Assembly (NCBI RefSeq): GCF_001940235.1
Contig: NZ_MJIE01000001.1
Coordinates: 1,054,001-1,118,000, forward strand
DNA: 64,000 nt
Reading direction: 5' to 3'
From: Hornefia porci
GTDB lineage: Bacteria; Bacillota; Clostridia; Peptostreptococcales; Anaerovoracaceae
Shown: piece by piece, positions 1 through 64,000 of the stretch
Position numbering within the stretch: the first letter of the stretch is position 1
Layout: every line of letters begins with the position of its first letter
Made by a program: the position numbers and the translations under genes
The notes under the pieces: model-generated
The model's database searches: none
Told to the model about the DNA's origin: nothing
What the model saw: only the letters and a program-made list of their open reading frames with translations

Positions 1-2
1 GT

Positions 3-992
3 ATTTTCTGCGATCAGCGCACGATTACGGCTCATACGGCGCCCGTCAGCGAGGATGAAGTCACGGAAACCATTGAAACCTGGCTTTCCACACTGGAACA
101 CGTGGAGACGCGGGAGATCGCCTTCTACGGCGGAAGCTTCACAGCCATTCCCATGGAACTCCAGAACCGGTACCTGCGGATCGCCGGACGATACAAGGAG
201 AGCGGCAGGATTCACAAAATTCATCTGTCCACCCGGCCGGATGCCATCGACCCGCACATTCTGGAAAATCTCAGAGAACACAGCGTTGATACCATCGAGC
301 TGGGCGTGCAGTCCTTCGACGACCGGGTTCTAGCCCTGAGCCGGCGCGGGCATGACAGTGCCGACGTTTACCGGAGCGCCCGCATGATACAGGAATACGG
401 CTTCGAACTGGGAATCCAGCTGATGATCGGGCTTCCCGGTGACAGCCCGGAGGCCTGCATCCGCAGTGCCCGTGAGACGGTCCTCCTCCGCCCGCAGATC
501 GCCCGGCTCTATCCCGTCATCGTCATCGAAAACACCGGTCTGTATCATTTGTGGCAGAATGGCGGCTATCGTCCGCTCACACAGCAGGAGGCGGTGATGT
601 GGACAAAGGAAATGTACAAGATCCTGGACGCCGCCGGCATAAATATTATCCGGGTGGGGCTGAAAAGCAGCGACCTGATCCGATCGGGAGGGAGCATCGC
701 GGGAACCACCTTTCATCCCGCCTTCCGGCAGCTGGTGGAGGGGGAAATCGCAAAGGAGCGAATCGAAGAGCAGCTCGCCGCACTCGGTTTTGTTCCCTGC
801 AGCAGCAGAAATCCGAAGAGGGAAGTCCTGTGCATGGCAAACGCCCGCGGACTCTCGAATCTCGTGGGGAACGGAGGCCGCAACCGCCAATATTTCCTTG
901 ATAAATACCCCGGGATTGTTTTATCATATAGAGTATGCAATGAATTACACGATGGTGAATACATCGCGAGAATAAAGGGAGACAAACAATGA
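3..992 (+). CDS. Elp3-like radical SAM protein (5' truncated)
   Basis: The reading frame is open from the window edge and begins inside the radical SAM cluster region: the first visible residues, IFCDQRTI, resemble the last cysteine and following residues of the Elp3-like cluster motif. FYGGSFTAIP and the LGVQSFDDRVL segment are typical of the Elp3/COG1243 radical SAM branch. The substrate is not deducible; Elp3 relatives modify tRNA wobble uridine, but the bacterial members are largely uncharacterised. The stop overlaps the start of the next gene (ATGA), so the two are translationally coupled. The N-terminus and the first cluster cysteines lie outside the window. Confidence 0.85.
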   Translation: MFCDQRTITAHTAPVSEDEVTETIETWLSTLEHVETREIAFYGGSFTAIPMELQNRYLRIAGRYKESGRIHKIHLSTRPDAIDPHILENLREHSVDTIELGVQSFDDRVLALSRRGHDSADVYRSARMIQEYGFELGIQLMIGLPGDSPEACIRSARETVLLRPQIARLYPVIVIENTGLYHLWQNGGYRPLTQQEAVMWTKEMYKILDAAGINIIRVGLKSSDLIRSGGSIAGTTFHPAFRQLVEGEIAKERIEEQLAALGFVPCSSRNPKREVLCMANARGLSNLVGNGGRNRQYFLDKYPGIVLSYRVCNELHDGEYIARIKGDKQ

Positions 993-1264
993 ACGAAACA
1001 CAGAAAGCAGTCGTTACTGTCATCGGCAGGGATATGGTCGGAATTCTGGCCAGGGTTTCCACCGCGGCAGCAGAGGGAAACGCAAATGTCATGGAAGTGA
1101 CTCAGTCCGTTCTGGACGGTTATTTCTGCATGATCATGATCATCGACATCACGGAGGCGACCCGGTCCATCGAAGAGCTTCAGGACAGCATCCGCACAGC
1201 CGTACCCGACATGCAGGTCCATGTCATGCACGAGAACATCTTCAATTCGATGCACCGGATCTAG
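989..1264 (+). CDS. ACT domain protein, UPF0237 family
   Basis: A 91-residue protein that is a single ACT domain, with the family opening [16 protein letters not shown]. Length matches the stand-alone UPF0237 family. ACT domains usually bind small ligands such as amino acids, so a sensing or regulatory role is inferred; no reaction is known. It starts on the ATGA overlap with the radical SAM gene and is followed 19 bp later by the UPF0210 gene. UPF0237/UPF0210 adjacency is a widespread conserved pair in Bacillota, which suggests that the two products act together. Confidence 0.9.
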
Positions 1265-1283
1265 GAAAGGGGGTGGGAACAGT

Positions 1284-2642
1284 ATGCTGAATATGAGCGA
1301 CATCATGGAAACCATCACCATGATCCGGGAGGAAAATCTGGACATCCGGACCATTACTATGGGGATTTCCCTGATCGACTGCGCCGACGCGGACATCGAC
1401 CGGTCCTGTGAAAAAATCTACCGGAAAATCTATTCTCACGCGAAGGATCTGGTACGAACCGGTGAAGTCATCGAGAAGAAATACGGTATTCCTATAGTGA
1501 ACAAGCGTATCTCTGTCACTCCCGTTTCGATTCTGACCGGAGTCAGCGGCGGCGATCCCGTAAAATACGCCCGGACGCTGGACCGGGTTGCGCACGATGT
1601 GGGCGTGGATTTTCTGGGCGGCTATTCCGCGCTGGTGCAGAAGGGATTCAGCGCCGGCGACCGGGAACTGATCGATTCCATCCCGCAGGCGCTTGCGGAA
1701 ACGGAGCTTGTCTGTTCCTCCGTCAACATCGGTTCCACCAAGGCGGGGATCAATATGGACGCGGTAAGCCTGATGGGAGAAAAGATCCGTGAGGCCGCAG
1801 AGCTCACAAAGGACCGTCAGTGCATCGGCGACGCCAAGCTGGTTGTATTCTGTAACGCCGTGGAGGACAATCCCTTTATGGCAGGGGCCTTCCACGGAAT
1901 CACGGAGGCCGACACAGTTGTCAGCGTCGGCGTGTCGGGTCCAGGCGTGGTCCGCTCCGTACTGTCGAAAATGCCTAAGGACGCTCCCCTGAACGAGGTG
2001 GCGGAAACCATCAAGCGCACTGCCTTCAAGATCACGCGGGTCGGTCAGCTGGTAGGGACGGAGGCCGCGGAGATGCTGGGCGTTCGGTTCGGCATCATCG
2101 ATCTGTCACTGGCCCCCACTCCGGCGGTCGGCGACTCGGTCGCCCATATTCTGGAGGAAATCGGTCTGGAACAGTGCGGCGCTCACGGGACGACGGCGGC
2201 GCTGGCCATGCTCAACGATGCGGTAAAGAAGGGCGGCCTGATGGCTTCCTCCAGTGTCGGCGGACTTTCAGGCGCCTTCATCCCGGTCACTGAAGATGCG
2301 GGGATGATTGCTGCCGCCCGCGCCGGCACCCTTTCCATTGAAAAGCTGGAGGCCATGACAGCTGTCTGCTCCGTCGGGCTGGACATGATCGTCATTCCGG
2401 GCGACACGCCGGCGGATGTGATCTCCGCAATCATCGCCGACGAAGCCGCCATCGGCATGGTCAACTCCAAAACCACCGCCGTCCGTGTGATTCCGGCGAT
2501 CGGACTGGCCGAAGGCGAAGAGCTGGACTTCGGCGGGCTCCTGGGCAGCGGTCCGGTCATGAAGGTCCGGAGCCAGTCTCCCTCCGTTATGATCCGCCGC
2601 GGCGGAAGAATCCCCGCGCCGATGCAGAGTCTGAAGAACTGA
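1284..2642 (+). CDS. UPF0210 (DUF711, PFL-like) family protein
   Basis: A 452-residue member of the UPF0210/DUF711 family, recognised from the N-terminal [25 protein letters not shown] block and from overall length. An upstream in-frame ATG at 1221 lies inside the ACT gene; the start at 1284 is preferred because a GGGGGTGG ribosome binding site lies about 8 bases before it and the family begins here. The structure of relatives resembles a pyruvate-formate-lyase-like barrel, but the biochemical function is unknown. It is probably co-transcribed with the two genes before it. Confidence 0.9.
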
Positions 2643-2658
2643 CAGCACATACCAAATC

Positions 2659-2697
2659 GCCCTGCAGGCAGCAGCGTCACACAACTGTCCGCAGGGC
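2659..2697. terminator. possible terminator hairpin
   Basis: GCCCTGC at 2659-2665 is complementary to GCAGGGC at 2691-2697, between two convergent genes. The loop is long (25 bases) and only a short T-rich stretch follows, so this is a weak candidate. Confidence 0.3.
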
Positions 2698-2760
2698 TAT
2701 TTAACATTTCAGCGTTTTAGCATTTCAGCAGCTTTGTTTCAGACTTCAGGCGTTTTCAGT

Positions 2761-5361
2761 TTACTGAATCGACAGGACCTTGTAATCCTTCGCCTCTACC
2801 GCCTGCTTCAGCACATCGTCCGACACAGGTTCATTCAGCGTGACCACTGCTTTGTTCGCCTCGTGGCTCACTTCAGCGCTCTCTACGCCCTGCACCTCTT
2901 CCAGCGCCTTCTTCACGGTCGCTTCGCAGTGTCCGCACATCATTCCTTCGATATTCATCGTCTTTTCCATTTCCGTAACCTCCTGATTTACATTTTTCTT
3001 TTGCTTTATCTTTTTATCCTTTGAAGCGTCATGCAGTCTGAAAAGATTCAGGCGCAGCGCATTCATACACACGCAGAAGCTGGACAGGCTCATGGCCGCG
3101 GCTCCCAGCATGGGATTCATGGACCATCCCGTCAGGTGGACATAGGCGCCTGCAGCCACCGGAATCAGAACAGCGTTATAGAAAAACGCCCAGAACAGAT
3201 TCTCATGAATATTCTTCACCGTCTGACGGCTCAGCCGCAGCGCTGCCGGAACATCGCTGAGTCTGCTGTTCATCAGCACCACATCCGCTGCGTCGATGGC
3301 GACATCTGTTCCCGCACCGATGGCGACGCCGGTATCTGCCCGCGTCAGAGCAGGCGCATCGTTGATTCCGTCTCCGACCATGGCTACCTTGCCCTGCTTT
3401 TTCAGTCTGCGGATCACAGCCTCCTTGCCGGTCGGCAGAACGCCTGCGATCACCTCGTCCACGCCGGCCTGCTTTCCTATCGCCCGGGCGGTGCGCTCGT
3501 TGTCTCCCGTCAGCATGACCACATGGATGCCCATATTTCTGAGCTGCCGGATCGCCTCCGGACTGTCCTCCTTGATGGTATCCGCCACCGCAATCATTCC
3601 GGCAAACCGGTCGTCCTCTGCGAAATACAGACAGGTTTTTCCTTCCTCTGCCAGTTTCTCTGCTCTGCCGAGGATCGCCTGAGGCACCGGGCATTTCCTT
3701 TGTACAAAATCAAGGTTCCCCCCGGTCAGGGACCGGCCGCTCTGCATACCCTGCAGCCCGTGACCGCTGACGGCCTGAAAAGCCGTGACACCGGCGGGTA
3801 CGATTCCCTGCGATTCTGCCCGGGCCAGCACTGCCCGCGCCAGCGGATGCTCACTCTTTCCTTCCAGCGCCGCGGCCAGGGACAGCAGTTCAGTTTCTGT
3901 AAAACCTTCTGCAGGAACCATATCCGTCACCTGCGGCTCGCCTCTGGTAATCGTTCCGGTCTTATCCAGCGCGACGATCTGCGTGCGTCCGGTTTCCTCC
4001 AGCGACTCTGCAGTTTTGAACAAAATCCCGTTCTTCGCGCCCAGGCCGTTTCCGACCATGATGGCGACCGGCGTCGCGAGCCCCAGTGCGCAGGGACAGC
4101 TGATCACCAGAACCGCAATTCCGCGGGCCAGCGCATATCCCGGATCCTGCCCGACGAGGAGCCAGATAATCATCGTAACGATTGCAATTCCGATGACAGC
4201 GGGTACAAAAATTCCCGAAACCTTATCTGCGATCTTGGCAATCGGAGCCTTTGTCGCCGCAGCATCGCTGACCATCTGAATAATCTGCGCCAGGGTCGTA
4301 TCCTCGCCTACGCGGGTCGCTTCGGCCCGGATGAATCCGCCCTGATTCACCGTCGCTGCAGAAACCATATCGCCTTTTCCTTTGTCCACCGGAATGCTCT
4401 CTCCGGTCAGCGCTGATTCGTCAACCGCGGTCTCACCCTCCAGGATCACTCCGTCCACCGGAATATTCTCCCCCGGCCGGACCACGAACTGATCTCCCGC
4501 ACGAACTGAGTCAACGGCAACCTCCGTCTCCGCACCGTCCCTCAGAACCGTTGCGGTTTTCGGCGCAAGCTTCATCAGGCCTTTCAGCGCGTCAGTCGTT
4601 CTTCCCTTCGACATCGCCTCCAGCATCTTTCCGATTGTGATCAGCGTTACAATCATCGCGGCCGCTTCGAAATAGAAGTCATGCATATCCGCCGTCACTG
4701 CCGCGCTGTCTCCAGCCGCCTGATCTCCGGTCATGCGGAACAGAACGAATACGCTCCATCCGAAGGAAACCGCCGACCCCATCGCCACGAGAGTGTCCAT
4801 GTTCGGTGCGCCGTGCACCAGGCTTTTGAAGCCGCTGACAAAGAATTTTTTGTTGATCATCATAACGACGGCCGCCAGGATCATCTCCAGAAGTCCCATG
4901 GCCACATGATTTCCCTGAAAGAACGCCGGCACCGGCCAGCTCCACATCATATGTCCCATGGAGAAATACATCAGCACCAGCAGAAATCCCACGGACGCGA
5001 TCAGTCGGCGCTTCAGGACCGGCGTTTCGTGATCCGCAAGAGCCTCCTCCTCCGCCGCGTAACGGTCATAACCGGTTCCGGCCGCAGATGCTGATGAGAC
5101 CGGAGCGCCTCCGGCAGCTTTTTGCGCCATACTCTGCGACGAAGCGTCTCCCGTACCTGTGCGTTTCTTCGGCGAAGCGCCATATCCCGCGTCCTGCACT
5201 GCTTTGATGATTTCCGCATCCGATGCGGTACCTTCAACTCCCATGGAATTAGTCAGCAGACTGACCGAGCACCCGGTCACCCCCGACACTCTGTTCACCG
5301 CCTTCTCCACCCGGCTCTGACAGGCCGCGCAGCTCATTCCCGTAACAATATACTGTTTCAA
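2761..5361 (-). CDS. copA: Copper-exporting P1B-type ATPase with fused C-terminal CopZ-like domain
   Basis: An 866-residue copper-transporting P-type ATPase. An N-terminal heavy-metal domain carries GMSCAAC (residues about 8-14). The membrane part carries the CPC metal site ([12 protein letters not shown]), and the cytoplasmic part the DKTGTIT phosphorylation loop and the [10 protein letters not shown] hinge. Unusually, the frame runs on through a Lys/Asn-rich linker into a second complete metal-binding domain (about residues 798-866, GMMCGHC) that looks like a free CopZ chaperone. The start is TTG at 5361 with GGGAGG 8 bases upstream. It lies 28 bp downstream of csoR and is probably in one transcript with it. 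It pumps Cu(I) out of the cytoplasm. Confidence 0.95.
2968..2984 (-). promoter_or_regulatory. copZ: internal ribosome binding site and start for a separate CopZ
   Basis: Inside copA, a perfect AGGAGG (2979-2984) stands 8 bases before an in-frame ATG (2968-2970). Starting there would give a 69-residue protein, [15 protein letters not shown]..., exactly a CopZ copper chaperone, ending at 2761. No stop codon separates it from the ATPase frame. The sequence therefore predicts both a CopA-CopZ fusion and free CopZ from one message; whether both are made is inference. Confidence 0.6.
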
Positions 5362-5389
5362 AATCTCGCCTCCCTCGCGTTTTATCTCA

Positions 5390-5848
5390 TTATTTCATCA
5401 GTTTCTGAAGTGTCTTCAGAAGCTCGTCAATTGTCTCGTCATTTCCCTCCCGGATATCGTCAGCCACACAGGTGCGGATGTGATTCGCCATCAGTACCCG
5501 GTTGAAGCTGTTCAGCGCCGAGCCGGCAGCCGCGCTCTGGGTCAGGATGTCAGGGCAGTAAGCGCCTTCCTCCACCATACGTTTCAGCCCGCGAATCTGG
5601 CCTTCAATGCGGCTCAGCCGGTTGATCAGGTCCTTATATTCCTCCGGAGTCCGCTCCTTGGTCCGATGCTGACAGCAGCAGTCCGGCGCCGAGCCGGCCG
5701 CCGTTTCCGGCGACGTCGGGGCAGACGTTGGCTCGGCTGACGGCGTGACCGCGGACGAAGGTCCCGACTTTGGCGAGGCCGCGGTCACTGTTGACGACGA
5801 AACCTCCGTTTCCGGTGTTTTTATTTCTGATATAGTACAGTTCTCCAT
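5390..5848 (-). CDS. csoR: Copper-sensing transcriptional repressor CsoR
   Basis: The C-terminal part is a canonical CsoR/RcnR helical repressor: [20 protein letters not shown], then the Cu(I) ligand set Cys (YCPDIL), His and Cys (NHIRTC) in the usual spacing. The N-terminal stretch of about 60 residues is a Ser/Thr/Pro-rich, probably disordered extension ending in CCCQH, longer than in typical CsoR (about 100 residues in all). The start at 5848 is chosen for the GGGAAGGGA site upstream; a longer start at 5941 would lie within the operator region. It heads the copA operon and should repress it until copper binds. Confidence 0.93.
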
Positions 5849-5939
5849 GATTTCCCTTCCCTTCTTCCGTCGGCACTCCGCAGACTGTGCTTCGCCCGCC
5901 GCGGCACATGCCGCACCGTTTTTCTTTTGTTGTCGCCAC

Positions 5940-5956
5940 ATACCCCATTGGGGTAT
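5940..5956. promoter_or_regulatory. CsoR operator 2 (downstream of start site)
   Basis: ATACCCCATTGGGGTAT is a perfect palindrome apart from its central base, and of the same type as operator 1. Its centre lies 37 bp from that of operator 1, just downstream of the expected transcription start. Confidence 0.85.
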
Positions 5957-5971
5957 CTTCCAGGCACAGCT

Positions 5972-6000
5972 ATTATATACCCACTAGGGGTATTTGTCAA
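5972..6000 (-). promoter_or_regulatory. csoR-copA promoter
   Basis: On the minus strand, TTGACA (5995-6000) and TATAAT (5972-5977) are separated by exactly 17 bp, a full consensus sigma-A promoter. The spacer is filled by a CsoR operator. Confidence 0.85.
5977..5993. promoter_or_regulatory. CsoR operator 1 (promoter spacer)
   Basis: ATACCCACTAGGGGTAT is a near-perfect palindrome matching the known CsoR box (TACCCC-N3-GGGGTA type). It occupies the spacer between -35 and -10, so bound repressor would exclude RNA polymerase. Confidence 0.85.
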
Positions 6001-6044
6001 ACATCAGATTCTCTGCGTTCTGCATCAATAATTTTCTGCGGTTA

Positions 6045-6073
6045 TTGCGAATCAGCTCACTCTGTGGCATAAT
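6045..6073 (+). promoter_or_regulatory. promoter of the aldo/keto reductase gene
   Basis: TTGCGA (6045-6050) and CATAAT (6068-6073) are separated by 17 bp, 22 bp before the start codon of the reductase. Confidence 0.5.
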
Positions 6074-6094
6074 GGCCGCAAGGAGGCATCACTC

Positions 6095-7117
6095 ATGAAA
6101 AAAATCAGTCTTGGAAAAACAGGAATCACTTCCGACAAAAACGGATTCGGCGCGCTGCCCATCCAGCGCATTTCCTTTGAAGATGCCGAGCGCATCATTC
6201 TCAAAGCCATCGAAGGCGGCATTACATATTTCGACACCGCCCGTTTTTACACAGACAGTGAGCAAAAGCTGGGACGCGCACTCGCAGGCCGTCGTCACGA
6301 AGTCACTATAGCCACAAAGACAATGTGCAGAACCACCGAAGAATTCTGGACCCAGCTTAATCAGTCGCTGACTGATCTGCGCACCGACTACATCGATATT
6401 TACCAGTTCCATAACCCGGACTTCTGTCCCAGACCCGGCGACGGTACCGGACTTTATGAGGTTATGCTGGATGCGAAGAAGCAGGGAAAAATACTACATA
6501 TCGGCATCACCAATCATCGTCTTCCGGTAGCCGAGGAAGCCATTGACTCCGGACTTTATGAAACACTGCAGTTCCCGTTTTCCTACCTGGCGGCCCCTCA
6601 GGATCTTGCACTGGCTGAAAAATGTGCGCAGAACGGAATGGGATTCATCGCAATGAAAGCCCTTAGCGGCGGTCTGATCAACCGCGCCGACGTTGCTTAT
6701 GCGTTCTGCGATCAATATGATTACGTGCTGCCTATCTGGGGAATCCAGAAAATGTCCGAGCTTGATGAATTTCTGGAGTGCGGAAAAAATCCACCTGCGT
6801 ATGACGAGGAAATGCGAGCTTTCGTCGCTTCCGAACGCGCCCAGCTCTCCGGTGATTTCTGCCGCGGATGCGGCTATTGCATGCCATGTCCCGCAGGCAT
6901 TAAAATCAACGACTGCGCACGAATGTCACTGATGATTCGCCGTGCGCCCGTCGAGATTTATATGAACAAAGAATACCAGGCTGAGATGCAGAAAATAAAA
7001 GGATGCCTGCACTGCGACAGTTGCCGGCAAAAATGCCCCTACGGTCTGGACACACCGGCGCTGCTGGAGAAAAATCTCCTGGACTACGAAGAGGTTCTGG
7101 CCGGAAAAGCTTTGTAG
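6095..7117 (+). CDS. Aldo/keto reductase with C-terminal 4Fe-4S ferredoxin domain
   Basis: A 340-residue protein. Residues 1 to about 260 form an aldo/keto reductase barrel (FGALPIQRI, ITYFDTARFYTDSEQKLGRAL, DYIDIYQFHN). The C-terminal part carries two cysteine clusters, CRGCGYCMPCPAGI and CLHCDSCRQKCPYG, typical of 4Fe-4S-binding aldo/keto reductases of anaerobes. The substrate is unknown; such proteins probably pass electrons between NAD(P)H and an iron-sulfur partner. The start has an AAGGAGG site 8 bases upstream and its own promoter. The gene is divergent from csoR. Confidence 0.9.
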   Translation: MKKISLGKTGITSDKNGFGALPIQRISFEDAERIILKAIEGGITYFDTARFYTDSEQKLGRALAGRRHEVTIATKTMCRTTEEFWTQLNQSLTDLRTDYIDIYQFHNPDFCPRPGDGTGLYEVMLDAKKQGKILHIGITNHRLPVAEEAIDSGLYETLQFPFSYLAAPQDLALAEKCAQNGMGFIAMKALSGGLINRADVAYAFCDQYDYVLPIWGIQKMSELDEFLECGKNPPAYDEEMRAFVASERAQLSGDFCRGCGYCMPCPAGIKINDCARMSLMIRRAPVEIYMNKEYQAEMQKIKGCLHCDSCRQKCPYGLDTPALLEKNLLDYEEVLAGKAL

Positions 7118-7416
7118 CTGCAGCAGCGCTTACTTTGCTACAACGACGCAGCGAGGCCTCGGACCCCTGCAAACAGGCGGACAGCCCCGGGAGGCCTCGC
7201 AAAGCCCGGCAGCCAGGCGAGCAAGGCGGGCAGCCCCACAAACTGAAATCGCGGCGCACGAAGATCTCCGACGAGGATCGCACGCAGGCGGGCAGCCTCG
7301 AGAGGCCTCGCAAAGGTCGATATTGTTTCATATCTATTGCCAGCAGCAGGTATTGCATCGCAACGCATCGTAATTAGCCGATTTCAAAGCCCCCTAAATA
7401 GCCCTTGATCTGAAAA

Positions 7417-7455
7417 TCTGCCACAAAAAGCAAAAAAATCCAAAAATGTGGCAGA
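7417..7455. repeat. TGCCACA hairpin element, copy 1
   Basis: TCTGCCACA (7417-7425) pairs perfectly with TGTGGCAGA (7447-7455) across an A-rich loop. The loop ends in CCAAAAA, as in copy 2, 200 bp downstream in the same orientation. Confidence 0.6.
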
Positions 7456-7616
7456 CTCCGCGTCAATATTTTACATATTTTACCATTTTGCTCGGAGAAA
7501 TATATTCATAGTATAAATTTTGCGTCATATTTTCGTTAAACCACGGTACGAATGACTAATTTTCGATACTCCAATTTTAAAATATATGTCATACATAGTA
7601 AAAATGCTATGAAATC

Positions 7617-7651
7617 TGCCACATTTCTCGAAAAAAACCAAAAATGTGGCA
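7617..7651. repeat. TGCCACA hairpin element, copy 2
   Basis: TGCCACATTT (7617-7626) pairs perfectly with AAATGTGGCA (7642-7651). Loop and flanks resemble copy 1: GAAATCTGCC before, and an A-rich loop with CCAAAAA. Confidence 0.6.
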
Positions 7652-7774
7652 ACTCTGACCATCATCTAACCTGTACCTGACTTTAACTCCGGCATCAGCC
7701 GTTCTTGGCCGACAGTCTCCAGGCTAATCCGAAAATAATTCAAAAATAATCCGAAAACAATTGAAAAAGACAGC

Positions 7775-7826
7775 CGGAAAAAGAGGCTGTGCATCAGCAT
7801 TTTGTTTTGCCAGATGCCGCAGCCTC
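7775..7826 (-). terminator. rho-independent terminator
   Basis: Read on the minus strand, GAGGCTG pairs with CAGCCTC, with an inner GCATC/GATGC stem, and is followed by a T-run (CTTTTTCC). It probably ends the transcript of the two secreted-protein genes, about 300 bp after the last stop. Confidence 0.65.
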
Positions 7827-8003
7827 CTGTTTATGCATATTCCGATGTTTAATTTCGGCCCTGCCCAGTTCCGCATGTTAATCTGCGCTTTCTCCGGTCT
7901 TGTTGCCCACCTGTGCAGCAAATCCGATTAAATTCTGTCAACTTCGCCGGGTTCGGCTACATTTCCTCGCGGACTCGGCTACATTCCTTCGTCGTGCTCG
8001 TCC

Positions 8004-8126
8004 GCATTCCTTCGCCGGGCTCGTTATCATCGTCGCAGAGATCGCGAAGATTGCGACAATTATAGAGACAGAAAGGGCTGCTCTCGCAAGGTTCGCATTC
8101 CCTCGCCGGGCTCGTCATCATCGCAG
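8004..8126. repeat. degenerate repeats next to a stop codon
   Basis: A unit of about 32-35 bp beginning GCATTCC(T/C)TCGCCGGGCTCG occurs at 8004-8038 and 8095-8126. The second copy ends one base before the stop codon of the minus-strand gene. Shorter fragments of the same motif extend back to about 7942. Confidence 0.6.
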
Positions 8127-9185
8127 TTATTTAACCTTTACGGTTTTGGTTGCGGAGAATTTGCCGAAATAGTTTTTGCCGCCGACTGTCTTGTATGCGC
8201 GGACTTTGACGGAATACTTCTTTCCTTTCTTCAGGTTCTTAATGGTCTTTTTTGTCAGCTTGGTGTTGACCTTGGACCACTTACTTGAGCCCTTCTTCTT
8301 ATATTTGATCTGATATTTCGCGCCTTTAATCTTTTTCACGGAAACGGTGGCTTTCTTTGTTCCTGCCTTAAGCCCGGTAATCTTTGCAGTCGCGATTTTC
8401 GGAGCCCTGACAGTGACAGTCGACGCCTCGCCGAAGATTTTGCCTGTAATATCTGCGCCGGTCCAGCTCTTAATATTGACGGTTCCTGTCGGCGCAATTG
8501 TATAGGTACCCGGCTTTGTCAGAGTAAACGTCGCTGCACCGTTCTTGTAGTATGTCTTGACGGCGGTCAGTTTTCCGGTACTCTTATCGACTGTATTCAG
8601 CGTCGCGGCAGCCGGCCTGATGGTGCTGCCGCTTCCGGCGTCATACACTGAGACCTTTGCCGTGATTTTCTCGCCTGCCGTCGCGGTGTACGCGGTCTTT
8701 GTCAGATAACTGTACTGGTCCGAGTAGTTTTTGTCGCTGTAGGCTCCCGCAAAAAGCTTGTCTCCGCTCTTCACCGCGATTTCAGAAACGCCCTTCGCAT
8801 TATATTTGCCGTTTGTAAAATAGTATCCGACGATATCATGCCCGAACTGCTTTGTGACCAGCGAACCGTAGTCGGTTCTGGAGAGCCCGAGATACTCCGT
8901 CACCTTGTCTTCTCCGTATTTCTGAATGGTCGCCGCGACAAGGACGTCAGCGTAGGACACACCGTCCGCCTCCACGGTTTTCAATTCCGGGAAATACTTC
9001 TCCGCCAGATCGCCGGTGGCCGTAACCTTCTCATTTACCATATCATACTGATTCGGAATGCCGGCGCTGAACGTAACCGTCGCCTTCTGCGACGCCGTAC
9101 CCTCCGCGAACGCCATTCCCGGCATAAACGCCATTACCATTGTCAGGGCGAGCACCGCGATCAGCGCTCTGGAAAACTTCTTCAT
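8127..9185 (-). CDS. Secreted DUF4430-like / FN3 surface protein
   Basis: A 352-residue exported protein. A signal peptide (about residues 1-27, ending MAFA) is followed by a domain resembling DUF4430, the transcobalamin-like fold: GVSYADVLVAA early, then GYYFTNGKYNAKGVSE and VKSGDKLFAG. A middle beta-rich region follows, then a Lys-rich fibronectin-III-like domain at the C-terminus (YQIKYKKKG to KVRAYKT). No sortase motif or lipobox is seen; the basic C-terminal domain may hold the protein in the wall. It is the second gene behind a cobalamin riboswitch, 21 bp after the propeller protein, so binding of a corrinoid at the surface is a reasonable inference. GGAGG precedes the start. Confidence 0.8.
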   Translation of the reverse strand: MKKFSRALIAVLALTMVMAFMPGMAFAEGTASQKATVTFSAGIPNQYDMVNEKVTATGDLAEKYFPELKTVEADGVSYADVLVAATIQKYGEDKVTEYLGLSRTDYGSLVTKQFGHDIVGYYFTNGKYNAKGVSEIAVKSGDKLFAGAYSDKNYSDQYSYLTKTAYTATAGEKITAKVSVYDAGSGSTIRPAAATLNTVDKSTGKLTAVKTYYKNGAATFTLTKPGTYTIAPTGTVNIKSWTGADITGKIFGEASTVTVRAPKIATAKITGLKAGTKKATVSVKKIKGAKYQIKYKKKGSSKWSKVNTKLTKKTIKNLKKGKKYSVKVRAYKTVGGKNYFGKFSATKTVKVK

Positions 9186-9206
9186 AACTTGTCCTCCTCT
9201 TGATAA

Positions 9207-10976
9207 CTACTTTACCTTCTTGTATACGATACCGGAATATGCTCCGTATATCTTCTTACCGCTGACTGTGCGGTATGCGCGAACCTTGTAATAATATGTC
9301 TTTCCTTTCTTAAGCTTCTGGTTGGTGTATTTCACGGAAGATGATTTCTTCAGGGTCGCAACGGTTTTATACTTTCCGGTTTTACCGGTGGCGCGAACGA
9401 CCTGATAACCGCCGGCTTTAGACACCTTTTTCCAGCTCACGGTAATCTTCCTGCTTCCCGCTCTGGCTTTCAATGAACCCGGCGCCGGCGGCACGACCTT
9501 CACCTTGAGTGTCGACGAATTGCCCGTCACCGAACCGTCCATCAGCTCCGCGCGAATCCGGAAGTAATAGGTTTTCCCTGTTTTCAGACTTCCGACGGCC
9601 GCCGATGTGGCGCTGTTCTTTGCGGTCTTCACCTTCCTGTAAGTTTTTTTGTCTGTGCTCTGGTAAATGACATAGGATTTGACATTCTCCCGCGGCGACC
9701 AGGACAGCGTGACCGACTCGGTCGTCTTCGGCGCGGATTTCAGACCGGTCACTGCCGAAGTGCTCTTGCCGCTGCCGATGGCCATGATGTCGCCGGCGTC
9801 ATTTTTGTAGTACAAATTCCCGTCCGCGTCGCTCACAACCGGCGAAATGCAATACTGCTGCAGGGGCGGTATAAAGGTCTCGCCCTGAGCCGAGACACTC
9901 AGGTCGTCAGTCAGTTCTATGTAATAGATTCCGCCCGGCGGCCGGTTGTAGGTGGAGTAGATGCAGATCTTTCCGCTGTTTCCTGTGGAGATCAGCATTT
10001 CACCCTGTACGTTTGCGGGAGCCTTCACTGTTTTCACAATCTCCATCTTATCCTTGTCAATCGCGTAGATGTTCCCGCCGTTGCTGCCTATGTAGAGGTT
10101 ATCACCGCTGATAAGCGGCGTATTGACGGAGGGAGCTATTTTGACCTTTCCGGTTTCTGTCAGACTCGTTCCTGAAACCTTATACTTTGTCAGATAGCCG
10201 ACCCCTGTGCTGTCCCAAGACATGGATGTGGCAGTCTTGGAGGCAACATAGACACTGCTGCCGTCAGACGCCGGGGTGGAACGGATGGTCATGCCCTCTC
10301 CGGCATTCAGGACCCTGGTGACAGTTGTTCCTGTCTTCGACGCGATGTAGAGGTTCCCGCCATCGCTTCCGAAGACCACAGAATCGCCCACCTCGCAGGC
10401 TCCGTCCCAGTAGTACCCTTCTTTGTCATACTGTCCCTGCTCCCAGGCGAGGGAAAGGTCTGAAAGCTTCAGTGCGAAGTACGTTCCGCCCTCGGTACTG
10501 TCGTTCCAGGTTCCGCCGTAGATCCGGTCTCCGATGATCTTCAGCGGTCCCTCGTTCTGTCCTTCAAATTTCTTGCTCTCTGCGAGCTTCTCAAGGTCGC
10601 TGCTGTACTTCACCACGCAGGAACCGTTCACAAAGACATATATGTTGTGGCTGCTGTCGATGGCGACCGGCGATGTACCAAAGCCCGCCGTACCGGGCAG
10701 CGTGCTTACGGCCAGCACCTTGCCGGTGTCTTTGTCCAGCTTGTACAGCTTCTTTCCCGCGACGAAGTATACATAATTTCCGTCCACTGCCGGCGGCGTC
10801 GGCGCGTTAGTGAAATCCATCGGCTTACCGGATGTAATGAAGCGCCATTTCAGATGGGTGTTCCAGGTTCCGACCGGCGTCTCAGCCGTTGTAACCGCCG
10901 CAAACGCACTGGCCGGCATCAGCATCGCGACTGCTATGACAAAGGTCAGAAGACCGATTGATATTTTTTTCTTCAT
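9207..10976 (-). CDS. Secreted PQQ-like beta-propeller protein with two FN3 domains
   Basis: A 589-residue exported protein. The signal peptide ends ASAFA (about residue 26). Repeated blades such as GNYVYFVAGKKLYKLDKDTG and GDNLYIGSNGGNIYAIDKD mark a PQQ-type beta-propeller (about 40-400). Two fibronectin-III domains follow, the second Lys-rich and similar to that of the downstream protein, so both may attach to the same wall component. No enzyme motif is seen. It is the first gene after the cobalamin riboswitch and its terminator; role in corrinoid capture or display is inferred from that control and its neighbour. The start has a GAGGAG site. Confidence 0.85.
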   Translation of the reverse strand: MKKKISIGLLTFVIAVAMLMPASAFAAVTTAETPVGTWNTHLKWRFITSGKPMDFTNAPTPPAVDGNYVYFVAGKKLYKLDKDTGKVLAVSTLPGTAGFGTSPVAIDSSHNIYVFVNGSCVVKYSSDLEKLAESKKFEGQNEGPLKIIGDRIYGGTWNDSTEGGTYFALKLSDLSLAWEQGQYDKEGYYWDGACEVGDSVVFGSDGGNLYIASKTGTTVTRVLNAGEGMTIRSTPASDGSSVYVASKTATSMSWDSTGVGYLTKYKVSGTSLTETGKVKIAPSVNTPLISGDNLYIGSNGGNIYAIDKDKMEIVKTVKAPANVQGEMLISTGNSGKICIYSTYNRPPGGIYYIELTDDLSVSAQGETFIPPLQQYCISPVVSDADGNLYYKNDAGDIMAIGSGKSTSAVTGLKSAPKTTESVTLSWSPRENVKSYVIYQSTDKKTYRKVKTAKNSATSAAVGSLKTGKTYYFRIRAELMDGSVTGNSSTLKVKVVPPAPGSLKARAGSRKITVSWKKVSKAGGYQVVRATGKTGKYKTVATLKKSSSVKYTNQKLKKGKTYYYKVRAYRTVSGKKIYGAYSGIVYKKVK

Positions 10977-10994
10977 TTACTCACTCCTCACTGA

Positions 10995-11026
10995 GAAAAC
11001 AAAAGACCGCGGCTTTCGCCGCAGCC
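10995..11026 (-). terminator. riboswitch expression-platform terminator
   Basis: On the minus strand, CTGCGGC-GAAA-GCCGCGG is followed by TCTTTTGTTTTC. It sits between the cobalamin aptamer and the first gene, where a riboswitch-controlled terminator is expected. Confidence 0.8.
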
Positions 11027-11083
11027 CGTTTTCACTGCTGTGCATTCTGCGTCGGAGTATACCGCTCCCGCAGAATTCCTTTC

Positions 11084-11250
11084 ATGCAGGTTTCCTGGCT
11101 CGTGTTCTTCATCCTGACCCCGTCTTCCCGGAAATACCAGTGACTGCCCGTGCGGGCGGGGGCCGGACTCCCACTTACAGTGGCGGTACCGCGCAGGTTT
11201 CTCACCTGCTTCCCTCTCAGCGCCGCGTTCCGCGCGGCGAACATGAACTG
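11084..11250 (-). promoter_or_regulatory. Cobalamin (B12) riboswitch
   Basis: Read on the minus strand, the conserved parts occur in order: GGAAGCAGGTGAGAAACCTGC, GCCACTGTAAGTGGGAGTCC, and the B12 box AGCCAGGAAACCTGC (11086-11100). This matches the cobalamin aptamer consensus. A terminator follows about 60 bases later, so corrinoid binding should switch off the two secreted-protein genes. The 5' limit is approximate. Confidence 0.92.
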
Positions 11251-11262
11251 ACTTCTTCCATT

Positions 11263-11291
11263 ATCGTACCCGTCTTCACAGAAAAAGTCAA
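11263..11291 (-). promoter_or_regulatory. promoter of the riboswitch transcript
   Basis: TTGACT (11286-11291) and TACGAT (11263-11268) lie 17 bp apart on the minus strand, just upstream of the aptamer and after the fumC stop codon. Confidence 0.5.
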
Positions 11292-11302
11292 ATACTTTCA
11301 TG

Positions 11303-12670
11303 TCACACCATCTTCGACGGGTCAACCCAGGCGTCGAAATCCTCCTCAGACACCAGCCCCAGCTTGAGGGCCGCTTCCTTCAGCGTCGTTCCTTCCTTAT
11401 GCGCCAGTTTGGCGATCTTCGCCGCGTTTTCATATCCGATATGCGGGTTCAGCGCGGTGACCAACATCAGCGATTTCCGCAGATTTTCATCTATTCGCTC
11501 CCTGTTCGGGCGAATCCCCTCCGCACAGTTTCTGCGGAAGGAGTCGCAGGCGTCCGCCAGCAGGTTCACCGACTCCAGGAAATCGTAAATCATCACCGGC
11601 ATGAACACATTCAGCTGAAAGTTCCCCTGCGACGCCGCCAGCCCGATGGTCGTGTCGTGACCCATGACCTGAACGCAGACCATGGTCATCGCTTCACACT
11701 GCGTGGGGTTGACCTTTCCGGGCATGATGGAGCTGCCGGGCTCGTTCTCCGGAATCGTGAGTTCGCCGATTCCGCATCGCGGGCCTGATGCCAGCCACCG
11801 GACGTCGTTGGCGATTTTCATGAGATCCGCGGCCAGCGCTTTCACGGCTCCGTGAACAAAGACCAGTCCGTCCTTACTTGTCAGAGAGTGAAATTTGTTT
11901 TCTGCGGTAACAAAATCCCTGCCCGTGATCCGGCTGACGGCGGCAGCCGACTCCTTTCCAAAATCTTTGTGGGCGTTCAGACCCGTTCCGACTGCCGTGC
12001 CGCCCAGCGCAAGCTCCCGCAGATAGCGCAGAGAGTCCCGCAGCATGGCGGCGTCGTGCTCAAGCATAGACCTCCACCCGCTGATCTCCTGACCCAGCGT
12101 CAGCGGAGTGGCGTCCTGCAGATGCGTCCGCCCCGTCTTGACGATGTCCATGTACTCCGTTTCCAGTCGCCGGAAGGTCTGCGTCAGGCACTCCACTGCG
12201 GGAAGCAGACGGTCCTCTGCGGCGCAGAGCGCCGCGATATGCATCGCGGTCGGGAAGGTGTCGTTAGAGCTCTGAGACTTGTTGACATGGTCGTTGGGAT
12301 GAAGGAGCTTTTTCCCGGCGATTTCATTTCCGCGATTGGCGATGACTTCGTTTACATTCATGTTCGACTGCGTTCCGCTTCCTGTCTGAAAAATCACCAG
12401 CGGAAAATTCCCCTCCAGTTTTCCATCTGTAATCTCATCGCATACACGGCCGATTAACTCCGCACGCTCCGCGTCAAGCATTCCGAGCTTTTCGTTAGCC
12501 TGCGCCGCCGCCTTTTTCAGCACCGCGAATGCGCGGATCACCTCCGGCGGCATCCGGTGCGTCCCGATTTTGAAATTCTCAAAGCTTCGCTCCGTCTGAG
12601 CGCCCCAGTATCTGTCCGCGGGGACTTTTACCTCGCCCATCGTATCGTGCTCGATTCTGTACCGTTCCAT
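11303..12670 (-). CDS. fumC: Class II fumarate hydratase
   Basis: A 455-residue fumarase of the aspartase/fumarase superfamily, interconverting fumarate and malate in the cytoplasm. The superfamily signature [16 protein letters not shown] is intact, [11 protein letters not shown] and [12 protein letters not shown] match the other active-site regions, and length is usual for FumC, an oxygen-stable enzyme without an iron-sulfur cluster. The start is preceded by GGAGGGAG. It lies in the same direction as maeA and argH, which supply and use its substrates. An aspartase identity is less likely because maeA is the neighbour, but cannot be excluded by eye. Confidence 0.93.
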
Positions 12671-12692
12671 TCGTCTCCCTCCTCATTTGTGT

Positions 12693-12828
12693 TCCGTGCT
12701 CCGACCTTCATCTTCGTGCTCCAGGCTTTCGTTCGGCTTTCATATCATGCTCCGAGCGGCACTGCGTATGCCTTATGCGGATTCCTTCGTGCTCCGGCCT
12801 GCCGCCCGGTTTTCGCATCATGCTCCGT
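12693..12828. repeat. GTGCTCCG repeats at the maeA stop codon
   Basis: The unit (A/G)T(C/G)(A/G)TGCTCCG recurs near 12695, 12713, 12744, 12785 and 12817; the last copy contains the maeA stop codon. The fumC-maeA gap (12671-12817) is mostly made of these imperfect copies. Confidence 0.55.
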
Positions 12829-13981
12829 ATTTTCCCCAGGCCTCTTTTACCGCTGCTGCCACGCGCTCCACCACAAGGGGGTTGAATCCGTCCGGGAGCA
12901 CGTAATCCGCTCTGAGTTCCTCCTCAGGAATTACGGCCGCGATCGCCCTCGCCGCGGCCTCCTTCATCTCCTCGGTAATCTTTGTCGCCCGGCAGTCAAG
13001 CGCGCCGCGGAAGATCCCCGGAAAGGCGATGACATTATTGACCTGGTTCGCGAAATCTGAGCGTCCGGTTCCCACAACCGCCGCACCGGCTTCTCTGGCC
13101 AGTTCAGGCATAATCTCCGGGACCGGATTGGCCATCGGGAACACGATGGGATCCTTCGCCATAGATCGGATCATATCCTGCGTCACGACGCCGGGTCTGG
13201 AAACGCCGATAAAGATATCCGCACCCTTCATCGCGTCCGCGAGAGAACCCGCCAGGTTGTCTTTGTTGGTCACCCTCGCCATGGCCTCCTGCTCCGGATT
13301 GTTATACGGCGCTCCCTCATAGATCGTCCCCCTGCTGCCGCAGAGAATGATATCGCCGAAGCCGAACCGCAGAAACATCTTTGCGATGGAAATTCCCGCC
13401 GCCCCGGCGCCGCTGAAAGCGATCCGCAGCTCTCCCGGTTTCTTTCCCGTGACCTTCAGCGCGTTCAGAATTGCAGCCGCGGTGATGATGGCAGTACCGT
13501 GCTGGTCATCATGAAATACCGGAATATCACATTTCTCAATAAGCCTGCGCTCAATCTCAAAACAGCGCGGAGCACCGATATCCTCCAGGTTGATACCGCC
13601 GAAGCTTTTGGAAATGTGGAACACCGTATCCACAATCACATCCGGATCCTTACTGTTCACGCAGATCGGCACCGCGTCGATATTCGCGAAGGTCTTGAAC
13701 AGCGCGCACTTTCCCTCCATGACCGGCATTCCGGCCGACGGTCCGATGTCTCCGAGCCCGAGGACCGCGCTGCCATCTGTAATCACAGCCACGGTATTGC
13801 CCTTTCCCGTGTAGGTATAGGCCAGCGATTCGTCCTTACTTATCTCCAGGCAGGGCGCGGCTACGCCCGGCGTATAAGCGACCGACAGCTCATCCCGATT
13901 TGTTATCGGAGCTTTGCTTTCGACGGAAAGTTTCCCTCTCCATTCCGCATGCTTCTTCAGCGCAATTTCATTATAGTCCAT
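12818..13981 (-). CDS. NAD(P)-dependent malic enzyme
   Basis: A 387-residue malic enzyme, decarboxylating malate to pyruvate. The short bacterial form is recognised from AYTPGVAAPCLEI, the substrate/metal region around DDQHGTA, and the nucleotide fold FSGAGAAGISIAKM. The start at 13981 (MDYNEIALKKHAEW) has AAAGGGA upstream; a start at 14026 would begin inside the upstream terminator. There is no phosphotransacetylase domain. It follows argH and precedes fumC on the same strand, so malate made by FumC can be removed to pyruvate. Cofactor preference cannot be read reliably. Confidence 0.93.
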   Translation of the reverse strand: MDYNEIALKKHAEWRGKLSVESKAPITNRDELSVAYTPGVAAPCLEISKDESLAYTYTGKGNTVAVITDGSAVLGLGDIGPSAGMPVMEGKCALFKTFANIDAVPICVNSKDPDVIVDTVFHISKSFGGINLEDIGAPRCFEIERRLIEKCDIPVFHDDQHGTAIITAAAILNALKVTGKKPGELRIAFSGAGAAGISIAKMFLRFGFGDIILCGSRGTIYEGAPYNNPEQEAMARVTNKDNLAGSLADAMKGADIFIGVSRPGVVTQDMIRSMAKDPIVFPMANPVPEIMPELAREAGAAVVGTGRSDFANQVNNVIAFPGIFRGALDCRATKITEEMKEAAARAIAAVIPEEELRADYVLPDGFNPLVVERVAAAVKEAWGKYGA

Positions 13982-14000
13982 AGTATATTCCCTTTCGTCC

Positions 14001-14037
14001 AAAAAGAAAAGGGCTGCAGCCTTCACGACAGCCCTCT
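14001..14037 (-). terminator. terminator or attenuator after argH
   Basis: On the minus strand AGGGCTG pairs with CAGCCCT and is followed by TTTTCTTTTT. Only about 20 bp separate the T-run from the maeA start, with no clear promoter between, so it may act as a leaky attenuator. Confidence 0.7.
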
Positions 14038-14050
14038 GTTTCCATTATTT

Positions 14051-15433
14051 TCAGTCCTTCAATGTCTCAAGCCAGTTCTTCCCGACACGAATCTGGCGGC
14101 GAACCTCATCGGGAGCTGTCCCGCCGAAGGATTTTCTGGCGCTGACACACGCCGGAATGCTGATGTCGCCCAGCGCCTCCCGGCTCAGACGCGGATCGAT
14201 GGCCTGCAGAGATTCCTCGTCCAGTTCTTCCAGCTGACAGCCGCGTTCCTCGCACGCCTTGACCATGTGACCAACGATATTATGCGCCTCCCGGAACGGA
14301 ATTCCCTCCATCGCAAGATGCTCCGCGACATCAGTCGCATTCAGGAAGCCTTTTGACAGCTGTTTTTCAATCTGATCCATGCGGAATTCGGTTTTGTCCA
14401 ACATCTTCGCGAATATCCGGATGCACGCCTTCCAGGTGTCCACAGCGTCAAACAGCCCTTCCTTGTCCTCCTGGAAATCTTTGTTGTAGGCGAGAGGCGT
14501 TCCCTTGAGCACGGTGAGCATCTGCATCAGATCGCCGTATACTCTGCCGCTCTTGCCCCGGAGCAGCTCCGCCATATCCGGATTCTTCTTCTGCGGCATG
14601 ATGCTGGAGCCGGTGCAGAAGCTGTCGTCGATGGCGATATAGGAGAATTCCGAGGTATTCCACCATGCAAACTCCTCTGCCCAGCGGGAAATATGCGTCA
14701 TGGAAATCGACGCGTCGCTGAGAAATTCAATCGCGTAGTCCCTGTCGCTAACGGAATCCATCGCGTTCTCCGTCGGCGCACGGAATCCCAGAAGCTCCGC
14801 GGTTCTGGCACGGTCTGTGGGGAAGGTGGTGCCGGCGAGAGCGCATGCTCCCAGCGGGCAGAGATCCATTCTTTCATAGGTATCCGTCAGACGCTCGATA
14901 TCCCGACGGAACATCTGGAAATACGCCATAAACACGAATCCGACGGTGATGGGCTGAGCGTGCTGGATATGGGTAAATCCAACGGTAATCGCCTCCGCGT
15001 ACTGCTCCGCCTTGCGCAGGATGACCTCCTCCAGCTCGATGAGTTCTGCCACAATGGTGCGGATCTGCTCCTTCAGGTACAGCCGCCCGTCCACCTGACA
15101 CTGATCGTTGCGGCTGCGGGCAGTATGCAGTTTCTTGCCCACCTCGCCGATCTCCTCGATCAGGCGGCTTTCGATGCCCATATGAATATCCTCGTCCTCC
15201 ACAGTGAATACGATTTCACCGCTGCGGATCTTTTCCCGGATCTTTTCCAGGCCGTCTATAATCTGTCTGCTCTCCTCTTCCGTGACGATGCCCTGCGCCG
15301 CCAACATGGTCACATGCGCAATGCTCCCGTCGATATCTTCATTATACATTCTCTGGTCAAACCCGATGGAAGCGTTGAACTCCTTCACGATCTGATCCAT
15401 GTCCTTTTCAAATCTGCCTCCCCAAAGAGCCAT
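14051..15433 (-). CDS. argH: Argininosuccinate lyase
   Basis: A 460-residue argininosuccinate lyase, the last step of arginine synthesis, releasing fumarate. The superfamily signature is GSSIMPQKKNPDMAEL; HTARSRNDQ and GFTHIQHAQP are typical ArgH blocks, and length is usual. It begins MALWGGRFEKDMD, a normal ArgH start, with GCAGGAGG upstream and a TATAAT -10 at 15467-15472 on the minus strand. No argG is in the window. Its product fumarate is the substrate of FumC two genes on. Confidence 0.96.
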   Translation of the reverse strand: MALWGGRFEKDMDQIVKEFNASIGFDQRMYNEDIDGSIAHVTMLAAQGIVTEEESRQIIDGLEKIREKIRSGEIVFTVEDEDIHMGIESRLIEEIGEVGKKLHTARSRNDQCQVDGRLYLKEQIRTIVAELIELEEVILRKAEQYAEAITVGFTHIQHAQPITVGFVFMAYFQMFRRDIERLTDTYERMDLCPLGACALAGTTFPTDRARTAELLGFRAPTENAMDSVSDRDYAIEFLSDASISMTHISRWAEEFAWWNTSEFSYIAIDDSFCTGSSIMPQKKNPDMAELLRGKSGRVYGDLMQMLTVLKGTPLAYNKDFQEDKEGLFDAVDTWKACIRIFAKMLDKTEFRMDQIEKQLSKGFLNATDVAEHLAMEGIPFREAHNIVGHMVKACEERGCQLEELDEESLQAIDPRLSREALGDISIPACVSARKSFGGTAPDEVRRQIRVGKNWLETLKD

Positions 15434-15487
15434 ATATGTTTACCTCCTGCAATTAAATTCGTTTATATTATACAACAAAAGGGAATA

Positions 15488-16327
15488 TCATTCATCCTGT
15501 TTTTTGCTGTACTCCGCGATTTCACCGCATGTCGCGAACCAGACGTCCTTCTCTGACTGCATATGATCCAGCAGCTCCTCCAGAAGACCCGTCCTCCCCG
15601 GCGCGCCGATCATGGCCGGATCCAGCTGCAGCACATAGCAAAGTCCGTACTCAGCCGCCCCGTCGAATTCATCGATCCAGTTGTCCAGAACCCCCGTGTA
15701 ATTCGCAATGCGTCCCTGACCCGCAGGGAACGCCGGATGATAATTGAAGGCGAAATACGGCAGATCATAGTTGACCCAGTGAATAGGAATCTCCGTCATG
15801 GTTTCTCCGTCGCCGAGATCGATCTCACAGGGGCGGTCGTCACAGCTGAGATTGCTGGAATACGTGAGACCGAGCTCTTTTGCCGCCTGCAGCGTTTCCA
15901 GCGTCAGCTCTCCCTGAGGAGTCCGAAACCCCCGCGGCGTTACGCCGCAGATCTTTTTGACCGCTTCTATGCTCTTTTTCAGGGAACTCTTCTGCTCTTC
16001 CTTTGTGTACAAAGCCATATTCTCATCGCGGCTGCCCATGATGCCGATCTCATGTCCCCGCGCCGCAATGCTTCGCAGGGTATCTGCATAATGCTCCGCC
16101 GCCCATCCGGGCACAAAGGCTGTCGCGCGCAGCTTCCGCTGCTCCAGAATGTCCAGGATTCTGCCGATGCCCCGATTCATTCCATACTGGCCGAGGGACA
16201 GCGTCTTAGGCTTGTCCGCACAGTCCGGATCCAGGTCCAGCCAGAACAGCTCCGCATTCAGGTTTAACGTGACTGTCGCGGCACAGCGATTTCCCCGCGG
16301 CCATACCGGTCTTTCCAGTTCCATCAT
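15488..16327 (-). CDS. Catalytically degenerate polysaccharide-deacetylase/cyclic-imide-hydrolase-like protein
   Basis: A 279-residue paralogue of the upstream gene with the same fold and order (GxYGMNRGIGRILDIL, GHEIG, RTPQGE). Every metal-binding or catalytic motif visible in the partner is altered: FDVDGD is replaced by LNLNAE (N22, N24 for Asp), HHGYAH by IMGSRD (Met97 and Asp101 for His), and the late FMGHPQ by QLDPAM. It is therefore probably a pseudoenzyme, perhaps a structural or regulatory partner of the active copy. The frame is intact and its start overlaps the partner stop (ATGA), so it is kept under selection and translated with it. No signal peptide. Confidence 0.8.
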   Translation of the reverse strand: MMELERPVWPRGNRCAATVTLNLNAELFWLDLDPDCADKPKTLSLGQYGMNRGIGRILDILEQRKLRATAFVPGWAAEHYADTLRSIAARGHEIGIMGSRDENMALYTKEEQKSSLKKSIEAVKKICGVTPRGFRTPQGELTLETLQAAKELGLTYSSNLSCDDRPCEIDLGDGETMTEIPIHWVNYDLPYFAFNYHPAFPAGQGRIANYTGVLDNWIDEFDGAAEYGLCYVLQLDPAMIGAPGRTGLLEELLDHMQSEKDVWFATCGEIAEYSKKQDE

Positions 16328-17187
16328 TCTGCCTCCTTTCCGATCGGATACTGCCGGCGGTACCAGTCAGCGATTTCGCTTCCGGTCGCCACCCAGACAT
16401 CGTCTCTTGCCGTAATGTTCCGGAGCAGATGATCCAGAATCCGGATGCGGCCCGGTGATCCCAGAACCTGGGGATGCCCCATGAAGGAAATCGCGAGTCC
16501 GTAACGGTAATGTCCCTCGAATTCTCTGAGGAAATTGTCCTCTACGTTCCGGTAGCAGGAGATCCTGTCCTGTCCGCAGGGTTCTGCCGGATACATGTTA
16601 TAGGCCATTGCCACATAGTCGTCCAGCTCCCATTTGGTGGGAATTTCAATGAAGTCTGTCGGCTCTCCGTCGATAACGGTCCGATACGGCCGGTCGTCGC
16701 CCCGCATTGAGCTGGAATAGCGGAAGCCTCTCTCATACAGAAGCTTCGGCGTCTCGACCGCCCAGTCGCCGGAGGGCGTCCGGAAACCGGTGATTTCTTT
16801 GCCGATCAGCTTCCTGAAGATGTCCTGCGACTTTTCGATGATCTCAATCTGCTCCTCCGTGCTCCTTCCCGCGAATCGCTCGTGGGCGTATCCGTGGTGT
16901 CCGATCTCATGTCCCTGCGCGTCGATCCGCCGGATCAGATCGGGATATCTTTCCGCTGTGAGCCCCGGCACAAAGAATGTCGCGCGCACGCCGTATTCCT
17001 CTAGCTTCGCCATAATGCGGTCCACACACCGGTTCGGTCCGTACCGGCCCACGCTCAGCGACCGCAGGTACCTGTCGCCGTTGGGCAGGCCTTTGTTACC
17101 GTTTTCCCATGTCGTGTCCCCGTCCACGTCGAACGTGAACATGACCGCGCACCGTTTTCCGTCCGGCCACTTTATGCTGTTGTCCAT
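16324..17187 (-). CDS. Polysaccharide deacetylase family hydrolase (HpPgdA / PuuE / cyclic imide hydrolase-like)
   Basis: A 287-residue CE4-type protein of the cytosolic HpPgdA/PuuE-like branch. It carries FTFDVDGD (D20, D22), GHEIGHHGYAHE (H98, H102), RTPSGDW, and a late HP motif, all intact. It has no signal peptide, so a small intracellular substrate is likelier than peptidoglycan; relatives hydrolyse allantoin or cyclic imides. A hydantoin-racemase-like gene under the same sigma-54 control supports a cyclic amide substrate, by inference. It is the first gene after a -24/-12 promoter; AAAGGAG precedes the start. Confidence 0.85.
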   Translation of the reverse strand: MDNSIKWPDGKRCAVMFTFDVDGDTTWENGNKGLPNGDRYLRSLSVGRYGPNRCVDRIMAKLEEYGVRATFFVPGLTAERYPDLIRRIDAQGHEIGHHGYAHERFAGRSTEEQIEIIEKSQDIFRKLIGKEITGFRTPSGDWAVETPKLLYERGFRYSSSMRGDDRPYRTVIDGEPTDFIEIPTKWELDDYVAMAYNMYPAEPCGQDRISCYRNVEDNFLREFEGHYRYGLAISFMGHPQVLGSPGRIRILDHLLRNITARDDVWVATGSEIADWYRRQYPIGKEAE

Positions 17188-17238
17188 GTTTATGCTCCTT
17201 TATCATTTTTTATAGTCGCAATCTATAAATTAATATTC

Positions 17239-17253
17239 GCAAGGAGCATGCCA
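17239..17253 (-). promoter_or_regulatory. sigma-54 promoter of the deacetylase-like pair
   Basis: On the minus strand TGGCATGCTCCTTGC matches the -24/-12 consensus TGGCAC-N5-TTGC with exact GG/GC spacing. It lies about 52 bp before the start codon. Confidence 0.85.
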
Positions 17254-17322
17254 AAAAAAAAGACGACATTTCAACACTTACCAATACAGCAATATCGAAA
17301 AGTCGCCTTCGCCAATATCCAA

Positions 17323-17341
17323 TAGGTTAATTATTAACCCA
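17323..17341. promoter_or_regulatory. palindromic activator site upstream of the sigma-54 promoter
   Basis: TAGGTTAATTATTAACCCA is a near-perfect palindrome about 86 bp upstream of the -24/-12 promoter. It overlaps the stop codon of the activator gene. The same sequence, with one change, occurs 88 bp from the second sigma-54 promoter. Confidence 0.75.
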
Positions 17342-19394
17342 TTATTCCTTCCGTCTGCAGCTGTTCTATCGCATCTAAAAGTTCTCGACCTTCGCCCGTA
17401 ATTACGCTTCCGCCGCGACCTCTCGCGCTGCGCACAAAGCCATAGGCAGAAAGCCTTGCAAGCGCCTTTCTTACCTCACCCTCTGAATACATCTCACCAT
17501 TACTGTTTATTTGGTTGGTCAGCCTCTTTCGTCCTGCGCGCTCACCTTGACCGAACGATGTTTTAAGTTCCCTAAGAATTATTCCATGCAACTCAATATC
17601 TCTGCCTTCATTGAGAATAAATTTTTCAATAAATGTGGGCTTCCTCATTTCCAGAGGTCTGTAAGGTTTCCCCGCATTATCATGGAACTCCGGAAGTTCC
17701 TTTTCCGTAATATTCAAATTTCCAAGACTGGTAAGATACTCTGCAACATTGCGCAGTTCTCTCACGTTCCCCCTCCATCCGTGTCTGATTAATTTCTTTT
17801 GTGCAGCTGTGTTTATTTTCATGCCCGGATTTAATTTATTTGTATAAGACTTGAGAATCAGAAGAATGTCTTCTTTCCTTTCTCTCAACGGTGGAAGCTG
17901 TAACGGAAGTACATTCAGACGATAATACAAATCTTCTCTGAACTTCCCCTCAGCCATCATGCGATCAAGGTTCTCATTGGTTGCAGAGATAACGCGCACA
18001 TCAATATCAATATTTTTGCTGGAGCCAACTCTCATAACTTTCTTTTCTTCTAGCACACGCAAAAGTTTCGCCTGAAGCGAAAGAGGCATCTCTCCGATTT
18101 CATCCAAAAAAATGGTCCCTTTGTGTGCCAATTCAAAAAAGCCTATTTTCCCTCCCTTTCGAGCACCGGTGAACGACCCCTCTTCATATCCGAACATTTC
18201 ACTTTCCAGAAGATTCTCCGGAATGGCAGAACAGTTAACCGCAACAAAATTATATCGGCTTCGTCGAGAAGCATTATGTATACTCTGCGCAAACATTTCT
18301 TTCCCTGTTCCGCTCTCACCGGTGATCATTACCGCGGCGTCACTGGCTGCCATTCGTTTTGCAGTCTCCACCGTTTTACGAATCGAAGGACTTTCACCAA
18401 GGATATCCTCGAAATGATAGTGCGCAATATGGTCTGCTCCACTTAACTTTGCTCTCATTCCGTGCTGTTTTTCTTCTTGTTCATCAAAGTCTGTTATTGT
18501 TACAATATGACCGGCCGTCTCATCGCCATTTATGATTTCCACAGGAGCAACAATCAAATTCGCGCCAGAAGTCCGAATCAAAGTTTCTGATGTTGAAGAA
18601 AGGTCGATTTCAGGAAGAACTTCATTGATATTGAACCCTTCCAGCACAGCCGTTCTCCCTTGAAGCAGCTCTCTGGCTTTTGCATTGGAAATATAAATTT
18701 TTCCCAATTCATCCGTTATGACAATTCCATCCTTCATCAGTTTCAGCATTGCTTCCAGCTTGCTGGTCATGCTTGCAGTATCGTTGAGAAGACGATCCAT
18801 ACTGGAATTCATATAATAATATTCTTTTCTCGCTTCTATGGCTTCATGCGTTGAAAATTCTTCTGAAACGCCCAGTTTGTCCGCAATTGCCATTAAACTG
18901 TTCAGGTCAACCGAACTCTCGCCCAGATTGTATACGGTTTCAATCGTTTTCGGAACCAGGTGTGATTCATTTGGCGTAATTGCGACATGAATATCGTGAT
19001 CATAATCGCCCTCCCCATAATACGGAATCAATTCTACATCACGATACCCCGCATCGTACATTGATGTAATCGTATGCATACATGATCGATTGTCAAAATT
19101 GACCAAGAGCGCTCGAGTCCCTTTGGGTATTTCAGACAGACGTTCCATCTGCTTTTTACTTAATGACAAAGAAAGAACTATAATCTCCGAATTTGAACTG
19201 ATTCGCTTACGAACCTGCTGAAAGATATTAAAGGCTGAGATCAACACAAAGTCTTCGGTTATTCCCCCCTGTCTCTCCACTTCCGGAATTGAGTAAGAAT
19301 TGAATTCCGCATATCGACCGAGAAACTTGGAAATGTTATCTGTAAGAAAATCCGCATATTCTTTTTTCGTTGCAACCACTGCGATCTTTTTCAT
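17334..19394 (-). CDS. PrpR-type sigma-54-dependent transcriptional activator
   Basis: A 686-residue activator. Residues 1 to about 170 resemble the PrpR N-terminal sensor. A PAS-like segment follows (about 205-310), then an AAA+ sigma-54 interaction domain with GESGTGKE (Walker A), GSFTGA (a tolerated form of GAFTGA) and GTIFLDEIGE (Walker B). The C-terminus ends in a winged-helix-like segment (GEVRKALARLSAYGFV) instead of a clear Fis helix-turn-helix. It sits between its two presumed target operons, each with a -24/-12 promoter and a shared palindrome. The gene is visibly AT-richer than the argH side, which suggests transfer. Its own promoter looks sigma-A-like. Confidence 0.93.
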   Translation of the reverse strand: MKKIAVVATKKEYADFLTDNISKFLGRYAEFNSYSIPEVERQGGITEDFVLISAFNIFQQVRKRISSNSEIIVLSLSLSKKQMERLSEIPKGTRALLVNFDNRSCMHTITSMYDAGYRDVELIPYYGEGDYDHDIHVAITPNESHLVPKTIETVYNLGESSVDLNSLMAIADKLGVSEEFSTHEAIEARKEYYYMNSSMDRLLNDTASMTSKLEAMLKLMKDGIVITDELGKIYISNAKARELLQGRTAVLEGFNINEVLPEIDLSSTSETLIRTSGANLIVAPVEIINGDETAGHIVTITDFDEQEEKQHGMRAKLSGADHIAHYHFEDILGESPSIRKTVETAKRMAASDAAVMITGESGTGKEMFAQSIHNASRRSRYNFVAVNCSAIPENLLESEMFGYEEGSFTGARKGGKIGFFELAHKGTIFLDEIGEMPLSLQAKLLRVLEEKKVMRVGSSKNIDIDVRVISATNENLDRMMAEGKFREDLYYRLNVLPLQLPPLRERKEDILLILKSYTNKLNPGMKINTAAQKKLIRHGWRGNVRELRNVAEYLTSLGNLNITEKELPEFHDNAGKPYRPLEMRKPTFIEKFILNEGRDIELHGIILRELKTSFGQGERAGRKRLTNQINSNGEMYSEGEVRKALARLSAYGFVRSARGRGGSVITGEGRELLDAIEQLQTEGIMG

Positions 19395-19424
19395 TATATT
19401 TTGTCCCTTCGTGATATTACCCCT

Positions 19425-19452
19425 ATTATACTACAAAAGAGCCGTCATACAA
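19425..19452 (-). promoter_or_regulatory. sigma-A-like promoter of the activator gene
   Basis: TATAAT (19425-19430) and TTGTAT (19447-19452) lie 16 bp apart on the minus strand. The -35 overlaps the terminator of the operon upstream. Confidence 0.55.
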
Positions 19453-19463
19453 GGCGGCTCTTT
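19436..19463. terminator. terminator after the racemase gene
   Basis: AAAGAGCCG pairs perfectly with CGGCTCTTT; on the minus strand a T-run follows. It separates the symporter-racemase transcript from the activator gene. Confidence 0.85.
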
Positions 19464-19472
19464 CCAATATAA

Positions 19473-20210
19473 TTAAAGGTTCACATGACTTTCATTCATG
19501 AACAGCGGATAAGATGCCCTCGGGTGTGTCAAACCGATACGAACACACATTTCCGCATAAGCTACAGCGATAAACGCCGGGTCAAAAACCTTCACAGGAA
19601 GATTCTTTTCTATAGCAGACCCATAGTTTGCCATTCCGAGGCAGCCCAGTACTACGCCATCAATCTGTTCTTTTTCTACCGCTTCACGGCATACTTGAAT
19701 TAATCGCTTTTCTATGGCCGTAGGATCCTTTCTGAGTTCCCCAATCGGCACATCCAAAGCTCTTACGGAACTCATTTTGTCTCGGGCAATGGCATACCTC
19801 CTTAACCTGCGATAAGTCCGGGCAATGTTACGACTTTCTGTTGTGATCACAACATACCGGTTGCAGACAAGTCCTGCTGCAGCGAGAGTGGTTTCTCCCG
19901 GGCCGACCACAGGAATACTGACATTTTCACGAATTGCATCTATCGCCACATCGCTGAAACAGTAGATAACGATAGCATCATACCCTTCTTTTTCAGCCTG
20001 AATGCTTCTTCGTACCATCTCCGGAGAAGCGAATGCCTCATCAGTATTACAGTCCAGTTCATCCGGACCTTCTTTTATACAATCCACCGATATCTCAGTT
20101 TTCTCCGACACAGCGCAGCTTAACATACTTTCGCGCTGATCCATCGTTTCCCGGTCCATCGCCTTATCAGTCATAATTACTTTGATTTTCAAAACGTCCT
20201 CCAAAGTCAT
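19473..20210 (-). CDS. Asp/Glu/hydantoin racemase family protein
   Basis: A 245-residue protein of the aspartate/glutamate/hydantoin racemase superfamily. The two catalytic cysteines of the hydantoin racemase branch are present in context: IYCFSDVAIDAIRE in the middle and GVVLGCLGMANYG near the C-terminus, with VPVVGPGE following the first. Hydantoin racemases interconvert D- and L-5-substituted hydantoins; the substrate here is inferred. Its start overlaps the symporter stop (ATGA), so uptake and racemisation are coupled. It belongs to the transcript driven by the sigma-54 promoter at 21830. Confidence 0.85.
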   Translation of the reverse strand: MTLEDVLKIKVIMTDKAMDRETMDQRESMLSCAVSEKTEISVDCIKEGPDELDCNTDEAFASPEMVRRSIQAEKEGYDAIVIYCFSDVAIDAIRENVSIPVVGPGETTLAAAGLVCNRYVVITTESRNIARTYRRLRRYAIARDKMSSVRALDVPIGELRKDPTAIEKRLIQVCREAVEKEQIDGVVLGCLGMANYGSAIEKNLPVKVFDPAFIAVAYAEMCVRIGLTHPRASYPLFMNESHVNL

Positions 20211-21766
20211 TCCGCTTTCTTTTCCAGTGCTGCTTCTTCAGTCCAGACATCTGAATCCACTCCGATGTCTGCTGCAACAAATCTTTTTCCTTTTGACATC
20301 TTATAATCATTATAAGCTGCTATAACATATTTTCTTCCAATAATCAATGTCGGTACATTAATGAACACCAACACGATATTAATCAAATCAGAGACAGTCC
20401 AGAGATTGTCCAGCTGAAGTCCCGCGAGAACAGTCAGTGTTCCAAGAGGAACAAAGATGAATGCGCCCAGCACACGGATAAAGCGAATAAATTCTTTGCT
20501 CTGAGAAATTTTATTCGCTGCGATTTCCGAATACGTCAGGTCACAAACCAGCGTCGTAAATGCAAACAATCCGAAGCATAAAGCCACAATAACAACAACA
20601 GTTCCATCTAATTTTGTACCCGGGACCAGCGCTCTTATTGATGCAAGGAAAGTTCCAATCTTATCAAGACTGATTTCACTCCAATTGATATTTTTGTCTT
20701 CCCAAATTGCTCCCGCAGACACAATAAACCCAGTCAGCGAGCAAATCACTATCGTATCAACGAATACACCTATTGCCTGCACAAATCCCTGCTCACAAGG
20801 GTGATTCTGATCTGCGATAGACGATGCCTGAGTGGAAGTTCCCATACCGGCCTCGTTTGACAGCAGAGCTCTCTTCAATCCATTCGCCAGAGTCACACCG
20901 AACACCCCGCCAAAAATCGATTGCGGTTTAAACGCCTGCACAAATACTGCCGCAAAAAATCCGGGAACCTTATCGAGATTCAAGAGGATCAGCACAAAGG
21001 TAATTGCCAAATACAGAAGTGCCATAAAAGGAACTGCTCCATCCGCGAAAGAAACCGCATTTTTGATTCCTCCAAAAGCGATAACTGCAATCACAACGAT
21101 AATTACCGCTGCGATTATATAATATGCGGGTTCGCTTACGTCCGTCGTCCTGCCGACAAAAACATTCATAATCGAACTTGCTGCCGTAAAAACATGGAAG
21201 GTATGAACCGGTATGCTGAGAAGATTGTAAATCAGATACATCACGCACATCGCCGTGCCAACCCAGATTTTGTTCTTCCAGATCTTCTGAATATAGAAAG
21301 TAAATCCTCCGACATACTCATTTCCTTTTTTCTCTTTAAAGATCTGCGAGAGGGTAGCTTCACTGAATGCTGTCGCCATTCCAAACAAAGCAGAAATCCA
21401 CATCCAGAATATGGCTCCCGGACCGCCCAGCGAAATCGCACCGGTAACCCCAACGATATTACCAGCACCAACTCTACCGCCCATGCTGATCAAAAAAGCC
21501 TGCAATGGGGTTGTTCCCGTTTCCCCTTTTTTGCGTTTTGGCGATAACAGTTTCAAACCGGTCTTAAATCCTTTAATCTGTACAAATCCCAGTTTAAAAG
21601 TAAAATAAATTCCGCAGCCGAGCAAAAATAAGATGCCAAGTGAGTACTGCCCTAAAATCGGAATTGACGCATACCATTCATAATTAGTCGGAAAGTCCCA
21701 AAGGAAATTACTAATCGGAACTACTCCGGCAAAAAGCTGATCTACTGCATTGAAAATTCCATCCAT
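20207..21766 (-). CDS. AGCS-family sodium:amino-acid symporter
   Basis: A 519-residue membrane carrier with about 10 hydrophobic segments. LISMGGRVGAGNIVGVTGAISLGGPGAIFWMW and the later NEAGMGT motif are hallmarks of the alanine/glycine:cation symporter family. It should import a small amino acid or related compound with Na+. It is the first gene after a sigma-54 promoter and shares its control with the deacetylase-like pair. AAGGAG stands before the start. It is AT-richer than flanking housekeeping genes. The exact substrate cannot be read. Confidence 0.93.
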   Translation of the reverse strand: MDGIFNAVDQLFAGVVPISNFLWDFPTNYEWYASIPILGQYSLGILFLLGCGIYFTFKLGFVQIKGFKTGLKLLSPKRKKGETGTTPLQAFLISMGGRVGAGNIVGVTGAISLGGPGAIFWMWISALFGMATAFSEATLSQIFKEKKGNEYVGGFTFYIQKIWKNKIWVGTAMCVMYLIYNLLSIPVHTFHVFTAASSIMNVFVGRTTDVSEPAYYIIAAVIIVVIAVIAFGGIKNAVSFADGAVPFMALLYLAITFVLILLNLDKVPGFFAAVFVQAFKPQSIFGGVFGVTLANGLKRALLSNEAGMGTSTQASSIADQNHPCEQGFVQAIGVFVDTIVICSLTGFIVSAGAIWEDKNINWSEISLDKIGTFLASIRALVPGTKLDGTVVVIVALCFGLFAFTTLVCDLTYSEIAANKISQSKEFIRFIRVLGAFIFVPLGTLTVLAGLQLDNLWTVSDLINIVLVFINVPTLIIGRKYVIAAYNDYKMSKGKRFVAADIGVDSDVWTEEAALEKKAE

Positions 21767-21829
21767 ACATTATCTCCTTACATACAATATGATCAATAAC
21801 AAATAACATTGCGACCATCATTATTCATA

Positions 21830-21844
21830 GCAACATACATGCCA
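21830..21844 (-). promoter_or_regulatory. sigma-54 promoter of the symporter-racemase operon
   Basis: On the minus strand TGGCATGTATGTTGC fits the -24/-12 consensus with exact spacing, about 64 bp upstream of the symporter start. Confidence 0.88.
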
Positions 21845-21915
21845 AATTTCTTTTCACAGAAAATTCAAAGTTTCGCCGATTTGCAATTTTTTATTAACGC
21901 CAATTTTGGCATTAA

Positions 21916-21934
21916 TGGGTAAATAATTAACCTA
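21916..21934. promoter_or_regulatory. palindromic activator site, second copy
   Basis: TGGGTAAATAATTAACCTA is the reverse-orientation copy (18 of 19 bases) of the site at 17323-17341, about 88 bp upstream of the second sigma-54 promoter. Confidence 0.75.
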
Positions 21935-21975
21935 TTGTTCCAATTTATTGTCTGTTGTCATAGTCGATGTCGCAG

Positions 21976-22004
21976 TTGATAATGTTATAACAATTCATTA
22001 TAAA
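21976..22004 (+). promoter_or_regulatory. promoter of the MFS gene
   Basis: TTGATA (21976-21981) and TATAAA (21999-22004) lie 17 bp apart, 49 bp before the start codon, divergent from the symporter operon. Confidence 0.6.
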
Positions 22005-22053
22005 ATCTGTACATCAATATGTTCTTTCTCTGCATATTGACTATCTTGAATCT

Positions 22054-23286
22054 ATGCGCTATATTCAGATTATGAAAATGGTTTCACAGTATCGAGGACT
22101 TCCTAAGCAAATCTATTTTCTCTGCGTCGTACGCCTGATTGAAGAAATGGGGCTTATGTTTGTATTCCCGTTTTTATCTTTACTTATGACACAAAGGCTG
22201 GGATTCTCTACTATACAGGCTGGTTTTCTCATGCTGTTCACTTCAGCATGCAGTACAGCGGGGACCTTAACAGGAGGGAAACTTGCTGATGAGTTTGGAC
22301 GGCGCAGAATCTGTATAACGTTGACCATTATCGTGATTATGGCGACATTCGCTGCAGGAGCGACATGCTCCCGTCCGATCGTACTGTTATTTGTGATCAT
22401 CGCATATACCGCAAATAGTGCGATTGTTCCGGCGGCATCCGCATTCGTCATTGACTTATCAACGCCAGAAACCAGGAATGACTGCTTTTCTCTGCTTTAC
22501 ATCTTTGTTAATGTCGGATGCTCTTTCGGTCCTGTTGTTGCCGGCCTCTTATTTTATAATCATATGAGATGGATTTTCTATTCAATGGCCGGTCTTTATC
22601 TGATCGCTCTTTATATTTTGTGCACCCGCATCAAAGATCATTATATTCCGCATTGCAGGCACAGTACAAAAGAAGAAGAAAGCCTGATTTCAATTACATT
22701 TCACAGACCTGTGCTCTGTATTTTTATAGGCTGTCTTATAGCCATTACTATGTGTTATATGCAGCTTAGCTATGTTCTTCCGATTCAACTCAGCGACACT
22801 TTCGGTCTGAACACAGGTTCCAAGCTCTCATCTCTGCTTTGGACCGCTAATGGTATTCTGTGCGTCATCCTGACACCATCAATGATGCTGATTATTAAAA
22901 GACTGGATCCGCTGCTCAATGTTGTTATCGGAGTACTGATTTATATTGCAGGCTTCGGAATATATGCATTTCCAATCACTGTTCCACTTTTTACTGTCTC
23001 AACAGTAATCTGGACAATCGGTGAAATCTTTATCAATACAGAATCAACCGTATTTATTGCAGAAATGGCTCCTCACACTCATAACGGAAGAGTGATCAGT
23101 CTTTACGAGTTCTCAAGAGGTATGGGAAAGTGCATTGGTCCGCCGATATTCAGCTACGCCTTAGTTTACACAAATTACAGCGGTATATGGATTTCTATCA
23201 GTGTGATATTCGGAGTTATCGCCGGAATACTTGCTTTACTTTACCGGAAATCCCATCATTCGCACCGTAATTCTGCGAATTCTTGA
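22054..23286 (+). CDS. Major facilitator superfamily transporter
   Basis: A 410-residue protein with about 12 hydrophobic segments. GGKLADEFGRRRI between helices 2 and 3 is the MFS loop motif, and the family of drug- or metabolite-exporting MFS proteins fits the length. The substrate is unknown. The gene is divergent from the sigma-54-controlled symporter and shares its AT-rich composition, so it may belong to the same acquired segment. No good ribosome binding site precedes either candidate start (22054 or 22072). It ends three bases into the -35 of the next promoter. Confidence 0.88.
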   Translation: MRYIQIMKMVSQYRGLPKQIYFLCVVRLIEEMGLMFVFPFLSLLMTQRLGFSTIQAGFLMLFTSACSTAGTLTGGKLADEFGRRRICITLTIIVIMATFAAGATCSRPIVLLFVIIAYTANSAIVPAASAFVIDLSTPETRNDCFSLLYIFVNVGCSFGPVVAGLLFYNHMRWIFYSMAGLYLIALYILCTRIKDHYIPHCRHSTKEEESLISITFHRPVLCIFIGCLIAITMCYMQLSYVLPIQLSDTFGLNTGSKLSSLLWTANGILCVILTPSMMLIIKRLDPLLNVVIGVLIYIAGFGIYAFPITVPLFTVSTVIWTIGEIFINTESTVFIAEMAPHTHNGRVISLYEFSRGMGKCIGPPIFSYALVYTNYSGIWISISVIFGVIAGILALLYRKSHHSHRNSANS

Positions 23287-23310
23287 CAGACAATTCTCTG
23301 TTGCTATAAT
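23283..23310 (+). promoter_or_regulatory. promoter of the D-cysteine desulfhydrase-like gene
   Basis: TTGACA (23283-23288) and TATAAT (23305-23310) are both full consensus, spaced 16 bp. The -35 overlaps the MFS stop codon. Confidence 0.75.
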
Positions 23311-23388
23311 AAAGGCAGAAAAGCAGATCTTTCATCGGTAAATATTCCGGAATCGTATGAGAATAAAGTTTGCAGGAGGTACATGAAC

Positions 23389-24414
23389 ATGACATTAGGA
23401 CGCGAAAAGGTGTGTTTTCTGAACACGCCGACCCCTCTGGAGCAGCTGAAAACCGTGTCGCGGGAGCTGGGGATCCGGTTTTACATGAAGCGGGACGATC
23501 TGACCAACTACGGAACGGGCGGCAACAAGCTCCGGAAGCTGGAATATTTTGTAAAGGACGCGCAGGATCACGGCGCGACGATGCTCCTGACCGTGGGAGG
23601 AGCACAGACCAATCACGGCAGACTGACTGCGGCGATCGCCGCACGCTACGGATTCCGTTCTGCCATCGTGGCGGTGGACCCGTATCCTGGAGAGATTTCC
23701 GCCAACCTTCTGCTGGACGGAATCATGGGATGCCAGGTGTATCTGGTCCGCAAGGACGGCAGAACACCGGACAGTCAACTTCTTCAGGACGCTGTGGCAC
23801 GGGTCACAAAGGAATGGGAGGAGAAGGGAGAAAAGGTCTACTTCATCCCCATGGGCGGTTCTGACGAGCTGGGAGCGCTGGGTTATTACGACTGTGCTCT
23901 GGAGCTGGATGCGCAGATCCGGGAGCAGGGAATCACAAATCCCCATATCATCGTCACTGTCGGGAGCATGGGCACCTATATGGGGCTTGCGGCGGCCATC
24001 GCGAACGAGCATCTGAATATGAAGCTTACCGGCATCGGGATCATGCCGTACCGGGACATCACCGGTCACGCACTGGATTACTATGAACGGCTGCGGAAGA
24101 CTTACGGTCTGGAAGCGGTTCTGCGCCGGGAGGATTTTCACATCAACACTGATTTCGACTATGGGGCTTATAACAATCCGGTGGAGGATGTGCGCAAGGC
24201 CATCTATTACATGGGGCGCAGGGAGGGAATCATTCTCGACCCCTGCTACACCGGCAAGACATTCAATGCAGTAAAAAAACTCGCCGAACGCAGCGAGCTT
24301 TCGAAAGAGGATTCCTATATCATGATCCATACCGGCGGCATTCCGGGCATCTATACGAAGCACCACCGCTCCGAGATGGAGGTGGAGCTGATGAACTACA
24401 TGCACATCATCTGA
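23389..24414 (+). CDS. D-cysteine desulfhydrase / ACC deaminase family PLP enzyme
   Basis: A 341-residue fold-type II PLP enzyme of the ACC deaminase/D-cysteine desulfhydrase family. FYMKRDDLTNYGTGGNKLRKLEYF contains the PLP lysine (GGNKLRKLE), and GGAQTNHGR is the usual following block. The bacterial role is usually breakdown of D-cysteine to pyruvate, H2S and ammonia, or of related D-amino acids. The start at 23389 is chosen because AGGAGGT lies 8 bases upstream; an ATG at 23383 is only 2 bases from it. Composition is GC-rich, unlike the MFS gene before it. Confidence 0.88.
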   Translation: MTLGREKVCFLNTPTPLEQLKTVSRELGIRFYMKRDDLTNYGTGGNKLRKLEYFVKDAQDHGATMLLTVGGAQTNHGRLTAAIAARYGFRSAIVAVDPYPGEISANLLLDGIMGCQVYLVRKDGRTPDSQLLQDAVARVTKEWEEKGEKVYFIPMGGSDELGALGYYDCALELDAQIREQGITNPHIIVTVGSMGTYMGLAAAIANEHLNMKLTGIGIMPYRDITGHALDYYERLRKTYGLEAVLRREDFHINTDFDYGAYNNPVEDVRKAIYYMGRREGIILDPCYTGKTFNAVKKLAERSELSKEDSYIMIHTGGIPGIYTKHHRSEMEVELMNYMHII

Positions 24415-24490
24415 AGCACGTGCTCCGAAAGCAAATTTCTCCGGGCGCCTATCTCTTCAGTCACTGGGATGCGATTGCTCCGGAGCATCC

Positions 24491-25135
24491 TCAGCAGCAC
24501 AGGCAGAACGGGAGTGTGGAACAGCAGGCCAGCGCGCCGGCGTCCATGCTCCCGTTTTCATTATAACCGTAAGCATCGGAGCGCTGGCGGTACACTCCGC
24601 CCAGAGTGCTCATCTGCTGCAGTGCGTCCCGGTACTCCGGATTTTCCGGATCCATGTTTATCGCCTGCTGCACGTTGGCGATGCCGTCCCGAACCTGCCC
24701 CTGATTGTAGGAGAGAACTCCGCTGAGGAAGAACCATTCCGCATCCCGGTTCTCCGCATGGATCAGCATCTCATACGCCGCCGCATTGTCTCTTCGTGCC
24801 AGAGCCGCGCGGATCTGCGCATATTCCGGATTTCCGCCTCCATAGGCGCTTCCGTAAGCACCTCCGTACTGTGCTCCGCCGCTGTACGCCGCGCCGCCGG
24901 CCGCACTGCCGTATGCTCCGCCATAAGGACTGCCGGAGGCCGCCGGACCGTCCTTTGTGAGCATATCATACGCCTCATTCACCTGCTGCAGCTTCTCCTC
25001 AGCGAGATCCGCCAGCGGATTGCCCTGATATTTGTCCGGGTGGTATTTCTTCACCAGTTCGCGATACGCCTGCTTGATTTCCTTCTCCGAAGCGTTCCGC
25101 CGAACGCCAAGCACCTCATACGGATCATTTATCAT
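24491..25135 (-). CDS. J-domain protein
   Basis: A 214-residue protein. An N-terminal J domain (residues 1 to about 65) has the HPD motif in [12 protein letters not shown] Gly/Ala/Ser/Tyr-rich low-complexity linker follows (about 70-105), then a helical TPR-like region ([46 protein letters not shown]). It ends in a hydrophobic Cys-rich tail ([11 protein letters not shown]). J domains stimulate an Hsp70 partner. The start overlaps the end of the DUF5685 gene by 11 bases, so the pair is coupled; this neighbour pair recurs in Clostridia. Confidence 0.88.
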
Positions 25136-25976
25136 CGCCGGCACCTTCTCCCGCAAGAACCTTCTCGGTGCGGCGGCGCAGGCCGCAGTAGACTATATTG
25201 TCCAGAATTGTTTTGTTCTTATGGAACTGAATGAGATCGTAGGCCTTGACCAGTCCGTCCAGATAAAAATACAGCGCCGGCTCGATCATGTCGCGGGCCC
25301 TTCTGCGGTCCGTAATTCCCAGATCCAGGAGCGGATTGAAGCGGTGCTCGTCCCGATCCTCCTCAAAGTCGTCAATGATGTCGATGAGATACAGCCAGCA
25401 GCCGAGGTTCTCCGCAAACTCCCCGACGCTGCGAATCTGCTCCTCCGGCATCACAAAGCCGGTGAAGACCGCTTTCATGACACGTCCGAAGCAGGTGGAC
25501 ATCTTCCGGACGTTGGATTTCCCTTCTACCTCATAGGAGTAAAGCTCCTGCAGGCTCTCATTGATGATTTTCGCCTCCTCCGGATGCATATTCGCGGCTC
25601 TCTCGTACTTCGACGCGATGCGGACAATCTTCCCCCGGTATCTGGAGCGCTCGCCGTCGCGCACATCATCGATATACTGCTCCGCCCGCAGGATAATCAT
25701 CATGTCCGCCGCGTATTTCACCGACTGCTCCTGAACCTCCACCGGCTTTTTCCGGAACGGATGCACGATGCAGTGCTCATATTTGATGTGATCCTCCCCC
25801 GCTGTCAGCGCGCCGAGGAACATGGCGAGGAAGGTCATGTCATTGCTGAGCCACAGCCGGCTCACCTGCCCGTAGGATTCACTGACCTCCTTACACAGTC
25901 CGCAGTAATAACCGTTATATGTTTCCAGATCACGAAGTTTCAGATCGTGTTTGTCCGGTTCTATATATCCAAGCAT
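25125..25976 (-). CDS. DUF5685 family protein
   Basis: A 283-residue, mainly helical protein with no signal peptide. The N-terminal [31 protein letters not shown] with its CxxC pair is the family signature. The segment [22 protein letters not shown] recalls the Asp-rich motifs of prenyl-transfer folds, but no activity can be claimed. The start at 25976 is preferred over 26051 because AAGGAGAG stands just upstream. It is co-transcribed with the J-domain gene, which may recruit DnaK to it. Confidence 0.8.
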
Positions 25977-26060
25977 GAATAATCTCTCCTTACTGAGTAT
26001 GCGTCTGTCCGTCCCGCCACAAGACGGAACCGTTCGCAAATCATTTATCACAATAGAAAA

Positions 26061-26089
26061 ATCTTATAATAAATCTGTGACATTTTCAA
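26061..26089 (-). promoter_or_regulatory. promoter of the DUF5685/J-domain operon
   Basis: TTGAAA (26084-26089) and TAAGAT (26061-26066) lie 17 bp apart on the minus strand; an overlapping TATAAG is an alternative -10. Confidence 0.45.
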
Positions 26090-26150
26090 GTATTTACGGT
26101 GAGAAAGTGGAAAAACCGGGGTAAACTCCGGGGCAAATGCGGCGGAGCCG

Positions 26151-27236
26151 CTACTTCGACTTAAAGATTTTCCAGTATCTGCTGTACAGATCATCCCCGT
26201 CGGGTCCCACATCCCGCAGTGATTCCGACTTCTCCAGCGTCTTGTCGGAGGGGAACAGAATCTCGCTGTTACGCAGCTTCGCGGGCATCATCCGGCGTGC
26301 GGCGTCGTTCGGCGTGCTGTACGTCAGGTATTCGAAATTCCGGTACGCCACGTCGGCGCGACACATATAGTCGATAAACTTTTCCGCGTTGCTTTTGTGA
26401 AAGGCGTTCCGGGGGATGCACCAGCTGTCGATGAAGATCTCGGTTCCTTCCCGGGGAACCACAAAGGCAAGGTCGCTGTTCAGTTTCTGGCTGTAGAGCA
26501 CTTCCCCGTTCCATACCACGCCCAGATCTGCGGAATTTCCAATTAAAAGATCCCGGGCAGAATCGTTGGCATACTTGTATACCAGCGGTTTCTGCGCGAT
26601 CAGATGCCGGGCGGCCGCCGCAAGCTGCTTCTCCTTCACAGAGTTCAGCGAAAAGCCCAGGGACTTCAGGCTGATTCCCATCGTATCCCGGAGACTGTCC
26701 TGCATCAGGATCTTACCCTTGTATTTCTTTTTCCACAAATCATTCCAGGAAGTGACGGAGTCCTTCCTCAGCTTTTTTTTGTTGTACATGATTCCCGCGA
26801 CGCCGTACTGGTAGGGTACGGAATACCGGTTCCCGGGATCATAGGACTCGTCCGCGATTTTCAGATACCGCCTGCCGATATTCTTATAGTGGGGCATGGA
26901 GTCCGTGTCGATTTCCGCCAGAAGTCCCTCGTTAATCATCCTCTCCACCATGTAGTCGGAAGGACAGATCACATCGTAGACACCCGCGCGGTTTTTGATG
27001 ACCGGGTACATCTCCTCCACAGTATCATAAGTGTCCAGAACAACTTTAATCCCGGTTTCCTTCTGAAAGCTCTTAATCACCGCGGGATCGATGTAATCGC
27101 CGTAGCAGAAGACGCGGACCTCTTTTTCATTCCGATGTCCGCAGCCCGTCATCACGCCGGCGCAGGCCATGATCATTACTGCCGCCAGCAGCACGGAAAG
27201 CACCCTGTATATTTTGTCAGCCCTGAGCAACCTCAT
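26151..27236 (-). CDS. potD: Spermidine/putrescine ABC transporter, substrate-binding lipoprotein
   Basis: A PotD-type extracellular solute-binding lipoprotein. The signal peptide ends in the lipobox VMTGC (about residue 31). VRVFCYGDYIDPAVIKSFQKETGIKV and the later SVPYQYGVAGIMYNKKKL are PotD/PotF landmarks. It catches polyamines outside the cell for PotABC. The start is uncertain: 27236 gives a normal lipoprotein signal, while 27248 and 27278 would add residues within potC, whose end it overlaps. It is the last gene of the potABCD transcript. Confidence 0.92.
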   Translation of the reverse strand: MRLLRADKIYRVLSVLLAAVMIMACAGVMTGCGHRNEKEVRVFCYGDYIDPAVIKSFQKETGIKVVLDTYDTVEEMYPVIKNRAGVYDVICPSDYMVERMINEGLLAEIDTDSMPHYKNIGRRYLKIADESYDPGNRYSVPYQYGVAGIMYNKKKLRKDSVTSWNDLWKKKYKGKILMQDSLRDTMGISLKSLGFSLNSVKEKQLAAAARHLIAQKPLVYKYANDSARDLLIGNSADLGVVWNGEVLYSQKLNSDLAFVVPREGTEIFIDSWCIPRNAFHKSNAEKFIDYMCRADVAYRNFEYLTYSTPNDAARRMMPAKLRNSEILFPSDKTLEKSESLRDVGPDGDDLYSRYWKIFKSK

Positions 27237-28020
27237 AGAAAAAGTCATCCTCCTCTGCGCCGCGGTCGGACGCTGCATTGGCGATCGTCAGCACGATCAG
27301 AACGATAACGAAGATCACGGTGGACAGCGCGAACAGCGTCGGCCGGATGCCCACCTTCACCTGACTGTAAATCAACGTTGAAATCGTATTGATGCCGGCG
27401 CCCCGGGTGAAATGGGTGACGACAAAATCATCAACCGACATGGTGAAAGAAAGCAGAAAGCCTGTGACGATACCGGAACGGATCTCCGGAATCACCACCC
27501 GCCAGAACGCATAGGCCGGCGACGCGCCCAGATCCTGCGCCGCTTCATAGCTGGCGGGCCCCACCTGCTTCAGCTTGGGCATTACTGACAAAATCACATA
27601 CGGTATCGAAAACGTAATATGCGCCAGAAGCACCGTCCCCCAGTTCAGATAGAAGCCGAAGGCGATAAAACTGAGCATCAGAGAAATTCCCGTCACGATA
27701 TCCGCGTTCAGCAGCGGAATGTTGTTCAGGCCCATGATGACGTTCTGCGTCTTTTTCCTCATCGCCAGAATCCCGATGCTGGCCAGCGTGCCGATGACCG
27801 TAGCCACCGCCGCAGACACCAGCGCGATAGAAAACGTGTTGAAAATCGCCGACAGCATCTGACTGTCCCGGAACATCTCCCGGTACCATTTCAGCGATAC
27901 GCCGGTCCATCTGAACATGGATTTGCTCTCATTGAAGGAGAACACCATCAGCGTCAGAATCGGCAGATACAGAAACAGCAGGATCAGGACGAGGTAAACT
28001 GATGTGAATATCTTTTTCAT
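27217..28020 (-). CDS. potC: Spermidine/putrescine ABC transporter permease PotC
   Basis: A 267-residue inner-membrane permease with about six hydrophobic segments. The ATPase-coupling EAA loop appears as YEAAQDLGASPAYAFWRVVIPEI. VYLVLILLFLYLPILTLMVFSFNES at the N-terminus is typical of PotC/PotI. It overlaps potB by 4 bases and potD by about 20. Confidence 0.95.
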   Translation of the reverse strand: MKKIFTSVYLVLILLFLYLPILTLMVFSFNESKSMFRWTGVSLKWYREMFRDSQMLSAIFNTFSIALVSAAVATVIGTLASIGILAMRKKTQNVIMGLNNIPLLNADIVTGISLMLSFIAFGFYLNWGTVLLAHITFSIPYVILSVMPKLKQVGPASYEAAQDLGASPAYAFWRVVIPEIRSGIVTGFLLSFTMSVDDFVVTHFTRGAGINTISTLIYSQVKVGIRPTLFALSTVIFVIVLIVLTIANAASDRGAEEDDFFYEVAQG

Positions 28021-28829
28021 ATGAAGTTCCCCTCCCCGTTTTTATCCAGAGCGTTCAGCGCCGCCATGCTGACGATGATAAACAGCATCATGACCAGAGA
28101 CAGACCGGAACCCAGATTCCAGTTTGCGCTGGTGGTGAACTCCTGCTCGATGATATTGCCGATGAGATAGATTTTGCCGCCGCCCAGGATGTTGGAGATA
28201 ACAAAGGTGGTCAAGGACGGCACAAAGACCATCGTGATGCCGCTGGCAATCCCCGGAATGCTCATGGGCAGAAGGATCCGCCGCAGGACCGTGGATTTCC
28301 CCGCGCCCAGATCGTAAGCCGCCTCGATGATGCTGTCGTCGATCTTCATCATCGCATTATAAATCGGCAGAACCATAAAGGGCAGAAAGTCATAGACCAT
28401 GCCCAGCACCACCGCCGCGGGCGTGTTGATGATGGTCAGGGCAGGCAGATGGAGGTGCGTCAGTACTGTATTGAAAATTCCGCCCTTCTCCAGAATCACC
28501 TGCCACGCCATCGTCCGCAGCAGAAAATTCATCCACATCGGAAGGATGAAGATGAATATGATAAACCCCCGGCGTCCCAGACTGCTGTCCTTCAGGATCA
28601 GCGCCAGGGGAAAAGCCAGAAGCAGGCAGATCGCAGTGCTGATCAGCGCGAGCAGCAGGGACAGACCCAGCGCCTGCCCGTGAACCGGCTGAAAAATCGC
28701 CAGGATATTATTCAATGTAAACGCTCCGGTGCGGTCCGTCAGGCCATAATAGAGAATCATCGCCAGCGGAATGACAGTTCCCGCAGCCAGCCATACCAGA
28801 AACGGCACAGCACAGTATTTTTTAGACAT
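28017..28829 (-). CDS. potB: Spermidine/putrescine ABC transporter permease PotB
   Basis: A 270-residue permease with about six hydrophobic segments and the coupling loop EAAYDLGAGKSTVLRRILLPMS. The start at 28829 (MSKKYCAVPFLVW) overlaps the potA end by 8 bases. The longer frame upstream is only shadow sequence within potA. With PotC it forms the membrane channel. Confidence 0.94.
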   Translation of the reverse strand: MSKKYCAVPFLVWLAAGTVIPLAMILYYGLTDRTGAFTLNNILAIFQPVHGQALGLSLLLALISTAICLLLAFPLALILKDSSLGRRGFIIFIFILPMWMNFLLRTMAWQVILEKGGIFNTVLTHLHLPALTIINTPAAVVLGMVYDFLPFMVLPIYNAMMKIDDSIIEAAYDLGAGKSTVLRRILLPMSIPGIASGITMVFVPSLTTFVISNILGGGKIYLIGNIIEQEFTTSANWNLGSGLSLVMMLFIIVSMAALNALDKNGEGNFI

Positions 28830-29895
28830 CGCGGCGTATCGCCTCCTGTTCTCTGGTCTCCGGTTTATGCATAATCTGAATATTCTCCGGCGCGACATCG
28901 AGGCTGACCCGGTCTCCCACGGGATGGCTGATCGTGCTTTGTACCAGCCACTCAAAGCCCCCGGCCAGGATCTCCATCTCGTAATGCACTCCGATAAACA
29001 CGTTGTGAATCACCTCGCCGTCCAGTTTGCCCTCACCCGGCCGTCTCACAATCAGATCCTCCGGGCGGATCACCACATCCACGGGCGCGTCGTTTCCGAA
29101 TCCCTCATCGATGCATGGGAACATCGTGTCGCAGACGCACACCAGGCGATCCCGCAGCATGATTCCGTCCAGGATGTTGCTGTCACCGATGAAATCCGCC
29201 ACAAAAGCGTTCTGAGGCTCGTTGTAGATATCCTCCGGCGTCCCCATCTGCTGAATGAAGCCGCCGTTCATGACCACCACCTTGTCACTCATGGTCAGCG
29301 CCTCCTCCTGGTCGTGAGTCACATAGATGAACGTGATTCCCAGTTCATTTTTCAGCCGGATCAGTTCGTACTCCATATCCTGACGCAGCTTCAGATCCAG
29401 CGCGCCGAGCGGCTCATCCAGTAGCAGAACCTTCGGCTCGTTCACAATCGCCCTCGCCATGGCTACCCGCTGCTGCTGACCGCCGGACAGCGATTCGACC
29501 CTCCTGTTTTCAAAGCCCGCCAGATTCACAAGACGCAGTCCGTACCGGACCTTGTCGCGGATGTAGGCGTCGCTCTTGCCGCTGATTCTCAGGCCGAAGG
29601 CGATATTCTCCCCCACGTTCATGTGCGGGAACAAAGCATATTTCTGAAAAACTGTGTTAATCTGCCGGAGGTTGGGAGGCGTGTCTGTAATGTCCTCTCC
29701 CTCGAAGAAAACCTGCCCCTTATCCGGCGTCTCAAAGCCGCCCACGATACGCAGCGTCGTGGTTTTCCCGCAGCCGGAGGGACCCAGAAGCGTGATGAAT
29801 TCATTCTCCCCCACCCGCAGATTCAGATCGTCCAGGACCACGTTATCCTCAAAGGTCTTGGTGATATTTCTCAATTCAATCAAGGTATCTCTCAT
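28822..29895 (-). CDS. potA: Spermidine/putrescine ABC transporter ATP-binding protein
   Basis: A 357-residue ABC ATPase. It has Walker A GPSGCGKTTTLR, the signature LSGGQQQRVAMARAI, Walker B VLLLDEPLGALD, and a C-terminal TOBE-like region from about residue 240. Length and neighbours fix it as PotA. It is the first gene of potABCD, with a good promoter upstream (TTGCTT-17-TATAAT). Confidence 0.96.
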   Translation of the reverse strand: MRDTLIELRNITKTFEDNVVLDDLNLRVGENEFITLLGPSGCGKTTTLRIVGGFETPDKGQVFFEGEDITDTPPNLRQINTVFQKYALFPHMNVGENIAFGLRISGKSDAYIRDKVRYGLRLVNLAGFENRRVESLSGGQQQRVAMARAIVNEPKVLLLDEPLGALDLKLRQDMEYELIRLKNELGITFIYVTHDQEEALTMSDKVVVMNGGFIQQMGTPEDIYNEPQNAFVADFIGDSNILDGIMLRDRLVCVCDTMFPCIDEGFGNDAPVDVVIRPEDLIVRRPGEGKLDGEVIHNVFIGVHYEMEILAGGFEWLVQSTISHPVGDRVSLDVAPENIQIMHKPETREQEAIRRDV

Positions 29896-29919
29896 TCGTC
29901 TGTCTCCATTTTCTATTTG

Positions 29920-29948
29920 ATTATAACCGTTTGAGGAGTCAAAAGCAA
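29920..29948 (-). promoter_or_regulatory. potABCD promoter
   Basis: TTGCTT (29943-29948) and TATAAT (29920-29925) lie 17 bp apart on the minus strand, 25 bp from the potA start. Confidence 0.65.
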
Positions 29949-29954
29949 TAACAT

Positions 29955-30027
29955 GAAAAAAAGAGCCGCCGCATCAGATTCGGCGCGCCTTTTCCCGGCG
30001 TGCGCCGGATTGTTTCTGATGCGGCGG
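29955..30027 (-). terminator. terminator of the heat-shock operon
   Basis: A perfect 13-bp stem (29966-29978 with 30015-30027) encloses a second GC-rich stem and is followed on the minus strand by CTCTTTTTTTC. It lies about 65 bp past the dnaJ stop. Confidence 0.9.
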
Positions 30028-30100
30028 TTCTGTAAAATTCTTAATACAACGGTTCTGTGTAATTCTTACTGCGACAGTCCCGCATAATTCTTATGAAAAC
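30026..30100. repeat. three 25-bp tandem repeats at the dnaJ stop codon
   Basis: Units at 30026-30050, 30051-30075 and 30076-30100 share the core AATTCTTA; the third contains the dnaJ stop codon and last codons, so each unit carries a copy of the stop region. Confidence 0.75.
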
Positions 30101-31254
30101 AGTTCTCTGACCTTCTGGGCAAAGCCGGACTTCTTTTTGTAGCAGTCTGTCCCGACCTTCTCTCCCATCTCGCGGATCGCCTTTTTCTGCGCCCCGTTGA
30201 GCTTGGTGGGAACCTCCAGAAGAACCTTCACGTAGAGGTCTCCCATGCGGCCCGTGCGTACATTTCTGACGCCCTTGCCCTTCAGCCGGAACACTGTGCC
30301 GGGCTGAGTTCCCGCAGGCACCTTGTAAGAAACCTTGCCGTCCAGGGTGGGCACGGTGATCTCGTCTCCCAGTGCCGCCTGATTGAATCCGATCGGAATA
30401 TCGATGTACAGATTGTCCCGATCTCTGCGGAACAGTTCATGCGGACGAACAGAAATCACGACATAGAAGTCGCCGTTGGGACCTCCGTTTTCTCCGGGGT
30501 CGCCCTGACCGCGGATAGGAATCACGCTGTCATTATCGACTCCCGCGGGAATATCGACCTTGATTTCAATCGTTTTCTTGACCTTTCCGCTCCCATGGCA
30601 GTCCGGACACGGCCTGTCAATAATCTTGCCGGTACCGCCGCAGTCCGGACAGGGACCGCTGCTCTGAAATCTGCCGAAGGGCGTGTTCTGCACCGTATGC
30701 ACCTGGCCGCTGCCGCTGCACTTGGGGCAGGTCCTTTTCTCTGTTCCCGGAGCCGTTCCCTCGCCGTTACATTTGGGACACCTGACGAACTTCGTCACGC
30801 GCAGCGTTTTCTTTGTTCCAAACGCCGCCTCCTCGAAGCTGATCGTAATATTCTTCTGCAGATCTCTTCCCTTCCGCGGACCTGTTCTGCCGGCCGCCTC
30901 TCCAAAGCCGCCGCCGAAGCCCCCGCCGAACATATCGCCAAAAGCGCTGAAGATATCCTCAAACCCTCCTGCGCCGCCGCCGAAGCCTCCAAAGCCTCCG
31001 CCCGCGCCGCCGAAGCCCGCATTCGGGTCCACTCCCGCAAACCCGAACCGGTCGTATTTATCCTTCTTGTCAGGGTCTGACAGAATACTGTACGCCTCGT
31101 TTACCTCTTTAAATTTTTCCTCGGCGTCCTTATCCCCCGGATTCCGATCCGGATGATATTTCAGCGCCATTTTGCGAAAGGCCTTTTTGATTTCCTCTTC
31201 ACTGGCGCCTTTCTTCAGGCCGAGGACCTCATAATAATCTCTTTTCTCTGCCAT
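30091..31254 (-). CDS. dnaJ: Chaperone protein DnaJ
   Basis: A 387-residue full-length type I DnaJ. It has a J domain with HPD ([10 protein letters not shown]), a Gly/Phe-rich linker (about 75-115), four CxxCxGxG-type zinc repeats ([32 protein letters not shown]), then the substrate-binding C-terminus. It is the co-chaperone of DnaK and last gene of hrcA-grpE-dnaK-dnaJ. The start at 31254 ([12 protein letters not shown]) is preferred over 31266. It is separated from dnaK by 250 bp with a strong hairpin, unusually far for this pair. Confidence 0.97.
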
Positions 31255-31266
31255 ACCTCTCACCAT

Positions 31267-31504
31267 CTAATAATACTATACCGTTAACCATAATGAACCG
31301 ACGCCGCGAACCGGCGCCATACGCACCAAAATTTGCTCCGGCGGCAGGGCGTCTCCCCGCCGCCCGCAAGCAAATTCTCAAATTCAGTCATTCATTCCGC
31401 CGCTCGACTGCCGCACAGGATCGCAAGGCGGAAGCGAGGGCGCGTACTTCGGCGTACGTAACCGAGCGGCCGCCGCCGGGATCCGCAGCGGTGCGGAAAA
31501 AAGA
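31267..31504 (-). other. structured dnaK-dnaJ gap
   Basis: GC-rich non-coding sequence containing a strong hairpin: AATTTGCT (31330-31337) pairs with AGCAAATT (31369-31376) around a GC-rich inner stem. No T-run follows directly, so it looks more like an mRNA processing or stability element than a terminator. No gene is seen. Confidence 0.5.
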
Positions 31505-33391
31505 CTAGTTCTGCGGTTTGTCGTCATCCACGACAGTATAATCCGCATCCACAACATTATCGTCGTTTCCGGCCGGACCGGCACTGCCTGCGGCGCCGCC
31601 CATATTGGGTCCGGCTCCGCCCATTCCGCTCATGTCGGGGCCGGCGCCCTGGGCGCCCTGCTGCTGATACAGCTTGGCCGCGATGGAGTGGAATTTCTCG
31701 GTCAGGATTTCGGTCTTCGCCTTGATGTCGTCGGGATTGTTAGCCTCGAGCGCCTTCTTCAGATCTTCTTTGGCGGCTTCGACATCCTGTTTCTCGTTCG
31801 CATCGACTTTGTCGCCGAGCTCCTTCAGGGATTTCTCGGTCTCATAGACGAGGGTCTCGGCCTTGTTGCGGTCTTCGACCTCCTGTTTCCTCTTGGCGTC
31901 CTCGGCGGCGTACTGCTCGGCCTCCTTCACCTTCTGATTGATCTCCTCCTCGGACAGGTTGGTGGAGGAGGTGATGGTGATCGCCTGCTCTTTACCGGTC
32001 CCGAGGTCTTTGGCGCTGACGTTCACGATACCGTTGGCGTCGATGTCGAAGGTGACCTCAATCTGTGGGATTCCACGGGGCGCGGGTGCGATGCCGGTGA
32101 GCTGGAAGCGTCCAAGCGTGATGTTTCCGGCCGCCATCTCACGTTCACCCTGCATGACGTGAATGTCTACTGCAGTCTGATTATCCGCGGCGGTGGAGAA
32201 GATCTGGCTCTTCTTCGTCGGGATTGTGGTATTTCTTTCAATCAGTTTGGTCGCCACTCCTCCCAGAGTCTCGATGGACAGGGACAGCGGGGTAACGTCC
32301 AGCAGCAGCACGTCGTTGACCTCGCCGGTCAGAACGCCTGCCTGAATTGCCGCGCCGACCGCGACGCATTCATCGGGGTTGATTCCCTTGAACGGCTCTT
32401 TGCCGGTTACCTTCTTGACTGCGGCCTGCACTGCCGGGATTCTGGTGGAACCGCCGACCAGAATCACCTTGGAGATGTCGCTGTTGGACACTCCGGCGTC
32501 TGCCATGGCTTTGTTCATCGGCTCGATGGTCCGGTTGACCAGATCGGCGGTCAGCTGATCGAACTTGGCTCTTGTCAGATCCATGTTCAGATGGAGCGGA
32601 CCGGCGTCGGTTACGGTGATGAACGGCAGATTGATGTTGGTGGTCTGCGCGCTGGACAGCTCCTTCTTCGCCTTCTCGGCCGCCTCCTTCAGTCTCTGGA
32701 GCGCCATTTTGTCCGCTCTCAGGTCGACGCCGTTTTCCTTGGCGAAGGTGTCTGCCATGTAGTTCATAACCGCATTGTCGAAGTCGTCTCCACCCAGGTG
32801 AGTGTCACCGTTGGTGGCCAGTACCTCGAACACGCCGTCGCCCAGCTCCAGGATGGAGACATCGAAGGTTCCGCCGCCCAGATCGTATACCAGGATTTTG
32901 TGGGATCCTTCCTCCTTGTCCAGACCGTACGCCAGAGAAGCGGCGGTCGGCTCGTTGATGATTCTCTTTACGTCAAGTCCCGCAATCTTTCCGGCGTCCT
33001 TGGTCGCCTGCTTCTGCGCGTCGGAGAAGTATGCCGGTACGGTGATGACGGCCTCTGTGACCTTCTCACCCAGATAAGCTTCAGCATCCGCCTTCAGCTT
33101 CCCCAGAATCATCGCGGAGATGTCCTGCGGGGTGTATTTCTTTCCGTCGATTTCAACGGTGTAATCCTCGCCCATATGTCTTTTAATTGAAGTGATTGTC
33201 CGTTCCGGATTGGTCACCGCCTGTCTCTTCGCGGTTTCACCGATCAGCCGTTCTCCGCTTTTGGCGAAGCCGACCACGGACGGGGTCGTTCTGTTCCCCT
33301 CTGCGTTTGTGATAACAGTCGGATCGCCGCCTTCCAGCACCGCGACGCAGCTGTTTGTGGTTCCAAGATCTATACCAATTACTTTAGCCAT
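31505..33391 (-). CDS. dnaK: Chaperone protein DnaK (Hsp70)
   Basis: A 628-residue Hsp70. It begins [18 protein letters not shown], has [17 protein letters not shown] and the linker [14 protein letters not shown], and ends in the disordered tail [14 protein letters not shown]. It is an ATP-driven folding chaperone, assisted by GrpE and DnaJ from the same operon and repressed through CIRCE/HrcA. TTAGGAGGT stands before the start, a very strong site fitting high expression. The Gly/Met/Ala-rich stretch near residue 590 is normal for the family. Confidence 0.98.
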
Positions 33392-33402
33392 AATATTACC
33401 TC

Positions 33403-33999
33403 CTAATTATTGACCTTCACCATGGATGGCCTGATTACTTTACTGTTCAGTCTGTATCCCTTCTGCATGACTCCGGTGACCTTGCCGCTTTCATAATCCG
33501 CATTGTCCTCGGTCATGACGGCGTTGTGGAAATTCGGATCGAAATCCTCCCCCAGCGCCTTGATCTCTTCCAGCCCGGCTTTTTCCAGCACGCCGGACAG
33601 CTGTCTGAAGATCATCTCCATTCCTTCCGCGTAGCTCTCGTCCGCACACTCGTGGGAAAGCGCCCGCTCGAAGCTGTCCAGAACCTCCAGAAGTTGGGTG
33701 ACGATTTTTTCGTTCGCATATGCGTAGATATCGCTTTTTTCCTTTTCCGTTCTCTTTTTGTAGTTCTGGAAATCCGCCATCAGACGCATATATCTCGCGT
33801 TCAGTGCTTCGTCCTCCTCCGGCTGCGGTTCGTTCTCCGGCTGTTTTTCCGTTTCCTCCTCCGGCTCCGGTTCGGCTCCCGCGTTAACATCCTCGTTCTG
33901 GGGATCCTCTGCGGGCGTTTCCTCCTTTTCCGGTTCAGCCGCCTTCTGCTCCTCCTTCTTCAGCTCTTCTTCGTAATTTTTTCTGTCTTCATTCGCCAT
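33403..33999 (-). CDS. grpE: Nucleotide exchange factor GrpE
   Basis: A 198-residue GrpE. The first 75 residues are extremely Glu/Lys/Pro-rich and probably disordered; a coiled coil follows ([32 protein letters not shown]) and the C-terminal beta domain ends with [20 protein letters not shown], a GrpE signature. It releases ADP from DnaK. The start at 33999 overlaps the hrcA end; a GTG at 34014 is an alternative. Confidence 0.95.
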
Positions 34000-35041
34000 C
34001 TTCTTCTCCCTCACCGCCTTCTAATCGAAATGTATTGTTCAGGTTCTCTGTCAGGTACTTCACAATGGAAGTGACCTCTCCGTACTTCATCCGGGTCGGT
34101 CCGATCACTCCGATCTTTCCGACCATTTCACCGTTCACATGATAGGTTGCCGTAATCAGCGAGCAGTCGTTCAGATCATCATCGCCGTTTTCTGTTCCGA
34201 TGGTCACAATCATTCCATCGTCCCGGTCGAGAAGCTTCTTCGCGAATTCGTCTTTCCTGTCAAACAGGGAGACAAAGTTCTTCGCTCTGGTCAGATCGCT
34301 GTACTCCGGAATATCGAAGATATTGGAGAGCCCGTCCAGATACAGACGGACGTTCAGCATATCCGACAGCGTGCGCATGAAGTTCGGCATGATGTTCCCC
34401 GCCAGCTGGCTCAGCGCCTCGATGTCCGTCCGGAAGTCATCGATGATGTTTCCGGTCAGCACTTCCGTGATCGTCCTGCCTCGATAGTTGCAGGTGATAT
34501 TCCTCGCCAGAATGTCCAGGGCTTCATTGGTATACGGAACCCTGAGCTTCAGCGCGGTATTGGAGATTTTCCCGCTCTCAGCCACGATCATCAAGATCAC
34601 CGTCCGTTCATCCACCGGAAGCAGATTGACGAACTTGAGCTTATCCTCGTCCTTCTTCGGTGAAACCGCAAAGGACGCGAGATTTGTAATCTCTGACAGA
34701 AGCTCCGCGGCCCGCTGAATGGTCCTGTCGAACTCATCGATATCCGCCTTCAGCGTCTCGTTGATGAACTGCCGCGTCTGCGGTGAAATCTGAAAATCTC
34801 CCATCATATTGTTGACATACAGGCGATAGGCCTTGTCCGACGGAACGCGCCCTGCAGAGGTATGGGGATGCGTCAGGTATCCCATCTCCTCCAGATCGCT
34901 CATCTCGTTGCGGATCGTAGCCGGACTCACTGACATGTCTAACTTCCTGGAAAGAGTCCTCGAACCAACAGGCTCGGCCGTCTGAACATAGTCATTGATG
35001 ATGGCCTGCAAAATTTTAAGTTTTCTTTCTGTTAATTCCAT
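33989..35041 (-). CDS. hrcA: Heat-inducible transcription repressor HrcA
   Basis: A 350-residue HrcA with the N-terminal winged helix (TERKLKILQAIINDYVQTAEPVGSRTLSRK, then SPATIRNEMSDLEEMGYL). It represses its own operon at CIRCE and needs GroEL for folding in known cases. The start at 35041 is preferred because AAGGAG lies 8 bases upstream; ATG 35047 is an alternative. It is the first gene of the heat-shock operon. Confidence 0.97.
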   Translation of the reverse strand: MELTERKLKILQAIINDYVQTAEPVGSRTLSRKLDMSVSPATIRNEMSDLEEMGYLTHPHTSAGRVPSDKAYRLYVNNMMGDFQISPQTRQFINETLKADIDEFDRTIQRAAELLSEITNLASFAVSPKKDEDKLKFVNLLPVDERTVILMIVAESGKISNTALKLRVPYTNEALDILARNITCNYRGRTITEVLTGNIIDDFRTDIEALSQLAGNIMPNFMRTLSDMLNVRLYLDGLSNIFDIPEYSDLTRAKNFVSLFDRKDEFAKKLLDRDDGMIVTIGTENGDDDLNDCSLITATYHVNGEMVGKIGVIGPTRMKYGEVTSIVKYLTENLNNTFRLEGGEGEEDGE

Positions 35042-35056
35042 ATTCATCTCTCCTTG

Positions 35057-35083
35057 TTAGCACTCGACTTGTACGAGTGCTAA
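35057..35083. promoter_or_regulatory. CIRCE operator
   Basis: TTAGCACTC (35057-35065), nine bases, GAGTGCTAA (35075-35083): a perfect CIRCE element between the promoter and hrcA. Confidence 0.98.
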
Positions 35084-35094
35084 ACACTACATAT

Positions 35095-35123
35095 AATGTA
35101 CTACCACGAAACGTCGATGTCAA
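35095..35123 (-). promoter_or_regulatory. hrcA-grpE-dnaK-dnaJ promoter
   Basis: TTGACA (35118-35123) and TACATT (35095-35100) lie 17 bp apart on the minus strand, directly upstream of CIRCE. Confidence 0.75.
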
Positions 35124-35211
35124 CCATATTTCTCAAATATTTTTTTGTAAAATCACAGCAGGAAGGGAGTTTCACCTGATGTTCACAGACTCCTCACGCC
35201 GCGCACCGCCG

Positions 35212-36714
35212 CTAGGGACGTATCCAGCCCTGGGAGCGTTTCACCGCCTCCTGCCAGCCCGCCAGCTTTTCCTCCCGCTCAGACGCGCTCATCTGCGGTG
35301 CAAAGACCCGATCGACCTGCCAGTTGTTCCGGATATCCTTCTGATCCTGCCAGTACCCTGTCGCCAGTCCCGCCAGATAAGCCGCTCCCAGAGACGTGGT
35401 CTCAATGCATGCGGGACGGAGCACCTCGCAGCCCAGGATATCCGCCTGAAACTGCATCAGATAATTGTTCGCGCAGGCTCCTCCGTCGACCTTCAGTGCC
35501 GGAAGTCTTTCTCCCATATCACGGGACATCGCTCCCAGCAGATCATAGCACTGGAACGCCATGGATTCCAGAGTCGCCCGCACCAGATGGTTCCTGCCCG
35601 CGCCCCGGGTGATTCCGAAAATCGATCCTCTGGCGTAGGGATCCCAGTATGGCGCTCCGAGGCCTACAAAGGCCGGTACCACGTAAATTCCGGCCGAATC
35701 CGGCACAGACATGGCCATACGCTCAGACTCCGCCGCATCATCCAGAATATCCAGTTCATCCCGAAGCCACTGAATTGCCGCTCCGCATACAAAGACCGAT
35801 CCCTCCAAGGCGTACTCCACAGGGCCTCCTGCGTCCAGCCCCCACGCAATGGTCGTCAGCAGCCCGTTTCCTGATTTCACCGGCGTGTTCCCCGTATTCA
35901 TCAGCAGAAAATTTCCGGTGCCGTAGGTACTCTTCGCCTCTCCCGGACTGAAGCAGGTCTGGCCGAACAGCGCCGCCTGCTGATCACCCGCGGCGCCTGC
36001 GATGGGAACAGGCCCGCCGAACAGCTCCGGCATCGTCTCTCCGTAAACGCAGCTGGAAGGCACGGGTTCCGGAAGCATGCATTTCGGGATATCCAGGATT
36101 TTCAGGATCTCTTCATCCCAGCAGAGATCGTGAATATTAAACAGCATCGTTCTCGATGCATTGGAATAATCCGTCACGTGAACCTTTCCGCCGGTCATCT
36201 TCCAGATCAGCCAGGTCTCGACGGTTCCAAACAGAAGCTCCCCCGCCTCTGCCCGTTCACGGGCTCCCGGCACGTTTTCCAGAATCCAGCGGAGCTTGGT
36301 CGCACTGAAGTAAGCGTCCAGCAGGAGTCCTGTCCTGGACCGGATCCGCTCCACCAGCGCTTTGTCCTCCGCAAGCTCATCACAATATCCCGCCGTGCGC
36401 CGGCACTGCCATACAATGGCCCGGCAGACCGGCTCTCCCGAGACTTTGTCCCACACCACCGTGGTCTCCCGCTGATTGGTGATTCCGACAGCCTCGATAT
36501 TCTCCCAGGTCAGTCCTGCCTTCAGCAGCGCCTCATGAGCCACCGTCATCTGTGTCGTCCAGATTTCATTGGGATCATGTTCCACCCAGCCCTCATGAGG
36601 ATAATACTGCCTGAATTCCATCTGCGCAACGCTGACGGTATTGCCCTGCCGGTCATAAATAATGCTGCGGGAGCTCGTGGTCCCCTGATCCAGCGCCAGA
36701 ATATATTTCTTCAT
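35212..36714 (-). CDS. glpK: Glycerol kinase
   Basis: A 500-residue FGGY kinase making glycerol 3-phosphate from glycerol and [24 protein letters not shown] at the N-terminus and the later [19 protein letters not shown] block are GlpK-specific; length is exact. It sits 14 bp after hemW on the same strand, with GGAGGAG upstream, so it is probably read with lepA-hemW. No glpF or glpD is nearby. Its place between hemW and hrcA interrupts an order that is otherwise common in Clostridia. Confidence 0.97.
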
Positions 36715-36728
36715 CGTATGCTCCTCCG

Positions 36729-37877
36729 TTACACAAAAATCGCCATGATACTGTTGGAAATATCGATTCCGCGTTCCGAAAGACGGATCACATCGCCCTC
36801 CTCCAGCAGCAGACCCTCTTCAAAATATTCCTTCAGATATCCGCGCCGGCTGCCGTAAACCTCCCAGAACTCCCGGCCGAACCGCCGGGCGAAATCCGAC
36901 TTGCGGATCCCTTCTGTTTTTCTCAGACCCGTGAACACGTATTCACCCGTACTGTCCGCAAAATCATTCTCGTGATACTCCTCCCGGGGCTTTTCCGTCC
37001 ACCGCGTCCCGTTCATGAAGGATGAGGCGCTGTCCCCGATTCCCAGGTATTCTCCGAACGACCAGTACTTCAGATTGTGACGGCACCGCATGCCCGGCTT
37101 CGCCATGTTGGAAATCTCATAATGCTCGTAGCCGGCCCGCCGCATTGCCGCAATCGCGGCGTGATACATGGCGCGGTCCGTTTCCTCGGGCACAAAATCA
37201 AGTTCGCCGTTCATATACGCCTCGTAAAACGGAGTGTCCTCTTCAATCTGCAGACTGTAAAAGGAAATGTGCTCCGGATCTAAGCCGACGACCCGGTCCA
37301 CCGTATCCATCCACTGCTCCATGCTCTGTCCGGGCACCGCAAACATGATATCCAGATTGATGTTCCGGAAGCCTGCTTTCCGCGCCAGCCGGTACGCCTC
37401 CACCGCTTCACCGGCGCTGTGAATCCGGCCCAGCGTATGCAGGATTCCGTCGTCCAGAGACTGAACGCCCATCGACAGACGGTTCACTCCGGCCGCACGC
37501 CAGCGCCTCAGGTTTCGGAGATTCACAGTGTCCGGATTCGCCTCCAGTGTCACCTCTGCGTCCGAGGACAAAACAAAGTGCTCACGCACAGCCCCCAGTA
37601 CCGCCTCAACGCCGGCGGCGGGCATCATGCTCGGAGTTCCGCCGCCGATGAAGACACTGTCCGCCACATACTGCCTGCGGTACATCGCGCCCTTCTCCGC
37701 GATTTCTGCGATTAATTTCCATATATACTGTTCTATCGCCCTCCCGGAATCCGGGGAGTCCTCTGCCGCCCGGGAATAAAATCCGCAGTAGCGGCACCTG
37801 CTCCGGCAGAATGGGATATGAATGTAGATTCCAAGAGCTTTCTTCCTGTTATCTGCTTCGTTATTTGTTGTCATCAT
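36729..37877 (-). CDS. hemW: Radical SAM protein HemW (HemN-like)
   Basis: A 382-residue radical SAM protein. The cluster motif is [15 protein letters not shown] (C24, C28, C31), followed by [11 protein letters not shown] and LGVQSL-type blocks ([12 protein letters not shown]). HemW is thought to be a haem chaperone, not the coproporphyrinogen oxidase; the lack of the HemN N-terminal extension and the usual lepA neighbour support HemW. It overlaps the lepA end by 17 bases. Confidence 0.93.
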
Positions 37878-39669
37878 ATTTCAGAACCGCCGTGAACGCC
37901 TCCTGCGGCACCTCCACCTTTCCGAACTGGCGCATTCTTTTCTTTCCTTCCTTCTGTTTCTCCAGAAGCTTCTTCTTTCTGGAAATGTCTCCGCCATAGC
38001 ACTTCGCGATTACATCCTTGCGATAGGCCTTGACCGTTTCCCGGGCGATGACCTTCTGTCCGACCGCCGCCTGGATGGGCACCTCGAACTGATGCATCGG
38101 GATGATCTCCTTCAGCTTCTCGCAGACGAAACGGCCTCTCTGATAGGCCTCCGATTCATGCACAATCATGGAAAACGCATCCACCAGTTCTTTGTTCAGT
38201 AGCACGTCAAGCTTCACCAGCTGCGACCGCTCGTAGCGGATAAATTCGTAATCCAGCGAGCCGTAGCCGCGGGTCTTCGACTTCAGCGCGTCGAAGAAAT
38301 CATAGATTACCTCGTTCAGGGGAAGCTCGTAGTGGATGTCCACCCGCTCTGTCGTGATATAGTCCATTCCCAGCATCTTTCCCCTGCGCTGCTGGCACAG
38401 CTCCATGATGGCGCCCACATATTCTTTTGGTATCATGATGTCCGCCTTGACGATAGGCTCTTCTATATGATCGATTTCAGAAGGATCCGGCAGGTTGGTG
38501 GGGTTCTGGATCATCCGCACGGAGCCGTCTGTCATCACGACTTTGTACACGACGCTCGGCGACGTCGTCACGACGGAAAGGTTGAATTCCCGTTCCAGCC
38601 GCTCCACGATGATCTCCATATGAAGAAGTCCCAGAAAGCCGCACCTGAATCCGAAGCCCAGCGCCGTCGAGGTCTCCGGCTCGAACAGAAAGGCCGCGTC
38701 GTTCACCTGCAGCTTTTCCAGCGCGTCCTTGACCGGTTCGTATTTTTCGCCCTCTGCCGGGTAAATACCGCAGTATACCATGGACTGAATCTGCTTGTAC
38801 CCAGGAAGAGCCTCCTCTGTCGGGTCATCGTCCAGCGTGACGGTATCTCCCACACGGGCGTCCTTCACCTGTTTGATGCTGGCACAGATATATCCGACGT
38901 CTCCCGCCCGCAGCCATTTGGTGGGAACGTGTCCGGGCGCCATGACGCCCACTTCTGTCACCTCGTATTTCTTTTCTGTGCTCATCAGGCGGATCATATC
39001 GCCGACCCGGACGATTCCGTCGAAGATCCTCACGAAAATCACAACGCCCTTGTAGTTGTCGTAAACTGAATCAAAGATCAGAGCCTTCAGCTTTCCGTTT
39101 TCGTCACCTGACGGAGCGGGTATCTTCTCCACGATCTGCTCCAGAAGACTGTCGATGCCGATACCCTCCTTCGCCGACACCAGCGGCGCATCCTCCGCGT
39201 CGATGCCGATCATGTCCTCAATCTCCTTCTTCGCCTCCTCCGGCCGGGCGGAGGCAAGATCGATTTTGTTCAGGCAGGGCAGAATCTCCAGATCCTCGTC
39301 CAGCGCGAGATAGACATTCCCCATGGTCTGCGCCTCCACGCCCTGGGTCGCGTCCACCACAAGCACCGCTCCCTCGCAGGCCGCAAGGCTCCTGGACACC
39401 TCATACGTAAAATCCACGTGTCCCGGCGTGTCGATCAGATTGAACACATACTCGTTACCGTCCTTCGCCTTATATACAAGCCGCGTGGTCTGAAGCTTGA
39501 TGGTGATTCCCCGTTCCCGTTCCAGATCCATGTTGTCGAGAAACTGCTCCTTCATATCACGGTGCGCGACCAGTCCGGTATTCTCGATAATCCGGTCCGC
39601 CAGCGTGGATTTGCCGTGATCAATGTGAGCGATAATGCTGAAATTCCTGATATATTTCTGATAATCCAT
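37861..39669 (-). CDS. lepA: Elongation factor 4 (LepA)
   Basis: A 602-residue ribosome-bound GTPase. The GTPase motifs are [21 protein letters not shown] and NKIDL. The LepA-specific C-terminus ([21 protein letters not shown]) is complete. It is thought to act in ribosome assembly or back-translocation. AAAGGAACGGAG precedes the start. It is followed by hemW and glpK. Confidence 0.98.
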
Positions 39670-39786
39670 ACTCCGTTCCTTTATATTCCTGTATATCTGT
39701 TTCGTATTCCTTTTACGCCTTTATTCTGCCTGTGACTGTCTCCGCACCCGTCAGATCCGGCGGGACTTGATCTTAACAGGCAGATA

Positions 39787-40401
39787 CTATTTAATCAGGT
39801 ACGCCTTCTGCGCCACCTCCTGCCGGTACTGGCCGAACACCACGAGATTCAGCATGTCGTTTTTCTTTAATTCCCCGATGTCAAACACAAAGGTGCTCTC
39901 CGGTTCATTCTTCTTCGCGGTCTGCCGGTATTTTCTGCGGTCGACCATGACAGATACCGTATCTCCCCTGCGGATGTTATGCACTCTGACCGCAATCCTG
40001 CTGCTTCCCGCCTCATATTTCCCCGAACTTATCCAGGTTTTCGGCAGCACTTTGCCCGGTTGCTCAAAGTTTAGGATGCCGGACCGGAACTGCACGGTGT
40101 ACTTTGTTCCCGCGGAGGCCTTCTCGATTTCCGGAATGCGGAAATGACCCTCCTCATCGGCTCTGGCCCGGTACACATCGCCGCCTATCCTCAGATTCAC
40201 AGAAGCGCCGGCGCCCGTAAGCCCTACTGCGGTATTTGTTCCCTCCCGCAGCTCCGCCACCGACGCCGCCTTAAACAAGGCCAGCTCTCCGGAGGACCGC
40301 CGATGGTCGAGATGCGACCGCAGCCCCAGCAGACCTGTGAAGAGCGCCAGACATAAAACCACTATAATAACGGCACGTTTTCGGATGCCATTCTGTTTCA
40401 T
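39787..40401 (-). CDS. Membrane-anchored secreted protein of unknown function
   Basis: A 204-residue protein. An N-terminal hydrophobic segment (about 10-27) after basic residues acts as a signal anchor; the rest is beta-rich, with a carboxypeptidase-regulatory-like stretch (GTNTAVGLTGAGASVNLRIGGDVYRARADEEGHFRIPE) suggesting an Ig-like surface domain. No catalytic motif is recognised. A TATAAT -10 lies at 40442-40447 on the minus strand, and GGAGAAAG precedes the start. It occupies the position where gpr and spoIIP stand in spore formers. Confidence 0.65.
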   Translation of the reverse strand: MKQNGIRKRAVIIVVLCLALFTGLLGLRSHLDHRRSSGELALFKAASVAELREGTNTAVGLTGAGASVNLRIGGDVYRARADEEGHFRIPEIEKASAGTKYTVQFRSGILNFEQPGKVLPKTWISSGKYEAGSSRIAVRVHNIRRGDTVSVMVDRRKYRQTAKKNEPESTFVFDIGELKKNDMLNLVVFGQYRQEVAQKAYLIK

Positions 40402-40593
40402 TCACTTTCTCCATTCATTTCTGTTTTCTGCAATACGTTAGATTATATCACAAAGAGCAGTTCACCGAAAGACACCCGTGCGCACAAAATTATGTAAAAT
40501 CGGCCGCGAAGCCTGCGCAGAAGCGGAGTTTCAGTCTGCGCAAAAGGCGCTGCAAAATGTTCCGCGAAATCATGCATAAATTGTAAAAAAACC

Positions 40594-40622
40594 TTGAAAT
40601 GTGTGCGCTGCTAATGTATACT
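40594..40622 (+). promoter_or_regulatory. rpsT promoter
   Basis: TTGAAA (40594-40599) and TATACT (40617-40622) lie 17 bp apart; the start codon is 55 bp downstream. The rest of the 40402-40593 gap holds nothing recognisable except the minus-strand -10 noted for its neighbour. Confidence 0.8.
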
Positions 40623-40676
40623 AGTTGTTGCGAATTTACGTAAACGATTGCTGAATTAGATAGTGGGGTGAAAATT

Positions 40677-40949
40677 ATGGCAAATATCAAATCCGCAAAA
40701 AAAAGAATCAAGGTTATTGACAAGAAGACAGCTCAGAACAGACGAATCAAAGAGAACCTGAAGAAAATTCTCAAGGATTACAACCAGACGCTGGCTTCAG
40801 GCGACTTAGAGGCAGCAGCAGAGAAAAGGACGCTTGCAGAAAAGGCTCTGAAAAAGGCCGCTTCCAGGCATACCATTTCCAAGCAGTCCGCCAACAGAAA
40901 GGTCTCCCAGATAACCCGGAAACTGAACGCAGCGAAGGCTGCAGAATAA
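40677..40949 (+). CDS. rpsT: 30S ribosomal protein S20
   Basis: A 90-residue S20: MANIKSAKKRIKVIDKKTAQNRRIKENLKK, almost wholly helical and basic. It binds 16S rRNA early in assembly. The start at 40677 is the family start, with GGGGTG upstream; three extra codons at 40668 are unlikely. It is a single-gene unit with its own promoter and terminator, divergent from the lepA group. Confidence 0.98.
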   Translation: MANIKSAKKRIKVIDKKTAQNRRIKENLKKILKDYNQTLASGDLEAAAEKRTLAEKALKKAASRHTISKQSANRKVSQITRKLNAAKAAE

Positions 40950-40997
40950 GTCTCACCCGTCCCCACCAGTGTATAAGCTAAATACACATGAATGAGC

Positions 40998-41030
40998 AAA
41001 ACCAAGGAAGTGTCTCCCTTGGTTTTTTTA
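40998..41030 (+). terminator. rpsT terminator
   Basis: AACCAAGG pairs with CCTTGGTT (stem 41000-41007 / 41017-41024) followed by a run of seven T. Confidence 0.95.
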
Positions 41031-41113
41031 TTTCATTCATGGCCTCTGCTTTTCTCACGCTTTCCTCTCCGGCTCCGGTCTTCCGGCGGTGTTTTTGGAA
41101 ATTAACGACAAAA

Positions 41114-41150
41114 TAGGTTTTGTAGGTTAATCATTAACCCACAAAACCTA
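41114..41150. repeat. 18-bp-arm inverted repeat containing the activator palindrome
   Basis: Two 18-base arms pair around one central base with a single mismatch. The core TAGGTTAATCATTAACCCA (41123-41141) equals the putative activator site at 17323-17341 apart from its central base. No -24/-12 promoter is visible near it. Confidence 0.6.
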
Positions 41151-41199
41151 CAAACTCGCCGCGTCACAAAAAAGGTTCCGGAAAAGGGAGGGGCGCCCG

Positions 41200-41277
41200 G
41201 GCGGACCGTCTGCGCGCCCCGTCTGAGCGGACCGTCTGAGCGGACCGTCTGCGCGCCCCGTCTGAGCACCCCGTCTG
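41200..41277. repeat. 13-bp tandem repeats after the nnrE stop codon
   Basis: Six units of 13 bp, each ending CCGTCTG, run without a break to 3 bp from the nnrE stop codon. The rest of the gap 40950-41279 holds the rpsT terminator and the inverted repeat. Confidence 0.75.
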
Positions 41278-41279
41278 CG

Positions 41280-41948
41280 CTACTTCCTAAGCGCTTCGGC
41301 GATTCCGATGTCCGCAACGATTACATCGCCGAGAAAATTGGACAGGCGTCTGTGATCATGAACAGGTTTTTTCGCATGGAAGGTAATCGTATAATCCGCC
41401 ATAACGCTTTTCTCCGGTTCCTTCCAGTCGTCATAATCTCCCGGCAGTCCGCTGGGAATGTCCAGAGAGAACACATCCGCCTTCTGATAGCCGAACTTGT
41501 TGATCAGCTCCACGGCGTTCAGCCCCTCATCTTTCAGATTTCCGTGGAATCCAGTTCCGTAGATTGCGTCCACAACGACATCATATCCCCCTGTGGCGGC
41601 CGCTGCCCGGCGGTTCATGACCTCAATTCTGTCGCGAATCAGCAGGTAGTTCTTCTTCGCGTCCTCTGTCGCCGGTTCCCCCTCTACCAAAACAGCGACA
41701 ACGCTCCAGCCTGCCTCGCTCAGCCTGCGGGCGACCACAAAACCGTCTCCGCCGTTATTGCCTTTGCCGCAGAAAACCGCAGCCCTCGGCTTTTCGATGG
41801 ATTTCGGAATGTTTTCTCTTATAATTTCGGCGGCACGGGTCCCCGCATTCTCCATCATCCGGCTGTACGACAATCCGGCTGCATCCGCCGCCCTCTCCAG
41901 TTTCTTCATTTCTTCGCAGGTCACGGTTTCCTTTTCATATAATTCCAT
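41280..41948 (-). CDS. nnrE: NAD(P)H-hydrate epimerase
   Basis: A 222-residue stand-alone YjeF_N domain that epimerises damaged R-NAD(P)HX for repair. AAVFCGKGNNGGDGFVVARRL and DVVVDAIYGTGF are the family nucleotide-site blocks. The dehydratase half (NnrD), often fused, is absent here and must lie elsewhere. GGAGGG stands before the start. It is followed by tandem repeats directly after the stop codon. Confidence 0.92.
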   Translation of the reverse strand: MELYEKETVTCEEMKKLERAADAAGLSYSRMMENAGTRAAEIIRENIPKSIEKPRAAVFCGKGNNGGDGFVVARRLSEAGWSVVAVLVEGEPATEDAKKNYLLIRDRIEVMNRRAAAATGGYDVVVDAIYGTGFHGNLKDEGLNAVELINKFGYQKADVFSLDIPSGLPGDYDDWKEPEKSVMADYTITFHAKKPVHDHRRLSNFLGDVIVADIGIAEALRK

Positions 41949-42017
41949 AAGTATCCCTCCAAATCATCGAAAATTCTGTGATTAATACCTACATCATACA
42001 CCTTTTTGCGGATTCCG

Positions 42018-42309
42018 TAAACAGCGTCTGCTCGTTAAGTCCCCGTCGGACTTAACGGGCGCTGGCAGCAGCCTGTCAACAGCGCCGCGGCGCACCATCT
42101 AATGTCAGTGTGCGCCGGCAGACACTGTTTGATGCTTATGCTAAGGGATTCGGCCGTTTCCGAATCCCGCTGCCGCAGGATTTTCGGATGATACGCCTTA
42201 AAATCCTTGCGGCAGGCCACCGAATATGCTCTTTGTATTATTGATCTTTCAAGCATATTCGATGGCTGAGCATGCATTAAACAGCGTCTGCTCATTAAGC
42301 CCCCGTCGG
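42018..42309. repeat. multi-hairpin element bounded by 32-bp direct repeats
   Basis: A 32-base repeat (2 mismatches) occurs at 42018-42049 and 42278-42309; the second covers the stop codon of the histidine kinase. Between and across them lie consecutive strong stems: 42033-42042/42048-42057 (10 bp), 42088-42095/42110-42117 (8 bp), 42145-42153/42160-42168 (9 bp), 42170-42184/42200-42215 (about 15 bp, one bulge) and 42221-42230/42252-42261 (10 bp). No gene is seen in the gap 41949-42294. Confidence 0.7.
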
Positions 42310-43923
42310 CATCATCAGAACACATTTGAACAGGTCGCCGTCGATTGACACGCGGAACCGGCCTCCCATTACGGCCGCCAGATCTCTGGCGATAGCAAGT
42401 CCGAGTCCGCTGCCCTCCGTATTCCGCGCATCGTCGCCTCTGGTAAACCGGTTCATCAGCTCATCCGTATCGATATTGAGCGGCGCATCCGAAATATTTT
42501 TGACCGTCATGATACGCATGTCCGGTTCCCCCGCTTTGTGCTCCTCATCAATGTTGATGTAGACGCGGCTGCCTTCCAGCGCATATTTCCCGACATTTGT
42601 CAGCATATTTTCCATAATCCGGTAGAGCAGCCTTCCGTCTCCGAGGATCATTGCCGGCTCCTCCGGAGGAGTAAACACCACGGAGAGCTTCCTTTCCTTC
42701 AGCTGGTCCGAAAATTCTCCCAGCGCCTGTTCCGTCAGCGCTCTCAGATCAAGCGTTTCCAGAGAAACCGGGATGTCCCCGCTGGATGCTTTTGCCGCCT
42801 CGAACAGATCCTCCGTCAGCTTGTACAGACTTTTTGTCTTCTCATCGATCACCTGCAGATACTCCTCCGCATTGGGGCTGTCCAGCCCCTCATTTTCAAG
42901 AAGATCCACATAGGTAATCATCGAGGTCAGCGGCGTCCGCAGGTCGTGGGACACATTTGTGATCAGTTCCGTTTTCATCCGCTCATTCTTCAGCTCGTTT
43001 GACACCGCAATCTGCTGCGCGCCCGCAATCGAGTTGACCTTTTCCGCCAGGCGCTCGAACTCTCCGTCCCCGGGCAGATTTATTTTGTACTCCAGATTCC
43101 CCGAGGCCACCTCGGTGATCCCCTGCTTCACCGCGTCATATCTGGCAAAATATTTCGGGACGACAACAAAGATAAGTATCAGGACCGCGATCGCGCCCAC
43201 CATGGTTGCCGACACCAGCGTCAGCAGAACCAGCACGATCATCAGGTTACGATAGGTTTTCTCACTCTGAGCCAGTCCGTGATAAATTCCGACTGCCAGC
43301 CAGCCGATGAAGGTACCCTTCCAGAAGCCGCGGTTTTTCAGTTTCTTTGCAAAGGCGTGAATGATCAGCAGCTCAAACAGAGCGATCAGCGCCAGGAGAA
43401 TCACCGCAAGCGCAATCTCCATTGACGCGGAAAACAGCAGCTCCTCATCAGAAATCTCGGCATGGGTCTTAATCAGCTCCGAGTAACTGACGTTGCCGGC
43501 GCCGGTCAGAAGGCCGAGCCATCTGATGTGACGGTATGCATTCTGCAAAAGCCATCCGGCGGGGGCGCAGATACAGGCAGCGCATATTCCAAGCAGCAGA
43601 TGCGCCTCCGCGAAGATCCGATCAAACCAGGTCATGCACACACCTCCCCCTTCTTTCAGGCGCCCGCATTTCATTACGGATACTACGAGGCTGACAAAGA
43701 ATACCGCAATCCCGGCAAACAGAACCGCCCAGAACGGAGTCATCGCGTGATTCACCCGGCTCGTCGTCACTCCGAAGTCGTAAAACTGATTCTCGTTCCG
43801 AAATCTGATCATAATATCCAGGAAGACCCCGTCCGCGAAAACCGCCACAAAGGACAGAATCGCCAGCACTGATGCGACGCCGCAGACCCTCTTTCTCTCA
43901 TATCCTTCCAAATTGTTTTCCAT
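42295..43923 (-). CDS. Membrane sensor histidine kinase (VanS-like)
   Basis: A 542-residue kinase. The N-terminal half has about six hydrophobic segments, followed by a HAMP-like linker. The phospho-acceptor region is NVSHDLRTPLTSMITYVD (His about residue 320), and the ATP domain has NMLTNVGKYALEGS and EGSGLGLAIARDLA. It pairs with the response regulator about 110 bp upstream on the same strand. The signal is unknown; the many membrane spans suggest sensing in or near the membrane, as in cell-envelope stress kinases. Its stop codon lies in a repeated segment. Confidence 0.93.
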   Translation of the reverse strand: MENNLEGYERKRVCGVASVLAILSFVAVFADGVFLDIMIRFRNENQFYDFGVTTSRVNHAMTPFWAVLFAGIAVFFVSLVVSVMKCGRLKEGGGVCMTWFDRIFAEAHLLLGICAACICAPAGWLLQNAYRHIRWLGLLTGAGNVSYSELIKTHAEISDEELLFSASMEIALAVILLALIALFELLIIHAFAKKLKNRGFWKGTFIGWLAVGIYHGLAQSEKTYRNLMIVLVLLTLVSATMVGAIAVLILIFVVVPKYFARYDAVKQGITEVASGNLEYKINLPGDGEFERLAEKVNSIAGAQQIAVSNELKNERMKTELITNVSHDLRTPLTSMITYVDLLENEGLDSPNAEEYLQVIDEKTKSLYKLTEDLFEAAKASSGDIPVSLETLDLRALTEQALGEFSDQLKERKLSVVFTPPEEPAMILGDGRLLYRIMENMLTNVGKYALEGSRVYINIDEEHKAGEPDMRIMTVKNISDAPLNIDTDELMNRFTRGDDARNTEGSGLGLAIARDLAAVMGGRFRVSIDGDLFKCVLMMPTGA

Positions 43924-43963
43924 TCGTCATTTCCCCTTTCGTCAATTTTCTCTTCATTCTTTT

Positions 43964-44047
43964 CCCCCTTCAAACCTCCCGTTTCCTCCTTCAGCCTGAC
44001 GTTTACCCCCTTTCAGCCTCAGGTTTCCCCCTTCAAACCTCACGCTG
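43964..44047. repeat. four 21-bp tandem repeats at the response-regulator stop codon
   Basis: Units start at 43964, 43985, 44006 and 44027. The unit length is a multiple of three, and the fourth contains the TGA stop of the response regulator. On the minus strand each unit carries TGA followed by a GGAGG/GGGGG-like stretch, between the regulator and the kinase genes. Confidence 0.85.
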
Positions 44048-44737
44048 ATATTTCTCCACCTTGTAGCCGGTTCCCCAGACCACCTTCAGATACTGCGGGT
44101 TTCCCGGGTCGATCTCAATCTTCTCCCGGATATGACGGATATGCACCGCCACAGTATTTTCCGGGTTGTACGCCGGCTCGTCCCAGACCTTCTCGTAAAT
44201 CTGTTCGATGGAGAAAACGCGCCCCGCGTTTTTCACCAGAAACAGGAGGATCCGGTATTCCGTAGGCGTCAGTGAAACCGGTCTGCCGTCCACTTCCACG
44301 CTTTTCTTCGCATCGTCCAGAGTCAGACCGCCGCTGCGCCAGACATCGCCGGACTCTTCTTTGTGCAGGCTCCCCAGATCCGTGTACCGCCTCAGCTGCG
44401 ACTTCACCCTGGCCACCAGCTCCATGGGATTGAACGGCTTTGTCACATAGTCGTCCGCACCGACATTCAGCCCGTTGATTTTGTCATAATCCTCCGCCTT
44501 CGCCGACAGCATGATAATCGGAATGTTCTTCTCCTGCCGGATCTGCATAGTCGCCTGAATCCCATCCATGTGCGGCATCATGACATCCATCAGGATCAGG
44601 TGGATATCGTTTTTCTTTACCGCATCCAGCGCCTCAAGTCCGTCCCGGGCCTGTATCACATGATAGCCCTCATTCCTCAGATAAATCTCAATCGCCCGGG
44701 AAATCTCCCGGTCGTCGTCACAGATCAGAATGTTCAT
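44033..44737 (-). CDS. OmpR-family response regulator
   Basis: A 234-residue regulator. The receiver domain has the acidic pair in ILICDDDREI, the phospho-acceptor Asp in LILMDVMMPHMDG, and the Lys in DDYVTKPFNP. The C-terminal winged helix is PhoB/OmpR-type (SLTPTEYRILLFLVKNAGRVFS, NTVAVHIRHIREKIE). Its partner is the kinase that follows. The start at 44737 has AGGAAGCGG upstream. It ends inside the last of four tandem repeats. Confidence 0.95.
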   Translation of the reverse strand: MNILICDDDREISRAIEIYLRNEGYHVIQARDGLEALDAVKKNDIHLILMDVMMPHMDGIQATMQIRQEKNIPIIMLSAKAEDYDKINGLNVGADDYVTKPFNPMELVARVKSQLRRYTDLGSLHKEESGDVWRSGGLTLDDAKKSVEVDGRPVSLTPTEYRILLFLVKNAGRVFSIEQIYEKVWDEPAYNPENTVAVHIRHIREKIEIDPGNPQYLKVVWGTGYKVEKYQREV

Positions 44738-44765
44738 TTCCGCTTCCTTTCCTGTTTCTGACAAC

Positions 44766-44822
44766 AGTATAATAAAGAGACTTTAAGAAATTGCTGTGAA
44801 AATTCTTAGGAATTTCTTAACG
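44766..44822 (-). promoter_or_regulatory. response-regulator promoter with inverted repeats
   Basis: A TATACT -10 (44766-44771, minus) has no consensus -35. Upstream, TTAAGAAATT (44783-44792 on the plus strand) and AATTTCTTAA (44811-44820) form a separated inverted repeat with a third related half, AATTCTTAGG (44801-44810), between. This fits an autoregulated, activator-dependent promoter. Confidence 0.5.
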
Positions 44823-44844
44823 TCCCATCGTGTACCTTCTGCGT

Positions 44845-45570
44845 CTAGCGTCCGCAGCCTCCGCCGTGCCCGTGATCGTGATGGCTGCAGACGGTTTCCG
44901 GATTGTAGTCCAGAGTTCCCGCTGCCAGCGCCCGTGCAGCTTCATCCGCCGGTCCGCTTACTCCGGGGTACAAAGCGATACCCGCCTCGGCCAGGGCCGT
45001 TCTGGCTCCGCCTCCGATTCCTCCGCAGATCAGCGCGTCCACCTCCGCTTCCTTCAGGAATCCGGCCAGCGCCCCGTGTCCCGCTCCGCGGACAGGCACC
45101 ACCGTCTCTCTCCGGACAGCTCCATCCTCAATATCATAAATTTTAAACTGCTCTGTATGTCCGAAATGCTGAAATATCATTCCGTCCTCATATGCTGCCG
45201 CAAGTCTCATCGTATTACTTCCTTTCTCCGAAAAATCTGCAGGGAGATCCGGACGGCTTCCAGAAAGCCGGTAGTCGCCGCCCGAGATCCGGAGAGTTTT
45301 TCCATTCACCAGCGTATCCGCCAGCTTTCCGCGGGCGCTGTCGTAAATCGCGGTAACCGTCGTCCTCGCAACCTCCATCTGCTCCGCGCACTGCTGCTGC
45401 GTCAGCTTCTCATGGTCGATCAGACGAACAGCCTCGTATTCCTCCAGTGTCATCACAACGGTTTCCGCGATGTCGCCCGGAATTCTGTTCCCGTCTTCGT
45501 CCGTCGCCGGTGAAAACTCCCAGTAGTCCGGGAAACAGCATATTCTTCTGCATCTCTTGGGTCTCGGCAT
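44845..45570 (-). CDS. UPF0251 (DUF134) - NifX/NifB-type domain fusion protein
   Basis: A 241-residue two-domain protein. Residues 1 to about 100 form the UPF0251 helix-turn-helix (MPRPKRCRRICCFPDYWEFSP; LTQQQCAEQMEVARTTVTAIYDSARGKLADTL). About 135-225 resemble the dinitrogenase iron-molybdenum cofactor domain (MRLAAAYEDGMIFQHFGHTEQFKIYDIE). The His/Cys-rich tail CSHHDHGHGGGCGR could bind metal. A DNA-binding metal or cluster sensor is inferred. AGGGAGGAAAT stands before the start. Its upstream region carries two GACATATGTC palindromes. Confidence 0.88.
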   Translation of the reverse strand: MPRPKRCRRICCFPDYWEFSPATDEDGNRIPGDIAETVVMTLEEYEAVRLIDHEKLTQQQCAEQMEVARTTVTAIYDSARGKLADTLVNGKTLRISGGDYRLSGSRPDLPADFSEKGSNTMRLAAAYEDGMIFQHFGHTEQFKIYDIEDGAVRRETVVPVRGAGHGALAGFLKEAEVDALICGGIGGGARTALAEAGIALYPGVSGPADEAARALAAGTLDYNPETVCSHHDHGHGGGCGR

Positions 45571-45602
45571 ATTTCCTCCCTGTAAACTGCAAAAACTTTT
45601 TT

Positions 45603-45647
45603 CGACATATGTCAATAATTATACTACTCCTATTTACGACATATGTC
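45603..45647. promoter_or_regulatory. paired GACATATGTC operators
   Basis: Two copies of the perfect palindrome GACATATGTC (45603-45612 and 45638-45647), each in the context ATTGACATATGTCG on the minus strand, 35 bp apart. A minus-strand TATAAT lies between. They probably control the UPF0251-NifX gene, perhaps by its own product. Confidence 0.6.
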
Positions 45648-45678
45648 AATAACAATTCTCCGTCATCCTGTGATATAA
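45636..45678. repeat. 43-bp target-site duplication, left copy
   Basis: Identical over 43 bp to 47765-47807 on the other side of the insertion sequence; flanking bases differ at both ends. Confidence 0.9.
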
Positions 45679-45735
45679 CCCGACTTTGCCACTTGAAGAG
45701 GTAAAAACAAACTAAAAATACATAAAAAAACATTG

Positions 45736-45764
45736 AAAATCCAGTATTTCTGCTGGATTTTTTC
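45736..45764 (+). terminator. left-end terminator of the IS
   Basis: AAATCCAG pairs with CTGGATTT, followed by a T-run, just inside the left end. It blocks read-in transcription to the transposase. Confidence 0.8.
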
Positions 45765-45818
45765 TTGCGTTTGTGATATAATTATATATAGAGTTATAGG
45801 TATGTAACGGAGGTGACT

Positions 45819-47660
45819 ATGTTCGTTGAATGCTACAATAATAACGGAATTCCTTATCTCAGACTTGTTCGAAGTGTTCGCAGACCTTCAAAAAAAGATC
45901 CTTCCAAAATCACTTCCTACAAGCATACCGAACTATCGATCGGTCCTTTATCTCGTTTTGATGATGGTAAGCCGGACTATGTCAGACGACTGAAGCAGTC
46001 TTTTAAAGACGGGAAACCTTTAATTGATTCGCTGCTTCCTTACTGCAATGAGCCTTTGGTGCCTTCTAAACATGGGCTGTCAGATTCAACTGAACTCTTT
46101 CTACGAGAGTATGCACATCCGCGTATGTGTGCGCAGATCCTTCTGGATCCGATTTTTCATGACCTCGGACTGGCTTCCCTCATGGCAACGATCAAGCATA
46201 ACTCCAGAATCACCTACGATCTTGCAAATTACATGCGGCTTCTGGTCTACGGAAGAATCTGCCGTCCGGCTTCGAAATTTGCTACTGCCCGCGAGAATGA
46301 TGACTACTATGTACCATTGGTCAAGGATGACTCTTATGTCTATCATGTCTATGACACATTAGATGTCGTCTATGAAAATCGCTTTAAAATCATGCAGAGA
46401 ATTAATTCGTCCATCATGAAAGGTATGGGCAGAGATACTTCTCTTCTGTTCTACGATGTAACGAATTTTTACTTTGAGATTGGTGATCCTGATCCTGAGG
46501 AAGAAGATGAAGCCGGCAACATCATTGGCAAAGGCATACGGCAGAACGGTGTTTGCAAGGAGCAGAGGAAGCAACCGATTGTCCAGATGGCGATGTTCCT
46601 TGATCGCAACGGCATTCCCATTTCCATCAATCTGTTTCCCGGAAATACCCTGGACCATCAGACGGCTGTTCCGACATATGATGAAACCGTTACGAAACTG
46701 GGGTTTTCCGGAAGATCCATATTTATCGCAGACAAAGGGATCTGCACAGGACCGATTATGTGCCGCCTTCTGGATGACGGCAACGGTTACATCATCAGCA
46801 AGAGCCTGAAAAAATCAACGAAAAATGACGTAGAATGGACACTGGATCAGGATGGATATACCGTTGTGGATGACAATTTCAAATTCAAATCCCGTATCAT
46901 TACAAGGAAAGTCCGGGATGCGGAGGGGAATATCCGGACAATTCAGCAGAAATCCGTCGTTTACTGGAGCAGAAAATTCTATGCCCGCGATGTTGCCGAA
47001 CACAGGAAGTTCCTTGACTTTATCAGGAAACTGAAGGACAGTCCGTCATCTTTTCGTGTCACCCATGCACAGGCCAGAAGTCTGAGGAGATTCCTGTCAA
47101 AAGACGTCGTGAACAAGGATACCGGAGAGATTCTGGATTCCGATAAACTGCTTGCAATGATCGATGAAACAAAACTGGAACAGTACACCTCACTCATGGG
47201 ATATTACCAGCTTAGAACAAGTGAACTGGGCATGGACCCGCAGGAAGTCATTGATAAATATCACGGTCTTTCCAGAATTGAGGATCAGTTCCATGAAATG
47301 AAAGGCACTCTGGAAACACGTCCGATGTTTGTAAAAACCAAAGAACACATTCATGCGCATCTTCTGATCTGCATGATCGCATTGATCATGGTTCGACTGA
47401 TTCAGAGGAAATATTTACTGAAAAATCCCAGATCCAAGAATGATGGCCGCAACTGGACCTATGGAATTTCCGGAAGACGTGTGCAGGAGGCTCTTCAGAA
47501 GTGGGGCGTGGTTCCTATGGGAGATGACAGTTATTGGTTTGCGAATGCAGATACAGAAGATGTATTGAAGATCCTGGATGCTTTTGACCTGAAGATTCCA
47601 AAGAAACTGTACTCCGATGGGGAGATCCGGAAATTGAAGAAGCAGATTAAAACGTTCTAG
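45819..47660 (+). CDS. IS1634 family transposase
   Basis: A 613-residue DDE transposase of the IS4 superfamily. Candidate catalytic residues: Asp in LLFYDVTNFYFE, Asp in SIFIADKGICTG, and Glu in LSRIEDQFHEMKGTLETRP, a segment typical of IS1634 members, followed by the C-terminal helix AHLLICMIALIMVRLIQRKY. The frame is intact. The start at 45819 has GGAGG upstream; a GTG at 45813 would overlap that site. Confidence 0.93.
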   Translation: MFVECYNNNGIPYLRLVRSVRRPSKKDPSKITSYKHTELSIGPLSRFDDGKPDYVRRLKQSFKDGKPLIDSLLPYCNEPLVPSKHGLSDSTELFLREYAHPRMCAQILLDPIFHDLGLASLMATIKHNSRITYDLANYMRLLVYGRICRPASKFATARENDDYYVPLVKDDSYVYHVYDTLDVVYENRFKIMQRINSSIMKGMGRDTSLLFYDVTNFYFEIGDPDPEEEDEAGNIIGKGIRQNGVCKEQRKQPIVQMAMFLDRNGIPISINLFPGNTLDHQTAVPTYDETVTKLGFSGRSIFIADKGICTGPIMCRLLDDGNGYIISKSLKKSTKNDVEWTLDQDGYTVVDDNFKFKSRIITRKVRDAEGNIRTIQQKSVVYWSRKFYARDVAEHRKFLDFIRKLKDSPSSFRVTHAQARSLRRFLSKDVVNKDTGEILDSDKLLAMIDETKLEQYTSLMGYYQLRTSELGMDPQEVIDKYHGLSRIEDQFHEMKGTLETRPMFVKTKEHIHAHLLICMIALIMVRLIQRKYLLKNPRSKNDGRNWTYGISGRRVQEALQKWGVVPMGDDSYWFANADTEDVLKILDAFDLKIPKKLYSDGEIRKLKKQIKTF

Positions 47661-47697
47661 GATGAAATATTAAGTACGTCACATAATTCTAGAGAAG

Positions 47698-47740
47698 AAA
47701 CTCCCAAAAGCGTGCAACTACACGCCTGTGGGAGTTTTTA
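47698..47740 (+). terminator. right-end terminator of the IS
   Basis: AAACTCCCA pairs with TGGGAGTTT with an inner GCGTG/CACGC stem, followed by TTTTTA, downstream of the transposase. Confidence 0.8.
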
Positions 47741-47764
47741 CTTCAAACAAGTGGCAAAGTCGGG

Positions 47765-47807
47765 ACGACATATGTCAATAACAATTCTCCGTCATCCTGT
47801 GATATAA
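47765..47807. repeat. 43-bp target-site duplication, right copy
   Basis: Exact copy of 45636-45678. It carries a third GACATATGTC palindrome (47767-47776) and most of a TATAAT -10 (ending at 47808) for the downstream gene. Confidence 0.9.
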
Positions 47808-47867
47808 TTCTGGGTGTACATAAAAAAAGACAAATGCTGCGAACAGAACAGCAAGGAGGTAAGCATC

Positions 47868-48575
47868 ATGTCATTACATATCGCCGTTGACCATCGGGCG
47901 CCGGTGGCAGAATCGGTGCTGATGCCTGGAGATCCTCTCCGGGCTCAGTTTATCGCGGAGAATTTTCTGGACAATCCGGTCCGGTACTCTGAAATCCGCA
48001 ATATGTACGGTTACACCGGAACATACAAAGGCGTTCCCGTTTCCGTACAGGGAAGCGGAATGGGAATGCCCTCCATGGGGATCTATTCCTGGGAACTGTA
48101 CAACGAGCACGGGGTGGAGAACATCATCCGGATCGGCACAGCGGGCTCCTTCCGGGAGGACATCAATGTCGGAGAGATTGTGGTCGGGCTGGCCGCGTCC
48201 ACCGATTCCAACTTTCAGCACGCGTTCGACGTGCCGGGACAATACTCGCCCTGCTGCAGCTACTCGCTTCTGACCAGGCTGCAGGAAGCCGGCAGGGAAA
48301 CCGGAATTCCCTTCACTGCGGGCAACATCGTTTCCTGTGATGTATTCTATGAAACCACCGACGACTGGTGGAAGCGCTGGGCCCGCATGGGCGTCATGGC
48401 TGTGGAGATGGAAGCCGCGGCCCTCTATATGAACGCCGCGTACTGCAGAAAAAACGCGCTGGCCATCATGACCATCAGCGACAGCTTTGTGACCGGAGAA
48501 AAAGCCACCGCAGAGGAGCGGCAGACCACCTTCACCGATATGATGAAGCTCGCTCTGGAGGCCGCCGTGAAATAG
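47868..48575 (+). CDS. deoD: Purine-nucleoside phosphorylase (DeoD type)
   Basis: A 235-residue hexameric-type purine-nucleoside phosphorylase. ESVLMPGDPLRAQFIAENFLDN (phosphate site), GSGMGMPSMGIYSWELY and GVMAVEMEAAALYMNA (nucleoside site) are the DeoD landmarks. It splits purine (deoxy)nucleosides to base and sugar-1-phosphate for salvage. The start at 47868 follows AAGGAGGT by 7 bases; the longer frame to 47814 is not needed. The IS inserted just upstream, but the duplication kept its -10 region. Confidence 0.95.
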   Translation: MSLHIAVDHRAPVAESVLMPGDPLRAQFIAENFLDNPVRYSEIRNMYGYTGTYKGVPVSVQGSGMGMPSMGIYSWELYNEHGVENIIRIGTAGSFREDINVGEIVVGLAASTDSNFQHAFDVPGQYSPCCSYSLLTRLQEAGRETGIPFTAGNIVSCDVFYETTDDWWKRWARMGVMAVEMEAAALYMNAAYCRKNALAIMTISDSFVTGEKATAEERQTTFTDMMKLALEAAVK

Positions 48576-48660
48576 CCGGTTCCTCCTGTCAGACCGGGGA
48601 GCCGGCACCCGGCTCATGCGGCCGGCCGTGAAACCTCCACTCATCTGATAAGGTCATACG

Positions 48661-48688
48661 GGGAGCCGTCATCCGGCTCCCTGTTTTC
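48661..48688 (+). terminator. deoD terminator
   Basis: GGGAGCCG pairs with CGGCTCCC (48661-48668 / 48674-48681), followed by TGTTTT, between convergent genes. Confidence 0.85.
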
Positions 48689-49955
48689 ATGTCAGCGGGG
48701 CGTCTGTTCCGTTCATCCGTTTCTGCTGTCTGATGTGAGCAGACTCCAGCACATCCATGCCGTGAGCGATACTGAAGTCCTGATTCTGTCGATGGGTCTC
48801 AAAATATTCCCGAACCTTGTCCGTAAAGTCCAGTGCGGTTTCCTCGGAAACATCGATCAGAAGTACCGCGTACTGTGTCGGTCCCGAGCGGGTGAACACC
48901 GTCTTATAGTGAAGCATGAAGGCGAGAGCGTTTTCCAGGATCCTCAGGTGGGCCTGCTTTTCTTCCTCCGCCGCCTTCGCGCCTTCCCGAAGTTTCAGGG
49001 AATACACAGAAAGACGGGCGACCCCGATCGCCTGACCCAGCTGACGCGCCACCATACGGTAAATCTGCCGGAAATCATTGTATTCCACGAAAAATCCGGA
49101 CACGTAATCGAGTTTTTCCTCCAGATCCGAGGTCAGTTCCCCCGGCGACAGGTCACGTTCCGGCATTCCACTCTGTGAAAGACGCGCCGCCGGCAGGAGC
49201 ACGTCCTCCGCGGGACTCCTGTCTTCCCCGTGAATCGACTCGCCGCGGGACAGAGCCCTGACCCGGCTGTACATCCCGGAGGCGGCGCTGTAATTCCCCA
49301 TGGCCACATAGGCGGAAATCAGGTAATAGAAATATGCCTCCTCGTCGGGCTGACGCATCAGCGCATCATTACAGACGCTCACCACCTTCTGGTATTCGCC
49401 CCGCCCGGTCAGAATCGTCCGCAGCTTTGTCACCGCATCGCGGTACAGAGTCCCGAACCGGGTTCGCAGCGCAGTCACCCACGGGTGTCCCTCTGCCATC
49501 TCAGGCACGTCTCCCTTATACAGAGACAGTGACCTGTACAGGAGCTCCATCCGTTCATCCTCACTCCGTGCTCCGTCCGAAGCCTTCTCAACCAGCTTCT
49601 CAAATTCCAGCGCATCGATTTCATGAGGAATCCCGTTATTGAAGAAGTATGTTCCGTGGGCGCTCCGGATAATCTCGCCGCCCGGCCGGAAGCCCAGAGA
49701 ATCCAGTTCCCGGCGCAGCTTGAACACCAGCACCTTCAGCGAGTTCGTCGGATTCACAACCTCTGTTCCGTACCACAGAACGTCAATCAGCTCCTTCTGT
49801 CCCACTGCCCTGTCATAATTCATCAGAAGATATCCGAACAGCAGCCACATCTTCCTGGCGTTGCCTCTGGCCATCCCGGTTCCGATCACCTTGTCACCGC
49901 AGCTGACCCGGAATCCGCCCAGGATCTGGATCTTAAGCACGTCATTCAATTTCAT
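48687..49955 (-). CDS. BTAD-domain (SARP-like) transcriptional regulator
   Basis: A 422-residue regulator. The N-terminal winged helix (about 5-100) resembles OmpR/SARP types (NARKMWLLFGYLLMNYDRAVGQKELIDVLW, NSLKVLVFKLRRELDSLG). The helical BTAD/TPR domain follows (about 110-240), then a C-terminal domain (about 275-410) with a GGDEF-like or nucleotide-cyclase-like look but no signature motif. SARP-type regulators are best known in Actinobacteria. The start overlaps the murE end, so it is read with nadE-murE. Its targets are unknown. Confidence 0.82.
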   Translation of the reverse strand: MKLNDVLKIQILGGFRVSCGDKVIGTGMARGNARKMWLLFGYLLMNYDRAVGQKELIDVLWYGTEVVNPTNSLKVLVFKLRRELDSLGFRPGGEIIRSAHGTYFFNNGIPHEIDALEFEKLVEKASDGARSEDERMELLYRSLSLYKGDVPEMAEGHPWVTALRTRFGTLYRDAVTKLRTILTGRGEYQKVVSVCNDALMRQPDEEAYFYYLISAYVAMGNYSAASGMYSRVRALSRGESIHGEDRSPAEDVLLPAARLSQSGMPERDLSPGELTSDLEEKLDYVSGFFVEYNDFRQIYRMVARQLGQAIGVARLSVYSLKLREGAKAAEEEKQAHLRILENALAFMLHYKTVFTRSGPTQYAVLLIDVSEETALDFTDKVREYFETHRQNQDFSIAHGMDVLESAHIRQQKRMNGTDAPLT

Positions 49956-51417
49956 CCCCCCTGCCGTTGCTCCGCAGTTTTCTCAGCGCCCCCCGCGCCG
50001 CTTCATTGTCCCCGATCCAGGGAACCCTTCCGTCTCCATAGTACATATAGGACTCGTCGCCCTTGCCGAGGATGAGCACCAGATCGCCGGGCTTAGCCAT
50101 GCGTATCGCCTTCTCTATGGCGGTTTTCCGGTCTTCCACAAAGACCCCGCTGCCGCCGCTTTCCTTCACGCCGGACAAGATGACCTCGCCGATATCTGCG
50201 GCCTTCTCGTTTCTGGGGTCCTCTTCTGTAACCACCACCTGCGCGCAGTGCCGTCCGGCGATGGCTCCCAGCACCTTCCGCTTGACTTTGTCCCTCTTTC
50301 CGGCGCTGCCGAAGACCGCGATGATGTCCCCGCCGTCCTTTGTAATCGCATCCCCGTACTCAAAGACCTTGTCGAAGCCGTCCGGCGTATGGGCGTAGTC
50401 GACGATCACGCCGAAGTCCTGCCCCTCGTCGATAATTTCCATCCGGCCGTCTACCTGCGGGATATCTTCCAGCAGAGGAAGCATTTTATCCAGCGGCATC
50501 CCGCATTCGTGCATGGCCGCAATGGCCGCCAGCAGATTGTAAATGTTATAGAGCGCGATTAAATTGGTGCGCACAGGACGGACGCCTTCCTTTGTAACAA
50601 GAGTAAAAGCCGTTCCCTCCGTGGTCAGTCTCACGTCCTCCGCCATATAGTCCGCCGATCCCAGAACGCCCGTGCCGTAGGTCACGTAACGGCAGGCACA
50701 GCACTCCTTCAGCCCCTCGATGCTCGCCTCGTCGTCTGCGTTCAGAACGGCGACGCCGTCCTTTTTCATGTGACGGAACAAAAGCTTCTTGGCCTCAAAG
50801 TAGTTCTCCATCGTCTTGTGATAATCGAGGTGGTCATAGGTAAGATTGGTGAAAATCGCACAGTCGAAGTCCACCGAATCCACCCGCCCCATGGAAAGGC
50901 CGTGGGAGCTCACCTCCATGGCGGCCGCCTTCATTCCGTGCTCCGCCATTTCCGCGAGATCGCCGTGGACCTCAATCTGGTCGGGTGTCGTCAGCGTCGG
51001 CACCCGGCTGTAATTTCCGTAGCGCACCGCGATGGTTCCCATATATCCGCAGGGAGTCTCCGCAGAGAAAATATCGCTGATAATGCTGGCAGTCGTGGAT
51101 TTCCCGTTCGTTCCCGTAACGCCGAACATGGTCAGTCTGCGGCTCGGGCTTCCGTAAAACAGGTCGCAGACCCGGTTCAGTTCCCGCATGACGTTCTCTC
51201 TGTGAAGATAGCAGACGCCGTCGCGCTTCTCCACAGGCTCGCTGTGAACAATCGCCGCCGCACCCGCATCGGCAGCCTTTCCCGCAAAATCGTGGCCGTC
51301 CGCCTCCAGCCCCTTCAGGCAGAAAAAGATGCTGCCCGGCTTAACCTTGCGGGAATCCATGGCAAGTCCGGTAATCTCGATTTCCGGCGCACCCTCAAAC
51401 AGTAATGACAGTTTCAT
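49942..51417 (-). CDS. murE: UDP-N-acetylmuramoyl-tripeptide synthetase MurE
   Basis: A 491-residue Mur ligase that adds the third amino acid to the peptidoglycan stem. VTGTNGKSTTASIISDIF is the ATP loop. VVTEEDPRNE corresponds to the amino-acid-specificity loop; its Arg fits the DNPR form of meso-diaminopimelate-adding enzymes, with Glu in place of the first Asp and Asp for Asn. It lies 9 bp after nadE and overlaps the BTAD regulator gene. TAGGAGG precedes the start. Confidence 0.94.
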   Translation of the reverse strand: MKLSLLFEGAPEIEITGLAMDSRKVKPGSIFFCLKGLEADGHDFAGKAADAGAAAIVHSEPVEKRDGVCYLHRENVMRELNRVCDLFYGSPSRRLTMFGVTGTNGKSTTASIISDIFSAETPCGYMGTIAVRYGNYSRVPTLTTPDQIEVHGDLAEMAEHGMKAAAMEVSSHGLSMGRVDSVDFDCAIFTNLTYDHLDYHKTMENYFEAKKLLFRHMKKDGVAVLNADDEASIEGLKECCACRYVTYGTGVLGSADYMAEDVRLTTEGTAFTLVTKEGVRPVRTNLIALYNIYNLLAAIAAMHECGMPLDKMLPLLEDIPQVDGRMEIIDEGQDFGVIVDYAHTPDGFDKVFEYGDAITKDGGDIIAVFGSAGKRDKVKRKVLGAIAGRHCAQVVVTEEDPRNEKAADIGEVILSGVKESGGSGVFVEDRKTAIEKAIRMAKPGDLVLILGKGDESYMYYGDGRVPWIGDNEAARGALRKLRSNGRGDEIE

Positions 51418-51426
51418 CAGAACCTC

Positions 51427-52194
51427 CTACGCCCGGATCGGGCCGTCATGCTCATAGGCCGGCATCAGCTTCAGCTTGAAGAGGTTCTGCGCATGCTTCC
51501 GGTCAATCTTTTCCTTTGTTTCCGGATCCTCGCAGACGCCGGTCCGGATGTAGCGGTCCAGAGCGTCATAGGTGAAGCCCAGGTGTTCTTCGTCCGTCAG
51601 CGGCGTCAGACCATCGATGGGGACCTTGAACACGAGCTCCTCCGGCAGCCCCAGCTCCATGCCGACCGCGCGAACCTCCTCCACAGTCAGCTGCGACAGC
51701 GGAGAAAAATCTCCGGCACCGTCGCCGTATCTGGTGGCGTACCCCACCCAGTCCTCGGACAGGTTGCAGGTATTCGCCACGCGTCCGTTCATTGACTGCG
51801 CCACTGCATAGACGGTCGCCATCCGGAGGCGCGCCGGCAGGTTAGTCACGGTCTGAGCTGAAATCTCACAGTCGAGTTGCTCCTTCAGCTCGTTCATCAG
51901 CCCGCTGTATCCGTCGCGGATATTGATGACCGCATGGGGAATGCCGAGGTGCGCCACCAGCTTTTTCGACGCATCGATGTCCGCCTGCTCCCCGTTGGGC
52001 AGAAGCACGCCGAAGACCCGGTCTTTTCCCAGTGCCCGGACACAGAGTGCTGCGACGACAGAACTGTCCTTCCCGCCGCTGACGGCTACCACTGCCCGGC
52101 AGTCCTTTCCGTTCTCCTCAAAAAAATCGCGGATCCACGCCGTAATGCTTTCAGTTACCTTTGCGGCGTCAAAATCAGGATCGTATAATTTCAT
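51427..52194 (-). CDS. nadE: NH3-dependent NAD+ synthetase
   Basis: A 255-residue NAD synthetase, making NAD+ from deamido-NAD+, ATP and ammonia. The PP-loop SGGKDSSVVAALCVRALG and the NLSEDWVGYATRYGDGAGDFSPL block are diagnostic. There is no glutaminase domain, so free ammonia is used. GAGGAGG precedes the start. It is first in the nadE-murE-regulator transcript. Confidence 0.95.
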   Translation of the reverse strand: MKLYDPDFDAAKVTESITAWIRDFFEENGKDCRAVVAVSGGKDSSVVAALCVRALGKDRVFGVLLPNGEQADIDASKKLVAHLGIPHAVINIRDGYSGLMNELKEQLDCEISAQTVTNLPARLRMATVYAVAQSMNGRVANTCNLSEDWVGYATRYGDGAGDFSPLSQLTVEEVRAVGMELGLPEELVFKVPIDGLTPLTDEEHLGFTYDALDRYIRTGVCEDPETKEKIDRKHAQNLFKLKLMPAYEHDGPIRA

Positions 52195-52273
52195 AACTGA
52201 CCTCCTCGTATCAATTTCTGCCGCGGCTCCGCACGTCCGCCGCCGCAGGATATCGTAATATTATAGCACACTA

Positions 52274-52302
52274 TTGCAAGGAGGTACAGATTCCGATATA
52301 AT
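52274..52302 (+). promoter_or_regulatory. promoter of the AIM24-like gene
   Basis: TTGCAA (52274-52279) and TATAAT (52297-52302) lie 17 bp apart. A long leader of about 185 bases follows. A minus-strand TATAAT for nadE (52260-52265) lies next to it, so the gap 52195-52494 is a divergent promoter region. Confidence 0.6.
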
Positions 52303-52428
52303 TAGTGCAAGTCAGTGCAGGTCTTTTATCCCGTCGGACTCAGCGTGCGGGGACAAAGGATTTCCGCGGCGGCGCGGCGCGCAGAACAGCTGTGGCGTAC
52401 GCAGGCACGCACTGATTAACGTATATTG

Positions 52429-52470
52429 GGAGAAGCTTAATTTGGAAGCTTAATCGGAGAAACTTAATTC
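52429..52470. repeat. three AAGCTTAAT tandem repeats
   Basis: Units at 52429-52443, 52444-52455 and 52456-52470 of the form GGA(GA)AA/GCTTAAT, in the leader just before the ribosome binding site of the next gene. Confidence 0.6.
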
Positions 52471-52494
52471 CTGCAGTAGAGGAAGGAGACACAG

Positions 52495-53172
52495 ATGCAG
52501 TACAGAATCGAAGGAACGCCGCTTCCGGTGGTCATTTGCAACGTAGAGCCGGGAGAAACACTGATCACAGAAAAGGGCGCCATGAGCTGGATGAGCCCGA
52601 ACATGAAAATGGAAACCAACGCGGGAGGCTTCGGAAAAGCCCTCGGACGGATGTTTTCCGGAGAAAGCATATTCCTGAACCGGTACAGCGCCCAGGGCGG
52701 CCCCGGAGAAATCGCATTCGCTACCTCCTTCCCCGGAAGCATCAAGGCTTACGACATCGCGCCGGGACGGGAAATCGTCGCACAGAAATCCTCATTTCTG
52801 GCCAGTGAGGCGGGCGTGGAGCTTTCTGTATTTTTCCAGAAAAAAATCGGATCCGGGCTGTTCGGCGGAGAGGGCTTCATCATGCAGAAGCTCTCGGGAC
52901 ACGGAACAGCTTTCCTGGAAATCGACGGGTCTGTGGTGGAATATGAGCTGGGGCCGGGACAGAGCATCATCGTGGACACCGGATATCTCGCGGCGATGGA
53001 CGCCACCTGCTCCATGGAGATCGTCACCGTGCCCGGTCTGAAGAACATGGTCTTCGGAGGCGAAGGCGTCTTTAATACGGTAATCCACGGTCCGGGAAAA
53101 ATTCTTCTTCAGACCATGCCGATTAACTCCGTGGCAGGCGCTCTGATTCCCTATCTCCCCACAGGAAACTGA
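52495..53172 (+). CDS. TIGR00266/AIM24 family protein
   Basis: A 225-residue beta-rich protein of the AIM24/TIGR00266 family. MSWMSPNMKMETNAGGFGKALGRMFSGESIFLNRY and ISVDTGYLAAMD-like blocks match the family. It has no signal peptide. The function in bacteria is unknown. GAAGGAGA precedes the start. The 185 bp after it are made of short degenerate repeats and no gene is seen there. Confidence 0.88.
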   Translation: MQYRIEGTPLPVVICNVEPGETLITEKGAMSWMSPNMKMETNAGGFGKALGRMFSGESIFLNRYSAQGGPGEIAFATSFPGSIKAYDIAPGREIVAQKSSFLASEAGVELSVFFQKKIGSGLFGGEGFIMQKLSGHGTAFLEIDGSVVEYELGPGQSIIVDTGYLAAMDATCSMEIVTVPGLKNMVFGGEGVFNTVIHGPGKILLQTMPINSVAGALIPYLPTGN

Positions 53173-53189
53173 ACCTCTTAAACGATCCG

Positions 53190-53340
53190 GTCGGAATCCG
53201 TCCGAAGCCCGGATGAAGTCCGGCGGAAGTCCCGGATGAAGCCCGGCGAAAATCCCGGCCGGACTCAGGCGGACATGCGATGAACATGTGGCGAACATCC
53301 GCGGATATCCGGCGGACATCTGCTGACATCCGACCGGCAA
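53190..53340. repeat. CCGGATGAAG / GCGGACATC degenerate repeats
   Basis: The gap between the AIM24-like gene and proB consists of two short-unit imperfect arrays: CCCGGATGAAG(T/C)CCGGCG units (about 53195-53260), then GCGGACATC(T/C)G units (about 53265-53335). Confidence 0.55.
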
Positions 53341-53357
53341 AGGATTGACACAACACA

Positions 53358-54170
53358 ATGAACAGCATTATCAAAAATAGCAGACGTATTGTAATCAAAG
53401 TAGGAACCAGCACGCTGACCTACCCCGGCGGGAAAATCAATTTCCGTCATATGGGCGATCTCTGCCGGGTCATCACAGACCTGCAGAACTCAGGGCGCGA
53501 GGTGACGCTGGTCACCTCCGGCGCAATCGGCGTGGGAATGGGAAAGCTGGGCGTCGAAAAGCGTCCGCAGGACACCAGCCGGAAACAGGCTCTGGCTGCC
53601 GTCGGGCAGTGCGAGCTGATGTTTCTGTACGACAAGCTGTTTGGCGAATACAACCAGACCGTCGCTCAGATCCTGCTGACCGCTGACGTCGTGGACAGCG
53701 AGGTCACTCGAAACAACGTCGTCAACACCTTCACCCGGCTGCTGGAGCTGGGCATCATCCCCATCGTCAACGAGAACGACACCGTGGCCACCGCAGAGCT
53801 GGAGGGCCGCAGAATCGGAGACAACGACACGCTCTCCGCTATCGTCGCGAAGCTCATCGGCGCGGAAACTCTGGTGCTGATGACCGACATCGACGGACTG
53901 TATACCGCCAATCCGGCGGAGGTTCCGGACGCCACTCTGATTCCCGTCGTGCCTGAAATCACGCCGCAGATCGTAAAGCTCGCCGGAAAACCCGGTTCGC
54001 GGCTGGGAACCGGCGGGATGGCCACCAAGATCAGCGCCGCCCGGATTGCCACAGCTGCCGGCATTCCCTGCTGCGTAATCCAGGGCGCCGACCCGGAAAA
54101 TCTGTACCGTCTGTTTGACGGAGAAAGCATCGGCACACTGTTTCTGCCGGTGCGAGAGGATACAAAATGA
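53358..54170 (+). CDS. proB: Glutamate 5-kinase
   Basis: A 270-residue amino-acid kinase doing the first step of proline synthesis. RIVIKVGTSTLTYPGGKINF, VTSGAIGVGMGKLG, NENDTVATAELEG and KPGSRLGTGGMATKI are the family blocks. The C-terminal PUA domain of the E. coli enzyme is absent, as in many short bacterial forms. The ribosome binding site is weak (AAAGGA, 13 bases away). The stop overlaps the proA start (ATGA). Confidence 0.96.
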   Translation: MNSIIKNSRRIVIKVGTSTLTYPGGKINFRHMGDLCRVITDLQNSGREVTLVTSGAIGVGMGKLGVEKRPQDTSRKQALAAVGQCELMFLYDKLFGEYNQTVAQILLTADVVDSEVTRNNVVNTFTRLLELGIIPIVNENDTVATAELEGRRIGDNDTLSAIVAKLIGAETLVLMTDIDGLYTANPAEVPDATLIPVVPEITPQIVKLAGKPGSRLGTGGMATKISAARIATAAGIPCCVIQGADPENLYRLFDGESIGTLFLPVREDTK

Positions 54171-55411
54171 CTGATCTGGAAAAGATGGGAGCCCGGGCGA
54201 AGGACGCCGCCAGAATCCTGCGCACCGTTTCCCCGGAAGACAAAGAACTGGCCCTTAAGGATGTCGCCGGCGCACTGATTTGCCGGCAGGCCGAGATTCT
54301 GGAGGCGAACCGGCAGGATCTCACTGCCGCAGAAGCCGGCGGAATGCCACGGTCTATGCTGGATCGTCTGGCTCTCTCCAAAGAACGTGTCCACGGCATG
54401 GCTGACGGCGTGACTGCCGTCTCGGAATGGCCGGATCCCGTGGGCCGCGTTCTGGAGGAATACGATCTGCCCAACGGACTTCATGTTCGCAGAGTCAGCG
54501 TCCCCCTCGGCGTCATCGGAATCATCTTCGAGGCGCGCCCCAATGTGACAAGCGACTGCGCCGCCCTCTGCATCCGGGCCGGCAACGCCTGTATCCTGCG
54601 TGGCGGAAAAGAAGCGTTCCGGACGAATCTGGCGGTGACCCGCATCATGCGCGAGGCCCTCTCCGACAGCCCTCTGCCCGCAGACTGCGTTCAGCTCGTA
54701 ACCGACACCGACCGGCGCTCCGCAACGGAAATGATGAATCTGACAGAATATCTGGACGTACTGATTCCCCGCGGCGGCGCGGGACTGATCCGCAGCGTCG
54801 TGGACAACGCCCGCGTTCCGGTCATTGAAACCGGAGCCGGAAACTGCCACATCTATGTGGACAAAGCCGCCAGCGTGGAGATGGCTGCCGCCATCGCGGT
54901 CAACGCCAAGACCTCCCGCCCCTCTGTGTGCAACGCGGCGGAAAAGCTTCTGATTCACCGGGAAATCGCGGACAGGGCTCTGCCGGTTATCGGAAAGCGG
55001 CTTCGCGAAAAGGAAGTCGAGCTCAGGGGTGACGACGCCTCACGGGAGATTTTCCGCGATATGCGCCCGGCGACGGATGAGGACTGGGGAAAAGAATATG
55101 TCGATTTAATCATGGGTGTGCGGATTGTGGATTCCATCGAGGAGGCCATCCGGCACATCGAACGCTGGTCCACACATCACAGTGACTGCATCGTCACGGA
55201 GGACCCCGCCGCCGCGGCAAAGTTCCAGGCAGAGGTGGATTCCGCAGCGGTGTATCACAACGCTTCGACCCGATTTACGGACGGCGGCGAACTGGGCCTG
55301 GGCGCAGAAATCGGCATCTCCACCCAGAAACTCCACGCCAGAGGCCCCATGGGCGTAAACCAGCTGGTCACCTACAAGTACGTCATCGACGGGAATGGGC
55401 AGATTCGATAA
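54167..55411 (+). CDS. proA: Gamma-glutamyl phosphate reductase
   Basis: A 414-residue aldehyde-dehydrogenase-fold enzyme that reduces gamma-glutamyl phosphate with NADPH for proline synthesis. PLGVIGIIFEARPNVTSDCAALCIRAGNA and the catalytic Cys in TSRPSVCNAAEKLL are typical. It is coupled to proB by a 4-bp overlap. The stop is followed directly by the promoter and T-box of trpB2. Confidence 0.97.
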   Translation: MTDLEKMGARAKDAARILRTVSPEDKELALKDVAGALICRQAEILEANRQDLTAAEAGGMPRSMLDRLALSKERVHGMADGVTAVSEWPDPVGRVLEEYDLPNGLHVRRVSVPLGVIGIIFEARPNVTSDCAALCIRAGNACILRGGKEAFRTNLAVTRIMREALSDSPLPADCVQLVTDTDRRSATEMMNLTEYLDVLIPRGGAGLIRSVVDNARVPVIETGAGNCHIYVDKAASVEMAAAIAVNAKTSRPSVCNAAEKLLIHREIADRALPVIGKRLREKEVELRGDDASREIFRDMRPATDEDWGKEYVDLIMGVRIVDSIEEAIRHIERWSTHHSDCIVTEDPAAAAKFQAEVDSAAVYHNASTRFTDGGELGLGAEIGISTQKLHARGPMGVNQLVTYKYVIDGNGQIR

Positions 55412-55430
55412 AAATTCTTTGATTTTTTTG

Positions 55431-55459
55431 TTGACAAAACCAAATCCGGGTAGTATGAT
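55431..55459 (+). promoter_or_regulatory. trpB2 leader promoter
   Basis: TTGACA (55431-55436) and TATGAT (55454-55459) lie 17 bp apart, immediately before the T-box leader. Confidence 0.85.
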
Positions 55460-55469
55460 AGAGAAAAAT

Positions 55470-55752
55470 CAATATTGAAAACCGTTGAAGGAGAAGAGTA
55501 CATGCGGAAACCGCCTTTGGAGAGAGCAGCCGATGGTGAGATGGCGCAGGCACGGGCCGTATGGAATGGACTCCCGAGGGCAAACCGAACAGGCAACTCA
55601 GTAGGGGCGACGGAGAAGCAGCTCCGTGAACAAAGGCAGCATATGATTGTATGCGCAGAGCGGGCGCGCAAGCGTCAAGCCGGGTGGCACCGCAAGAGAG
55701 GATTACGGCTCTTGTCCCAGCATTTTCAGGTTGGGACGGGAGTCTTTTTTGT
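55470..55752 (+). promoter_or_regulatory. Tryptophan-type T-box riboswitch
   Basis: The leader has the T-box core AAGCCGGGTGGCACCGC (55676-55692) followed by a terminator: a stem of about 11 bp (55709-55719 with 55732-55742) and a TTTTTT tract. The bulge base after UGG is C, which would pair with discriminator G of tRNA-Trp. TGG at 55567-55569, in AATGGACTCCC, is the likely Trp specifier. Uncharged tRNA-Trp should allow read-through into trpB2. Confidence 0.88.
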
Positions 55753-55809
55753 GCGGAGCGCAGACCGGCACTGCCGTCCCCCAGCAGAATACAAGGAGGA
55801 GACATTACC

Positions 55810-57204
55810 ATGACTGACAAAGAAAAGAAAATCCCTTACAAAATCTATCTCTCTGAGAACGAAATGCCGACGCAGTACTATAACGTCAGAGCCGATATGA
55901 AAAAGAAACCGGCTCCGCTGCTGAACCCCGGCACGCTGAAGCCCATGACCGCCGAAGAGCTGGGGCATGTCTTCTGCGACGAGCTTGTACAGCAGGAGTT
56001 GAACGAGACGGATCCCTACATCGATATTCCGGAGGAAATCCGTAACTTCTACAAAATGTACCGTCCCTCTCCGCTGGTCCGGGCTTACTGCCTGGAGGAG
56101 AAGCTTCAGACGCCGGCGAAGATCTACTACAAATTTGAAGGGAACAACACCAGCGGCTCCCATAAGCTGAACTCCGCCATCGCTCAGGCCTATTACGCCA
56201 AGAAGCAGGGACTGAAAGGCGTCACCACCGAGACCGGCGCCGGCCAGTGGGGGACAGCCCTTTCCATGGCCTGCTCCTACTTCGGACTGGACTGCAAGGT
56301 CTTCATGGTCAAGGTCTCCTATGAGCAGAAGCCCTTCCGCCGGGAGGTTATGAGAACTTACGGCGCCTCCGTCACGCCGTCGCCTTCTATGGAGACGGAA
56401 GTCGGAAAGAAGATTAACGCGGAATTCCCGGGAACCACCGGTTCTCTGGGCTGCGCCATCTCCGAAGCGGTGGAGGTCGCCACCTCTACTGAGGGATACC
56501 GTTATGTTCTGGGCAGCGTACTGAGCCAGGTTCTGCTCCATCAGAGTGTGATCGGTCTGGAAACAAAGATCGCGCTGGACAAATATGATATCCGGCCGGA
56601 CATCATCATCGGCTGCGCCGGCGGCGGCTCCAACCTGGGCGGCCTGATCTCACCGTTCGCGGGCGAAATGCTCCGGGGCGAAGCGGATTACCGCATCATC
56701 GCGGTGGAGCCGAAGTCCTGTCCGTCACTGACCAGAGGCAAGTATGTATACGACTTCTGCGACACCGGCGAGGTCTGCCCGCTGGCCAAGATGTACACCC
56801 TCGGAAGCCAGTTCATCCCATCCCCGAATCATGCGGGCGGGCTCCGTTTCCACGGCATGAGCTCCATCGTTTCCGAGCTTTACGATCAGGGATACATTGA
56901 AGCGAGAGCCTACGAGCAGACGGAAGTCTTCGCCGCGGCTGAGGAATTCGCGCGCTGCGAGGGTATTCTACCGGCGCCGGAAAGCAGCCACGCGATTAAG
57001 GGGGCGATGGATGAGGCGCTGAAATGCAAGGAAACCGGAGAGGAAAAGACAATCGTCTTCGGCCTCACCGGCACAGGCTATTTCGACCTGACGGCCTACC
57101 AGCAGTTCAACGACGGAACCATGACCGATTCCATTCCCACCGATGAAGACATCGCCGCCAGCCTTGCCAAGGTACCGCAGTTCCCCGGCAACGAAACGAA
57201 ATAG
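55810..57204 (+). CDS. TrpB2-type tryptophan synthase beta-like protein
   Basis: A 464-residue PLP enzyme of the TrpB2 branch (TIGR01415). RPSPLVRAYCLEEKL, the PLP lysine in NTSGSHKLNSAIAQAYY, ETGAGQWGTALSMA and GCAGGGSNLGG are the marks. It joins indole and serine to tryptophan. No trpA or other trp gene is nearby, so it may work on free indole. The Trp T-box upstream supports a true tryptophan role. AAGGAGG lies upstream of the ATG at 55810; the longer frame reaches into the leader and is rejected. Confidence 0.93.
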   Translation: MTDKEKKIPYKIYLSENEMPTQYYNVRADMKKKPAPLLNPGTLKPMTAEELGHVFCDELVQQELNETDPYIDIPEEIRNFYKMYRPSPLVRAYCLEEKLQTPAKIYYKFEGNNTSGSHKLNSAIAQAYYAKKQGLKGVTTETGAGQWGTALSMACSYFGLDCKVFMVKVSYEQKPFRREVMRTYGASVTPSPSMETEVGKKINAEFPGTTGSLGCAISEAVEVATSTEGYRYVLGSVLSQVLLHQSVIGLETKIALDKYDIRPDIIIGCAGGGSNLGGLISPFAGEMLRGEADYRIIAVEPKSCPSLTRGKYVYDFCDTGEVCPLAKMYTLGSQFIPSPNHAGGLRFHGMSSIVSELYDQGYIEARAYEQTEVFAAAEEFARCEGILPAPESSHAIKGAMDEALKCKETGEEKTIVFGLTGTGYFDLTAYQQFNDGTMTDSIPTDEDIAASLAKVPQFPGNETK

Positions 57205-57228
57205 AAATAAAGTAAATACCCATAATAT

Positions 57229-57268
57229 AAAATCCGAAGCTGCCCGTATTCTCGCGGCTTCGGATTTT
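57229..57268. terminator. bidirectional terminator after trpB2
   Basis: AAAATCCGAAGC (57229-57240) pairs with GCTTCGGATTTT (57257-57268), between convergent genes; T-rich on the plus side and, reversed, on the minus side. Confidence 0.88.
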
Positions 57269-57280
57269 ATTCTGCCGATA

Positions 57281-57856
57281 TCACCGGTTTTCGTTATTTT
57301 TCCGGTTCGAGTAATATTTTTCCAGTTCCTCCAGATACTCGTCGGTATACCTGACTTTGTGCCTGCTGAATTTTTTTATCTGGTGCGAAATCTCCTTCTC
57401 TTCTTTGTCGAGCTTTTTCGTTCCACTGTTTTCATATTCTATTTGAACATTCCAGACATAGGTTCCAATGTTCTTTGTCAGCGCCGCCACCTTACTTTTC
57501 CGCAGAGCTTCCTGCTCCTCTTCTTCTGCATAATATGTGGTAAGCTTCTGAAAAAATCCCGCTCCGTATTCTGCTTTCATTATCGCGGTTTCGCTCTGCC
57601 TCACTTTCAGACAATTATCCAGCATCACATCCAGGTTCTTCCTGACCCTCTTTTTCATTTCACTGCTGAGTTGTCCCTCTCTCTGAATCGAAACCACAAT
57701 CAGCTCGGCTTCTTTATATGCTTTTTCCCATTGCTCCATGATTTTCTTCTGCCGAATGCTTTCTTCAGTTTCTGTCCGGGTTTCATTTTCTGCACATCCC
57801 GTCAGAATAAGTACGAGCATCAGCAATATCATGGAGAATTCAGCCATTCTCTTCAT
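57281..57856 (-). CDS. Lipoprotein of unknown function (ABC cluster)
   Basis: A 191-residue lipoprotein: signal MKRMAEFSMILLMLVLILTGC with lipobox LTGC. The mature part is charged and mostly helical, with probable coiled coil (EESIRQKKIMEQWEKAYKEAE). No family is recognised. It starts within the end of the ABC ATPase gene (17-base overlap) and is the last gene of the AT-rich cluster. An extracytoplasmic partner or immunity-like protein is possible, but not shown. Confidence 0.75.
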   Translation of the reverse strand: MKRMAEFSMILLMLVLILTGCAENETRTETEESIRQKKIMEQWEKAYKEAELIVVSIQREGQLSSEMKKRVRKNLDVMLDNCLKVRQSETAIMKAEYGAGFFQKLTTYYAEEEEQEALRKSKVAALTKNIGTYVWNVQIEYENSGTKKLDKEEKEISHQIKKFSRHKVRYTDEYLEELEKYYSNRKNNENR

Positions 57857-58493
57857 CGCACCCCTCCTGCAGCATCAGTTTTCCTGAATCCATCAGGAGC
57901 ACCTCGTCGCACATATTTCTCAAATCATTGTCATGGTGTGTGGCAATCACGATAAGCGCCCCACGTTTCTTTTCCTGTTGAATCACATCATAAATCTGCT
58001 GCACGCCTTTATGATCAACAGCATTTGTCGGTTCGTCCAGTAATATTATTTTCTGTTTCTCAAAGAATGCCTGTGCGATATTCAGTCTCTGTTTCATCCC
58101 CAGAGAGAATTTCCGGACTTTTAATTCTGATTCCGGGTCAAGCCCTACCCTTTCCAATGCAAGCCTGATGTCATCCTGCGACGCCACGTTTTTAATCTTT
58201 GAAAGACGGATAAGATTCTCATATGCCGTATAGTATGGCAGAAGTTCCATATTCTCAATTACAACGCCTACATCCGGCAGCATGGGAATCTCCTCATGCA
58301 GTATTTTTCCTTCATAGATAACCTTTCCTTCTGTAGGACGAATCAGGCCGGAAAGCATTCTCAAAAGCATTGTTTTCCCTGATCCGTTAACGCCAAACAG
58401 CCCGTATACCACGCCGCTCTCAAATGTATAGGAAATATCATCCAGCACAGTTTTCTTTTTCAATCTCTTTGTCACATGAACTAATTCTAACAT
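57840..58493 (-). CDS. ABC transporter ATP-binding protein
   Basis: A 217-residue ABC ATPase. It has Walker A FGVNGSGKTMLLRM, signature RKFSLGMKQRLNIAQAF, Walker B KIILLDEPTNAVD, and a switch His in VIATHHDN. The family resembles ATPases of bacitracin- or lantibiotic-type exporters (CcmA-like). It lies 9 bp after a membrane gene and should power the membrane proteins encoded before it. AGGAGGGGG precedes the start. Confidence 0.92.
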   Translation of the reverse strand: MLELVHVTKRLKKKTVLDDISYTFESGVVYGLFGVNGSGKTMLLRMLSGLIRPTEGKVIYEGKILHEEIPMLPDVGVVIENMELLPYYTAYENLIRLSKIKNVASQDDIRLALERVGLDPESELKVRKFSLGMKQRLNIAQAFFEKQKIILLDEPTNAVDHKGVQQIYDVIQQEKKRGALIVIATHHDNDLRNMCDEVLLMDSGKLMLQEGCDEENG

Positions 58494-58502
58494 TTCCCCC
58501 TC

Positions 58503-59237
58503 CTAAATTATATCTGACCTGATGTAAATCCGACAAAAAACTATTGATACTAAAAAAGCCAATCCAATTACATACAGTATATCACTCATCGGGAAATCAG
58601 AGACCGCATAAAAATTGGATTTGCCCGCGTCATTTGAAAATGCATAATACGCCGGAAACAGCAGCCCGATAAATCTGTTTTTTCCGTCGCTGTTCAACAA
58701 TATCGGCAACACGACGGAAAGGATGAAATACAGATTGGCAATTATAAATGAGACTGTCATATCTGTGAACAACTCAAGAAAATACATGATTATAGTTACA
58801 AAAAACAGCCCTGAATAATATCTGAATATCTCCTGTAACCACACTTCTGTTTTCAATTCGCCGGCCGCCTGATGAAATATCAGAAAGAAAATCAATACCT
58901 CCGCAGTTACTATCATCGCTAATTGCGCAGCGGCGCCCGAAAACGCATTTCCGATAATATGATATCTGCTCTTATTTCGTACGATTTCAAGCACTGCATA
59001 GCCGGAAATCAGATTTCCGGCACCGCCCCAGAAAATCAGCAGAATAAACGGAACCACAAAGTACACCTTCATAAGCGACAGCACGATCCCGGATGCGCCG
59101 GAAATGTGCGGTTCGAGTTCACAGAACATCAGCGGACTTTCATAACCGATAAGATATTTTCCGGCTAATGCCTGAAACAACACGGCACAAAGCAAAACGA
59201 CATATGTTCCCTGTTTGTTCAGATTATTGCATAACAT
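58503..59237 (-). CDS. Putative ABC-2-type membrane protein 1
   Basis: A 244-residue integral membrane protein with about six hydrophobic segments (for example GTYVVLLCAVLFQALAGKY, VYFVVPFILLIFWGG, ILYVIGLAFLVSIVFC). There is no recognised motif; it is a permease by position before the ATPase gene. The start at 59237 (MLCNNLNKQG) has GGAGAAAAGGG upstream. It overlaps the previous gene by 14 bases. Confidence 0.78.
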   Translation of the reverse strand: MLCNNLNKQGTYVVLLCAVLFQALAGKYLIGYESPLMFCELEPHISGASGIVLSLMKVYFVVPFILLIFWGGAGNLISGYAVLEIVRNKSRYHIIGNAFSGAAAQLAMIVTAEVLIFFLIFHQAAGELKTEVWLQEIFRYYSGLFFVTIIMYFLELFTDMTVSFIIANLYFILSVVLPILLNSDGKNRFIGLLFPAYYAFSNDAGKSNFYAVSDFPMSDILYVIGLAFLVSIVFCRIYIRSDII

Positions 59238-59970
59238 CCCTTTTCTCCTCAACCGCTCCGGCGATAATACACAGCGCTACAGCTTTTGTTACACACAATA
59301 TCATTGTAAATACAACCTCCGGCAAGCCGCAGGATCCTTTAAAATACGCCCCCGGTGCCGAGAGGCTCCGAGGGAAGAGGAATTCCTGAAAATGGACGAA
59401 TACGGCAGGATAAAGCTGATATTCCACCACGTTTATTAAAACCACAATAACTACGGAAATCACAATTCTGTGCAATATCTTCCTCAGAATTATAAATATC
59501 AAAGACATACACAGGAAATACAGACCTCCTATTCCGAAATCGATGGCGAGGCTCCACGCCAGCTTAATATATGCTTCTTCCGTCAGCCTGAACACATTGC
59601 AGATAAACAAGACAGACGCCGTCTGATGTATCGCCATAAATGTAATCGAATATAACAGGATATGTCTGATTTCCCTATTGACATAATCCTGCCTCGATGA
59701 ACATCTGCATATGATCACACTCTCGCTGCGCGGCAGTGCAATCTGAACAGCAATCAGAAAAAAGCAGCAATAAATTTTCATATATGCATTCGCGCCAAAA
59801 TATCCATGCTTACTTAACATTTCGCCGACAAGATACTCATCGTCAAAACCGAAATCCCTCAATGTAACCAATGGAGATGTCGATAAAATGCAATCCGCCG
59901 CCAGAAACCCGATATATGCCGTTACAATTAAAATCACTCCAACGCGCTCACTCTTATTTTCCAGAAACAT
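59224..59970 (-). CDS. Putative ABC-2-type membrane protein 2
   Basis: A 248-residue integral membrane protein with about six hydrophobic segments (VILIVTAYIGFLAADCIL, IVISVVIVVLINVVEYQLY). It is not clearly related by eye to its two neighbours, but of similar size and layout. It overlaps the neighbouring genes at both ends, so all are translated together. Function is inferred only from the adjacent ATPase. Confidence 0.75.
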   Translation of the reverse strand: MFLENKSERVGVILIVTAYIGFLAADCILSTSPLVTLRDFGFDDEYLVGEMLSKHGYFGANAYMKIYCCFFLIAVQIALPRSESVIICRCSSRQDYVNREIRHILLYSITFMAIHQTASVLFICNVFRLTEEAYIKLAWSLAIDFGIGGLYFLCMSLIFIILRKILHRIVISVVIVVLINVVEYQLYPAVFVHFQEFLFPRSLSAPGAYFKGSCGLPEVVFTMILCVTKAVALCIIAGAVEEKRDVMQ

Positions 59971-60710
59971 AATACCCTTATCAATATCAAATACCCTGCA
60001 GTAACAATCAGAAATATCGGCAGCAATGTTTCAAAATCATATTCTGTAAAAGGCTGCATCACCAGTAATAGTGACGAATTGGTTGACGTAGGAACAAACC
60101 ACAGAAAAAAGGTCACCGTATAAACTATTTTTCTATCTGCCGTCACTAGCGCAAGGGCCGTTCCCACTGTCGATATCAGCCCTGCCAAAAAGGCTGTAAC
60201 AAAAATAAATCCCAGATTGGCCAGAAACGGATGTGCATTGCTTAAATTATACAACAGGTTTTCAGGGGAATCATCCATCTCTATTGGAATATATTTCCCT
60301 CCATGACACAGTATTGACACCAGTCCTAAATTTATCAGCAAGGCAATGCTGACCAGGAAAAAAACAAATACAAATGAACACTTTATGTTCTCTGTGTAAT
60401 ATGCATTTCTTCCCATTCTCCCCATGAGCGCCCGGTGATAACCTCTATGCCGGTCCTCCAGAGGTCCCTCCCCCGTTATAACCAATGTATAAAGCGGAAG
60501 AAACCACAGCAGTATAATCTGAACCAGATGATCTGTCGTATTGCTGGCTAAAAATGTCCCATATGCGGGGGCAATTGTGCTGCCCCCGCTTCTAATCAGA
60601 TTACAGCAATATATTACAATATCCAAAACAGGTAACAGAAGAACGATGAGTGTAACACAACATCTGATTTTGTTTCCATAAATTCTGGCAACAAAGTCTT
60701 TCATAAACAT
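59934..60710 (-). CDS. Putative ABC-2-type membrane protein 3
   Basis: A 258-residue integral membrane protein with about six hydrophobic segments (CCVTLIVLLLPVLDIVIYC, CSFVFVFFLVSIALLINLGLVSI, LPIFLIVTAGYLILIRVLCF). GEGPLEDRHRGYHRALMGRMGRNAYY is a charged cytoplasmic loop like those of ABC-2 permeases. An alternative start at 60704 is possible. It follows the 57-residue peptide gene by about 50 bp. Confidence 0.75.
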   Translation of the reverse strand: MFMKDFVARIYGNKIRCCVTLIVLLLPVLDIVIYCCNLIRSGGSTIAPAYGTFLASNTTDHLVQIILLWFLPLYTLVITGEGPLEDRHRGYHRALMGRMGRNAYYTENIKCSFVFVFFLVSIALLINLGLVSILCHGGKYIPIEMDDSPENLLYNLSNAHPFLANLGFIFVTAFLAGLISTVGTALALVTADRKIVYTVTFFLWFVPTSTNSSLLLVMQPFTEYDFETLLPIFLIVTAGYLILIRVLCFWKIRVSALE

Positions 60711-60760
60711 AATCTGCCCTCAACCCACATCAGATTTTCATTCCCTGAGTACATTTCCTC

Positions 60761-60934
60761 TCAATCAGGTCTTGTCGTATTACCGTTGCTGCTATCTCCT
60801 CGCAAGGCTTCAAGTATCTTATACAAAAGCTCCTCGATATTGGATTTTTTGCGACAAAGCCTGACGATGGCATAGATTATTGCTCCATAGATCGCTAAAT
60901 TTACAATCAAAACAATCTCATTTAAAAATGGCAT
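60761..60934 (-). CDS. 57-residue single-span membrane peptide
   Basis: MPFLNEIVLIVNLAIYGAII... has one hydrophobic span (about residues 5-24), then a basic and charged cytoplasmic-type tail ending SSNGNTTRPD. An excellent GGAGGAGG site precedes the ATG at 60934, which supports translation. The size and layout recall holin-like or bacteriocin-related small proteins, but no family is recognised. It is the first gene of the AT-rich ABC cluster and has a promoter upstream. Confidence 0.7.
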   Translation of the reverse strand: MPFLNEIVLIVNLAIYGAIIYAIVRLCRKKSNIEELLYKILEALRGDSSNGNTTRPD

Positions 60935-61018
60935 ATCTTCCTCCTCCCATAACCACTGTATTAATATTCCCATGCAGATTTAAATAATTATTCACATATT
61001 TCTCACTTCTATGCTCTT

Positions 61019-61047
61019 ATATTAACATTTCAACAATTTCCCGTCAA
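61019..61047 (-). promoter_or_regulatory. promoter of the ABC cluster
   Basis: TTGACG (61042-61047) and TAATAT (61019-61024) lie 17 bp apart on the minus strand, 85 bp before the small-peptide gene. Confidence 0.5.
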
Positions 61048-61050
61048 CCG

Positions 61051-61081
61051 AAACTCAAAAACGGGCAGCTGCCGCTGCCCG
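61051..61081 (-). terminator. terminator after the small membrane protein gene
   Basis: CGGGCAGC-TGCC-GCTGCCCG (61062-61081) followed on the minus strand by TTTTTGAGTTT. Confidence 0.85.
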
Positions 61082-61111
61082 GAAAACAATTCATTTTAAT
61101 TTAATGCGCGC

Positions 61112-61489
61112 TCACACCGAATCTCTCTCCTTTGCGGTTCCGTTCTGGAATCGATCCACCAGAAAGGCAAACAGCAGCGCCTCGATTCCGATGCAGAGCC
61201 ATTTCAGGAAAACCGAGGGAATCTTTGTCAACGCCTCCATGGCAAACACCTGCGCCACAATCAGAACGACTGTTTTGTCGTCAAGACCGCTCCCCGCCCT
61301 GCTCCTACCTTTCTGCTTTTCCTTTTTCACGGACACTCCGATAAACAGCATCATTACCGCAAGCACCGCCGCGATCAGAATCAGATGAAGGATGCCGGCG
61401 GTAAACATTTCTATTGCGGCAACAGACATCACACATACAAGAGTAATAATTACAATACGAATATTCATTTTCTGTTTCGTCCTCTCCAT
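61112..61489 (-). CDS. Small membrane protein of unknown function
   Basis: A 125-residue protein with about four hydrophobic segments (IVIITLVCVMSVAAIEMF, LILIAAVLAVMMLFIGV, TVVLIVAQVFAMEAL, WLCIGIEALLFAFLVD). A basic loop (KKEKQKGRSRAG) lies in the middle. No family is recognised. Neither the start at 61489 nor that at 61468 has a strong ribosome binding site. It has its own terminator and stands apart from the ABC cluster. Confidence 0.6.
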   Translation of the reverse strand: MERTKQKMNIRIVIITLVCVMSVAAIEMFTAGILHLILIAAVLAVMMLFIGVSVKKEKQKGRSRAGSGLDDKTVVLIVAQVFAMEALTKIPSVFLKWLCIGIEALLFAFLVDRFQNGTAKERDSV

Positions 61490-61551
61490 ACTACAGGCAA
61501 TATCGGTTTTTTTGTCGACACATCACTCCCTCCGTTCCCCTTCTATTAGTA

Positions 61552-61567
61552 TATATATATATATATA
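61552..61567. repeat. (TA)8 microsatellite
   Basis: Eight TA dinucleotides in a row, in the 200-bp gap 61490-61702 between the small membrane protein gene and the MFS gene; otherwise the gap shows nothing recognisable. Confidence 0.9.
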
Positions 61568-61702
61568 CGATAAAGCAACGTAAACGGGGACACAAAAAAG
61601 AAATTTTCTTCATTTTCCGGAGGGAAAATCTGATTTAAAAGGATTCTTCGGATTTCTGCGTGGTTTCCAAATACGGATATCACCGCGACCTGACCGCCGC
61701 CT

Positions 61703-63076
61703 TCACCGCTTCCGCTCCAGTGAGAGCACCGTGCCGATGGCACAGAGGACAACGAATACCAGGAAGCACCAGTGCATGGTTTTTACCAGCTGAGAAGGTG
61801 CAGCCTCCGTCAGAGCCGCGTTTCCGAGGCCCATTCCGACAACGATGGTCACGATGGCCATGCTGGCGGAATGTCCGAAGGTCCGCATGGTCGCCAGAAT
61901 GGAGTTGGCCACGCTGTACTCATCTTTGTTCACGCAGCTCATAACAGCGTTGGTGTTCGGCGAAGAAAACAGCGCGAAACCGAAGCCCTCCACGACAAAC
62001 GCGGCGATAATCCACGCGAAGGGAGTATAGAGACCGAGAAGGGAAAACATCACCAGCCCCGCCACACAGAGCCCCATCCCCAGGCTGGCCAGCTTGTAGG
62101 GCGGCACCCGGTCCGACAGCCTCCCCATCAGCGGCGAAAAGAGCGCCTGCACCGCCGGCATGCAGATCAGAATGACGCCGGCCGTCTGGGAGGAATAACC
62201 CATAACCACCTGCAGATAGATGCTGACCAGATAACTGATGGCGAATGTCGCGCCGTAATTCAGGAGAGCCGCCAGGTTCGAGAACGCGAACACTCTGTCA
62301 CGGGTGAACATCGTGAGCCTGATAACCGGATCCTCCGCTCTCTGCTCCACCAGGATAAACGCCGCCGCGAGAGCCAGACCGCAGATCAGAATGAGCCATC
62401 CGTAACGGGAAATCGTCAGATTCGTCAGTCCGTAGAGAATCAGAGAAATCATCGCGATGAAAAGCAGGTTCCCCGCCGCGTCAGTCCGGCACTGCGGAGG
62501 GTCGGGCTTTGTTTTCGGCGCGCCCGCCCATGCCAGAACAAAGGAAAGTACCGTGCAGAAGAAGGTCACCGCAAAGATGGACTGCCATCCCATACGATGG
62601 TTCAGGATTCCGCCGATCACCGGTCCCATGGACAGTCCGACATACGTTGCCGCAGTGGAGATTCCCAGGACTCTTCCCCTTTCCGATCCCGGAAACACGC
62701 TGATCAGCAGGGCGTTGTTCGTCGCATAGATCATAGACGCCGCCACTCCCTGCAATCCGCGGAACAGTATCATCATCCAGATATTCACGGAAAAAATACA
62801 GAGCACCGACAGCACGCCAAAAGAGGCGATGCCGATCAGCAGCACACGTCGCCTTCCGGTGGCGTCCGCCAGCTTCCCCATAGGTACACTGAATGCGGCG
62901 ACCGTGAGCGTGAAGGCAGTGACCACCCATCCCACCAGCGCTGCACTGACCTGAAACTGCTCCTCAAGCGCCGGCACCGACAGATTAAGCGCACTTCCCA
63001 TAAACGTCGTGATAAAGGCGGTGACCACCGTCATCCGCAGGGTGTTCTTCTGTTGTCTGATCGTTATCTCCGTCAC
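61703..63076 (-). CDS. MFS exporter, DHA2-like
   Basis: A 457-residue transporter with about 14 hydrophobic segments. ALVGWVVTAFTLTVAAFSVPMGKLADATGRRRVL holds the MFS loop motif, and GPVIGGILNHRMGWQSIFAV matches the drug-antiport motif of 14-helix DHA2 proteins. It probably exports a drug or metabolite with protons. The start is a GTG at 63076 with AGGA upstream. It lies 30 bp after lysC on the same strand, so it may be co-transcribed. Confidence 0.9.
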   Translation of the reverse strand: MTEITIRQQKNTLRMTVVTAFITTFMGSALNLSVPALEEQFQVSAALVGWVVTAFTLTVAAFSVPMGKLADATGRRRVLLIGIASFGVLSVLCIFSVNIWMMILFRGLQGVAASMIYATNNALLISVFPGSERGRVLGISTAATYVGLSMGPVIGGILNHRMGWQSIFAVTFFCTVLSFVLAWAGAPKTKPDPPQCRTDAAGNLLFIAMISLILYGLTNLTISRYGWLILICGLALAAAFILVEQRAEDPVIRLTMFTRDRVFAFSNLAALLNYGATFAISYLVSIYLQVVMGYSSQTAGVILICMPAVQALFSPLMGRLSDRVPPYKLASLGMGLCVAGLVMFSLLGLYTPFAWIIAAFVVEGFGFALFSSPNTNAVMSCVNKDEYSVANSILATMRTFGHSASMAIVTIVVGMGLGNAALTEAAPSQLVKTMHWCFLVFVVLCAIGTVLSLERKR

Positions 63077-63106
63077 GGCTTTCCTGTCCTGTCTTCCTTT
63101 CCGTTT

Positions 63107-64000
63107 TTACTTCTTGATGAACTCTGTGTAAATCGCCTGGACTCCGTTTCTGTAATCACCTTCGTCGATTCCCACCAGCGTACTGATGCCCTCTACGCCG
63201 TAGTCGATCATCCGCACGTTGATCCGGCGGGAGGCCAGCGCGGTCAGAACCTTGGCGCCGATCGCCGGCGAGCTGCTCATGAACCGGCTCACCACCGCGA
63301 TCATGGCGATTCCCGTTGCAGCCGTTACTTTGTCGGCGCTGACCGCAGACCGTATCTGCGCTGTCAGCTCACGGACATGCCCGCGGATGTCTTTTTCGTT
63401 CACAAAGATATTCAGGCTGTCCACGCCGGTCAGGATATTCAGAATCGGAATTCTCTGTTCCCCGAAGATACGCATCACCGTCGTCCGCAGAGCTTCATCC
63501 TCGTTTAGACGCTCTTTTTCCACTACAATACTCGCATACCCCGTGCCGCCGGAAATTCCGGAAATTTTCAGCACCGACGGATAGTAGTCGGCGTTCTTCA
63601 CGATCAGTGTGCCGGGATCCTGCGGCCGGTCCGTATTACGGATATTGATGGGAATTCCCATTTTCCGCACAGGGAACACCACATCCTCATGCATGACCTC
63701 AGCGCCCATGAACGCCAGCTCCCGCAGTTCTTTGTACGTGATCACCGGTACCGGAAGCGGATTTTTCACCACCTTCGGATCCGCCATCAGAAGGCCGCTG
63801 ACATCCGTCCAGTTCTCGTAGATATCCGCAGTCACTCCGGCGGCAACCGCCGCCCCCGTGATATCCGAGCCTCCCCGCGGAAAGGTCACGATGCGTCCGT
63901 CCGTCCCAGATCCGTAGAAGCCCGGAATCACAGCACGTTCATGGCCGGAAAGGACCTCGGCGATCCGGCGGCGGCTCTCCCTCTCAAGAAAGTTACCCTG
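63107..64000 (-). CDS. lysC: Aspartate kinase (5' truncated)
   Basis: The frame is open to the window edge and lacks its N-terminus. FPRGGSDITGAAVAAGVTADIYENWTDVSG is the aspartate kinase substrate/ATP block. The C-terminal part holds two ACT domains (from about ISGGTGYASIVVEKE, and SSSPAIGAKVLTALASRRINVRMIDYG), the usual allosteric site for lysine or threonine. It makes aspartyl phosphate for lysine, diaminopimelate, threonine and methionine synthesis. Confidence 0.93.
   Translation of the reverse strand, partial: QGNFLERESRRRIAEVLSGHERAVIPGFYGSGTDGRIVTFPRGGSDITGAAVAAGVTADIYENWTDVSGLLMADPKVVKNPLPVPVITYKELRELAFMGAEVMHEDVVFPVRKMGIPINIRNTDRPQDPGTLIVKNADYYPSVLKISGISGGTGYASIVVEKERLNEDEALRTTVMRIFGEQRIPILNILTGVDSLNIFVNEKDIRGHVRELTAQIRSAVSADKVTAATGIAMIAVVSRFMSSSPAIGAKVLTALASRRINVRMIDYGVEGISTLVGIDEGDYRNGVQAIYTEFIKK

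Follow-up and report, generated by a model that had tools for sequence, protein, structure and literature searches.

The window, a 64-kb stretch of the genome of the gut-type anaerobe Hornefia porci analysed as a whole, contains a gene set that may allow inducible catabolism of an argininosuccinate-type compound, most likely the five-membered cyclic anhydride of argininosuccinate and its epimers. Judging from the sequence, we give this reading a probability of about one half. The original prediction had described five genes, encoding an activator, two CE4 hydrolases, a racemase and a symporter, and their positions and broad families were borne out by the open reading frame list and profile matches. 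It had confined the CE4 operon to position 15488 onward, which captured half of the system. Past CE4-B, we observed three further genes on the same strand (11303-15433), for an argininosuccinate-lyase-type lyase (ASL), malic enzyme and fumarase, with successive gaps of 54, 24 and 147 bp. The operon has no visible end at 15488, and these genes are presumably co-transcribed with the CE4 pair.

20207-21766, minus strand: AGCS-family Na+:amino acid symporter, first gene of operon 1 (PF01235, 323.2 bits; TIGR00835, 317.5 bits, cut-off 272.65)
19473-20210, minus strand: Asp/Glu/hydantoin-type racemase (PF01177, 128.6 bits; 4-bp overlap with AGCS)
17334-19394, minus strand: sigma-54 activator (PF00158, 243.7 bits; alignment of 16 sequences)
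16324-17187, minus strand: CE4-A, CE4-fold protein with a complete metal site (PF01522, 88.5 bits)
15488-16327, minus strand: CE4-B, partner without the metal site (4-bp overlap with CE4-A)
14051-15433, minus strand: ASL (TIGR00838, 605.7 bits, cut-off 279.5)
12818-14026, minus strand: malic enzyme, GTG start as listed, ATG at 13981 (PF00390, 101.5 bits; PF03949, 77.9 bits)
11303-12670, minus strand: fumarase C (PF00206, 371.8 bits; PF10415, 94.2 bits)
22054-23286, plus strand: divergent MFS transporter, within the swapped cassette (PF07690, 162.3 bits)
17239-17253, minus strand: -24/-12 promoter (TGGCATGCTCCTTGC) before CE4-A
21830-21844, minus strand: -24/-12 promoter (TGGCATGTATGTTGC) before AGCS
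17320-17344: candidate activator site 1, core GGTTAATTATTAACC, a perfect palindrome
21913-21937: candidate activator site 2, core GGTAAATAATTAACC, one mismatched pair
17194-23362: AT-rich cassette that differs from H. butyriciproducens

Sigma-54 promoters and their activator

The two predicted -24/-12 promoters are real. Both read TGGCATG-N4-TTGC on the minus strand (17239-17253 and 21830-21844), and they are the only exact TGGCAN6TTGC matches in the 64-kb window. With one mismatch allowed, the 64 kb gave 13 matches, compared to a mean of 16.8 in shuffled sequence, and only exact sites are therefore meaningful. The genome contains rpoN (PF04552, 211.5 bits). The promoters are also conserved: 12 of the 13 activator-bearing Bacillota/Synergistota loci have an exact site just before AGCS or CE4-A, L026 being the sole exception. 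Across the 484 kb of the 27 loci in which no activator was visible, three exact sites turned up, one of which falls within the cluster of L007, a locus on a truncated contig. Sigma-54 control of this gene set is supported by these sequence patterns.

A 25-nt element is common to both promoters, in inverted orientation and with 24 of 25 positions matching (17320-17344 compared to 21913-21937). The two copies lie 66 and 68 bp upstream of the -24 boxes. The activator probably binds GGTTAATNATTAACC-like sites, and a candidate site was recognisable in 6 of the 13 activator loci. We also used the palindrome to look for more regulon members. Five other genomic places (2-3 mismatches) had no -24/-12 match within the surrounding 3 kb and were rejected.

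The activator consists of an N-terminal region of ~200 aa without a Pfam match, a PAS domain, an AAA+ domain with GSFTGA, and a C-terminal part that gave weak winged-helix matches and no Pfam match to a Fis-type HTH. Its assignment as PrpR-type was not supported. PrpR_N was not matched up to E 5 by the whole protein (best 25 of 26 Pfam families), and residues 1-207 alone matched no Pfam family up to E 5. PrdR and PrpR activators have an AAA+ sigma-54 module and a PAS-type region like those of the window activator, which differs in lacking a PrpR_N match and in scoring below both model cut-offs (317.8 compared to 499.2 for PrpR; 370.8 compared to 795 for PrdR).

A tandem CE4 pair with one metal site

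The description of the two CE4 proteins as a hydrolase pair was half right: both belong to the CE4 family, but a metal site is present in only one of them. CE4-A has the Asp-His-His metal triad, and its site residues D20, D22, H98, H102 and also H238 were each found in 81 of 81 alignment rows. CE4-B lacks the triad and has N, N, M, D and D at these five positions. D20, H98 and H102 occurred jointly in 3 of 81 CE4-B rows, and N20 and D238 were present in all 119 homologues listed. As read from the alignment, CE4-B has lost its metal ligands. We infer that CE4-A is catalytic and that CE4-B is its non-metal partner in an A-B complex; CE4-B could also be an active metal-free enzyme.

All 80 loci fetched (the best 80 of 274), which span six phyla, contained the tandem pair. 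A and B were separated by a well supported branch (100/98) among the Bacillota/Synergistota as well as in the group of other phyla, and the duplication therefore predates the split between the groups. The pair offers a clear natural example of a copy without a metal site that has been retained next to its metal-binding sister in different phyla. Homologue searches returned 979 proteins for CE4-A and 720 for CE4-B, in sets that overlap and are not all paired. One apparent natural A-B fusion (P0075, 450 aa) was discarded as a frameshifted contig, as its joining stretch looks out of frame.

The nearest solved relatives of CE4-A include PuuE allantoinase and HpPgdA (HP0310), small-molecule-linked proteins of the same fold that match over most of its length (3qbu, 104.1 bits; 3cl6, 56.1 bits). 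Among solved structures, the top match (3rxz, 167.6 bits) bears just the name "polysaccharide deacetylase". PuuE, like HpPgdA, is a homo-oligomer of a single gene, whereas the window encodes metal-binding and metal-less copies in tandem. According to the accessible text of the respective sources, HpPgdA is a homotetramer (PMC3084791) and PuuE is described as non-metal-dependent (PMC10967932).

The racemase has two cysteines, C84 and C190, that are kept in 23 of 23 rows and that we take to be the catalytic pair. With these cysteines and its PF01177 domain it resembles hydantoin and allantoin racemases, the names carried by its best solved relatives; the matches are modest (78.9 and 62.5 bits) and its substrate is a prediction. 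The racemase cysteines and the proximity of PuuE and HpPgdA to CE4-A support the predicted logic of import, racemisation and ring opening. Epimerase-type genes were found in 22 of 40 Bacillota/Synergistota loci and 34 of 40 other loci, with an Asp/Glu racemase as the kind in one group and an MmgE/PrpD protein in the other. The racemase was missing from 18 of the 40 Bacillota/Synergistota loci, and MmgE/PrpD epimerases were absent from the window genes scanned and from all 40 of those loci. The MmgE/PrpD protein of L047 matches the IDS-epimerase 2hp0 (124.4 bits). Iminodisuccinate is degraded by an IDS-epimerase and a C-N lyase, the same epimerase and fumarate-lyase logic; the window instead has an Asp/Glu racemase, plus the CE4 pair.

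The lyase and a proposed argininosuccinate route

The window ASL is the genome's only match above the argH cut-off (two others scored 55.1 and 19.9 bits). Its translation contains GSSIMPQKKN, and the GSSxMPxKxN loop is the ArgH motif. Lyases of its clade lie behind carA-carB and opposite argG in G129, and beside argG in G054. Given these neighbours, the window ASL very likely cleaves argininosuccinate. In H. porci itself, argG and arcA are a few kb apart, elsewhere in the genome. An ASL-type lyase was linked to the pair in 21 of 40 Bacillota/Synergistota loci and 31 of 40 other loci, and was apparently recruited more than once. Genes for amino-acid uptake also often accompany the pair across phyla. 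Four pair loci (L014, L016, L018 and L045) had no linked lyase and one ArgH elsewhere in their genomes. At the position of window D26, presumably equivalent to delta-crystallin D33 near the arginine end, all 31 Actinomycetota/Pseudomonadota lyases have Y or F, so their substrate may differ.

Genes for arginine deiminase, arginase or agmatinase were present in 19 of 86 CE4 loci, 11 within one Pantoea/Enterobacter lineage, where an agmatinase-type gene is on the other strand at least 1 kb away, and 8 outside it. arcA scored above cut-off in five CE4 loci, L043 has two arginases above cut-off, and a Paracoccus plasmid pair locus has an arginase and an ornithine cyclodeaminase above cut-off. We searched for arginine-catabolic genes only after the Paracoccus locus had been noticed. 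A small, unmatched comparison set had none (0 of 11 loci, 181 kb). The original prediction ended the pathway at the ring opening of a cyclic amide. Ring opening would be followed by a fumarate-releasing lyase, which together with the arginine-catabolic neighbours points to argininosuccinate and away from hydantoins and dihydropyrimidines in general.

In the proposed route, the sigma-54 activator would switch on the two operons, the AGCS symporter would bring the compound in, and the racemase would correct the configuration of the succinyl carbon. CE4-A and CE4-B would then hydrolyse a cyclic amide, most likely five-membered argininosuccinic anhydride, to open L-argininosuccinate. Argininosuccinic acid is stated to cyclise, giving a five-membered ring (PMC6918381, accessible text). 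ASL would split L-argininosuccinate into arginine and fumarate; fumarase and malic enzyme would carry fumarate through malate to pyruvate, and arginine would pass to the arginine deiminase encoded elsewhere. Malic enzyme adjoins ASL in several relatives, and ASL-malic enzyme-fumarase was found also without the CE4 pair.

The lyase could alternatively be an ordinary arginine-biosynthesis gene behind a cyclic-amide operon (hydantoin, dihydroorotate or carboxymethylhydantoin) with no metabolic link. We consider this unlikely, even though the clade does serve arginine biosynthesis too, as its carA-carB and argG neighbours indicate. argG is present in 13 of 15 family genomes with this clade, in 12 of those 13 the clade lyase is the sole strong ArgH-type match (G026 has three), and the same-genus genomes G022 and G111 have ASL without CE4-A. 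However, in other phyla the lyase is linked to the pair even where the genome has another ArgH-type gene away from it, as in all 7 such genomes searched. ASL-malic enzyme-fumarase occurs without a credible argG in G022 and G120, and the two of 22 pair genomes without a credible argG (G146 and G147) have the pair and lyase together.

Less probable still, the compound could be a different adduct of fumarate, for example S-(2-succino)cysteine or one of its derivatives, from which the lyase would free cysteine for use by the D-cysteine-desulfhydrase-like gene at 23383-24414. YxeQ belongs to the MmgE/PrpD family. Known yxe loci for S-(2-succino)cysteine breakdown combine the fumarate lyase 2SL with an ABC transporter and YxeQ (PMC9706529, accessible text), and so share a fumarate-releasing lyase and amino-acid-type uptake with the window. 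The ABC permease of L079 best fits a cystine-permease model below cut-off (167 compared to 300), a PLP gene in 5 of 40 loci matches D-cysteine-desulfhydrase models below cut-off, and an M20 gene lies near ASL in relatives L163 and L171. The window differs in having no acetyltransferase or M20 deacetylase among the ten genes scanned (11303 to 24414) and in its lyase, at 605.7 bits the genome's only ArgH. Arginine genes recur beside the pair in relatives, in a search aimed at arginine-catabolic neighbours. Action of the pair on other rings derived from arginine, for instance the glycation products known as methylglyoxal hydroimidazolones, would need no lyase and would fit the Paracoccus pair, which has arginase and ornithine cyclodeaminase as neighbours and no ASL annotated in the 18.8 kb fetched. 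This is very unlikely, as it leaves the repeated ASL linkage unexplained and cleavage of carboxyethyl-arginine by ASL is not expected.

The argininosuccinate reading can be extended, tentatively, to a widespread, undescribed two-part CE4 enzyme that opens argininosuccinic anhydride and feeds a dedicated route of argininosuccinate catabolism. This route would draw on either of two epimerase types and on one of at least three kinds of regulator (the sigma-54 activator, GntR-FCD and LysR). If so, many "polysaccharide deacetylase" proteins would turn out to be small-molecule amidohydrolases made up of two parts, with a concrete substrate that is cheap to test, and gut anaerobes would gain a defined use of argininosuccinate, a metabolite of the urea cycle, and of the ring that it forms spontaneously. 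In a literature search that left out most subscription journals, we found no paper tying a polysaccharide deacetylase to cyclic imide hydrolase or to an operon of argininosuccinate lyase and racemase, none on argininosuccinic anhydride, none linking any two among EDDS lyase, iminodisuccinate and argininosuccinate lyase, and none on argininosuccinate catabolism to fumarate under sigma-54 in Clostridia.

Cassette replacement and spread

The AT-rich block that had suggested acquisition is real; exchange of a regulator-transporter cassette is the better description. Gene G+C was 0.43 for AGCS, 0.46 for the racemase, 0.43 for the activator and 0.42 for the adjoining MFS gene, whereas the CE4 pair and the ASL, malic enzyme and fumarase genes lie at 0.56-0.58. 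Relative to Hornefia butyriciproducens, 17194-23362 differs between flanks that are 95% and 91% identical; on this comparison, the regulator-transporter-racemase block is a swapped cassette. An MFS homologue was found in 5 of 40 Bacillota/Synergistota loci.

In close relatives the neighbourhood breaks up, which counts against the original prediction by the criterion that it had set itself. Only 4 of 119 family genomes, the H. porci genome included, have CE4-A at ≥70% identity, and it was absent at this identity from both same-genus genomes drawn. L006, the closest relative fetched, lacks the racemase in its 20.9-kb locus. The pair set is thus patchy among close relatives, yet it persists across phyla. 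Pseudomonadota versions occur on plasmids, and a search of a phage collection gave one weak match (32%), in a 691-kb Salmonella record.

Extent and sigma-54 control of the island

We observed that the gene set running from the AGCS Na+:amino acid symporter to CE4-B, identified from the gene listing and family profile matches, stood as in the original prediction. Its end at CE4-B did not, since three further genes continue past that boundary on the same strand:

20207-21766 (-), AGCS symporter
19473-20210 (-), Asp/Glu/hydantoin-type racemase
17334-19394 (-), sigma-54 activator
16324-17187 (-), CE4-A, metal-binding CE4-fold protein
15488-16327 (-), CE4-B, CE4-fold protein minus metal ligands
14051-15433 (-), argininosuccinate-lyase-type gene (ASL)
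12818-14026 (-), malic enzyme
11303-12670 (-), fumarase

AGCS overlaps the racemase gene, and CE4-A overlaps CE4-B, by 4 bp; CE4-B, ASL, malic enzyme and fumarase are spaced by 54, 24 and 147 bp. We conclude that the island is sigma-54-controlled, catabolic and bigger than first described. Just below the fumarase gene is a cobalamin riboswitch (RF00174, 102 bits, 11068-11261, -), which leads towards a beta-propeller/fibronectin-type protein (9207-10976).

The two predicted -24/-12 promoters were confirmed as the sole exact sites within the window; with one mismatch allowed, matches in the window were no more numerous than in shuffles. The genome contains rpoN and 25 matches to the sigma-54 activator domain, of which ~20 are full. 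The promoters are kept in relatives: of 13 activator-bearing Bacillota/Synergistota loci, 12 have an exact TGGC[AC][CT][AG]N4TTGC site just before AGCS or CE4-A, the exception being L026. When exact matches on the two strands were all counted, activator-bearing loci had 20 in 249 kb, the 27 loci in which no activator was visible had 3 in 484 kb, and the 40 other-phyla loci had 19 in 763 kb; of the three, one (in L007) falls within a cluster on a truncated contig. A GntR-FCD gene was present in 12 of 40 Bacillota/Synergistota loci, these lacking the activator, and a LysR gene in at least 20 of 40 other-phyla loci.

A near-palindrome of 25 nt is common to the two window promoters, at 66 and 68 bp before their -24 boxes, and GGTTAA...TTAACC-like palindromes precede promoters in 6 of the 13 activator loci. 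The palindrome alone is not diagnostic, because five more places in the genome carry it (2-3 mismatches) with no -24/-12 match around any. The description of the activator as PrpR-type was not supported: residues 1-207 had no Pfam match, and the C-terminus gave weak winged-helix matches only.

The CE4 pair and its neighbours

Pair loci came from one scan of genome contigs, and the second CE4 gene directly followed the first in all of the best 80 of 274 loci. Across these 80 loci plus the window (81 rows), D20, D22, H98, H102 and H238 of CE4-A were each conserved in 81/81, and in CE4-B they were retained in 32, 17, 29, 41 and 36 rows. CE4-B kept D20, H98 and H102 jointly in three rows, all Actinomycetota, and all five residues in one (L047). 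Metal-site loss in CE4-B differed in form between the two groups. Residue 20 was N and residue 238 was D or E in 41/41 Bacillota/Synergistota rows; among the 40 other-phyla rows, residue 20 was still D in 32 and residue 238 still H in 36, the mostly lost residues being histidines 98 and 102. All 119 nearest CE4-B homologues listed had N20, D238 and R136, pointing to a fixed signature of their own and not to random decay.

A tree was built from 32 of the 81 pairs with eight single or extra CE4 rows, and in it the B rows of both groups fell opposite all A rows across one well supported branch (100/98), so A and B diverged before the two groups separated. The B side also took in seven of the eight extra rows; the branch parting B rows from most extras was weaker (86/63), and four rows were long. 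More remotely related CE4 genes are found with no partner. CE4-B may be silent, regulatory or a metal-free enzyme; an excerpt of PMC10967932 describes PuuE as non-metal-dependent.

Neighbour counts in the same best 80 of 274 loci are lower bounds. In the 40 Bacillota/Synergistota and 40 other-phyla loci, respectively, we counted ASL-type lyase in at least 21 and 31, malic enzyme in at least 13 and 0, Asp/Glu racemase in at least 22 and 0, AGCS in at least 23 and 0, and MmgE/PrpD in 0 and at least 34. The MmgE/PrpD protein of L047 matched a Bacillus protein (126.3 bits) and IDS-epimerase (124.4 bits) about equally. With two cut rows excluded, the racemase gene adjoined AGCS of the window's subtype (at least 700 bits) in 9/9 cases and the other subtype (578-603 bits) in 1/14, which ties it to one transporter type, as if an imported isomer needed correcting. 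The racemase was not found in the 20.9-kb locus of the closest relative fetched (L006, Hornefia butyriciproducens), and 18 of 40 Bacillota/Synergistota loci likewise showed none, which counts against the route proposed below.

A proposed route through argininosuccinate

An excerpt of PMC6918381 reports that argininosuccinic acid loses water, closing to a five-membered ring. By structure, this would be a 2-iminohydantoin carrying an acetate arm, a kind of ring on which a racemase of the hydantoin type and a CE4 enzyme resembling allantoinase would make sense. Ring opening would give argininosuccinate, ASL would cleave this to arginine and fumarate, and the two genes after ASL (malic enzyme and fumarase) would convert fumarate to pyruvate. 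We consider the fumarate-releasing endpoint likely (probability about 0.85) and arginine as co-product more probable than not; argininosuccinic anhydride as the CE4 substrate is an attractive but tentative guess.

Arginine-catabolic genes (matches >100 bits) were found in 19 of 86 CE4 loci (the best 80 of 274 plus six plasmid loci) vs 0 of 11 ASL loci lacking an intact pair, a comparison set that is small (181 kb vs 1.6 Mb) and unmatched, in a search prompted by a Paracoccus locus. Arginine deiminase exceeded its curated cut-off in L018, L029, L032, L035 and L039, as did two arginases in L043 and, on the Paracoccus plasmid, an arginase and an ornithine cyclodeaminase. Agmatinase-type genes were present in L050 and 11 loci of one Pantoea/Enterobacter lineage.

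The lyase could instead be present for arginine biosynthesis. The main support is its setting in two genomes, after carA and carB and opposite argG in G129, and beside argG in G054. These same settings are good evidence that the window's clade cleaves argininosuccinate, so the carA-carB case cuts both ways. The window's ASL is the only match above the ArgH cut-off in its genome, which has argG, with arcA a few kb away. Among 15 family genomes carrying the same lyase clade, argG was found in 13; in the other two (G022, G120) it was not found, and lyase, malic enzyme and fumarase were kept. Two of 22 genomes with the pair (G146, G147) had no credible argG.

A second, unlinked ArgH-type copy was present in 7/7 Actinomycetota/Pseudomonadota genomes searched, and four pair loci (L014, L016, L018, L045) had no lyase linked to them, their genomes carrying one ArgH at another place. 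In a tree with canonical ArgH, linked lyases required at least four label changes, forming two main groups (Bacillota; Actinomycetota/Pseudomonadota) and two single cases apart. Pair-linked lyases thus appear to derive from more than one recruitment, although long branches leave individual placements unsure. A further result against the proposed route is that the position of window D26 was Y or F in 31/31 Actinomycetota/Pseudomonadota lyases and D in 22/23 Bacillota lyases.

Patchiness and cassette replacement

Patchy occurrence also counts against the proposed route: in a family sample from a larger group, CE4-A (at least 70% identity) was found in 4 of 119 genomes, the source genome among them, and was absent from both same-genus genomes drawn. 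So does the occurrence in relatives of the ASL-malic enzyme-fumarase run without the pair; in two of them (G106, G120) it comes with an NhaC-type transporter that follows an activator and -24/-12 site. G106 also carries a relic (L159:6183-6722) in which the AGCS start adjoins the CE4-B end after natural deletion, behind an intact activator. In L170 (12141-13169), the position that the CE4 pair has elsewhere is occupied by an ATC_hydrolase-family gene, with an activator and a -24/-12 site on one side and ASL-malic enzyme-fumarase on the other.

DNA identity with L006 was 94.9% as far as 17193, which is six bases short of the CE4-A start, and resumed at 23363 (91.0%), twenty bases before a PLP-enzyme gene; other aligned blocks were 89-97%. 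Between these points, protein identity was 58% (activator), 52% (AGCS) and 49% (MFS), and the racemase was not found in L006; outside, it was 99% (CE4-A), 95% (CE4-B), 96% (ASL) and 98% (malic enzyme). The AT-rich part, originally suggested to be acquired, does differ sharply from L006 between conserved flanks, but is better read as a replaced cassette (regulator, transporters, racemase) precisely ahead of an unchanged CE4-lyase operon, with the replacement in either species.

Beside fumarase, H. butyriciproducens has ~1.5 kb (L006:15812-17274) absent from the window. The PLP enzyme (23383-24414, +) matched D-cysteine desulfhydrase/D-cysteate sulfo-lyase models below cut-off, and 5 of 40 loci have a homologue close to their CE4 cluster. 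Elsewhere in the window, a DDE_Tnp_1 transposase (45813-47660, +) lies within an AT-rich patch, and an AT-rich block (57840-60710, -) encodes an ABC ATPase, a DUF2705 protein and two proteins without a Pfam match at 1e-5.
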